The notes under the pieces: model-generated
What the model was told of the DNA's origin: nothing
Database searches by the model: none
Seen by the model: the letters and a program-made list of their open reading frames with translations, nothing else
Translations under genes and position numbers: made by a program
Assembly (NCBI GenBank): GCA_004369045.1
Contig: ML213507.1
Location: forward strand, 320,946 to 374,811
Direction of reading: 5' to 3'
Source of the DNA: Heliocybe sulcata
Taxonomy: Eukaryota; Basidiomycota; Agaricomycetes; Gloeophyllales; Gloeophyllaceae
DNA: 53,866 bases
Shown here: in pieces, positions 1-53,866 of the stretch
How the letters are laid out: each line of letters starts with the position of its first letter
Position numbering within the stretch: position 1 is the stretch's first letter

Positions 1-36
1 GACGTTGTGGACATAGTCATACCATCTTTGCGATTC
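1..36. repeat. 36-bp exact copy of an internal piece of the 692-3892 gene
   Basis: The first 36 bases of the window are identical, in the same orientation, to 2342-2377 inside the large orphan gene, and similarity stops abruptly after base 36. Read on the minus strand, 2342-2377 encodes the motif RWYDYVHNVW. The matching piece at the window edge could therefore be the broken end of a second gene copy whose remainder lies to the left of the window. The repeat is seen directly; the paralogue is inference. Confidence 0.6.
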
Positions 37-691
37 CGCAGAATCGTCGCTATCGGGTTGCTTTGGTTTTGAGGTTGCTGACACTGGTAGATGCGAAGAA
101 GATAGAAGTAAGTACATTGAATCACTTTAACTACAACCAGAGCCTTACTCGATGCGCACAGACAATTTTCAGAGCTCCAGTTATGCCAACCATTCAGATG
201 GCGAAGGCGCCACACATCAAAAGACCATCGGGCCACGAGGATACTGCCGTCCAAGACGCAAGAAGAGAGCTGTTGAAATTAGGTATACAGGCCAGTAGAG
301 TAGATGAAGAGATGTCATCTTAGAGTATATCAGGCTGAGAGTGAATAGGAGCCCAGTTTTCATCAGTGCAGGCTCAGTTCACCCAACCCAGTCTTGAAGT
401 ACATCACGACAACACGCGCAGTTTGGACTGGCATGATAGGACTAACGTTCAGCATGGCCTTCTTAAGTGCAACGGTACAGACGTAACGTGTAACAGCAAT
501 GAGCGCGGACCTGTTTGATATACATTCGCAGGTAGCACAGATAAAATCTCGATCTTTAACGAGGGCACGTAACAGAGGGAAATAATACCTATTGCTATGC
601 CTTATGACCAACGCGAAAATGGGTTAACGTAATCGGAATATAACAAACGTGAACCGGAGAGCTCACCGGGCATGGGGATGGCGAGCTCGCA
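37..691. other. Intergenic, no gene recognised
   Basis: Short open frames exist on both strands, for example 63-323 plus and 363-611 minus. None has recognisable domains, and none joins convincingly to neighbours through splice sites. GTAAGTAC near 109 followed by CCAG near 140 could be an intron of an unrecognised transcript. This stretch probably contains the 3' UTR of the minus-strand gene that ends at 692. Confidence 0.4.
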
Positions 692-3600
692 TTAGGCTGT
701 AGGCGACCCCTGAACGACGGAGCGACAGAGACGGCGGGCATGTACAGCGGCTTGTGGACGCACGACCTTCTCGAACGCATGGCTGAGTTTTGCATTCTTC
801 AAGTGATTTTTCCACTGATGGGACGTGAGCAGAGGCTGTTTCACTGTGACGTGTTCATCGTTGGAAGAGGCGGTCGGTTCCAGTACGCCGAAAGCACCCT
901 CTTCATACTGGGCATTAGCCAGCCGCTGTATGTTTTGTGTATGCTTCTGGAAAAACTCTTCATTGCGACGGGTCCAATACCCGATGGCTTCGGTACTGGA
1001 GAACCACTTGGCGATGGACGGAAACCAAGACATGTTCGTCTCTGTTGCTTTCCCCAATTTCGTGGGCGCTGCACGATAATTTCAGTAAGACCCACGGAGT
1101 GTCGTGGACATCGACTTACTCCTGACTCGATATACCCCTGACAGAATGGCCTTTTGCTCGGGTGACAGCTCGTCGTCATAGTAGCAGTGCTTGTCGTCAT
1201 AAAGCAGAAACTCATAGTGTCCGTGCCTTCCTACTGGGCCTGTCCCAATCAGTTCGGCATTGATCTCGCCGACATAGTCCACTGCCATTCGCCACGGCAA
1301 ACCTCCCATCAGAAACGCCGCACGTAGAGCCGACTGATCTGCGAACACCGATTCGCGTTCAACGAGGTACGCCAGATAGTCCGCATAGTCCGGCTTATAT
1401 TTCTCGGGACGCTGCCCGAGACCTTTCGCCACTGTTTGCGTGCGGAGAGTTGCACCGCCATCGACCAGCATAGCATCATAGACTTTGCACCTGAAGGTTC
1501 GGAATGCCATGCCGCGCTTCAAGAGCTCGCACGCGAGGTGCTGCAGTGTCAAGGCCGAGGGCCAAGAACACATACACTGCAGCGCGGTAACAGGGTCCTC
1601 CAGCCCTATGCAGTACAGGGGGGAGCTATCGTCCTCATCCCCGACTCGTATCGTGTACCATAGACTTGCCTCTGCTTCTTTCGTACCCAGCTTCCGTAGT
1701 TTCAGCTCACGAATGACGAATGGACTCTGAATACGTATGTCTTGGTGAGACAATTCCGAGAGCCGGCACTCCGATTCTTTCCAGCACTTGAGCGGGTCGT
1801 CATATGGCTTTTGTCATTGCGCGTTTACCGAATGGACACGTTTGCCTTTCTTAGGCAGGGCCACCAATGTCGAAGGATGATGCTCAGTCGCGGCAACCAG
1901 AGAACTGGAAGATGCAAGAGGTGGTGTACTGGATGACGACGCGCTGGGTTCAATTTGCGAAGACGTGTTGTATACGACTCTCTGGGCAAAGTCGGTCAGT
2001 GAGGTCGGAGGTGCCATCTCTTTGATGTCACGGTTCGACACCGCGAACACGTTCGCTAGAAAGGATATTTGGGCGCGATCCAGAACGGAAACCGAAGGGA
2101 CTTGGAGCTCGGCAAGGAAGTAACGCTCGCTCAATACGAGAGGAAGAGGGTCAAGCAAGAGGGCGTTGGGCGCGGCACGAACTCCGTTGTAAACCATAGC
2201 AAGATGCATCACGGATGAGGAGATGGATGCATGCTCCGGCGTCGGAAGCTCAATACCCTCATCCGAGTTGTCCTGTTCACCACCGGGCTGGTCTTCAATA
2301 TGATAAATCGGCGTAGACAGCTCGTACTCCTTGAGATACCAGACGTTGTGGACATAGTCATACCATCTTTGCGATTCAGGATACTCTGCCCATGTATCTG
2401 CGCTGGCGTGCCGATATACTTGCCGATGTACGCATCGTCCTTGGCCGTATTTGATAATGTAAATGCGAGCCTTGACGGGGGTGAAACGGTCGTGGCGGTT
2501 ACCCTCCCGCGCGGCGTTGTTCCTCGCCATCCACGATAATCGCTCACTATTCGACCCCGTGCTGAAACGATGTGCCACCGACGCCTCCTTGGATTGTATG
2601 AATGCTTCAGGCGTCATGTCCAGGATCGTGTCCGTTTCAGGCATGAAATCGCTGTCTTCCTCATCATTATCTGTCTCGAGATTTTTCACCTCACTCGCCA
2701 CTTGAGTGGCCTCCGCGGTTGCGACGCTAAGGTGTGCATCTGACCCTTCGATCTCATCCAAAGTGTCAGCTTGACCCCATAGACAGGTCTGGGTGACAGA
2801 GGCACGGGCGAACTCGACCTCCTTTTGCATGGGGAAGAAAGAGACGAATTGGTGCCCAACTAGAAGATCCCGCTGGAGTGCGGCATGTTGGTCTAGCGGA
2901 GGAACCAATATCCAGACAGGAACGGAGGAGACGATGTAGGCTGCGAAGAGATCCGCCCATTGACACTTCAATGGGTCGATGATAACACCTACGGAGGGCG
3001 CGTGATATACGTACGACTTCTGAAACATGTGAATCCATGTTGGATGGATACCTTCGCTCTCGAGAAGGATCGGCCAATGCAGGAGGTGCTCCCACATGTG
3101 GGGAAGACATGCTTTTTCATCATATCGAGCCTGGTGAAGCGCAATGGCGAATCTCATGACACCCATTACAGGCAGAAATTGATCCCGGGATCTTCGCACT
3201 GCCCGCTCGAATGACACCCGATTCCGGTATGCTTTGTTATACCCGTAGTCCGAGGGGGGGCGAATAGGCAAGAAGTCGATGGGTAGTTGGACGCGATCAA
3301 GGAGAATTGCTGTTACGCGCAAGAAGGTGGCTTCGATACTATTCCAGGCCCTCCGATCGATGTCCTTCATCTGATACATCTCCGGTTCGATACTTTGGCC
3401 TCTTGCCCCGGTACCCATTTGGTAGGATACGTGTTCACGGAGTTGGAGTGGTGCTACGAAAGGGTCATCGAAGTCAAACCCGACCGGAGTGAAACCCACC
3501 CAAGGTGCTGTGTTCAGGGACCATTGCAACCGTGTTAGATCGGCAGGAGATGGAAAGCGTCGGTCACTGAGGATGGAGGGCCACGCGGGAGGAAGGCGCC

Positions 3601-3892
3601 GTTCAAATGGAGAGACAAAAATGATATCGTCTGGCAGCACGAATGTATGGTGAGGAAGGCGAAAGACTTTGAAGAATAGATGCGGTTTGGTCTGTCGCAC
3701 CAAGGAGTAGACAGCCTGCTTGAAGGCCGTCGATGTCCCTTGCACCTTTTCCTTATATTTCTGGAGTTCGTCAAACCCCAGACACTCGAACGGCACACTC
3801 CTTCTGATCGTAAAACAACTTAGCATCGAATCAAAAGATTTGGAAATGATGAATACATACCCTAGCGCCTTTTCTATGTACAGCCTGGACAT
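692..3892 (-). CDS. Orphan agaricomycete protein of 987 residues, four exons
   Basis: Function unknown. The model is complement(692..1041, 1120..1726, 1829..3803, 3861..3892). Introns of 57, 102 and 78 bp all have GT-AG ends and correct phase, and the joined frame is 988 codons including stop. I chose the ATG at 3890-3892 (MSRLYIEKALG) because the intron donor follows shortly; an upstream in-frame ATG at 3964 is possible. Visible features are a conserved-looking N-terminal half (residues about 60-380) with FERRLPPAWPSILSDRR and PWVGFTPVGFDFDDPF, an acidic stretch (TDNDEEDSDFMPETD), and a Ser-rich segment before the second intron. There is no signal peptide, clear membrane helix or known catalytic motif. 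It resembles lineage-expanded hypothetical proteins of mushroom-forming fungi. The gene structure is well supported; the role is not known. Confidence 0.7.
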
Positions 3893-4089
3893 AGTTTCAA
3901 CGGGACGATGAATGCAGGGTGGAGATATAGTGTTGCACCGGAAAGGGCGCCTCGGCGAGCACAACGTAGCGCTACAAACGACCTGACACTAGGTAGCATT
4001 GACACTATTGTTCGGAAGTAGACAGTTACGATCGCGAACCGATTCTTGACAAATGCCGCAGAGTATCGCGCAGTGATCCTATGAAGTTA

Positions 4090-4470
4090 GAAAATCAACT
4101 TAAATCCGCGCTGCCGGAGGCTAAACCCTCCGCAGGTAGGATGTAAGTCAGGGGATTGGGAGGTGGGAGATTGATGCTGACCACAGAGCAAGGACGTCAT
4201 TGGGAAGACAAACTTGGCCACACAGAGAGCCGAGGAAGCGAGCCTGCGTCACGACGGTCTAATGAACCTAGTCAGGCAGATAATCAACCTAAATCCGCGC
4301 TGACGAAGGCTAACCCTTCGCAGGTAGGACCTAAGTAAGGAGCTTGAGAAGGGGGAGGTGGTCGCTGTCCATAGGAGGCGCAGTAGAGAAGATGGACTTG
4401 GCCGTGCAAAAACCTGGAGAAGCGAGGTCTCACACGCCACCGACGCGACACGAGCTCGCTCTGCTGCGCT
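4090..4470. repeat. Two-copy degenerate tandem repeat, period 189 bp, with conserved hairpin
   Basis: Two diverged copies start near 4093 and 4282; the shared AAATCCGCGCTG lies at 4102 and 4291. Each contains a hairpin. In copy 1 the arms are CTG-c-CGGAGG and CCTCCGCAG; in copy 2 they are CTG-a-CGAAGG and CCTTCGCAG. Both are 9-bp stems with one bulged base at the same place, and the single stem difference is a compensated G-C to A-T change. Similarity continues weakly downstream (ACTTGGCC, GGAAGCGAG and GAGAAGCGAG). A separate perfect hairpin, CAGAGCGG-gtgag-CCGCTCTG, lies at 4558-4578. Function is unknown. Confidence 0.6.
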
Positions 4471-4813
4471 CGGGAAAAGACTGCGTCTCACGCCACCAAT
4501 GCGCATTCTCATGGCTGCGCACTCCAACGCCGCTCTTCAACATATGACCACAGATCCCAGAGCGGGTGAGCCGCTCTGGCATTCAGTGGACGCATACTCT
4601 AGAATATAAGACTATAGTATTCATCATTCTAAGGATTCCGAAAAGTGGCACACAACGGTTGGACGAAAGGACACACTCACAGCAAAAGAAAAAAATCGTG
4701 GGCATAAGCAATCTGGATTGGCATGCGGAAATGCTCAGGCGTCTGTTAGGAGAACGTCATGAAAGAGGGAGTTTGAAAGCCAGGATAGATGACGCAGAAG
4801 AGATGCAGAATAT

Positions 4814-7800
4814 TTGAGGAAAAGCAGGGGAGGTACGTCACTTTCCAGTCTGGCTGCATATTGGAACGATGCACGTCAAGCTACGAACACGACAGGTCTT
4901 CACAATAATCACATCGAAGCAGTAGAATGCGGAGATGCTTTCACACCAATCCCACAAACGGCCTCCCCGCCCCCTGCATTCAATCGTTGGCGCCCACGAC
5001 GCATGTTGCCCTCTGCACCTCAGTCAGTACCGGCTGCTGCAAGGATGCCGATACAAAGTACAGAATTCAAGCGCCCGCCTGCATATTTCGACACCAAGCT
5101 AGGCGAGCGCTATCTCCTCTATGACCCAGCGCAAGGAAGCACACACCCGCAATGGAAGTATGGCAAAGCGGTAGTTATATTACTAGTAACATCTGAGGGA
5201 CATACCACGGAAAAGTAAGTGAATATGTATCATATCAACTACAGTGTAAGATCTAACAAAGAACTAGGATGAAACAGTATAAGGCGAGGATGGTACCTGT
5301 TGGCGCTAAAGCACAACAAGAAGTGGAGGATATCAGATGGGTTTGTTTACACCCAGGTAAGCAAGGTTATCGCTGGTTACCGCCGGGAGAAGAACGCTCA
5401 CTAGCGTCAATTTCTATTCGACTTAAGGAATGGCGGCTTTCATTCGTATTGTCTCAACAGATACTGATATGGGACTCAATGCTGATCCTGATGAGGATGA
5501 AATTCAAGCATGGGTTACGGACGGTAGATTTTTGGTCCATCACCGACTCCTCCGCGATCCCGACATCTTAGAGCATATTGGAGAAGTGTCGAACAAAGCA
5601 CTCAGACCTGTCGAAGATCGTACTTCAAACCCGCCCTCAGGCGGTAAGACCCCTCAAGGCGGAATTGCTCTAGAAAGGCTGCTACGTTGAATGTCAAACG
5701 ATCCTGGCAATGCTCAAGGTACGCAATAGTATATCGAATGCAATGCGTTGAAGCTAATAAACTGAAAGGCCGAAGATGTTACACACTCAGATACACTTAC
5801 GAGCGCCAAAGAAGCCTAGCGCACCCCGCAAAGAACATGAAATTATCACATGCAGTTCCTGAAGAAGACGATGTTCGATCGCAACTGCTACAAGTATGTA
5901 CCCGCGTCCTCGAACTAGTATTACTCATAACAGTCTTCCATACGTAGACGTTGACCGAATATGCGGGGTCGGCCATGAATGCTGGCCCCGAGTGTAGAAT
6001 CGATCTTCTCGAAAACATAGGCCTTGTAAAACAGATGCCGCCCCTTGGCCACAGGAACAATCGAAGATTCTGGACCGGATTTCAAGCCAACGTTTCGCGT
6101 CCAATCCTATCAAATAATTCCACGGAGCTGAAGGATGATTTGGGTAGGGCTGGGGATGCTCACCCAGATAGCCACGACCAAATTGGGTCTTTCTCTGCCC
6201 TCATTGTCGCAAACAACACTCCTCCAGGCTATACACACGCACACTTCCACCTCATCGAACTCGGACTCTTCATTGTCATGGAACGCGAAACAGCCATTAT
6301 GTTCTCCGGTCTCCGCCTTCATACTCGTGCGCCATCTATGGCTCCTCCCTCTGTTGTCGAAATCCCACCTGACGTATACAGCCTCGTGTTCGTCCTCTAC
6401 TTGAGCACGGAGCTCACAGATGCACGCCAAGGGTCTATCGCGCTCTGCCCGTCGGCTGCGCGAGAGAAAAAGAATGATACCGGGGAGGTTTGGGACTTAC
6501 CATCCGAGGCGCATACAGTCAACGGCGAACTGCGAAGAACGAAGCCGGACGTCCGCGCCAATTGGATGCGAGATGGTCATATCATTGCCCAAGAGCGATT
6601 CCTGGAACATACTATGATGCTGCTTGCACCATTCCTGAACCACATTCTGTCCGTCAATCCGGAATATTCGATCACATTTACCCCACAGAGCCTTGCTCTC
6701 GGCGCAACCATCCTCCGCGCAGGTCACGAAGAACCTATCACTGTCGACTGCTCACCTCTCGATCCAACCTGGGCGGCACGTATTGCAAAACAATGGACGG
6801 AGCTAGTTGAAAAGGAGAGCTTGCTCCTCGGAGGTATCAAAAATGCAAAAGAAAGGCGCGGTACGTAGCATGCGTATATACTTGGGATATTCAAAGTCAT
6901 ATCTAGTCCTCAGCCCATGGACGAAACCATCTAGAATACATCCCCAGGGCGACGACGGAACTCAGGAAGTTGGGTGCAGCGCGACACGACCTCGACCCGA
7001 CTGGAGAGGTGGAGACGGCGAGTAAGTAACGAAGTGATTGTATAAAGGAACGCCTTGACTTATAACATGTAAAGATGCCGAAATCAATGAAGCGGGTCCC
7101 TCAAAGAGAAAAAGGGATGGTACGGAGATCGATGAAGACGTGCAGCAAGACCGCGGCTCGGAGATCCCAGAAGAGCTCGAGCCGAACGCTAACAGCAACA
7201 ACAGCGAAGTCAATACCAGCAACAGTGAGAACGAATCCCCAAAGCCGAAGAAGAAAAAACGAAAGCCGCGTAAGTAGCGTAAAGCATTAATTTCCAATCT
7301 AATGTTCTGTAATAGACAAGGACAGTGGAGTGAAGGATAAAGGGATCAAAAAACCACGCAAGCTCAAAACAAAGAACGGTAAGCGCTCGAAGTACAACGG
7401 GTCTCACTACTAATCCGTACCACACAGACCATATCACGACACTCATGGCTGCCTTCGACGCTGAACACTTGAAAGCGGTGTACGATCGAATCGATGAAGA
7501 GTTACCAAAGAACGCAAAGTCAAAATCCATATTCAACATCGGTAAACCAAGCAACAATGCAACCATAGCAACAACTTTAGTCGCGTTTACATACAAAAAT
7601 TCGAAAACGCAACCAACCCTCGAGACCGCTCTCCAGCTCCGGAATATATGGTCTCAGATCAATAAAGCAACTGATCGACTGCAAAACCTCGAGGTTACTA
7701 GTATCGCCATGCGGCACTCCGTAATGCTGGCAACTTGGCGCGCATGGGCTATACTCGAGCTTCGGTGTCTTCGTCTGTGTCAGGCTACACTTGAAGGCAA

Positions 7801-8335
7801 CAAAAACTGGCTTACTCCGCTCACAGAAAAGATACGCGATCACTTGATATATCGACGACCGGGCAGTCTCGAGCTCGATAGTCAGGACTTTCTGGAAGGA
7901 GTCGACACGAACACTCACTTCTCGGTACCGCCGACTATGGTTCACTTCGTGCAAGACACTAAGGAAGCCGACGACGCAATCTGTGAATGGGTCTTGAACG
8001 CTCTAGGATTCTGGCTAGGCTATCCTCGTGACACCGGCAAGAATGCGCTATGGAGGGATCAAGGCTATTTCATCAAAATAATGATAGCACACACTGGAAC
8101 TACCGATATCTGCTTCCTCGAAGAGACATGGAGAGCATTCAAAAATCCAAAGCTTTTGATCGGGACTAGGAAGAACAGAGTCGCAACGAAGGATCACTGG
8201 ACTCCATTCGAGGCAGAGGTGAGACAGACAATACGGAAAGCAGGAGCAGAAGAGGTGAAAGCGCAAATACGGAGGATAGGAGATCGATATTTGCCATTCA
8301 TAGGCACAATGGAGAGAATAAGTAACACTACATAA
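4814..8335 (+). CDS. Multi-exon nuclear-looking protein with dioxygenase-like core (family uncertain)
   Basis: Function not established. Consecutive exons join through good splice signals, for example donor at 5216 to acceptor before 5270, exons 5420-5650 and 5951-6868, an exon in the 7075-7268 frame, a short exon near 7318-7380, and a last exon 7438-8335. The 5951-6868 exon carries a cupin-like segment with THAHFHLIELG followed about 30 residues on by FSGLRLHTRAPS. This matches the layout of agaricomycete hypothetical proteins thought to have a double-stranded beta-helix fold of the 2-oxoglutarate/Fe(II) oxygenase type. The usual HxD is replaced by HxH, so activity is doubtful. Before the last exon is a hydrophilic Asp/Glu/Asn-rich stretch ending in the basic run PKKKKRKPR, a likely nuclear signal. 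The start (4814) and the exon boundaries between 5340 and 5950 are uncertain. Confidence 0.5.
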
Positions 8336-9159
8336 TTCTATAGAGGTTTCCTGTAAATGCAAAGGACCATCCAGTCGAATGAACTTCACGCATTGTGCTA
8401 TAGTAACAGATGGCTAAGCCGACCTGCGATTTACGGCCCAACTGACGCCACCGACTACAAGTCCCGACTACAAGTCCCATTGAACGCGTATTCCCACGGT
8501 AACAGAGGTGAATTCGACAGGTTTGAAGGGTGAGGGATGCTAAAGGGGTGATAAAATCTTGAAAATATTCCAGTATGCAGGTCCTATTCTCATATGCTTA
8601 TATTCAAAAACTGAGGTGCAAAGGAGTGAGCATCATGGAGACCGACAAGAATTAGTGATCGGGACCACTACAAAACGCGTTTCATACTCCGCTTGTAGTC
8701 CCAATAGGGGCGGGGTGTCATTTGAGTGTATTGATAACTACAAAGACGTTCATACTCTGATTACTCGGCATCTACTTTCCCACGGCGGGGACGTTCGGCT
8801 GCGTGCCCAAAAAATGCATGCAAAGACTCATCCTTCGTAAACTCAGGACTCGTAACATTTCATCCACTGAATGTTAAGGAGATGCCCAGTAAAATCATGG
8901 TACAAGGCAAGAGAAAGAGAGATAGAGAAGAGATATAAGGATACGAGATGCGTTTCAAGAGTGACAGAAAGATACACAATATTATGAGACCCAAGATGAC
9001 TGAGGGAGAGACACTGAGAGACTGAAGATACACTCCGAGATGACGAGAAGAAATCCACTACCCATATGAAAGACATGAAATCCGAGACAGATAAGAGTGA
9101 GACGAGGAAAATGAGAGAGACATGACAAAAGATTCCGAATCCACAGAAGAGCACGACAC
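8336..9159. other. Intergenic, no gene; holds a diverged dispersed element
   Basis: No credible coding frame is seen. About 8400-8856 resembles 28930-29419: both have several CTACAA/TTGTAG motifs and both end in the same 26-bp sequence (8831-8856 and 29394-29419). From 8880 to 9130 the plus strand is strongly purine-rich (GAGA repeats), probably the 3' flank of the minus-strand gene at 9160. Confidence 0.5.
8400..8856. repeat. Dispersed MITE-like element, copy 1
   Basis: This shares its right end exactly (26 bp, 8831-8856) with 29394-29419, and shows weaker collinear similarity upstream: CTCGGCAT in both, and a TGATAACTACAA versus TCGAGACTACA block. Interior motifs are GACTACAAGTCCC (twice, at 8453-8478) and a loose inverted pair around CCACTACAAAAC and TTGTAGTCCC. 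No terminal inverted repeat or target duplication was found, so the left boundary is a guess. Confidence 0.4.
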
Positions 9160-12100
9160 TCAAGGACGCCACCGAATCAGCTGCACCTTCTGGAAAGCAA
9201 CAGGCACCTGACCTCCGCCTCGCCAAGATGCTGCTCGGTCAGCCGTATGCTGAGGAGCGCTATATGTCGTTGTGGCTGCCGGTATCGCATTCCGCGCTAT
9301 CCTAGTGAAGAGCTTGGAAAAGCGGCTTGTGCCCGCCGAAGATGATGCGGCGGTAAGAGGTTGCGCTGAATTACTGATAGGTTCCGCCCTCGACGTTGAT
9401 GGATTATGTGCATGGAGTGCTGACGAAGAGGATGAGGAAGACCCCGTCTTAATGGTAGAAATACCGAGGCCAGGCACCCGAATGGCCTCTGGTCTGACAG
9501 AGAGGGGGGGTGGAGCAGTTGGCGGTGTAGGGACCGGAGGCAATGCCGAAGGAGGTGTCGGAGGACTATCAAGCATCCGTATACGTGAATCAGATGGAAG
9601 AATTGGAGGCGTAGGAACCGGCGGTAACGCAGACGGAGGCGTCGGAGGCGAATCAGGCACTGCAGGGGGCGGCGGCGATCGCTTCCAACGAGGAGTAGCA
9701 AATGACGAGGATGGGGAAGGCGCAGCAGTTGTAGGAGGTGGCCCTAGTCCGGTGGGCGAAGATTGAAGACGTATCGCCACATAAGTGTGGATCCTTGCAG
9801 CAGCCTCCGTTCTAATCACGTCTGCCATGGCCACCCGGTTAATACTTCCTTTGACGAGCAAAGGCTGCGGAACCGCTGGCGGTATTGGAACTGGTGACAA
9901 CAACCAGGGTGGTGTAGGCGGCGAATCCCAAGGTGGAGATGGAGGCACAGGAGCCAGAGGCAACGATGGTGGAGGTGTAGGCGGACTGTCAGTTGGCAGC
10001 GTCGGAGGCTCAGGAGGCGGCGTCAACAATTCTGGAGGTGTAGGGGGCGACGGAGGCGCTGAAGGAGTAGGCGGAGTAGGTGGTATAAGACTCAGATCAG
10101 GCACAGGAAGTTCTGAAGCCCTTCCCTCGGGCGCAACAGACCTAGCTCGACACTGCGAACCGATACCCGTCCGATGATAATCTCCGCTTCCGGTGGAAGG
10201 TGCTGTCGTAGATGCGTTCCTCGGGTATGTCCGCCGAGTAGGCAATGGTATACGGGACTTGGGAAGACTAGGGGATGATTTGTTCCGTGTGGCGTTTGCA
10301 TCCGCAGACCTCCGCTGCTGCTCCCGAACTGTAGAAGTCGACGGCGTAAACCCGGGCATAGAAGTCAAGCTTGGGCGAGGAGACCCGACACTGTCGTGAT
10401 GATTGTTGCGCGTACGAGTAGATGCATTAGTGTTTCCGCCCTTGAACAGCTGCCCGTCTTCGTTCCACTGAGATTCATCTGCCGCTGTCGCACTGGAAGA
10501 CGCAGCGGGCTTCAGGATATGCTCTTGCTCAAGATCGTCCAATGAAGGGATACTAGGCAATGATGCCAACGTAGCATTCACTTCATCCTACCATAGCGAG
10601 TCAGTACACCTCACAGGCCAGATGTAGCTAAGCACTCACCAATATACCCTTGAAGGGCTCATCATCAGCAGTCACGATAGCCGGCTTTTCGAGCTAAACC
10701 ATCCCGTCAGCTACACCGAGTCTCGAGCGTGCGTCGCCACATACCTTATCACCAAACTGCATACCATCTGTCGAGGCAGACTCTTCATACAAAGTAGTAT
10801 CACCCTCCACCAAGGGATCTTCGTCGTCGTCCTCGTCTTTCTCCTCCTCACATCCACCCTCACCCATCAGCTCCTCAAGCCGCCGCCCGAAGCACACCAC
10901 CTCATCCTCGTCGTCATCCACGATCTCCTCCAACCGCGCCCCAAGATCGACGACGTCATCCTCATCCTCGCCATGGGCTTGCCGTTGCCGCACTAGATGG
11001 ATAGAGATGCTACCAGCCTTGCGCCCGTGGGTAATATTAATAATGTTGACAAAGGGGATAGAGTCTCCACTAGCATGCATTGAAGATGTGGGGATACCGT
11101 AGTACGCGAGCAGTCTGGCGATAGAATGTTCAAAATGTTGTCCAGCACGTCTAGTGCGAGGCAGCATAGAGATGTTGCCGGCTTCGCGCACGTCCATAGA
11201 AGTAGGAATGATATTGATGAACTGAGTAGAGTGTTGACTAGCATGCATTGTAGATGCGACGGTCGAGTGGGTAGCGTGGTATGCGAGGAGACCAGCGATA
11301 GAATGTGCGAGGTGTTGTCTAGGATGCGTCGTAGGAGGAAGGTTAGAGATGCTGACAGCGCCGTGGTTGTGGACACCAGTAATCATGTTGATCAAAGTAG
11401 TGACGTGTTGACCACTTGGTGTTGCAGATGTGATCGCCCGGGGCGAAACGTAATACGTAGAAAGACCAGCGATAGGACGCATGTGTGGTCGCGTAGCATG
11501 TGTCGTAGGAGGCGCGATGGTCGAACGTGCAAAGAAACTTGAAATCTCAACTTGAAGCGGCTGTGTGGCGCGTCTGAATGGTACGAGGGTCATGCAGGGG
11601 CTCTCGGAGGACACCTCATTGGCGGAGGCACCGGAATATTGCGTCGGGGTGGACGCAACGACCATAGGGATGGTGTTTGCAATGGGGAGCATGTTCTCGG
11701 GAACATCATTATCCGATTCTGGGCCGACGATCAGAAAGAACCACGGTAGACAGCGGTATCAACTTACGGATGGGTGCAGAAGTCATGTCATCCTCGACCG
11801 AGGCTTCGGGGACATCCCCGACACCGTCATCAATATCAGTAACAGTGTCCTCAGAATGCTCTTCAGCAGCATCGGCGACGACAACAGACCCGACTACCAT
11901 AGTATTCAGTGAGGAAGCGTCGTCCAGAACAACAGCGCCTGACAGACGTCAATTTAAATTAGGTTAGCAGGGACTAGGCGAGCTTACGTTCAATTGTGAG
12001 GGCACACTCGCCTTCAGAGACGGTCTCGAAAAGCTCGAGAATGCCGTCATAACTGTCCCCCTCATCAACGTCCGGTGTTGCAGTATTGGCTACCGGCTCA

Positions 12101-12723
12101 CGTAGGGCATCGACGACATCCCTACTGACCTCAGATAGTGGCGTAGGAGAGGACTGTGCTGGTGGGCAGATGAACCAGAATGACCGGTATGTCTTCACAG
12201 GTGGAGGATGAGGAGACGACGACAGCGCCTCAGAAAGGTCGATCGTCTCGAAGGGGCCGTCGTGGTTGATGTTCTCGTCATGGTCCACCGACGTGGGTGC
12301 GGTGTTGGATGCAGCGCTCGCGGAGCACTGGGCTGAGTCGTTGTGAAGCATCTCTGAAATGTCCTTTTCGAGGATGACTGCGAAAATCAACATGAGCAAA
12401 GGCAACAGCGAGAAGAGAAATGGAGTACCTTCGTGTCCAGAGTAGTCTCTCTGTACCTCATGAGGTACGAATATCTCCTTGGTCGTTGCCGACGCGTCCT
12501 CTTTCGCGTAGGAAGGTTCGATGGCGGAGTTGTGAACAGGGCTGGTAGCAGCCAGGGCAGTCTGGGTGCGCTGCATCACCTTGTTCTGGCCATAGCGCAG
12601 CGCGAAAACAGCAACTGCAGCGAGGGCGAGCAGGAGGAAAAGGGCTACGACGAGGATGGCGATGGCGACGGGGGAAACGACGGAGACAGATGCAGAAGTA
12701 GGGAAAGAAGTAGCTGGAGCCAT
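9160..12723 (-). CDS. Single-pass membrane protein with acidic, triple-repeat and proline-rich tail
   Basis: Function unknown. The model is complement(9160..10587, 10640..10693, 10745..11718, 11768..11938, 11988..12377, 12429..12723), giving 1,103 residues; all five introns are 49-52 bp with matching phase. The start at 12721-12723 has a strong GCCATGG context. Residues 14-42 are one hydrophobic helix (AIAILVVALFLLLALAAVAV) followed by RYGQNK, with no cleavable signal. This suggests a short outer N-terminus and a long cytosolic tail. Next come acidic/Ser regions, three tandem repeats of about 59 residues (10970-11476; core IAGLLAYY, MHAS, FINII), a run of Asp/Glu (EEEKDEDDDEDP), and a proline domain with DSPPTPPSALPPVPTPP twice. 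The proline tracts look like SH3/WW-type ligands. I infer a cell-surface or cortical adaptor; no enzyme motif is present. Confidence 0.6.
10970..11476 (-). repeat. Three tandem 59-residue protein repeats
   Basis: Within the membrane protein, residues about 367-535 form three consecutive units starting at 11476, 11299 and 11122. Each has I-A-G/R-L-L/S-x-Y, then T-S/A-x-M-H-A-S or a degenerate form, then F/L-I/V-N-I/M-I, then R/H-x-A-G/V-x-I-S, then R-Q-H-x-x-H-S. The third unit is shorter (about 51 residues). The repeat matches no family I recognise. Confidence 0.6.
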
Positions 12724-14313
12724 GGCTTCAACTGTGATACGCAGAATATGCAAGTAAGCACCGTATAACGCAAGAAAGGCTTCGCTGCGAGAGACGGTGG
12801 TGGTTCAAGATGAAGAGCAAGAGAGGACGACGCGCTCACCTTCACGACTTGAACCTCACGTGAGCAGCGCGACTTCGATGTCAACGAACGGTCTGCGATA
12901 GGCCGCTTGTTGACATTCAACCCTCGCTCGTCACTAATTCGATCACCCTTCACATTTCTGAAACAAATCCTCGCTGTGAAGGGCTGGGTCACAGATAGAT
13001 CTTTTCTTCCAAAGCTCATTAGGCCATCGCGTTAGAAAAATAGTTACAATATTCGCCGAGCGCAGTGAAAGGGGGATGGTGATGGCATAACGGCAATCTA
13101 TATCATCACTATTCACCCTTCCCAGTCGCGTATAGAAAGCTCACCTGTAACCGTGTCTAATATTGAGGCCTAGAATTCAACGCAGACGCTGTATGGCCCC
13201 CCCAAGTCAACCATCCATCACGCAAGGTGAATAAATTTGCCTGTAACATATCGGGTGCGAGTTATACATTGTTCATTGCCTCGGTTGCCGTCATTCCTCA
13301 CGGAAAATGTATTCCACCACACTCCAAGGCTACGATCGAGGCATCCAGCTTTAAGATGGAAGAGCGTCCGCGGCTTTGGAGCAGATACTGACAAGGGAGA
13401 ACGGGTGGCTTAGCAGACGAGGCTGCAAATTCCTCTGCTGAGCGATGGTCGATCGAACCTGGGAGGTGCAGCACCACAGAACGGCATCCGCATGACTTTG
13501 TTTCGCTTGGTACAGACGCGGGCTTAGCCCTCGAGAAGCAGGAGTGAAGTTTGGTCCGGGGGAGCCACAGGGTACATGTGGCTGTGCCAGAGCAGGCTGC
13601 CGCCTTCGTGTTTCCAGTCGCGTTTCCATTATGCTTGCATGACTGGTTCCAGTACGGTATGCTCTAGGAGCAGGAGATTTATAATAGGAGGTGCTCTCGA
13701 CTTCGAGGAAAGAGGATTCGCGAACTCCAAGTAAGGGCCATTTCGACCAGCCATTGCCGCATGTCTCCGCAATATTTAGAGCGCTTGGGGCTGGATAGGT
13801 ATAAAGCACATTATCGAGAGACCAGCACTTTAGCCTTTTGGGTTCGCACTGACCAGCGAGCCCGGCATGCTGGTCATTGCATCGCCGCCTACGTTGTTAC
13901 CCACCAAGTGCGACGTCGAGAGAATATTGCAACTCCGATCATTGATAGTTCAACTTCCGGCAGACTCCGAGCCAATCCTGCCACTTCATCTGTGTCAGAT
14001 ATCAAACCACCCCTCTTACACTTAATTCTCTGCGTGTGTTTGTATGGGTGATACCGCTGGAACAATAGGTCGGTTGTTATTGGCGTAAGTCACCGTATTG
14101 TCCGGGACAGCCTTGTTCTCGAGGTAGTGAGTGATGAAACATACGCATACTTATGCGCGCACAGCGGCCCATAATGCTCTTTGTAGTTGTCCAGTGGCTT
14201 CATTCTCGCGACACAGTGGCCACCCGCTATATTACAAATGGGGATGTTTATCTGATGTGTGGTGCCACTGCGTGCATGGCAACAGGGCCACAGAGCACGC
14301 TGTGGCGTCGAGG
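12724..14313. other. Intergenic, no gene recognised
   Basis: About 1.6 kb lies between the divergent membrane-protein gene (minus) and F-box gene (plus). A possible 5' UTR intron acceptor precedes the minus-strand start (GTATCACAG just before GAAGCCATGG). Frames such as 13351-13809 minus have no recognisable content. The stretch presumably contains both promoters. Confidence 0.45.
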
Positions 14314-14320
14314 TATAAAA
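14314..14320 (+). promoter_or_regulatory. TATA box of the F-box gene
   Basis: TATAAAA in the context GAGGTATAAAACCCCC lies 124-130 bases before the F-box gene ATG. A 5' UTR intron (GTAAGTGG at about 14380 to CTATAG at 14430) fits between the TATA box and the start codon. Confidence 0.55.
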
Positions 14321-15598
14321 CCCCCACACGCAGAATGATTGGGTCACTACACACCTTCCTCCACAAGATTTCACAGAGTAAGTGGCACTCAGCATAAAGA
14401 GAATCAACTGACCATCGGGCTCATCTATAGACTTACGATCGCAATGAGTCCCAGCGGCAGGTTCCACAGCTTTCTACACCGCTTCTTCAAGGAGCGCGTC
14501 AACAAACAAGGGGCCCTACCTATCGAAGTAGTCGAAAATATCTTCGCATACGTCGCACCATCCCCTCCAGAACCTGACACGAAGTCTTCCTACAAACCCT
14601 ACCCCGGGCGCGCAGCGCGCGCGGCGGAGAAGGAGGCGCGCGCCCGCGAGCAGGCATGGTTCGCGTCTATGCTACTAGTCTGCAGCAGATGGTACTCAGC
14701 GGGCACACCTCTACTCTACCGTAACGTCCAAGTCTCCTCGCCAGAGCAGCTGCACAAGCTCGCCAAGACGCTCCGCCGACGCTCCAAATACGGTGCGTTC
14801 GTCGAGCGGCTCTCCCTGCCGCACCAGACGAGCAGTGTCTGGCCCTTCAAATCAGTCCGCTCTGGTTATGCGTACCGCGACGACGTGACCGCGGTGTTCT
14901 CGGCGTGCAAATTCGTGCAGCATGTAGATATGGAGCCGCCGGCGTGGTTTGATCCGCCTCCTGAGTGGCATGTGGTAGACAAGGCGACCGGAAAGCCGAA
15001 GCTGGACGTGTCAGCTATCCCAGCGCCGCGCGATATGTGGCCCGAGGCGTTCATGCACCTCAAGTCTCTGAAACTGCACGGCGGATTCATCACGAAGACG
15101 TTCCTGGCCCATCCGGGCTCGCTGCCGTCTCTCGAAGAGCTCTTCCTCGTTGGAACGACAAGGCCAGATGATATCGAGAGCAAGAATTATATGACGGTGG
15201 GACGTCACCAGGTGCGATTCGACATGCCAAACTTGCGCGTGCTGCGTTTGAGAAGGTGCATCGTGGACATAAGCTGGCTGTACCGTGACAGCTACGAGTG
15301 GCCAAAACTCGAGACACTGGATGTCGCGTACTGTTCAAGAACTGAGGTCAACGCTGATCGGTTGTACGACGTAACCACCAGGGCAGAGACGCTCCAGACG
15401 TTGCAGATCCATTGGTCGACTGCTTCGCTTTTACTATACGGTTGGGTTCATCAGTATCCTCGCCTGAAAACCCTCGTCGTGCTGCTCGATCGCGGGTTCC
15501 CGTGCATTCCGGCGGAGCTGTCCAATATTTCTAATCTCGATTGCCTTGAACTTGTGATCCTGGAGTACCAGCCGGGAGAAAGAGTCGGGCGTGAGAAG

Positions 15599-16384
15599 TG
15601 TAAGGGTTCAGGCACGTAGATCATTGATTAGATATATTAGCTGTCCATTTCGGGCGACTTTCGTATAGTGCAGATGGCAAAATTCTGAGAGCGAGCTTCT
15701 GCCATTTGCCAGGCGAAACGGCAATTGCCAAGGGTGGCAGAAGGGTGGCAAAATCTATGCTCTGGCACAAATGCTAACACACTGTGTGCAGTCACATATT
15801 TGTGGTTGGAGGTCAGTGTTGCTCTAGCGAGTAGTTATCCGTACCAGAGTTGACCGTAGGACGTCCTGATACTCTGTAGTCCTGTATACAGCGATGTTGT
15901 TACGCATCGTCGGCAATTGCCGATGCTGGTAGCCACTGCCAATATTGGCACATCAAGTCCGCATACGTGCAAAGGACCCCGTGTCGCGAAGTGAAAGACC
16001 ATAATCCGTTCCCCGCAGTCACTGAGTCAGCTTCCAACCTTGAAGCAGTGGTTCAAAGGAGACAAACAACATATAAGGCACTAATAGGTGACATTTTTGC
16101 CAACCTTCTGCCAGGCATCGAAATCCTTCTGCCATCTGCCATGGCTATTGCCAGGGTGGCAGAAGTGGCGCGGCAATATGGCGACATATTGCCAACAACA
16201 CTACTTTCGTAGCTACATATAGTCTATAGTCATGTATCGTAGTCCTTTGTTCGTTCAACGCCGGTTACGGATCCCCTCATCGTCGGGACCACTCAGCTCG
16301 ACACTCGCACGCGTTGTCTCGCTCGGGCGGGCTTCGCCCCGCCTGCAGCCGTCTTCGTACTCGGTCCCGGCCTTGCCTGTGACA
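15599..16384. repeat. 5' LTR (interrupted by MITE 15666-16203)
   Basis: Once the MITE and one 8-bp duplication are removed, this is a 240-bp LTR that matches 17875-18114 at all but six positions. It starts TGTAAGGG and ends TGTGACA. Confidence 0.9.
15666..16203. mobile_element. hAT-like MITE (538 bp) nested in the 5' LTR
   Basis: The ends are TAGTGCAGATGGCAAAAT on the left and, read from the other strand, TAGTGTTGTTGGCAATAT on the right, an imperfect 18-bp terminal inverted repeat. It is flanked by the 8-bp duplication CTTTCGTA (15658-15665 and 16204-16211). The 3' LTR shows the empty site as CTTCCGTA. An 8-bp duplication with TAGTG ends fits the hAT superfamily. The interior is packed with TGCCA/TGGCA motifs near both ends, as expected for transposase-binding subterminal repeats. 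No coding capacity is present. Confidence 0.85.
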
Positions 16385-17874
16385 GTTTGAACGAACCAAA
16401 TCTCTCGAGGCAACGACATCCTCAGCTCTCTCGGATTCGTTCTCGACGGCGACGCTCGGACTCCCTGGCAGCACTCCCAGCCCAATCATTCTCATGCACT
16501 TGGACCGCTGCGCATCACGTGCGATACCTCTACCTGCTCTCCGTTCGTCCTTCGGAGTCGGGATGGGCACACCTTCTTCGCTGCTGATTCGCTCTCGTTG
16601 TGAAGCCGCGCGCTCATGGTCCTGGAGGGGATTAGTTGTGTCAGCACTGGGAGGAGGCCCCAAGGAGTACCTTGATCATTGTTCGTCACCGTTCGTCTCG
16701 TTCACCGTTGTCGCTAACGCAATCCCACCGGCGACGGTCCGCGTCTGTTCTCGACGCGAATCCCTCTCCATCTTCTGGTACGAGGCCGCCCATTTCACCC
16801 TTTCCCCGTGCCCTCGAGTACGAATCCCGCACTCATCATTAGAGTGGCGGCTGACCATACACTCCCTCCGTCGCTGCGGACCATCGCAACGTTCGTGTAC
16901 ACGTCATGCTTCTCATATTTGCTTCGACACTCAACTCTGGCTATTGTTCAATGTCCCTCCCTCCCTCCCTCTTTGTCTCTCAGTCACCTCATCAATGTTC
17001 AGCTCAACTTGCCCACCCTTTCCCACCAATCTATTCCCCCCCACCACCCTAGCTTTCGTCGTCTAAAGCCTCCTCTATCTTTGCCCACCCACCCACCCTG
17101 TTCTCAAAAGTGAATGTAATACAGGAGGTGGGATGGAGACCTGAGGAGCGAGCTGAGGGACTGGAGGGGAGGAAGGGAGCTCCGAATCGAGGAGAGGACT
17201 CGGGCGCGAGCAGAGGTCGACGGAATCTCCGAGTTGGTCTCAAGGAGAGCCATCCCTGAGGCATAGTTGAGGGGAGGGCTCGACGTCATTCCGACTCCTG
17301 CGGAGCGGCAGCGAAGTCTTTTGTTTTACAGATTTTTCAAATTTTTTCAAGATCTCTTCAAGTCTTTGTTTCATCAAGTTTTCTGCGCTGGATTCAAGAT
17401 TCTCCATCATGTCCTTTCCCTTTCCTCCACTACTCTCCGACAATCGCTCTGTTTTCCGGTATTGCTGTTGGTGATGGCAGCTTTTCCGCCTCTGTCTCTG
17501 GTGCTGTCGTCCATGGCTCCGGCCGCGTTCGCTCAGTTTTTAGCTCTGTCTTGGGACTTGGCTTCGGTCATATCCACCCTCTTGCTCAGCCACCTCGGTA
17601 TTTGACATGTGTGGCGTTTGGCTAACCCCCCGTGATCTCCGACTCTTGAATCTTTGGATCTCGTATGCTTGTGCAGCTGCGGATCACCTCTGGGAAGCAT
17701 CACCCTATTGCTCTTGCTTTAGTTGCTCTTATTGTTCACGGACCATATCATGTGACTCACACCCCTCGCCAGTCGAGTTTTAAAGTTCTGTCTCTGCTGT
17801 TCATTCCCCTCCTTCTCCATCTTCAGCTAGCTAGTCTACTGTCTCATGGTGTTCGTCATTAAAAGGAGAGGTAA

Positions 17875-18114
17875 TGTAAGGGTTCAGGCACGTAGATCAT
17901 TGATTAGATATATTAGCTGTCCATTTCGGGCGACTTCCGTAGCTACATATAGTCTATAGTCATGTATCGTAGTCCTTTGTTCGTTCAACGCCGGTTACGG
18001 ATCCCCTCATCGTCGGGACCGCTCAGCTCGACGCTCGCGCGCGTTGTCTCGCTCGGGCGGGCTTCGCCCCGCCTGCAGCCATCTTCGTACTCGGTCCCGG
18101 CCTTGCCCGTGACA
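17875..18114. repeat. 3' LTR (240 bp)
   Basis: Complete LTR, TGTAAGGG to GTGACA, preceded by the polypurine tract and followed by target duplication AGAAG (18115-18119). It shows the uninterrupted state of the site where the MITE entered the other LTR. Confidence 0.9.
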
Positions 18115-18407
18115 AGAAGGAGGCGATGAAGGTGATTTTATCGGTACTCATCCATAAGCTGACGACAGCGAAGTTGGAAAGCAAGGATACCTTGAAGAGG
18201 CTGGTGATATGGGGAGATCTGGACGAGGAGGCTCACGAGAGACTCACCTATCACTTAACCCTCTTCTGCGTGGTGCATCATATTGAGTTTGCTTGGCATG
18301 GCAAGTTTGTGCCTTGGGTTGCTCCTCCGCTTGCGAGGCCGTCTGCGATGGAAGAGAGGCTGGAGAGGAAGATGCTATATCTTAGGCGCCTGCCTTCTGA
18401 CTTGTAG

Positions 18408-18805
18408 AGGCGAGTTGTCGAGGTTGATGTTCACTTGGGTGCTGTAGTCGATTATCACATCAGGAAAAAGGGTCACTGACGGTAGCCCTAGTTTCGACCA
18501 AATACAAGTCTGTAGGCTCCCAAAGGCTACAGTGTGTAGGTTTAGAACTCGGTACGCACATGGTATCATACATTGTTGTCGGCATTCCTGATATGTCTAT
18601 GCAGTGGCTGCCGTGCCTATGTCGCACTCCCTGCACTACCGTGGCTACCATGTACTATGGCTGCTACCATAATACTCAAAATGATTCTGTCTCGTAGTAT
18701 TCATTGTGTGGAATACATTTTCAAGCTTCTCTGGACTTTGGAGTGCCGACGGAAACCATTTACTTTGAGATTGGCCTTCAAATGATTAGCAGAGTACATG
18801 AGTAC
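18408..18805. other. Gap between F-box gene and Plavaka transposase
   Basis: No gene is seen. CACTGACGGTAGCCCTAG at 18475 is a possible CACTA-type terminus of the neighbouring Plavaka element, and GGCTACC/GTAGC motifs recur (for example 18640-18670), but no matching inverted end was found on the right side. Confidence 0.3.
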
Positions 18806-21800
18806 CTACTCATATGCATGGTGTCGAAGCATCTCAAACATGGAATGATCAATATACTTGTTTAACAGAAACTCATCTCTATCGTCCGTTGCCCAAGACT
18901 CCATCACCGCTGCCATCCCAAACCGAGGTGCAAGGTGACAAGTCCAGACGATTGCACTAACAGGGATGATCGAAGCGTTTGGCCGTGACTGACGGGTCGA
19001 GCGTACGAGCTTGAACATATTACTGACCGGATCAATGGATTAGAGGACAAAACCAGTGAACATAAGCAAGAGGCTCTTGCTCATTGGTCCCGCCAAGCTC
19101 GGCAGGTAACTTGAATATTACTCACACTTGAGCAACTCGCAGACCTGAAAGTGATTTAGAGTCAGTATGAAAACTTCTAAACAGTCTAAGGTGAAGATCA
19201 GACGCACCGCGGATACCAGAAGGGTCACTCTTGCGTCCTGTGCGGTCTTCCACAGCAAGTACCATATCAAACCGCGCTGGCAAGTCCGACTTCCTAGCAT
19301 TCTTGGTTCTCCGAGATGGGACAGCATGGACTTTAGTTGAATTTATGGTAGAGTCAGGCAGATGGTAGTTGGAAGGCAAAGGAATACGAGCTGCCTTATA
19401 GACATCGAAGACATCGGACCGTTTCGGCTGAATTTTGAGAGTTGCGCATGTCTCGGCAAGGAATGCGCGCAAAGCCGGAAGGAACTCCATCGCACCATAT
19501 TCCTGTTCAAGTCTGTCAACCCTAGGTGCGGGGGAAGGACACTTACGAGCGATACCAATGGCAACGTGGTTCTGCGGCCTCAAGTGTGCAGTCCGGAGCA
19601 TATCACGTCCTTCTGGATCTTCTTCATCCTCTTCCTCCTCCTCATTCCCTTCGCCGTCTTCTGCCTTATCAAAACTTGCCTGACCAGTTACCCACTCAAT
19701 ATACGAAGCAAGTCTAGCCGCCACATCCTGCCTTTGCAGCCACCTGGCCATCTGGATCTCGTAATCGCGCTTGTTGCTTGCGCGATATGCATTCTTTGCA
19801 TATTCAATGTGAAGGTGTTCCGGCAATTCAGTGTTGTACCCGTCGGCCATACCAAGAGCTCGGATGGTGTCGATATAGTGCAATAAGGAATAGAATTTTG
19901 GTATATTGAAATGCTGCCAAACGAGGTATTGTATGAAAATGCCTTTGACCACGTATAAGCCATCGAGGGCTTGCTGCATAAGAGCTAGGGTCTCAGAGGT
20001 ATGGCGCTGATACTGGGCATAGTAAATGAAGTCGAGGAGGCACGTCGCAGCCTTGGTGACGCGATTATCCACACAGCCTGCACAGATAGCAATGAACACA
20101 CGCGTTGATAGGCCCCAATCTGTTCTGGCCCCAGAAAACGCGTTTCGCGACGCTTCTGTGTCTTGCATGGGAACTTGGTGCTATTCTCGGCGATGGAGAA
20201 CTCTGGACTCTATACGCCAACTGGGCTATTCTTGGGCGACAGCGCTTCCAGTCGACGTCAGCGAGGCCGCGTCAGCATCGGCAACCGCCGCCTATTCAGT
20301 GCCGTCACCAGCAACTCGGCCGTTGTTGTCATCACGGCCGACCCACATTTAGTTGGAACGACGGCCCGCTCCTAGGCTTCGACGTGCCGCTCTCGACTCT
20401 GGTCTAGGCGTCGGCACGTCGCTCTCGAACACCACGGCCCTCACTGAAGCTCCGGCCGTGGTCCCACACGCTATTGTCCCTGTTATCTGATCCTATCGAC
20501 TCACATCCGCTTACGCTGAGCCGGCCGGGCTCGGCAAACAATAGACGCTCGGTGCACGCTAGCAACATCCCGGACGTGGCCGACATTGCCGATGTGCCGG
20601 AGCCGCTTGCCAAGACCCGGGTTTTGGACTGGAGCCACTCGAGAGCGTTCACTCACAATTAGATGCCTTATCGATCTGACTCGACGACGGGCTATCGAAA
20701 TCTACTATTGTCTCGTTCAGCGGGCTAGCGGCAGTGCTCGTATGGCTCGTCAAGATAGCATGTGCAGTGTCGCTGCGCTTTGGTGGCAGGAGCGGTGGAG
20801 CGGGTTGGGATTGGACGATGGACTTGATAGAGGGCGAGCGACAACCGGACGCAGCATATGGTTTGGCAATTGGTGAAGTGACTCAGATGGACGACAAGAC
20901 AATAGGGCAACGCAGTAGTAGTCTGTAGCGTACTTGTATTTAAGGACGATTTTCTGTTTGTACAATCCAAGTTATATTCTCCCGTTCACATCTCAGCTTA
21001 GCGTCAGAGTCTTCAGCGACTAAGGCGCTCATCGCATCTTCCGACTTCATCAAGAGTTTCCGTCAACCTCCTTCTAAAAACAGTTCAACAACTGCTAGTG
21101 TCGTACGCACCAGTTCCACTATCCTCTCCGAAGCGACCCCGTGTGTCGTAAAAACCGTTCACCGTTGTCGTCATCGAGTTTAGGAAGTCGCTGTCGCTAG
21201 CGCTGTCGGCACCGCTGTCGCTGTCGCTGTCGCTGCCGCTTCACCACTTTAGCGATGCTAGTTTGTTAGCGCTGGTCATACAAACGCTGCGTGCTACGAT
21301 TCTCGTATCAAAGGCCCCTCCCCACAGCACGTCTTACATCTTCTTGTTCCCCTCGAACTAACCAATACCCTTCGATTCCCCGGACCTCGCAGCCGCGTAC
21401 CACCAAGGGTTTGGTGGTATTGTGTGGTTGTTTGTTCTTTGTAGGTCTTCGTTTCGGGTTTCATCGAGTGTCAGTGTCTCATCAGCGTCATCTGGCGGTG
21501 CTCATTACCAGTCCATTGTGAGATCGATGTGATGCCTTTCGTGAAGTGCCGAAGGCCTGGATAGCCAGTCATAGCCTTGAACCGTGCGTCTATCTCCTGG
21601 TCGGATCCAAGCTCGCATATCCAGTTAACGAGGTGATCTTTGAAGATCCCCTTGTGCAGCTGATGCAAGATATCTGGCGTGAAGCAGGCAAAGATGTCGG
21701 TGAATGGGAGGTCCGCCCAGAATGGCTTCCAGACTGGATGAAGGCCTTGAGCCGTGAACCGTGGGTCTTCTATGTCATTCGCCTTCTTCTCTAGCACGAT

Positions 21801-23317
21801 GGCCGTGGTCGCCTGGTCACGTAGCACTGATAGGACAGGGGAGCCGCAGTCATCAGGACTGACTGTGCATTTAGGACACCGGTTCTGCTTGCAGCACGCA
21901 ACCAGGCATTGCTCAGGGTAGTCCGCAACATACGCTGCAAGAATTGGATACACTCGATGCAAGTGTCCGTCAGCACAGGTCATCACAATACCCTCCTTCC
22001 CGGCTGCTATCAAAGGCTTCAAGATTGAGCACATGCAATCATGAAACAGCCGGTAGCCTGCAAGTGCTCTATACTTCTCTGTGAAGCACTCCAGCTTCGA
22101 TGTTGGTATGTAGCCGATAAGTACGGTCGCGTGAGCGGAAGGCTGACGACAGACCCTCTTAGCAATATTGCCAATCGTGAGGTACACCGGCCAAGCTGCC
22201 TTGTCACCGCTATGGACTGAGAGTTGTGTCTTGTCTGATGCGAGGATAACCGGAGCAACAACTGCTCCTGCTGGGAGTTTCCGCTGTCGCATGTATACAG
22301 GTAAGGTGGACAGTCGCGATGAAGTGCTATAATTGACGCACCTGAGTCTCCCACCACCAGTCAGCTGTCCATGCTTCATCAAAGACCCGCTTCTGACCGG
22401 CTCTGTCTGCATAGACTCTTTCTGGAACATATGCAAGGACATCACGAAAGGCTGGATTTCCGATCAAGTCCCTAATGCATTCAATCGGGTCTCAGCGCCA
22501 GACCTCGAGCTTCTCAGTCATATACAGGCCATTGTCATCCTTGCGATTGCCAGCAGCTTCGATAATATCACAAGTCCAAGCGGGCCCGGTCGGAAGGGCA
22601 TCTATTGCCTTGAAGAACATATAACTACTCTGAAAACTCGGTCAAGTGCGGTCGCGAGTCTGTTAGAAACAGCTTAGCTATTATTGGATCTGATCAAGTC
22701 CAATAGATGTCATGTGGACGTACAATAGGAAGCTTAAGGTATTCTTCTATCTGGGAATGACCGGCGTTTCTGATAAGCCATTGTGCCAGCCCCCACTCAT
22801 CCTCAGACTCAAATGGCGCCCACGGTGGCAATCCAGCCTCTGTTTGTGCGGTCCTTAGTTCCTTGAATTCAGTCTGAGACTGACCCAGGCTTGTTGCAAT
22901 AGGCTTCTCTGTGAACTCCTCAGCCCAATGACCTTCATCACAAGCACGATCACAATCCTCTGCATCGTCCACATCTTCGACACGGACCCTTTTTGATCTC
23001 CTGTGCCTGTTGTCTCCGTCTTCAAGCGATCGCTGGTTTTGCATGTTCAGGCTCGGTGCGGCTGCTGCAGCATCATAATCGTCTACAGCAGTGGCAGTGT
23101 CCATCACCGCAGAGGAGCTATCTGCTTCCTGCTCATCAGCCTCATCCTCACGATGGCTTACTCTGTACTGATCGAAAACAGTGGTCAAGCATTTCGCTGC
23201 TTCAAGCTGCCATCGGCGCCGGCATTTTGCTGTGTTTGTGATATGCCGCTCGACGCCGGGTTGGGTTGGTAGCTGCTTCTTGCAATAGCTGCAGCGGAAG
23301 ATGCGGGGAGAAGGCAT
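18806..23317 (-). pseudogene. Plavaka transposase, degenerate and split
   Basis: Transposase of a fungal cut-and-paste DNA transposon (Plavaka family, CACTA/KDZ-related). The N-terminus (ATG at 23315-23317) has a C2H2 finger, CSYCKKQLPTQPGVERH. Then come FFKAIDALPTGPAW, DWWWETQ, the core [48 protein letters not shown], and [17 protein letters not shown]. The C-terminal part is DFIYYAQYQRHT, HFNIPKFYSLLHYIDTIR, HLHIEYAKNAYRASNKRDY, and finally YIDHSMFEMLRHHAYE. Damage seen: an in-frame TGA at 22492-22494 where the family has Arg, a second TGA at 19122-19124 (expected QVRVIF), a frameshift near 19040-19060, and a Q insertion between 20105 and 21485 splitting [10 protein letters not shown] from RVFIAI. 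Both TGA codons fit CGA to TGA. It is not functional as it stands. Confidence 0.88.
20106..21484. mobile_element. Element Q copy 1 (1,379 bp), inside the transposase
   Basis: It is flanked by a 4-bp duplication, GCGT (20102-20105 and 21485-21488). Removing it and one GCGT rejoins the transposase frame. Ends are TGATAGGCCCC (left) and, on the other strand, TGATGAGACAC (right), sharing only TGAT plus partial purines. The interior contains a GTCGCT microsatellite near 21190-21240 and a hairpin at about 21399-21418 (TACCACCAA / TTGGTGGTA). Short frames are conserved between the two Q copies but none resembles a transposase, so it is probably non-autonomous. Confidence 0.8.
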
Positions 23318-23467
23318 TATAGTATAGGTGTGTAGATCTGAACCTAGCGAGAGCAAGCGCTGAACGTTGATGAGGCAAAGTTGAACTATGCAAGAGCGAC
23401 CACGCCCAAATCCGCATCACCGAACATTTCGTCATCACAACCGTCGGCAAGTGCACCGAGTTGTGTC
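23318..23467. promoter_or_regulatory. Shared divergent promoter of transposase and DUF6532 genes
   Basis: Only 150 bp separate the ATG of the minus-strand transposase (23317) from the ATG of the plus-strand DUF6532 gene (23468), so both must use this spacer or start within it. No clear TATA box is seen. Confidence 0.5.
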
Positions 23468-26400
23468 ATGGCTGCGGAGGCACGTAAGCGCTGTTTATTA
23501 TTCTATCGGGTTCCACAAGGTTCTGTTGAACTTGCCAGGTGCATCATTGTTCAAGTTCGCCCGCTACTCTCATCTTGACCATCACAACTATCTAGTTTTC
23601 CCTACATATCACTTCTATCGTAGTGAAGCATCTGCGAAGAACATGTGCACAGTCTCCCAGAAGCCTATGTGGCGCCAGAATGCAAAAAAGCCGCTGTTCC
23701 CAGATGCAGTACAGCCCGTAGGGCACATGCAGCTGCAAGCATCCTCCCACGGCCGAGCTCGTCGCGCTACTGAACGGGGTGATTATCAAGGTGAGTGCCC
23801 GTACAAACTACTATTTCGTATGCTCATAATGGTTTCCAGTCGAGAAGGAAAATGCCGTCGGGATGCAAGATGCCGCTCGTCGACAGAAAATCGTGGAGCG
23901 GCATGAGCTTGACGCTTGGAAGGCACGCAAGGCTGAACAGCTGCATCAACGCAAAGTGACCGGCAACATCGATCCGGGTGATGGATCGGATACAGATATC
24001 CCAGCCAATCCGATACCATCGAATGCTGTATGTCTGTCTCTGAACCCTCAACCTGACCCTGAACTTTGCACATGCAGTTCACTACGAAGGCGGTAATACA
24101 ACCTTTGAAGCAAGCCCTGGCACATCGCGACTCGAATATACCACCTATTCCGTCTACCCGGTTGGACAGGTCTCAGTTTACAGACGGAAGTGCTGATACG
24201 CCGCTCGACGACGATGATCAAGAAGAGAATGTCTATGGTCCGTCCCTTTGTAAGCCTCTATTTAGTTTGGACTAACTCTGGTCATTGTTGCTTTCCCCAG
24301 GGACCGGACGTCGTAGCGGCAATCGCCTGGGTCATCCATCTGTGTATATGTCCCGGAAACGTGTACACTTGCTATCGCCAGGGCGTGCCGATGATCTTTC
24401 TTCAGAAGTTCGGCCATCGCCAGTGCAGGGTCAATTCCAGGAGGAGAATGATGAGACCGGAGTTCAGGATGCAGAATTAGATTGCAGCATTGATGAGCAT
24501 GAAGATTCCATGGTGCGTGAAGAATCGTCGGTGGCTCCTAATGCTCGCTAAATGATGAGACACTGACACTCGACGAAACCCGAGACAAAGACCTAGAAAG
24601 AACAAACAACCACACAATACCACCAAACCCTTGGTGGTATGCGGCTGCAAGGTCCGGGGAATCGAAGGGTATTGATTAGTTCGAGGGGAACAAAAGGATG
24701 AAAGACGTGCTGTGGTGAGGGGCCTTTGATACGAGGATCGTAGCACGCAGCGTTTGTATGGCCGGCGCTAATGAACTAGCGTCGCTAAAGCGGCGAAGCG
24801 ACAGCGACAGCGGCGCCGACAGCACTAGCGACAGCGACTTCCTAAACTCGAGGATGACAATGGTGAACGGTTTTTACGACACACGGGGTCGCTTCGGAGA
24901 GGATAGTGGAACTGGTGCGTACGACACTAGCAGTTGTTGAACTGTTTTTAAAAGGAGGTTGACGGAAACTCTTGACAAAGTCGGAAGATGCGATGAGCGC
25001 CTTAGTCGCTGAAGACTCTGACGCTAAGCTGAGATGTGAACGGGAGAATATAACTTGGATTGTACAAACAGAAAATCGTCCTTAAATACAAGTACGCTAC
25101 AGACTACTACTGCGTTGCCCTATTGTCTTGTCGTCCATCTGAGTCACTTCACCAATTGCCAAACCATATGCTGCGTCCGGTTGTCGCTCGCCCTCTATCA
25201 AGTCCATCGTCCAATCCCAACCCGCTCCACCGCTCCTGCCACCAAAGCGCAGCGACACTGCACATGCTATCTTGACGAGCCATACGAGCACTGCCGCTAG
25301 CCCGCTGAACGAGACAATAGTAGATTTCGATAGCCCGTCGTCGAGTCAGATCGATAAGGCATCTAATTGTGAGTGAACGCTCTCGAGTGGCTCCAGTCCA
25401 AAACCCGGGTCTTGGCAAGCGGCTCCGGCACATCGGCAATGTCGGCCACGTCCGGGATGTTGCTAGCGTGCACCGAGCGTCTATTGTTTGCCGAGCCCGG
25501 CCGGCTCGGCGTAAGCGGATGTGAGTCGATAGGATCAGATAACAGGGACAATAGCGTGTGGGACCACGGCCGGAGCTTCAGTGAGGGCCGTGGCGTTCGA
25601 GAGCGACGTGCCGACGCCTAGACCAGAGTCGAGAGCGGCACGTCGAAGCCTAGGAGCGGGCCGTCGTTCCAACTAAATGTGGGTCGGCCGTGATGACAAC
25701 AACGGCCGAGTCGCTGGTGACGGCGCTGAATAGGCGGCGGTTGCCGATGCTGACGCGGCCTCGCTGACGTCGACTGGAAGCGCTGTCGCCCAAGAATAGC
25801 CCAGTTGGCGTATAGAGTCCAGAGTTCTCCGTCGCCGAGAATAGCACCAAGTTCCCATGCAAGACACAGAAGCGTCGCGAAACGCGTTTTCTGGGGCCAG
25901 AACAGATTGGGGCCTATCACTGTGGTCGTAAGCGCCCGAAGGCGTCCAACTACAATGACGATGTTCGTGATGTAATTGAGGAGGGTATCGGGCATTTCAG
26001 GTGCCTCCTGGTTTCTGAGAACCCTTTCCCGGCTTCTAGACAACTGGACGTTTCGAAGATGGCAGCGGAATCATGGGCTAAGGCCTGTGAGGCTCTGAAA
26101 ATGGATATCCCACTCGATGGAGATATATGCAAATTAGTATGTCTTCTCCTTACCTTTCTTACACATACAGAAGCAGCTTATGCTTCATCTGGAGATCATG
26201 GCATGTGATGCACATGTCCGTGGGGAACTTAAGTCAAAGGCACGGCCGCTGGTCGAGACCCTCTACAATTTTGAAACCGGTATTCGGCCGTCGACTATAC
26301 AGCGCAATCGCAAGCGCACTGAAGTCCTACTTGACAATTACAACTACACTTACCGTGTACATTTGCTGCTATTATATTGACCATATCTTCCTGAACATAT

Positions 26401-26992
26401 TGAATTGCAGCACCGGAGTTCGGACGGACGCAAGGGAGCTTTCCAGCACAAGATCATACAAAAACTGGTAAATGCCATGTGGTTTAAGGACCCGGACAAC
26501 GAAGGGATCCGGTACGACATGTATTTCGGGGAGATATCGCATGAGTGCCTCGCACTCATGTTCACTGCGGTACGTGGCAATCAGTTAACCGGGAGCATGA
26601 CTGATTTGCAAATAGATTGAATGTTGCATCGAAGAATGGGAGACCGGGAAGAAGCATCGTATCGACTTCACCACCCAGAAGTACAAGGAGCACTACGAAG
26701 ATATCCTCCAAATGCTGTATAACTTCGAGAAGGAGGGAGGTAAGGAGATTTTGGGAGATATCAGGCGCTCCCTTGCTGAGAACGGACGGTGCGTAGTAGC
26801 AGCATATTGTATATGGTCACTACTCACTGTCGACATCACAACAGGTTTCATTCCGGTGTAGACATGAGGACGGAGGGCCGGAGGGGCCCCATGTCCGGGG
26901 ATGCCATCGCAGCAGCCATACAAGACTACCATGAGCACGGAGGACTGTATGAAGGCAGCTCAGAGGAGGAGGAGGAGGATGTCGAGTCCTAG
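23468..26992 (+). pseudogene. DUF6532 protein gene interrupted by element Q
   Basis: DUF6532 is a domain of unknown function greatly expanded in Agaricomycetes. The start ATG GCT GCG GAG GCA at 23468 is followed by a donor (GTAAGCGC). Upstream exons encode a hydrophilic, basic/acidic N-terminal region (ARRQKIVERHELDAWKARKA, PLDDDDQEENVYG) reaching 24552, where Q copy 2 enters. After Q the frame resumes as GRKRPKASNYNDDVRDVIEE and enters DUF6532: HFRCLLVSENPFP, ESWAKACEALKMD, RGELKSKARPLVETLYNFE, AFQHKIIQKLVNAMWFKD, FGEISHECLALMFTAIECCI, EWETGKKHRIDF. The C-terminus is acidic (SSEEEEEDVES). Apart from Q the exons and introns look intact, in contrast to the eroded transposase opposite. Assigning the N-terminal exons to the same gene is inference. 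Confidence 0.75.
24553..25919. mobile_element. Element Q copy 2 (1,367 bp), inside the DUF6532 gene
   Basis: This is an inverted, nearly identical copy of 20106-21484; the longest shared translated frames differ by only one or two residues. It begins TGATGAGACAC at 24553 and ends GGGGCCTATCA at 25919. No target duplication is visible (TAAA on the left, CTGT on the right), unlike copy 1. A perfect 10-bp inverted repeat with a 4-base loop (ATACCACCAA / TTGGTGGTAT) lies at about 24617-24640. Confidence 0.8.
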
Positions 26993-27059
26993 ATCTTACC
27001 ATTCTCTTAACTGTCTGCATCATATGAATAATATCTTGCTCTTCGACTACTATTGCCTC

Positions 27060-27360
27060 TGAAGGTTTTGGTCGCAATATGCAGAGTATTGGATCCGGCT
27101 TTGGATCCGGCTCCTATTCCTATGGTATACTATGTGGTGCTACGAGACTACAGGTCTATAGTACTACCTGTGCTACATCATACTACACTGCGCTACAGCT
27201 GCAACATGACTCCAGGACTACGATGGCTACATTGCATGGGCGGCATGATGTAGTCATCCATTGTCCTGCATTGCTTCAACCCATGACACAGAGTGTTATA
27301 GAATTGGGGGGTTAGCTACAAGACTACATCCCCTACTCTGGCAATGTAGTGCTACATTCT
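27060..27360. repeat. CTACA/TGTAG-rich region, possible Plavaka subterminal repeats
   Basis: Following the DUF6532 gene is a tandem 12-mer pair (GGATCCGGCTTT, then GGATCCGGCTCC, at 27091-27114). It is followed by a dense series of GCTAC, ACTAC, GTAGT and CTACAT motifs on both strands to about 27353. CACTA-like transposons carry such subterminal arrays, so the right end of the Plavaka element may lie here. No exact terminus was found. Confidence 0.35.
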
Positions 27361-28863
27361 CATGTCTCTTTTTCCTGATGCACGTACATATCAACTGAAT
27401 GAGTAATTACAATAGCCCTGTCTTGTACGCACACGGATGTGGCTTGCAGAGCTTTGCCCGTCACTAGTCTGGGGTCCCATGAAAGTAATCTCAACGAGTC
27501 CAGGTATGGATCAGGCCTCTGCTCCCCGATTTACAGTACATGTCCGCCAAATGCCCGCACTGTATATCAATCCTGCTTGAGCCCATTGAAGCTAAGTCCC
27601 GTGATCGCGTTCGATCGGTCATGGTGGCACGCGTTGTGTTTGCACTTCTCTTATATCACTAAGGCAGCACCCTACGCTCCTAGTCTCGCGAATAGTCGGT
27701 GTAATGTTTCACTTGTGGAAGTGGGCCACTGCCGTGCATGGCATGATACGAGTCCTGAGTTTGAAATTTTCTGAAGTAAATTTGGCACATGTCACTCAAA
27801 TATGAGTAGGAAAGGCAAAATATTAATTGCATATTTCACATGCAGTTACTACAATATCTACATATAGTGACAAGGATACTATCTACAAGAAGAACCAAAG
27901 TACAACAACCCATACCTAGATACTAAGGGAAAGAGATAATTATTGATAAGCAAGGTGTGATGGTTAAGGCCATCACACTGGATTCGCATTCATAACAGTC
28001 ATTATTCCTTTTTTATCTTATGTTTAATAACAGTCTCTAGCTACGCATATGGTCAATCGTACGATAACGCATGGAACGCGACCTTGTAACCGCGGCCGAC
28101 GGCCGTAACTGCACAACAGGGTGTATCTTGATCTGTGTACCTTACAGTCAGGGGTAGCTAGGTTTCCACTTATACCGTAGATACTCGGACCGCGTTTCTC
28201 TTGTCGAATCAACACCAGTATCGGACTAGTGCTTCCTCTCTACGTCTGCGACACTCTTGAGCTTAGTATTTGCGTAACGGCGCCGTGCCCGTTACACAAG
28301 GACAGACACATGTGGGTGTACAGGCCTGTTTATGCAAGCTTGACAACAAGATCCAAAATAAAAAATTGCTATTCCACATATTCCACCACATATTATCTAG
28401 ATGACCTTCAAGGATACACTGTCCCCAGTTTGTGCACAATCATTTCTGCTTTTAGTAATAAACCAACATGTGAAGTGGAACTCAGCAAAGTATCTTGTTA
28501 CTCCTTCTATATTAGGGCTACAAGATGGTGCCGGCCACAATGAGCAGCAATATTCACTTTGATGATTCACTACTTTATTTGTAGTGGTATCTGTTCTTAT
28601 CTAAGCAGCAATACCTGCTTACCTGAGTGTTCCCTGGCTGCTTATTCTGATTTTTTTAGTGTATTTTTAGGTATTTAAACTCAGTTCAACAACAAAGAGG
28701 CCTTATACAGGGCTCCATACATTTCCAAGTGCCAATAATAGATCATATAGCACTGCCTCTCTTGCCAGGAATATTTGCTGATTTATTGTGATTTTCCCCA
28801 TATTTTATCGCTGTCTTTGCAGGCAGCACAAGCTTACATCATGCAGATTATGTCAGAGTAGGG

Positions 28864-28911
28864 CTATGACGCACTTGCATGTTCGATAGTTGAGCTGCAT
28901 GTGCGTCATAG
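28864..28911. repeat. 11-bp perfect inverted repeat (hairpin)
   Basis: CTATGACGCAC at 28864-28874 pairs perfectly with GTGCGTCATAG at 28901-28911 across a 26-base loop that itself contains GCATG/GCAT. It may be the relic of a small foldback element. It is too far from any gene end to be a terminator. Confidence 0.5.
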
Positions 28912-28929
28912 TTGCCTAATCAGAATCTC

Positions 28930-29419
28930 TTATAGCCTGACTACAACTTTTGGTAGTCAATAGTAAGTAGCGCTCCTTTAGCAAGCTGGCAGCCAATCAG
29001 AAGCCAGAAATCCCAACCGGCGCGGAAACCTCGTAGTTGAAGCTCCGACAGTGTTATCTCACGGTAAGAAATGAGTAAGCAAATGATTTGTAGTCCCTCT
29101 GCTAACAATATGCACACAACACACTCGGAATTGACTCATAAATCATGCAAATATTTTGGAAGGTGTAATATATGGGGCAGATAATATATTTGGAATTTCA
29201 GACTCTGCCAAGGACAGGAGCAGGAGCACTGTGCAGATTACTGAAATGTGGCACTACAAATCAAAAACTGTAGTCTTGACTACAACCGGAGTTTCAATAA
29301 AGTGTTATCGAGACTACACTTTTAATTCCCACAGTTTCTCGGCATTATCGTGGGGGTATCTGCATTGTTCGGCGTCGACCCGGTAAAGGCTCTTCCTTCG
29401 TAAACTCAGGACTCGTAAC
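28930..29419. repeat. Dispersed MITE-like element, copy 2
   Basis: It is collinear with 8400-8856 over at least the last 100 bp and identical over the final 26 bp (29394-29419). It carries several CTACAA/TGTAGTC motifs. Its right end abuts the likely 3' UTR of the NRPS gene. Confidence 0.4.
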
Positions 29420-29803
29420 TCTAGATCTCAAGGAGCGAGACTGTCGCATACCAGCGCCTCGCAGCAGGAGAAGGTGGAAGATATTACAATGCCAAAATGA
29501 GTGGACTTTACATCTGTAAGACAGAGTTGATACAAGACGGTGCCATTACATAGATAAGTACTAGTGTTGATAATTATAAACAGGATCCATACTATAGCAT
29601 CCCCCTGCACGATGAATTGGAGCAGATGAATAGGAAGGGAGTGTCTACACTGCACACTCGGATCGGCCGAGTGATGAGAATTATATCGAAACAATGAGCC
29701 CCAGGTAGTTCAAAATCCTACGAGTCCAGTCAGTCTTCTCCATGGCACGCCACCGCAGAAAATCAGTTACACTCACCAAACCGCCACAGGAAGAGCAGGA
29801 ATT

Positions 29804-32800
29804 CTAGGCTCTCGCTACCAAGATAACCACACTCGCCAGCAACCCCGCGTTCATCAACACCACGGCCGCGAGGATCGCTGTCAGACCCATCACCAAGGAT
29901 CCAAGGGTAATCAAGATCAAGGCGTCCGAGTTGCCATTCATAGTCAAGCGGGTGAGGAAGCTCGTTCGCGATTGTTGAACGGCTGCCCCATGGTGAGGCA
30001 AATGCTCCGGGATCTGCAGCGAAGACGATGGAGCGGTGTCCTTACTAAAATCTCCAGTCTGCCGACTACCTTCCAAGACCGTGTTGACCAGTGCCAAGAC
30101 GTCCGCGACGATACGCTCCAGCGTGGCTGGGTCCCGCTCGGGAGACACGGCTGTACGTTCCGAGGAAGGCCCGCGACGTCGTTGAGTCTGACGCTCGTTC
30201 AGCATCTCCGTCTTCGTCGTGTTCTCATGGTCGTCAATTTGGACATGATGACCAAACTTGCCACCCTCCTGATGGTCGCTATGATCGGTGTCGGATTTGG
30301 CCTCAAAGACGATAGTGCTCGACGAAGCAGCGTGGGTAAGAGGCGGTCGCTCGAGATAGTCGAATACAGATAGAGCGGGGGTAACAGTTTCCTTCAGGAT
30401 GGGAGTCGGGAGGCTGACGGCGATGTCCGGAACGGGGATAGGCACGCGAGGCAAGTCAGTGGGAGGCTCCAGAAGTCCTCCAGGCATGGACATGTCTGGT
30501 TGCACTATCACTTGGGGCGCAGAAACCTCTACAATGTGCTGCGCTGGGGATGAAGGTATCCACAAATCCGCAGAAGGACTCAACCCCGCCACCTCAAATA
30601 TCACCTTCAAACTCTGCTTACAGCCCTCCATAACGCCCCTGATCACTTCCTCGTCATACAGCTCACTGTAAAACTCCGCATCCATCTGCAACGTTCCTTC
30701 TGGCGTGACCTGCCCTGTAATCGACAGCGGCTTATGCAAGATTTCCACATCCGCATAGTTGGCAGGATTCTTGATACTGTCGCCATCCTCCTTAAAGAAC
30801 GCATCCTTCGCGAAGACCTGCCACCGCCCAAAGTAGTTAAAACATACGTCGGCATCGGCGCTGCGGAGGTCCGGATCACGCTCTCCAGCATCGGTGAGCC
30901 AGCGGACAGCTTGGTAATCAAGCCCTTCCTGGGCGAAGGAGGAGAGCGATGTCTGGACGTACTCGACCAGCGAAGCGACATCAGTCGGCTTGCCAGATAG
31001 ATCGAAGGTATGCGGACTGCCATTACTCGTGCTGAACCACCCGATGCTGCGAGACACGTCGAGGTCGTCGGCAAATGGCACCCGTCCGTGACTCACGATG
31101 GCAAGGGGGACAGCGATACCACCGAACCGAGTGCGGATGGACATGAGGAGGGCCGCGAGCAGCAAGTCTTGGTCGCTCGTGTTGTAGAACTGATTGCCTC
31201 TGTTCAGCAGGTCTTCAATGCCCTTGCCAACCGTGATTGAGGCCATGCCTACGGCGATTTCGCGGCCTCTTTCAACGACAGCGAGTGACGGCGCCCCAGG
31301 ACGCGTTAATCTCCGCACAAATGCGTCATTGTCGACAAGGAGGCTCTTGGAGTATTCGACGAAAGGCAAGGGGTTGAGTGCAGAAACATACTGCTGCAGA
31401 AGTGTACTCCATTCGTGGAACGACGTCGTTCTCTGGCCAAGCTTCTCTCCTCGGAGCAACTGCTCCAGATCCTCCATAAGGATACGCCAACTGACTAGGT
31501 CAATACAGATGTGGTGCACGGCGATCCAGATGCGCTGCTCCGAAGCGGTCTCAAAGAGTACGGCCTGATAAAGAGGGCCACGGTATATGTCGATCTCACC
31601 CTGAAGCTTCCGCACGTAGGAATCCAGCTCGTCGAATGATGAGACTGTGATGTGCTTGACTGCGACAGAGTGGTCGGCCTCCGGGACGATCGTCTGAACC
31701 CAAGAGCGCCCTTCCTTTCGGTACGTCGCCCTCAGGATATCGTGGTGCCTAACGATTTCCCGGAGAGCTTGTGCAAACGAATTGTATGTGATGCGCTGAA
31801 GCGGCGCCACACAGAAGCTCTGATTCCACCAGCCAACGTCTCTCCAGTTCAAGGAGAAATACCATTTCATGACGGGTGTCAAGGGTGTCCCTTGAGATAT
31901 CTGCATGCTCGCGGGCTTCAACTTGGGAACCACCGAAGGCTGTGGTTTGGCGATACTGCCGGCGCTGAGAGCCGCGATTTGACTCAGAGAGGTCTTGCGG
32001 TCTGCTACTTGACTGGGTTTGACCGTGAAGCCTCGCTTCTTTGCCGCAGCAACGACACGTAAAGCGCTTATACTACGTCGGTATGATAGATCAATAAACA
32101 TCAGCATTCAGAAGGAGCAGTATTTTACCTGTCGCCCCCGAGCTCTTTGAAGGTCGTGTTGCCCATTATAGCACTGACATCCACCTTGAGGACAGAAGCC
32201 CAGATCTCCGCATACATTGCTTGGATGTCGTCTAACGAATGGACAGCTTCCTTTGTCTCCTGCGACGTTTCTCCGAGATTTGATAGAGCGTCCTTATGGA
32301 CCTTGCCCTGGGCTTCGACCGCGCTGCTGGCACTGAGAGTAGCTATCACGCTTAGAGAGGTCTTGCGGTCCGCCACCTGACTGGGCTTGATAGTGAAACC
32401 TCGCTTCTTTGCAGCGGCAACGACACGTAAAGCGCTTATACTACGTCGACAAGATAGTTGAATGAACACCAATATTCAGAAAGAGGTCGACAACTTACCT
32501 GTCGCCTCCGAGCTCCTTGAAGGTCGTATCGCCCTTTATAGCACTGACATCCACCTTGAGGACAGAAGCCCAGATCTCCGCATACATGGCTTGAATGTCG
32601 TCTAATGAATGGACAGCTTTCTTCGTCTCCTGTGGCACCTTTCCGAGATTCAATAGGGCTTCCTTGTCGACCTTGCCATTGCGGTTCATAGGAAAGGCGG
32701 GCACGGCCGTGAGTTTCGAGGGTACCATGTACTCAGGAACATATCTGGCAGCGGTATCTTGCGCGTCGAAGACATCCACAGTTTCGGGAGCGACGAAGGC

Positions 32801-35800
32801 GATGAGGTTTCCGTTCTTCACCAAGGCTACAGCTTGCTGAACATCCTTGTGGCGACGCAGAGCATTCGCGACCTCCAATAGCTCAATCCGGAAGCCCTTC
32901 ACCTTGACCTGATCGTCCATTCTTCCAAAGTGCTCGACGCCACCAAAGTCGGTCCATCGTCCGACGTCGCCAGACCTGAACATGGTCAGCCCAGGAGCAA
33001 ACGGATCTGGCAAGAACTTCTCGGCCGTGAGCTGCGGCATGTTCAGATATCCCCGACCGACGCAGATCCCACTAATGAACACCTCTCCCTTGCACCCGAA
33101 GGGAACGCGCTGCATCGTTTCCGGATCCAGGATATAGCATCGGACGTTCGGGAGTGGTTTACCCATAGTGATCCGTCGGCCCACATGCATCTGGTCCAGG
33201 AAGGATATGATCGTTGTTTCCGAAGGTGCGCACGAGTTGTAGAATCGGACATGAGGGGCCCATGCCTTGATGAGTTGCTCAGGGCACGGTTCGCCTGACA
33301 CGGCGATGCTCTTGACATGAGGTAGGTCTTCTCTGGAGAGCTGCGACAGGACAGTAGGAGTGATGAAGACAGTGTCCACCGTCTGGAGGACGTCAAGCGT
33401 TGGTCCCTCTGCATAGTTGTTAGAGATCGCTTGCTGGGAGAAAGCAGAGCCCGCTTACTACGCATAACAACAGTTGCTCCGTTGAATAGACAAGACTGAA
33501 CTTCCCAAGTGCCCATGTCAAACGAGACAGAGAGGATGCTGGCTCCTCTGCTGCCTGGAGCAGTCCCGAAGGCACGCGGGCTTTGCATCACAACATTTAC
33601 CAAGCTGCGATGCACGCATATCACACCCTTGGGTTTGCCTGCCAAAACGTCAGTCCAGCCCGCAGGTATATCGCCCTGCACACGTACCGGTCGTTCCACT
33701 CGTGAAAATCACGTACGCTGGATCGTCGCGACCCACCGACACTTTACCGGGTTTCACTTGAGGTAAGAGGGAGGCCGACGTCCTGGAAATGGAAACGGCA
33801 CGTGAGGGTAAGGCGGATCCAGGGACTGCCTGCTCTGTCGAGGGATGGCACAATGTGACAGGCGACGTAACCGATGCGAGAATGCTTTCGATCCTTGCAA
33901 CAGGGAAATCTTTATCAATAGGCACGTAGGCAGCACCGGCTTTGAGTATTGCCATGATAGCAATTGCCATATCGATTGACCGAGTGGTAATTAAGGGGAT
34001 CATGTCACCTCGCTTCACCCCCTCCTGTTGAAGTCGGTGAGCAACAGCATCAGCAAGGCGATTCAGCTCTCCATAGCTGATGGTCTCGTCTCCGTGCTCA
34101 ACAGCAACAGCGCGTGGCTGACGGCGGGCATGGGCTTCGAAACCGTGATGGACACATTCGTAGGTAAGCTCCATGGGCTCGCCCACTTCCATCACTCGCA
34201 AGCGCTCAAGGTCAAACGAGCTGACGCGATCCAGGTCCTTCAGGCGCGTGGCCAGAGAGAAGCTGGATTCGGAAATGATCTCAAGCAGATTCACGAACTT
34301 CTCCGCGACACCACGAGCGTGGGGAAGGTCGAACTTGCGCGAATTGAAGGTCATGAGAACGTCGACGGCATCTTCCACGCACATCAAGTTGACGTTGACG
34401 TCGAACTCGGTATTCTCAACGGCTTGAATGACTTGGACGTCGAACGTGGCACCCTCGTCCGATTCCGCTGATGGAAAGTTCTACAATCTCTATCAGTCAA
34501 CTCCTCCAAAATACTGTGACAGGACGTGCTCACCTGGAAGGTCAGAGTGGTAGTAAAGAATGATGCCAGGTCCGAGATACCATTCCATTGCATGATATCC
34601 CTCAACGTTGCATGAGTATGCGGCAGGGATTCGACGTGCTGCTCGTGAAGGTATTGGAGCAAGGATGAAAGTGGTACATTCGGGTCAATCGGAGCTGCCA
34701 CGGGTATCGTGTTGACCAACGTTCCGAGCACCTGGTCCGCATCGTCGATTACAGCGTCACGTCCGGACACTACGGCACCAAAGATGACAGTCTGCTCTTT
34801 CGTGTAGTGGTGCATAGTCAAAGCCCATACTGCCCTCAAGAGAGTCGATAACGTGGTCCCGATGCTTGAGCATAAGCGGTGCAGAGGCCTTATCACACCG
34901 GAAGCCGTATTGCTGACGGATACAGGTGCGAGGCCGCCTTGATAATCAGACAGCAAGGGCTCCGGGAATGGGAATGAGGAGCACTTGTGGCTGCGGAACA
35001 CATCCTGTCGCCAGTAGCCACGCGCCGCTGAGAGGTCGATGGCGTTCAATCGCATCGCGTAGTCCTTGAATGACGGCTTCCTCGGAGTCAGTCGTCTACC
35101 ACCGCATGCCGCTAGAAAATCTTCGAACTCTAGGGCATGAGACCATCCGTCACTAACGGAGTGGTGTTGGGTCCATATGCAGCGCCATCTATCGGTCGAA
35201 CCTATGCGGGCAATGGCCATCCGCGCAAAGCAGGGTGAGCTGGTACTAAAGCCAAGAGAGAGGTCTTCTTGCAAGAAACGCGCCTGACTCTCTTCAACTT
35301 GGTCTTCCAGCCACTGCAGCACCACCGTCGCATCAGATGAACCAGCCGTGGGACGTAGTACGACCTGATATAATCCTTCCGAAGTATTGACAAATATGCT
35401 GCGGAAATTGACGTTGACGTTCACCAGAGCTTTCCAGGCCCGGATGAGGTCCTGTTCGCTGATCTCCCCGGAAAATTCATAGATGGTCTGCGAGACATAC
35501 TGATCCGGAGTGTTCATCAGGCTGAGGAAGAAGGCAGATTGCGCCGCAGTGGCCTTCCATAAGTCTTCGATGTCGGACGACGCGAGACCACCAGCGGAAA
35601 GCTCGACGGAAATCTCTTCAAACGTCTCCTTACTGACAGCACCAGTGACAGCAATCGGCAAGGAAGGCGGCAAAGAAGAACTGGTCAGGATGACTTCCAT
35701 ACGGGTCCTCCATGCTTGTCCGAATCGCGACAAGAGAACTTCGTCATACGAGCCGGGATCGAAGTAAAACTCGATGACCATGCCGCCCTCCTCTTCCAGA

Positions 35801-38800
35801 TATACCGAACAAATGATTCCAAAGTCGATGTTGTCGGCGTCAAGATCTACATCAAGCGACAGGTCGATGTGCTCAAACAACTCCGACCTGAGGTTGGCTG
35901 CCTGGCCGAAATAGTTGAATTCTATGTGCGGTAGGGAGTGTCGCTTGATTGTGGAGGCATCCGCTCGAGACGTGCAATATCGTAGCAATTCAAACGAGAC
36001 GCCCTTGTCCGGTACCGAGCGAAGCTGATCTCGGACAGTCTCCAGTGCGTCTCCAGTAGACGGCGTTGACCGGAGGTCGAAAGTGACAGGGAAGGTAGAG
36101 GTAAACCAACCCACAGTCCTGGATATATCCATGTCCTCGGCAAACACAGAGCGACCATGAGATTCCACGCAGATGCCGAAGGGACCGAGACCAGTGAGTT
36201 CATGGAATGCCAAGGTCAGCGCCGTCAACACGATGTCCTGCGTGTTGCAACCGTAGGCCATGTTTACAGCATTGACGTTTTCGCATACCTGTCTGGACAA
36301 AACAGATTTGACAGTCTTCCGCCTGCCGGTGGATGCGCTGTGCCGAGCGAGGTAAGATATGGGCTGGAATACAATGAATCGCAGACTTACCCTTGCAGCT
36401 TCGCAAAGGCATCTGCATCTGCGTCGTTTGACAGAGCTGTGGACCAAGCGTGTGGCTTGTAAGTTTCGACGAGGCTCAACAAGTGTTTTGTCCATGCCGC
36501 AAAGGATGTAGTCTTCGGTTCCAGTTCCATGTTGAGAAGGACTCGCTCGACATCTTCCATCAAAATATTGAACGAGATGATATCCACGATCAAATGATGG
36601 ACTGCGACAAAGACGTACTGCCGCTCATTGTCCTGGAGACGTAAGTATCAGTGTCTCTATTGACAAAATGGCGGAACAGACATACTTCAATCAATGCGAC
36701 AAGAAGTAATGGTCCCTCCAGAATGTTGAGAGACTTACTCAACTTCAGCACTTCGTCATGCAGATTGCCTTGGACATGCAAGTGCTGAAGCGACACCGTT
36801 CCAACCTCAGGCGTGTCGGGGCGAATCACCTGACTCCATTCATCACCGCTTCGTTGGAATTGAGCCCGCAGTAGATCGTGATGTCCTACAAGACGCCGCA
36901 CGGCGTGCTGGAGATCGTTGAATTCGATTCGGCGCTTCAGTCGACAGAGCTGGCTCTGATTGTAGTGGTGTAATTGTTTCGCGTTGGCCAAGAAGCGAGC
37001 CTGAGCAGGGGCTAGAGGGATGTCTCCTACGACTTGGTCCTGGGAGTGCAAACGCGTTAAGGGCCGGGCTTGGGTCTCGTCCACTGACTCGGCCAGTGCC
37101 GCAACAGAAGGCGACTTGAATATCTGAGAGACGGAGACGTTAATGCCCTCATTACGGGCCTTCGACATGAGCTTGATGGCACTGATACTGTCGCCCCCGA
37201 GAGCAAGGAATGACGTGTGTCGACCGACTTCGTCGATAGATATACCTAGTGTGGCTGCAATTGCGCGCTGAACCGCGAGCTCGGTAGCGGAGACAGGAGA
37301 TTCCGTGGACTGAGGCGCCTCGATGCGTCTTAGGCGTTCGCGATCTATTTTCCCGATACTCGTCGTTGGGAACTCGGGTAAACAGATAATCTCCGATGGT
37401 ATCTCGTATGACGGCAGAGAGGCCATGCAAGCACGGCGCACAGCCTCAACGTCAACCGTCTTTGAGGAGACGAACCCGACCAGAATATCTCCGTGGGCCG
37501 TCCCGCGAATCATAGCAAACGCATCGTCGACACCCGCGACGGCTCTCATGACCGAGGAAACCTCTTCCAGCTCGATTCGGTACCCTTTCAGTTTCACCTA
37601 CGCTGCATGAGGACATCGAACTGCACTGAGCGACATTACACGCACCTGGGTATCGTCCCTGCCACAGAATTGCAACTCGCCATGCGGCAGCCAGCGCACC
37701 AAGTCCCCAGCTCGGTACATCGTTTCCCTAGGGTTACCGGACGACATAAACGGATCCTGAACGAATTTGGCGATCGTGAGATCAGACCTTCCATAATAAC
37801 CTCCAGCAGCGACGCCCACTCCACCAATGAAGAGCTCTCCTACAACGCCCATGGGGACAGGTCGCCGAGTGTCGCCGTTCAGGACGTACATGCTCATGTT
37901 TGGGAAAGGCCGGCCGAGCGTGATGGGCATATCACCTGAGTACGGATTGAGATTACATGACGTGCTGATGCAGCATTCCGTTGGACCGTAGTCTGAGTAC
38001 AAAGCCACCTTCGTGCCCCATTTGTCGACCAGAGACCGGGGAAGAGCCTCTCCGCAGGTGAAAACACATTTAAGATTAGGATAGTCCTGAGGGTCCAGCT
38101 GTTGCATACCACTGGGCGTGAGGCTGAGGACGTCCAGCTTCTTGATTGTGGAGAATGCGTCGTCCTCACGTATCACTACGGTTGCCCCAGAGAATAGTCC
38201 TCCAAAAACCTCCTGCAGAGTTCCATCGAAACTCATGGCGAGCATCTGCCCAATGTGAGCGCCTGGATGCAAATGCTTCATCGCCGGGTGGAACCAGATG
38301 TTGTTTACAGCACCAGAGTGGTGACATGCGATCGGCTTCGGCTTGCCTGTCGTACCGGATGAAAATATGATATATGACAGGTCTTCCCCGTGCGCGACGT
38401 CTTTGGGCAGATGCGATTCTCTTGAAGGGGTAGATCCGATGAAGGCATACGAGACGTTCCCTAAAAGATGCCCATGCGCACCATGTATGGCCTCCGTGGT
38501 CAGAATATGCGTGATATACGCAGCAGATATCATGTAGCGGAGACGCTCCTCCGGGAACGATATGTCCAACGGGACGAATGCAGCTCCAGCTTTCAAGACC
38601 GCCAGCATCCCTACCACAAACTCGATGCTTCGATCCACCAAAAGTCCGACGAACTTCCCTGGTATTTTCCCGAGAGTCTTCTGCAACTGGCAAGCTAAAC
38701 GGTTCGTCCAATTGTCCAGTTCCCGATACGTGATCTTTCGACCGTAATGCTCCAGAGCCACATAGTCCGGATATTTGGACGCCGCAGCAACGAACCCACG

Positions 38801-41800
38801 ATGCATCGTCTGGAACGGCGTGGCAGCCGTACCGCCATACCCGAATTCTTTGAATTGCCGCATCTGATCTACGGACAGCGGAACGTCGTCGACGACCATA
38901 CCGTCACTCGACGGTTCGACCATGACGCTGAGCAGGTGCTCCAGTTCATCGACTATGTCTTTCGTAGCAGTCTCGTCGAGGACGTTGGGGTCATGGATAA
39001 ATTCGAGTTGTAGCCCGTCTTCGTGCGGAGTGAAGGTCAAGTCTGCTCCGTATTCGGTAACGTCTCCTACCCAGCACTGGTCCTCCAAGATGAACCCATC
39101 AGCCTTTGAATGGTCCTTCGCCTCCGCAGTGCCGAATGTTACCAGAGTATGGAAGAGGGATGCCTGGCCATCTTGACGAGCCCACTTTCGAATGTTAACC
39201 AGGCCCGCATGACAATGGTCCAAGCCTCCCATGTATGCGGACTGCAGACTGACCAAAAGATCACGAATCGTCATGCCCCGCACAAAACGAACCCGAACGG
39301 GGACGGTTGCAAGAAGCAAGCCGACCATCTTGTCGACATCCGGGACTGGAATGCTTCGCCCAGCTTGTACGTTCCCAAAAATAACGTCATCGCGATTGAG
39401 ATAAAGCTTCAGCACCAGCGCCCAGGCGGCGTTCACCAGAGTCGCTTGCGTGATACCGAACCGAACGCAGGCCGCTCGCATGGACTCGGGAGAGATGCGT
39501 ATGAGCCGATGGATGGTATTACCTTCTCCAGACGTCGCAGATGCAGGAAGAGACAGACTGTCCGAGGGCATAGCACCCTCTAAGTACTTCGTCCAGTACG
39601 CTTCCGCGTCTACCTTAGACATGCTCTGGATATAGTCGGTGAAGACTCTATACGCAGGGGCGGGACTGGCCGGTATAGTATAACAGAATGCTCGAAGATC
39701 TGATTTAAGAATGCCTGCCGACCAACCGTCATAGATGGAATGGTGCATGGTGAGGATGATGTAGCTTGCAGCGCCGTTGGGCCCCTTGATGATCGCAAGA
39801 CGAGACATGGGCTGACCAAGCTGGAACCCGAGCTTGAGATCCTGATCAATAAACTGACGGCATTCGGCTTCATTTTTCTGACCCAATACCAAGGGAGTCC
39901 GTTGCTCAGCGTCATCTATCACCACCTTGTGGAGAGAAGTCTCAGCACAGGCCAATCGCTGGCGCAAAGATACAACAGAAACTCACTTGGAAGACGCCAT
40001 CACGCGTCGTGACAAACCTAGTCCGGAGACTGGAGTGGTGATTCAAGAGCCGCTTCCAAGAGAGGCAGACTCTGCTAATGTCAACCGGTCGATCGGATCG
40101 TATTCTCCACATACATGCAGTGGTGTACTTCGACCTGTCCTGCATAAGAGCGACAATCAGACCCGTCTGGAGTTGATTTGCCGGGAAGATGTCTTGGATA
40201 GCATCCTCCGCGATATCAGCTGCTCGAAGTTCCGCCATCACGGATGCGACTGTGCTGTATGACACCGAGGGGGGCGATCGGGCTTTCGGCTTGGAAACAG
40301 CGGGTACCACTGGCATTGCTACTGCTGGGCCACCGAGAAAGCTCTCCAGTTTCCGGATCGTCTGCAACTTGAAGACCTGCGATGGAGAAACCTTGCAACC
40401 AGCAGCCGTAAGGGCGGCTGAGACCCTGACAGCTGTGACACTGTCGCCGTTGGGCAACTGGAAGAACGACGTGTCCATTCCGATCCCAGACACATCGATG
40501 CCGAGGACCTCAGCCCAGACCTTGGCAATCAGCTTCGACAATATCGACGACGGAGCGCTTAAATGACTCGGTGCTGCTTCGACCAGCAGCTTCTCGAGTT
40601 CCTTTCTGTCCACCTTTCCGTTGCGCGTCATAGGAAGATCGCTCTGTGCGACGGCTTTGAAGACGTCCGGGACCATATAGTGCGGGAGCACGTCGGCACA
40701 GGAGTCTCGCACTTCCTCGATGTTAACAGTCTCAGGAGCGAGGAAGGCAACAATCCTGTCGTCCTTGACGAAAACCGCAGTGAACTTGACGTCCGGATGT
40801 TGCGAGATGACATACGAGATTTCGTCTAGGTTGAGACGACGACCCTTGACCTTGATGTCGTCGTGGAGATCCTTGCGACAGATGTAATAAAGGCGCCCGT
40901 CCTCGGTCCATCTACACATGTCGCCAGATGTGTAAAGCCTCCCGCCTTCATTATACGGGTCAGCTATATACTTCTTCGCGGTCAACTCTGGTTTGTTGAG
41001 ATACCCAATCCCAACTCCAGGACCACCAACCCAGAGCTCGCCCTTCATGCCGATAGGTACTCGCTGCATGTTCTCGTCAAGAACACGGCAAATAGTATTG
41101 GCAATCGGCCTGCCAACCGTGATCTCTTGATTCCTTTGCAAAGCAATGGATGTGGTATGGACGGTGCACTCGCTCGGACCGTATATGTTAATGAAAGTTG
41201 GCACGACATCAAGCCAAGCCTTGAGCAACGCGGTCGGTACGGGTTCACCAGCAACTGTGATACGCTTGAGTTTCGGGAACGGCCGGGGCTTCACTCTCTG
41301 AAGACCGGTGGGAGTGATCTGGAGATAATCCAGGGTATCGATGGTGACGGCCCAGTCGACGTTATCATCGCGCAAGACAAGCGTGGCGCCGAACATAAGA
41401 GTTGAGAATATCTCCCCAACGCAGCAGTCAAATGCAAGGCCCATAAAGTTACCGACACGGTCACCAGGGGACGATAGCCAGCTGCCCGCAGGATCATGAA
41501 GCGCGTTCACCAGCGGCTGGTGTCGACATACGCTGACCTTTGGCGTACCGGTCGTCCCGGATGTCCCGATCGCAAACGCAGGATCCGACGCCTCGATAAC
41601 AGGCAATCCATCGCCCGCTCCACAACCATCGTGCTCTGTAACAATGAACACGTGCTTCAGGTCATCCTTGAACGTCTCTGGAGGCTCGTGGAGAGCCTGC
41701 TGTGATGTGACCACCATGACATCCGCTCGGCAGTCGCGTATGAGGGTTCGTATCCTTGCGCTTGGCGTGTCTTCGTCAATCGGGAGGTACGCTGCACCTG

Positions 41801-43621
41801 CACGGAGGACGGCCATGATGCCAACCACCATCTCAAGCTCTCTGTGAACAAGAACTGGAATGAGGGAGCCCTTGCCGACCCCGAGAGCTACCAGCTGATG
41901 CGCTACGGCAGCGCTCTGCGTCTGTAGTTCGCCATAGGTAAGAACGCGACTGCCCTCCTCGACTGCTACGGCCAGAGGGTCTCGCTCAACCTGAGCAAGG
42001 AACCCTTCAACGACACTGGTGTATGGCACCGGGCGTGCCTCCCCTTCTTCGAACGGCAGGACGCGCAACACTTCCTGAGCGATCTGAGCCTTCACAAAGT
42101 CCTGCACGGTAGTCTGCTCCGCAATATTCTCCTCGGCAGCACTGATTAGCCTCTGCAAAACACCAGAGAGATGCCGTTGTGCAGTCAAAGCCAACTCATG
42201 TGGCACGACGTTCGAATCATGGGACATAAGACAATAGAGGACGCCGCTTTCGTTATTGAATTCGGCGGATAACTCGAACTCGACTGGTGCGGTAGCAATC
42301 AAGAATTCTGTGTCGTAATCCCCGACACGAGCGTTCTTCGGAGCGAAGTTCAGAGTGATAAAGCTCTGGAATAATTTCGCCTGCTTGACATCGAGCCATT
42401 GCGACAGCTCTCCAAGCGAGACCTGCACATACGGGAGAATGTCGAAGTAAGACTCTTGTAAGGTATCAGCCAGTTCCTTCAACGTCTGGGTGGGCTTGAT
42501 GTCAGATCGGACGGGAACGGTCGAGATCGTTGGGCCCATGATGCTACGATCTTAATCAGCATGTAAGCTTCCATGTAATAGACTCAGACGTACTGATCCA
42601 CGTCGGCGAGAGGGATGTCTCTGCCGCTATATACTTCACCGAAAATGTGACCATGATCGAAGGTAGTCAGGACTAAGGTAAGAGCCCACACCATACGGAT
42701 TAATGTTGGCGCCGTGATACCAAGAGCGCGAGCAGCCTTTTGACAGTCTATCACATTTCCGACTGGAAACGGTGGAAGATGCCGCATACGCCTTCCAGAC
42801 GCAGCTGCATCTGAAGTCTTCTCGAACGGCGCGTTGGCCAGATATTCGGTCCAAAATTTCTTCTTTTCTTCACGGTCTTGCATAGAAGAGATGTGTGCTT
42901 CATACCTAGAGAATGAAGGGCGGCTGATGGCGATGCTGGAAAGCGCAGAGATGAAATCTTCGATGAGCATCTGCACCGAAGCTGCGTCGAACAAAGCGTG
43001 ATGCATGGTCACAATGAAACGCGATCCGTTGTGGGTTGGAAGTGGCGCAAGACCCGCCGTCACTACCGTCTGTTTCGTTCCCTGGTACAACCAATCAGCA
43101 CGTGATCAGCACGTCGACTAGATGCACAGTACCTTCGCAAGAATATTAATAGCTTTAACCTCGTTTTTGAAATATTCTTCTTGCTTCCTTTCAATGATCT
43201 CCAGGTCGGCGTCGTCCCAGCTGAGATGCTGAAGGGAGGTCCGGCTGGGATGCAATGAATCCAACTCGACACGATAGATACCATGCGCGTTAGCGATAAA
43301 CTGGCTACGCAGGATGGCATTGCCTGCGACGACGGTTTTCCAAGCGGTTTGCGCTGCTTCTGCTTCGATAACAGCATTAATGGACCATGCCACCGAGCCG
43401 ACATAGGCATGGGCATGCAAGGCAGTTACACTAAGCATGTCGGCTTGCATCGGGGTAACAGCCGATATGTATGCAACAGCCTCGCCGGGTTCGACATAGA
43501 CTTCGTTTACGATCTGAGCCGCAATGTCGGCTGGAAGGCGCGGCGCATCGATACCGGAAGCTACTTGCGCATTATCCTCGAGCGAGCCAGCGCTCTCAAT
43601 TGGAAGTTGTCTGCGGGACAT
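29804..43621 (-). CDS. Three-module nonribosomal peptide synthetase with C-terminal membrane anchor
   Basis: Assembles a short peptide on carrier domains. Eleven introns (48-61 bp) give 4,409 residues. The start 43619-43621 (MSRRQLPIES) follows a 5' UTR intron. Order and approximate residues: C1 45-470 (HHALFDA), A1 505-975 (SGTTGTPK, NGKVD), T1 995-1070 (NGDSV), C2 1107-1530 (HHSIYDGWS), A2 1550-2027 (SGTTGKPK, GKID), T2 2041-2110 (GGDSI), E1 2131-2549 (HHLIVD, ESHGR, FNYFG), C3 2580-3017 (HHSVSDGWS), A3 3031-3497 (TSGTTGKPKG, NGKVD), tandem T3a/T3b 3514-3680 (both GGDSI), E2 3715-4145 (HHICID, SHGR lacking the Glu, FNYFG). After a Pro/Ser-rich linker come 35 hydrophobic residues at the extreme C-terminus. 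No thioesterase, reductase or terminal C domain is present. It is divergent from an aminotransferase gene. The peptide product is not predictable with confidence. Confidence 0.93.
29807..29925 (-). other. Predicted membrane hairpin at the NRPS C-terminus
   Basis: The last 40 residues contain LILITLGSLVMGLTAILA and, after MNAG, LLASVVILVA, ending ARA and stop. This is long enough for two short helices or one long helix. It follows directly, in the same exon as E2, a hydrophilic linker rich in Pro, Ser and Asp/His. It suggests tail-anchoring to a membrane with the enzyme in the cytosol. Confidence 0.7.
31960..32680 (-). repeat. Intragenic tandem duplication of the third carrier domain, period 368 bp
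   Basis: The segments 31960-32312 and 32328-32680 are homologous, each running from just after the A10 lysine region (NGKVDKEALLNLG versus QGKVHKDALSNLG) through a full carrier domain. In both copies an intron (32441-32498, 58 bp; 32073-32131, 59 bp) splits the phosphopantetheine-attachment Ser codon as AG|T within LGGDSISAL. The near-identity of the coding parts points to a recent duplication. Confidence 0.88.
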
Positions 43622-45047
43622 GTCTGAGAACTGAAGTGTATTGGGAACGACGAAGTACTCACTTCGGAAGGGTAGACATAGTTTAGAGTGACTTGTAGGT
43701 CCGTACTGATTGTATTTTATTGGCACTTGTCGACAAGACGAATCCAAGGGTTGTCGGGTGAACGCCTGAGAGAGTGCTGAGCTGATTAATTGACCGACAA
43801 AGAGCTCCGTGGAGCAGGTCTTATACGGACTCATGCCCCGACCTCCATACTGACGCGAAAATTCAAGTGGATTGAGTGCCCATCTGCGCCTCCCGGCCTC
43901 GAATGATCAGGAACCATCATTGCTGTGGGATGCATTACTCCGGGAGGACGCACCGAGAGAGACCGAGAGTATGCCTTTAGGACGTACGGCGGAATGGCCG
44001 CATCAGCCTGATCCTATGCATTAATCACGCTAAGTCTCAGAGAGTCAGCGTGCCGCGTCAAATGCGCACGGAGGAAGTTACTCTTCCCAGTCAATTCTAT
44101 GACTTGATGCATCATGTGAATAGATTTACCCAAGATTTACCTGTGAAACTGCATGTCGCCTCTAGCGCCTTGCGGAATCAGACCCTGGCCCGGCATTACC
44201 ACAGAAGGCACAGGAGTTCATATCTACCGAGAGCAACGGGACTAGGCACTCTCGGGCGTAAAAATCTGAAACGGAGTCAAGACAAAAGGTAAATCCGGAG
44301 GCGGCAGTATCCTGGGAGCAAGAGAGACTCGATGGGATGAGCATGATATTTGTATGTATTTGTGGCGCAGAATGTAGGTCCAAGAAATCATCAAACGGGT
44401 ATTTAATCAACCAGCACGAAGTCAGTTTCCCTTGTTACCAACCAACCAGTCAACCATCCGCTGTCTAAAGTACGCAACAGGGCCGAAACATGTTGATTAT
44501 ATGGAGCTTCCTTGACTGGCTGTGACGGCCTCGAGAAAGTTATGTCGCCACTCCGATCTACTCTTGCGTGAACTATGTCAATTCCCATCAGTCCAGGACG
44601 CCAACGAACGTATATTTGTGCGTGCTCACTAACCCCATGGACATAGCGTAACATCTAGGCACATCCCGGCATCCGTGTCTATGGACAACGGTTAACGAAG
44701 TGCGAATATCGTTCTGGATCGCGTGTAAATTCTACAGGCAGTCTCCCTGCGAGTGGATCTCCGAATCGAACCTGAACGGGTACATCTAGCGGTTCAGGCA
44801 CAGGCCTGATTGATTGGTATTGTATGAAACGGCCATATGCACAGCGGGCGGCTTGTACAGGTCATCAAATTCACAGCCGTGTCTGTCCTGTAATCCCGGA
44901 CATCGGAAACAAGAACTCGCCTTCATACGAGCGCAAAGGAGCCGCACTTGGTATTTATCACCGGTCTTGGATCATTCTGGGCAAGACGACGCCTGACCTT
45001 CGAAACAATACCCAAAAGTCTTGACTTCCTATTGAGCTTCGTTCACT
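43622..45047. promoter_or_regulatory. Divergent promoter region of the NRPS and aminotransferase genes
   Basis: A 1.4-kb spacer separates two outward-facing cluster genes, so it should hold both promoters. On the NRPS side a 5' UTR intron is visible (donor GTGAGTACTTCG near 43660, acceptor TTCTCAG at 43624). No coding frame in the spacer is convincing. I did not recognise a specific regulator site. Confidence 0.5.
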
Positions 45048-46642
45048 ATGTCCCCAGTCGCCGAGTCTACCGTAGCGACCGTCGATTCCAAGGAGTCCAA
45101 CAGTACCGCAAAGGCTTCCCCAGCAGTCCAGGACGCTTCAGCAGGCAATATGACCTCTGTGCCGTTTGTCTTGTCTTCCGTGGAGTCAAATGCACGCACC
45201 TACGCTCGTAAGTTCCCCGGCACATTTGCGAAGGGCAATGGCCTGTGGATATACGACGTGGAAGGTATGTCTTTTAGGCTCAGGCATAGTCTGCAGGTCT
45301 AACATACCAGTGCCACATGCAGGGAGCAAATATTTCGACCTACTTCAGTGTGCAGGTGCACTTCCCTTGGGCCATAACCATCCCATCGTTCGTCAAGCTA
45401 TCCTTGACTACGTGGACTCCCAGTTGCCACAGCAATGCCTTGACCTTGCAACAACCGCCAAGACGGCTTTCGTCCAAGAATTGTGGCGTTGGATCCCAGC
45501 ACCTCTCTCCTCTACGGGCAAGATTCAATTCACCTCACCCTCCGGTTCAGACGCTGTCGAAGCGGCCATGAAGCTTGTCCGTATCGCGACTGGCAGGTCG
45601 ACGATTATCGCCTTCGATGGCGGCTACCACGGGCACACCTCCGGCTCCCTCGCCGCCATGGGAAACACCGAGACAAAGTCCCAACTCAAGACAGGGTCTC
45701 TGGCTGATGTCGTGTTCTTCCCTTACCCGCATCCCGACAAATCTCCCTTCGGCCCCACCGTCACCGACAGCAATGTCACAGCCGAGCTGTGCGCCGCCTT
45801 GCTCGAGACAAAGCTGGCCGATCCGGAGAGTGGCATGACCAAACCTGCCGGTATCATCGTCGAGTGCATTCAAGGCGAGGGAGGCGTTGTGCCCGCACCC
45901 AGGGAGTGGCTGAAGCGGCTCCGCCGCATGGCTACGGAGCACGACATCCCGCTCATTTTTGATGAAGTCCAGAGCGGCTTTGCGAGGACCGGCACGCCCT
46001 TCGCGTTTGAATATGCCGGAGTAACGCCCGATGTGATCGTCATGTCCAAAGCTGGTGAGCCTGCCGGTTGTCCAAATTTATCTCCCACTCAATCGGGCTA
46101 TAATTAGTCGGCGGTAGCATGCCGTTAGCGTGCATCGTATACGATGAGAAACTGGATAAATGGCAGCCTGGCAGCCACGCGGGAACGTTCAGAGGCAATC
46201 AGCTCGCGCTTGTCACGGGGGCTCGAGTCCTTGCGCACATGCGTGAAACAAGAATGTGGGAGCATGCTGCGCAAATGGGCGCGCTGTTCCGATCACACCT
46301 GGTTCAACATGCCGCGCAGTTCGGGATCAAGCAACATATTCATTCGATTCGGGGAAGAGTAAGTTCGGACTTGTGGCAGTGAATAGTAACCAGTATTGAT
46401 GCGGCTACGCCTAGGGACTCATGCTAGGTATACAGTTGACGCTGCCAGGTTCCACAATTGAGGATGGCGCCCTGGCAAAACGAGTACAGGGCATCATGTT
46501 TGAGAGGTACAAGGTTATTATTGAACGCGGGGGACGGCATGGCTCGGTCTTGCGTGTCCTGCCGCCTTTGACTATATCCTCCGAAGAAATTGAGGAAGCT
46601 GCTGAGCTTTTGGCGAAGGGTATCGCAGATGCCGTCTACTAG
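45048..46642 (+). CDS. Class III aminotransferase, 2,4-diaminobutyrate aminotransferase type
   Basis: PLP enzyme that in bacteria interconverts aspartate 4-semialdehyde plus glutamate with L-2,4-diaminobutyrate plus 2-oxoglutarate (EC 2.6.1.76). Exons 45048-45264, 45323-46054, 46108-46358 and 46415-46642 give 475 residues, in frame. Family landmarks are ESNARTYARKFP, CAGALPLGHNHP, SGSDAVEAAMKLVRIATGR, FDGGYHGHT, VECIQGEGGVVPA, DEVQSGFARTG, the PLP lysine in MSKAVGGSMPLA (codons joined across an intron), SHAGTFRGNQ, RGRGLMLGIQ, and ERGGRHGSVLRVLPPL. These fit DABA aminotransferase much better than ornithine or GABA enzymes. The first 45 residues are a Ser/Ala-rich extension without an obvious targeting signal. 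Divergent from the NRPS, it probably supplies Dab as a building block. A bacterial-like enzyme with fungal introns hints at old horizontal transfer. Confidence 0.85.
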
Positions 46643-47831
46643 TTTATTATCTTGTAATTGTGATGGGGTCTTGAATGCATATCGTAGTCCCATGACCATA
46701 TAATGATTGTGCACGCTGTTGGGATCGTAGTAAACAGCGAGTGCCTATTACTAGCGTCTTGTCATCCAAGATTTAATGCTGGCACGCCGCAACTATACAC
46801 AGACGCAGGTTATCGTACTCACCCCGTACCGCCCGGGCCGAATCGAGTATACGCAGTGAGTGTTGTGTACAGCCATGATTGCCGTTCGACGCCACCATCA
46901 TTAATGCCAGCATATCATTCTCTTCATTAACATTCTTCCCTATTTCCTGCGACGCTCATCTCCGACGGAAGAGCAGCATGGCTCGGTGCAAGTCATTCTC
47001 AGAATGCTCCATTTGGATGTCTCGAGTCCACGATGCCCGAGCACAGGCGGCCAGGTACGAGGGGCAAGAAATCCGGCATTTGATCTCACAAAAATGATCC
47101 ATCAATCTTCAGTTTGTCATATGGAAAGGAATGGTGCCCAGTTTCAAACAAAAGATACCACGGAGATGTAGTAAGCTCTGAAGCGATGAATACGGAGCAC
47201 GCTGGAGGATTGACAGACTTGCGAGAATGAATGTGATCCGGAAGCAAATCGCTGATGTGCCTTACCCACACAGTCAAGCGCCCATGGCACTGAGCAGTTT
47301 CATTTCTAAACCAATGCATGCACAGGTACTTTATCCTGGAACACTCCTCGTTTGACGGTCTCGGAGGATGGAACTAGGCGGAAGTCGCAATCAGCAGACT
47401 TCCAACTATTTGGCTACTCTCGTATGGAATCGTTTCTGCTCATGGGAGTTGTCTGAAACTAGGCCTCGGATCTACAGTGACAACTCAATTTGGGCCCAAT
47501 GGCGATACATTTGACGTGAGTTCATCAAACAGTCAATCAGGCCGGCGCATCAACGTTCAACAGTCGGATTGAAGGCTTCATGGGACTGTTTTGTTATTAC
47601 GCGCAGATACCTCCGCAGCCCAGGAACGGGCGATCAGGGCCGCCATCGGTCACATTGGTATTGCACAACTTGTCGCCATCTCCGAGCATGAGAAGCGATG
47701 GTGATCTAGACCGGCCAGCAGTATGTTGTACAGCTTCAGAAAAAGCGTTCTGAGCGGAGTCTGTGCAGAATATCAAAACCTAGCAGAGTCTTGACTCGCT
47801 GGGAAATGAACCTTTGTCCCCTGCAATAGCC
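46643..47831. other. Intergenic between aminotransferase and ABC transporter
   Basis: No gene is recognised in these 1.2 kb. Short frames on both strands lack domains. It should contain the 3' UTR of the aminotransferase and the promoter of the ABC gene, which points the same way. Confidence 0.45.
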
Positions 47832-50800
47832 ATGGACGTTCCCACCATGACTGCCGATGCGTCGAGCTTGGACAAGGACGATTCCGAGAAGGAGAAGGCC
47901 TCTACACCAAGCGTCGATACTCAACCAGAACGTGTCCAGACGAGCAAAACAGTCAATCCGAATCTCTTCTCGTTCTTTACACTGGAATGGCTGACGCCGC
48001 TGGTATGGTACGAGTGACCTCCCCAAAATATCAGCAACGTACTAACTCGTTATTCGCAGGCAAGGAGCTCGTCGCCAATTGTTTGAGGAAGATTTGTACC
48101 TGCTACGCAAGTCCATGCTCTCCTCCTACATCAAGAAGGAGATTCTGGATCCATACGAGAAGCGCATCCTTGACTGGCAACGATCCAACGATGCCAATGC
48201 GAAGCCTCCCTCTCTTCTGCGTGCCATGGTGCGACCGTATTGGTCCCAGTGGTAAGACTCTCCGTCCTGCATGGAAGTAGTGGTAATAACAACTGTGCCA
48301 GGATATTTGCAGCGATACTTTATGGATGTGGAGTAGCTTGCGGTCTGGCTCTGCCGATCTTTGTTCAGCAGACGGTTCTGTACCTGAGCAACGAGAGCCC
48401 GCCGATCAGCTCATTCGTAACACCCAACCTGCGTATCCACTCGGGCGTTGCACTCGCCTTCATCCTCTTTGGGTTCCAGGTAATGTTTATCTTGGACTGA
48501 CTGAAGACGTTCTGACACTCGACCGGTTCTTGATATCATCAGGCATCAAAGAGTATCTTCATCCAAAGCTCAACGTCGATCATGCGGGAGCTGCAGCTCA
48601 ATATGCAGTCCGCAGTGATTATCGGCGCCTACCAGAAGTCGTTCCGGTTAGACAACCAGGAAGCGGCAAACCATCCTGTAGGCAACGTAATGAACGTCAT
48701 CAATGTGGACAGTGAGCGTATCGGAATCGCTATCGAGAATAGTAAGCGATTCAAGCCGCATAGTATTCAGCATAAAGCTGACCCAGTATCGTCTATAGTA
48801 CAGCAATTCTGGGGCCTGATAGTTCAGCTTGCGGTCTCGATTGTCCTTCTCTCTGGATACCTCGGTCGCGCTATCTGGGCCGGAATCGGAAGTATGATCG
48901 TCATTATTTTCGTTCAGGCGGTCATCGCACCATTCGTATACAACCTCACTGGTACAGAAATGGAAGTCGTCGACAAGCGCCTGGACCTGACAAGGGAGAT
49001 GCTGCAAGGTTTGTAGCGTTAACCCTGGCCACCGCGTCTGATGTCTGATTGGACATTTACAGGCATCAAGATAATCAAACTGAGAGCACTAGAGCCCTAC
49101 GTTCTCTCACTGATATCTTCCGTCCGGTCAAGGCAGTTGAAATATGTCCGCTTTGAGAACTTCTTCTCTATCGGATTGTTTTCTGCGTCGCAGTGCTCTG
49201 CTGTGCTCTTGCCGCTATTCACTTTTATCGTGTACTCGAGTCTACACGGTGGGTTAGAGGCCGCAGTTGTATTCCCGGCTCTGACCTTGTTCTCGCAATT
49301 GCTGGAGCCCTTGAACTTCTTGCCGCAACTGGTCTCGTAAGTTTTCTTATCTGTACGTATGTCTTTTCTGACGGTCCTGTCACGCCACAGGTCTTTTATA
49401 CAAGCTAAAGTATCTTGGGATCGTACTTGCCAGCTCTTCCAAGCTCGGGAAGCAGCCAACCCGGTATCGGAAAAGTCGTCTACCAGCGCGTCGACTGATC
49501 CCATATCTGCTATCGAAATCGTGAATGCAAGCATGAGATGGCCCAAGATCAAGGCCGAGGAAGAGTCGTCCGAGGAAGACCCTGGATTCTTCGATCTCCT
49601 GTTGAAAAGCAGGAGGAAGTCGAAATCGGACACGGAATCGATTGACGTTAACGAGCCCGTGCTGAAGGATATCTCTCTGCAAGTACCCGTCGGCAGTTTC
49701 GCGGTCGCTTTGGGAGGTGTCGGCTCTGGGAAGACTTCGCTGTTATCCGCCATCGCTGGACAACTGGAGCGTGTGTCGGGATCGGTGTGCAACAGTTTCC
49801 TTTCTCTGCGTGGTCTCAGAATCTGATATTCTCTTCAGGTATCCCACCGAGGAACGATTGCGTACTTGACACAGAAGCCATGGCTGCTCTCCCAAACGCT
49901 CGAGGCAAATATTCTGTTCGGCTTGCCTATGGACCACGACCGTTTTGCTACTGTCTTGAATATTTGCGAATTGACGGACGACCTTGCTCAACTTCCGCGT
50001 GGGGTTAAGTCGCAAGTCGCTGAAGGTGCTGCGAATCTGAGCGGAGGGCAACAAGCGCGGATCGCGCTCGCCCGGGCTCTGTACAGTAACTCAGGTCCGT
50101 CGGGTCGTCTTTCAGTTGTTGTGCTTGAGCTTAAACGAGAGCAGATATATACTTACTTGACGACGTATTCTCCGCCCTTGACGCTCGCGTCTCTGGCAAA
50201 GTGTTCAAGGCGACTATCGAGTACCTGAGGGGCAAAACTATTCTACTAGTCACCCACGACGTGAAACTGGCGGACCGAGCCGATCAAGTATTCGTCGTAT
50301 CAAAAGGGTCGATAATCGAGAATGGACGTCCGAAAGAGATTTTGGCATCGCTAAGCCAGACGAAGCTGCACGAAGTAGTGGGCGTCGAACATGGTGTCCA
50401 CCGGGACGAGCAGTCCAACGAGGACAATTTAGCTGTATCGGACGCCGATAGCGAAAACGACGAAGATGAAATCGCCGTCACAGAAAGCAGACGGAAGGGT
50501 CATGTTTCCTGGCCAACATACCTCAGGTACATCAAGGCTTCCGGTGGATTCGCTACCGTCGTCGTGCTGCTTGTTATACTCGTGGTCCAGCAGGCTGCAG
50601 TTGGTACGTTCCATCTGAACATCGTTATGGGTCTAGTTGACTTATTGGAGACGCAGTTATATCTAACCTGTGGCTGTATTGGTGGGATGACAATTCGTTC
50701 CACATCTCCAACCAGAAGTACCTTCTCGCATATGGCCTCATTGGCGTTGCTGTTTGTATCTTCTTGAGTGAGTACACCTGACGTGGTCTCTTGTTCGGAC

Positions 50801-52414
50801 TCTCATTCTCTTCAGCACTTGGCAACATGTCCGTCGTGACTGCGACGTACAAGGCATGCATTGTCTACCATCGGTTAGCTCTGGACAGAGTAGCCCACGC
50901 TCCTCTCCATTTTTTCGAGACCAATCCTGTTGGCCGTATCATGAATCGGTTTAGCAGGGATGTCAACGGCGTGGATCACGAGCTATACGTCTGGGTCTTC
51001 AATGTTGTCACCGGAGTTTTCATTATTGCTGGGCTCGTGATCGTCATGTGCTGGCCAAGCCCTTACCTCGCAATCACCATCCCGGTGCTGGGTTTGATAT
51101 ACTACGTCATCTACGCATTCTACAGAGGGTGAGTGTGCCGTCAATTCTTAGGTGTCTGCTTACCTAGTTGTCTCCCAGCGCTAATATTGAGCTCAAGCGC
51201 TTGACCTCCAAGAGCAGGTCCCCGCTATACGCTTATGTCTCCGAAACATTAGAAGGCGCAATAGTCCTAAAGTCGTTCAATCGAGTGGACTCGGCGTATG
51301 AAACCGCTCTGTCGTTACTGGACTTCTCCAATCGACCCTTCTATATCTCCCGCTCAGCAGAGCTTTGGCTGCTTTTGCGCATCGAACTCTTCGCATCCCT
51401 GGTCACGTTGGCGATGGTCTTGATCGGGTCAGCCACGACGGCTTCAGGACCGTTGATCGGGTTAGCCCTGAGCTCAGCCTTCGCGTTGACGAATGAGATC
51501 AATGCCCTTATTCGGAGTACCGCAGAGGTCGAGAGCAATATGAACTCCGTAGAGAGGCTAGACGATTACTGCTACGACCTGCCGCCCGAGGGGTCATCAA
51601 TAACGGAATCGAAAGATGTCCCTCCTTCCTGGCCATTGACCGGGACCATTTCGATCAAAAGCATGACGGTGAGATACCCCTCCCGCCCGGACGTCGCCGC
51701 TTTGAAGGATGTCAGTCTGGATATCCACAACGGCGAAAAAATCGGAGTGGTCGGTCGGACTGGCAGCGGGAAGTCGACTTTGCTGTCCGCCTTATTGCGC
51801 CTTGTCGAGTACGATGGAACAGTGGAAATCGACGGCTTAGGTAGGCTCTTCTCCATGACTCCAGTGTATCGCTAACAAGATACACCCCAGATATCCGCGG
51901 ATTGCCTTTGGAAAAATTACGTCGCAGCATCGCCTGTGTATCGCAAGACTCTGGACTCTTCAGCGGGACGCTCCGATCCAACCTCGACCCACTTGGGCAA
52001 GCTACGGATGCCTCGCTCCTGTCCATGCTAGTCCTCGTTGGTCTCGGATCCTTCGATCTGAATATGGAGCTGACGGCAGGCGGAAAGAATCTGTCACAAG
52101 GCCATCGGCAGCTTGTGATTGTCGCTGCCGCACTCCTGGGGGATCCCAAGGTCGTTATCCTTGACGAGGCGACTGCGAGCTTGGATAACGCAACAAGCGC
52201 CAGCATCACGAAGTTGGTCAGCGAGAACCTGACCAGAGCGACGGTCCTTACTATCGCTCATCGACTGGATACCGTCATGAACTGCGACCGGATCGTCGTG
52301 CTCGATAAAGGGAAGATTGTAGAAGTGGGCTCTCCTAACGAACTTCTGTCTAGACAGGGTGGTCTCTTTGCGGAGATGGCGAGAGCTGCTGAGGAACAGC
52401 ACGGAGATCTGTAG
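47832..52414 (+). CDS. ABCC (MRP)-type full ABC transporter
   Basis: ATP-driven exporter, about 1,350 residues, many small introns. The start ATG (47832) precedes a hydrophilic N-terminus and NLFSFFTLEWLTPLVW, with no TMD0. Order: TMD1 (for example FWGLIVQLAVSIVLLSGYLG); NBD1 with Walker A GGVGSGKTSLL, signature NLSGGQQARIALARALY and Walker B IYLLDDVFSALDARV; acidic linker; TMD2 with HFFETNPVGRIMNRFSRDV and LVIVMCWPSPYLAI; NBD2 with Walker A GRTGSGKSTLL, signature LSQGHRQL, Walker B VVILDEATASLD and the His-loop TIAHRLDTV. The unequal NBDs (Asp after Walker B in NBD1, Glu in NBD2) are typical of MRPs. Placed next to the Dab aminotransferase and NRPS, it most likely exports the peptide or protects the producer. 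Exact exon edges around 49810-50180 and 50760-50810 are approximate. Confidence 0.9.
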
Positions 52415-52851
52415 GGTCTGAATCAACTGGTTACTCTCAGGTTAGCGTTAGTGATCACTCTGCCGTGGTTTGTGAGGACTTGATGATAATTGTGAATATC
52501 AAAATTCGTCACGAAAATGATCATCCATATGTCATCACTCATTTATATACTCTGCATTGTCCGTACGGGTAACACTTTAATTAACGCGATACATAGATGC
52601 ATTTCTCTCGAGAACTTACGCTTTTGATCAACATCTCTCAAAGGCCGTTGGCTTGAACGTGCGCAGTAAGAAGAGACGAAACCTGGCTCGGAAGGTGAAT
52701 CCAAATCGGCAGGAAGAGTCTAATCCCGATAGCGAAATCCCACTCGTCTGGAGAGGGACCTGTCTATTCCATGCAGAGCCGTTGTCGAAGTGAAATAAAG
52801 GATAGGTACATGCGCGCACGCAGGATGTGACACTGTACATGAATTGGATTT
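52415..52851. other. Intergenic, convergent 3' ends
   Basis: A 437-bp spacer between the 3' ends of the ABC transporter (plus) and RSA3 (minus). I see no gene here, only presumed 3' UTRs and polyadenylation sequence. Confidence 0.5.
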
Positions 52852-53508
52852 TCAGGGGCTCGTAGGCTGGTCCAATACGATTTCCATCTCGTTGATCTGG
52901 TTATTGTCTGATGTCGAACCGAAGACGTCTGCTCCAGCCGCCAAGGACTCGATCAACAGCCCTAAACGTGAACTTGTCATGTTAGGCTCCTAGAGGAAGA
53001 ATATATCAATGGATTGTCAACAGCGTTTGCGAAACGACTTTACCTTGCGTGTTACATCCAGGTCATCCTTGAAGCCGTCAGCGATAGACGACATCCAGAA
53101 TTTTCTGAACTTCTCCTTCAGAGCTTGCTCGTCAACTGATTCTTGCCCAGAGACGCCACTGGTAGGAGGGAAAGGAGGTATCGTTGCCGCAGGTGGTGAG
53201 GCAGACGGCGACCTCCGTCGCGAGCGTGCTTCCTGGCTAGTATTTTTATCATCGCGCACATTCTCCTTTACTCGTGGAAGATCTGCCTCAGAATCCGAAG
53301 CAGAGTCTGAATCAGAACTCGAAGAGGATTCATCCGACTCGTCCAGTTCAGGTTCTCCTTGTGCGATCACTGGTTGGACTTTCGGGGCGACCCGAGGACT
53401 AGTCGACTCGTCTGACGACGACTCGGAAGAGGATTCGGAGGAGGATGCTGCACGCCGTTTCCGTTTCCTGTTCCGTTTCCTCTGTTGGACTGGTTTCGCG
53501 GGAGGCAT
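52852..53508 (-). CDS. RSA3: Ribosome assembly protein 3 (RSA3-like)
   Basis: Nucleolar factor for 60S ribosomal subunit assembly. Exons 53044-53508 and 52852-52989 (intron 54 bp) give 200 residues. The N-terminal part is a basic cluster (KRNRKRKRR) followed by long Ser/Glu/Asp tracts, typical of nucleolar proteins. The C-terminal Rsa3 domain reads KEKFRKFWMSSIADGF, DDLDVTRKEPNM across the intron, then LGLLIESLAAGADVF. The family's conserved pattern (F-R-x-F-W/Y then D-D-L then L-L-I-x-x-L) is present. A housekeeping gene here marks the right border of the biosynthetic cluster. Confidence 0.8.
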
Positions 53509-53737
53509 TCGTTCGAGCTTGCAATTGGAAGATTGAAAGAACCTACAAGCAACGTGAACCTGAATTCTTTTGCGCCTGTGACGGTTCGGGAACTGTACCG
53601 GCTAACGTACGCCCGATGGGCAAGTCTCGGGCCGGGTGGCTGACGGATTACCAACGCTTTCAATTCATTCCTTAATCATGCTCATGTTAGAGCTCCTTTC
53701 TTTCTTGAATATATTATCCTACGAACCCCTGAATGGG

Positions 53738-53745
53738 TATATAAG
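53738..53745 (+). promoter_or_regulatory. TATA box of a plus-strand gene starting beyond the window
   Basis: TATATAAG in the context GGGTATATAAGAGC at 53738-53745 is followed by a pyrimidine-rich stretch (TATCGCTTTACACCTGTCTT) usual around fungal transcription starts. No ATG-initiated frame is credible before the window ends at 53866. Confidence 0.5.
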
Positions 53746-53866
53746 AGCTGTATTATTTACTAGTACCCTAGAGCTCGCTCAACTATCGCTTTACACCTGT
53801 CTTTCAGTTCGTGCGACTACTCTCCGTGTGCCGGCTCCGCGACTCCCACGTCTCGCCGTCGTCACA

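Follow-up and report, generated by a model that had tools for sequence, protein, structure and literature searches.

A candidate diaminobutyrate-linked NRPS and exporter gene cluster in the basidiomycete Heliocybe sulcata

Genes and domain layout of the locus

The window, a stretch of 53,866 nucleotides of contig ML213507.1 from Heliocybe sulcata, contains three intact, intron-bearing genes between its positions 29,804 and 52,414, which encode an NRPS, an aminotransferase and an exporter of the ABCC type (Table 1). At either end the cluster is delimited by a stop codon, that of the NRPS gene on one side and that of the ABC gene on the other. The gene models bear out the divergent NRPS/aminotransferase pair and the subsequent exporter gene of the original prediction, which had also placed RSA3 at the right boundary. 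An Rsa3-like exon is indeed located there, but its match to the Rsa3 profile covers 28 of 46 positions (E 7.6e-5) and scores 22.6 bits, below the cut-off of 27, so that its identity as RSA3 is likely but not firm. A Plavaka transposase and DUF6532 occur nearby and short introns are dense in the genes, traits that may hint at basidiomycete DNA. Rfam and tRNA scans gave no matches.

Table 1. Features of the locus, with their positions in the window.
Feature	Positions	Strand	Basis
NRPS gene, 12 exons, 4,482 aa	29804..43834	-	gene model + Pfam
C-terminal tail of NRPS, 263 aa, coding	29807..30595	-	codon score, hydropathy
E2, terminal E-type domain; HHICID + VSHGR	30596..31891	-	motifs + domain coordinates
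Twin carriers T3a + T3b; GGDS serine in both	31956..32677	-	domain coordinates
C3-A3; HHSVSDG; pocket code DMWFASSIIK	32627..35571	-	domain coordinates; code by eye
E1, epimerization domain; HHLIVD + ESHGR	35599..37039	-	motifs + domain coordinates
C2-A2-T2; HHSIYDG; pocket code DGQSFCDISK	37091..40202	-	domain coordinates; code by eye
A1-T1; pocket code DCGQTAIVHK; T motif PNGDS	40344..42020	-	domain coordinates; code by eye
C1, N-terminal condensation domain, HHxxxDA replacing HHxxxDG	42066..43501	-	gene model + Pfam
Divergent intergenic region, NRPS vs aminotransferase, 1.2 kb	43835..45047	.	
Aminotransferase gene, DABA--2-oxoglutarate family, 4 exons, 475 aa	45048..46642	+	gene model + family profiles
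ABCC (MRP-type) exporter gene, 13 exons, 1,312 aa, two NBDs	47832..52414	+	gene model + NCBIfam
RSA3-like exon (ribosome assembly), right neighbor, boundary, outside the pathway	53017..53601	-	Rsa3 profile match

The NRPS model has 11 GT-AG introns of 48-61 nt each, no in-frame stop and a stop codon at 29804; its start codon is uncertain, being either 43834 or a later in-frame ATG. In the spliced protein, Pfam recognizes five Condensation, three AMP-binding, four PP-binding and two AMP-binding_C stretches, which together with the domain coordinates give the order C1-A1-T1-C2-A2-T2-E1-C3-A3-T3a-T3b-E2-tail. Because the Condensation match reaches E 2.2e-209, chance is ruled out as an issue. With its repeated C, A and T domains and with carrier serines of the GGDS type in all four T domains, the protein is an NRPS, and its three modules agree with the short-peptide synthetase that had been predicted. 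At E 0.001 no other Pfam family was matched, neither a thioesterase nor a methyltransferase domain, and no module was found upstream of C1 within the 1.2 kb up to the aminotransferase gene. Genome-wide, eight of the nine Condensation matches found fall in this gene. Absent from the original prediction were the twin T domains, the loss of Glu from the terminal E domain and the hydrophobic tail.

Judged by its sequence, the ABC gene is an intact, full-length gene for an ABCC-type, MRP-like transporter, as had been expected, and its predicted function is export. TIGR00957 (MRP) is the best of its 190 NCBIfam matches with 646.7 bits, short of the equivalog cut-off of 1470, and two NBDs are recognizable by their Walker and signature motifs.

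The aminotransferase and its bacterial relatives

The assignment of the aminotransferase to the DABA type was upheld by TIGR00709 (DABA aminotransferase), which matches residues 42-474 over profile positions 7-437 of 442 with 453.3 bits, above the cut-off of 401.6. The protein belongs to the DABA family by these profile matches, and action on DABA and aspartate semialdehyde is predicted. Its best relatives among solved structures are DABA transaminases, and no second gene of the DABA type was found in the genome. The narrower DABA models remain below their cut-offs (NF005393, 517.1 of 671 bits; NF005386, 450.6 of 753; NF006733, 396.7 of 438).

A misleading family name, with another omega-amino acid (ornithine, lysine, GABA or beta-alanine) as the actual substrate, would be in line with the common folds and drifting substrates of class-III aminotransferases and with the 69 NCBIfam models that match at E 0.001 or better. 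We nevertheless consider this quite improbable, since the five DABA-named models lead with 517-373 bits whereas the next family reaches 308, and since, of 1,975 plasmid records that match, the best 40 are 44.0-50.1% identical to the protein over 86-95% of its length. The corresponding identity is 27-34% for 80 of the 198 loci from a prokaryote-genome scan seeded with peptides particular to the fungal protein, and these loci are taken as ArgD-like. In a tree of 38 rows, among them five ArgD-like ones and 32 of the bacterial DABA type with one identical pair, the fungal protein groups with the DABA-type rows and apart from the ArgD-like ones with a split of 100/100, while its position within the DABA rows is not fixed and the program warns of long branches meeting there. 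As the tree does not place the protein inside the DABA clade, it speaks neither for nor against a bacterial origin of the gene by transfer.

Two further roles were considered and rejected. An ordinary housekeeping aminotransferase is contradicted by the TIGR00709 scores, which amount to 272 bits for one exon of the cluster gene and to 81 bits for the next place outside it. Ectoine synthesis is opposed by the score of the EctB model TIGR02407 (373.3 bits, below its equivalog cut-off of 552.2) and by ectoine synthase PF06339, which has no match in the genome, where an intron-split gene could escape; the same search finds matches in seven of nine bacterial genomes and in none of 14 standard controls.

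The best plasmid relative, with 50.1% identity over 87% of the length (among the best 40 of 1,975 records), is located in a stretch of B. arboris that also encodes a trimodular NRPS, a PKS piece bearing a luciferase-like monooxygenase, a TauD dioxygenase and thioesterases, and from this gene content we read the Burkholderia NRPS/PKS stretch as of the occidiofungin type. In the excerpted text of PMC10100970, OcfL of the occidiofungin clusters is a DABA transaminase and the presumed source of DABA for the NRPS. In the fungus the aminotransferase and NRPS genes do adjoin, but a tight link is opposed by the bacterial relatives, which are often not beside an NRPS: NRPS-like ORFs lie near them in four of 12 stretches, which derive from nine genomes, and of three plasmid stretches with relatives one has an NRPS and two have none annotated.

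The pocket codes of the A domains were read by eye, with positions set by motif, and none of the three resembles the bacterial Dab code, although such a comparison carries little weight in a fungus; a further acidic pocket residue, D322, occurs in A2 alone. Codes that are not Dab-like and bacterial neighborhoods that mostly do without an NRPS would suit a reading in which DABA is made for another use, for example in DABA turnover or as a precursor of 1,3-diaminopropane and polyamines, and the adjoining NRPS takes ordinary amino acids. A DABA-to-diaminopropane route is possible because further decarboxylases of the Pyridoxal_deC family are encoded in the genome (above cut-off on contigs C3 and C33, with a weak match on C36). 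We regard such a separation of the two genes as unlikely, though worth keeping in mind, given that they form a closely spaced divergent pair, that the sole DABA-type gene found adjoins the gene holding nearly all Condensation matches of the genome, and that ectoine synthase was not found. The reading we prefer is supply of DABA to the NRPS, with one of its three residues probably being Dab.

Epimerization domains, twin carriers and the C-terminal tail

Among solved structures, the first matches of both E1 and E2 are E domains. In the spliced domains, TIGR01720 scores E1 at 57.7 bits and E2 at 43.6 bits and has no match in C1, C2 or C3, so that by contrast with the condensation domains both are of the E type, as far as such profiles tell, yet they remain under the cut-off of 74.2 of this bacterial model. 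E1 keeps His and Glu in HHLIVD and ESHGR, as aligned with TycA (2xhg), with the Gly that follows HHxxxD replaced by Ile. The presence of HHxxxD and ExHGR suggests an active epimerase, although the score below the cut-off makes this activity less than certain. E2 keeps HHICID but carries VSHGR where active E domains carry ExHGR, the Glu of which is catalytic; its Val aligns with the Glu of the PvdL E domain, and a TycA chain with Ala at that position exists (9bfg, beside 9bfd). E2 is thus predicted to have lost epimerase activity. Consequently, the partly D-configured peptide that had been proposed retains a plausible source in E1 after module 2, whereas the terminal E2, being without its Glu, is unlikely to provide another.

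The twin carriers T3a and T3b arose from a tandem duplication of approximately 370 bp, intron included, and their DNA identity is 82-88%. The duplication looks recent, and for this reason it may be neutral. Together with a leading C1 that lacks a donor module and a terminal domain of the condensation fold, twin T domains are shared with the beauvericin and bassianolide synthetases, and this common end layout raises the idea that the NRPS works iteratively and yields an oligomer instead of a tripeptide. For the beauvericin synthetase, excerpts of PMC5457498 describe a chain that swings between T1 and T2a/T2b and a ring that is closed by C3, which provides a precedent. Iterative use is nonetheless improbable here, as the duplication may be neutral, the terminal domain is E-type and Glu-less, not condensing, a methyltransferase domain is absent, and there are three modules, each with an A domain, not two; the hydrophobic tail is a further difference from these synthetases.

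The tail ends in a hydrophobic segment of 40 residues (29807-29926), where hydropathy peaks at 2.59 in a 19-residue window, the best value elsewhere in the NRPS being 1.97. This hydrophobic end is likely a membrane anchor, as predicted from its hydropathy. A read-through artefact was ruled out as the origin of the tail by its in-frame codon score of 0.133 (shuffled mean -0.144, sd 0.039); one copy of the tail was found in the genome.

The HHxxxDA motif of C1, the Val of E2 and the recent T duplication might also be taken as signs of an NRPS in decay, whose function is being lost. This we think very improbable, in view of an open frame of 4,482 codons with canonical splice sites throughout and of in-frame codon scores that are alike across all domains and the tail.

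Proposed pathway and comparison with known systems

We favor DABA supply, an NRPS and export as the best reading of this small fungal NRPS cluster, with a probability of roughly 0.5, bearing in mind that adjacency of three genes does not prove a shared pathway. The aminotransferase would transfer the amino group of glutamate to aspartate-4-semialdehyde, yielding L-2,4-diaminobutyrate. The trimodular NRPS would then link three amino acids, Dab probably among them, and E1 would convert residue 2 to the D form. E2 would not epimerize and could instead act on T3a/T3b as a non-catalytic gate or as a release domain. The tail would tether the NRPS to a membrane near the ABCC pump, which, being encoded next to it, may export the peptide product. 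A more specific version, in which the tail anchors the NRPS in the membrane of the pump itself and the former E domain releases the Dab peptide from the twin carriers or hands it over to export, is speculative and appears improbable.

Peptides that contain Dab are familiar as bacterial antibiotics, whereas no basidiomycete NRPS is known to us that has a Dab supply of its own. If true, the reading would open a fungal route to such peptides. It also poses a question of chain release, as a Glu-less E-type domain is followed by a hydrophobic segment and the NRPS has no known release domain. Among the matches listed in a search of the open-access literature, a fungal DABA/NRPS cluster was not found, which is consistent with the original view that the cluster is undescribed. 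The excerpted text of PMC9854754 mentions DABA for bacterial enzymes only, and according to parts of a fungal survey, NRPSs are much rarer among basidiomycetes than among filamentous ascomycetes (PMC2823734).

Several known systems share single aspects of the cluster. Like the fungal locus, the ocf clusters of Burkholderia have a DABA transaminase (OcfL) beside NRPS genes; unlike it, they are bacterial and contain several NRPS/PKS genes, a thioesterase and tailoring enzymes. Furthermore, the fungal NRPS and the Burkholderia occidiofungin-type NRPS are far less alike (28.6% over 1,755 aa) than the aminotransferases. The ACV synthetase, likewise a fungal NRPS of tripeptide size, carries an E domain in its last module, whereas the NRPS described here has no thioesterase, a leading C domain, a Glu-less last E domain and an extra E domain after module 2. 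CsNPS2 and Cpf1, which are hydroxamate siderophore synthetases, are basidiomycete NRPSs as well, but their domain order differs from the one found here. No ornithine N-monooxygenase was recognized among the window ORFs scanned, an enzyme with which the NRPS is paired in basidiomycete siderophore clusters, as excerpts of PMC12617850 report. Finally, the cyclosporin synthetase, which the excerpted text of PMC10816013 describes as bound to the membrane of the vacuole along with the alanine racemase, is comparable as a membrane-located NRPS, with the difference that in H. sulcata the hydrophobic C-terminal segment is part of the NRPS chain itself.

A three-gene set and its surroundings

The originally predicted set of an NRPS, an aminotransferase of the DABA (2,4-diaminobutyrate) type and an ABC exporter is real: three intact gene models span 29804-52414, a stretch that ends at the NRPS stop codon on the left and at the ABC stop codon on the right. 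The models were built by a splice-aware script and then corrected by eye. RSA3 had been proposed as the right boundary; an RSA3-like exon does lie to the right of the ABC gene, but its score falls below the Pfam cut-off. On the left flank, 18 of the 52 listed ORFs were scanned with Pfam and three gave matches (LRR repeats, a Plavaka transposase and DUF6532), no additional biosynthesis gene being recognised among the 18.

Coordinates of the three genes and of further features (window positions unless a contig is named)
Feature	Position	Strand	Details
NRPS gene	left end 29804	minus	12 exons, 4,482 codons, 11 GT-AG introns of 48-61 nt
Aminotransferase gene	between NRPS and ABC genes	plus	4 exons, 475 codons
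ABC gene	right end 52414	plus	13 exons, 1,312 codons
Plavaka transposase piece, left flank	21471-22463	minus	PF18759, E 3.5e-97
Low-GC stretch directly left of NRPS	26001-30000		GC 0.47 and 0.45 vs 0.50-0.56 in rest of window
Open frame opposite NRPS tail	29678-30373	plus	231 codons; taken as a shadow of the NRPS coding strand
Two exon-sized ABCC-like pieces	contig C5 (window's own), 259063-259352		79% over 57 and 54% over 41 residues
Condensation match	contig C14, 540111-540701		sole one found in the genome outside the window's NRPS

The best of 190 matches of the full ABC protein is the MRP model TIGR00957 (646.7 bits, below the equivalog cut-off of 1470), and two NBDs with readable Walker and signature motifs are present. 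TMD0 is probably absent, because the gene model begins near the first membrane domain. When the H. sulcata genome is searched with 394 residues from the end of the ABC gene, 42 matches result. The two ABCC-like pieces, some 62 kb to the left of the window, appear to be a close paralogue or a remnant of the ABCC gene.

The NRPS and its C-terminal region

In the spliced NRPS protein, Pfam recognises five Condensation, three AMP-binding and four PP-binding stretches and, besides these, AMP-binding_C only, with no match to a thioesterase, reductase or methyltransferase. Together with motifs, this gives the order C1-A1-T1-C2-A2-T2-E1-C3-A3-T3a-T3b-E2-tail (C, condensation; A, adenylation; T, carrier; E, epimerisation-type). 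Nothing precedes C1, which carries HHxxxDA; C2 and C3 carry HHxxxDG. The Asp and Lys expected of amino-acid-activating domains are kept in A1, A2 and A3. The three pocket codes, read by eye with their positions set by motif, are DCGQTAIVHK, DGQSFCDISK and DMWFASSIIK. The bacterial code for Dab (2,4-diaminobutyrate) is DVGEISSIDK, to which none of the three is close. This mismatch is not decisive, because predictors are described as having limits for fungal A domains (PMC13126170).

The first matches of E1 and E2 are solved structures of TycA, GrsA, PvdL and bacitracin synthetase, the matched parts of which we take to be E domains. Both score below the TIGR01720 cut-off of 74.2 bits (57.7 for E1, 43.6 for E2), and the model gives no match in the Condensation domains C1, C2 or C3. 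At the Glu of the ExHGR motif, presumably catalytic, alignments place Glu in E1 and Val in E2; a TycA structure in the PDB has Ala at the same position (9bfg, beside 9bfd). A partly D-configured peptide had been predicted, and these residues narrow the prediction: one D residue would be expected from E1, therefore not two, a second being unlikely with Val in E2. The activity of E1 is itself uncertain, because the Gly after HHxxxD is lost in E1 as well as in E2.

The repeat unit of the twin carriers T3a and T3b measures 104 residues, as long as one exon. At the DNA level, a block of 183 nt recurs after 370 nt (88% identity) and one of 162 nt after 368 nt (82% identity), the introns of the two copies look alike and the serine is kept in both. 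The twins are a tandem duplication of fairly recent date that carried an intron along.

The reading frame continues for 263 codons beyond E2, with a mean codon score of 0.133, similar to that of the other NRPS domains (0.09-0.26) and unlike that of shuffled letters (-0.144, sd 0.039). This tail ends in about 40 hydrophobic residues with a peak hydropathy of 2.59 (best window elsewhere in the protein, 1.97), membrane character being judged by hydropathy, and no second copy of it was found in the H. sulcata genome. One review states that cytosolic biosynthetic enzymes usually lack transmembrane domains and places cyclosporin synthetase at the vacuolar membrane (PMC10816013). By title, a search of the open-access literature gave no paper on a membrane-anchored fungal NRPS.

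Possible source and uses of diaminobutyrate

The aminotransferase passes the DABA aminotransferase model TIGR00709 (453.3 bits; cut-off 401.6), stays below the cut-offs of NF005393, NF005386, NF006733 and the EctB model, and has DABA transaminases as its closest solved structures. All 1,975 matching records in a plasmid search are under 60% identity, the best 40 of 1,975 lying at 44.0-50.1%. In a sample of 398 genomes from the same phylum as a Mariprofundus, matches at E 1e-70 or better occur in 70, the top-scoring one with 49% identity over residues 44-474. In a 38-row tree the fungal protein groups with bacterial DABA-type rows, away from five ArgD-like rows; its placement inside the DABA-type group is unresolved, on a long branch of the kind about which the tree program warns. 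Class-III aminotransferase matches occur on genome contigs C1, C2, C4, C5, C13 and C18, the window's gene being the sole DABA-like one: one of its exons scores 272 bits, and the runner-up outside the gene scores 81.

A link between DABA aminotransferases and NRPSs in bacteria is real and far from general. A relative with 50% identity lies on a Burkholderia arboris plasmid, within a 31-kb stretch that also contains a trimodular NRPS with a terminal thioesterase, its frame cut by the stretch edge, a PKS piece with luciferase-like monooxygenase, another thioesterase and a TauD dioxygenase. We read this NRPS/PKS stretch as occidiofungin-like; the plasmid table lists no genes for it. The DABA transaminase described for the occidiofungin cluster is ocfL, which presumably forms DABA for the peptide (PMC10100970). 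Gene tables list no NRPS in the Mycetohabitans and Pantoea plasmid stretches with relatives, and 4 of 12 stretches (≤20 kb) around other top relatives, from nine genomes, contain an NRPS-like ORF.

Other uses of DABA were weighed. Ectoine is unlikely, because the H. sulcata genome gives no ectoine synthase match, although an intron-split gene could be missed, while the same search finds one in seven of nine bacterial genomes that were selected because they have an EctB-like match (0 of 14 standard controls). Some bacterial relatives lie within open frames of 965-1001 aa, which suggest aminotransferase fusions serving other DABA routes; in L140, L142, L143, L145 and L146 (frames of 965-999 aa) the aminotransferase may be fused to a second domain, possibly the decarboxylase of the diaminopropane route. 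In H. sulcata, Pyridoxal_deC matches lie above the cut-off on genome contigs C3 and C33, with a weak one on C36; they may include glutamate decarboxylase or similar enzymes, and a route to diaminopropane is possible. A further bacterial frame of 884 aa (L127/L153) joins a DABA aminotransferase to about 450 extra N-terminal residues.

Relation to described systems

DABA supply, NRPS and export is the best reading of the three genes, at about even odds. The most unusual features, none of them listed in the original prediction, are the lack of any known release domain, a terminal E domain whose Glu is missing, the twin carriers and the hydrophobic tail. Among the matches listed from the open-access literature, no title concerns a fungal cluster that unites genes for a DABA transaminase, an NRPS and an ABCC protein. 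Beauvericin synthetase shares with the H. sulcata NRPS the twin T domains ahead of a terminal C-fold domain, one of the two being described as sufficient (PMC5457498). The basidiomycete siderophore clusters described in another paper differ in the partner of their NRPS, which is an ornithine monooxygenase (PMC12617850).
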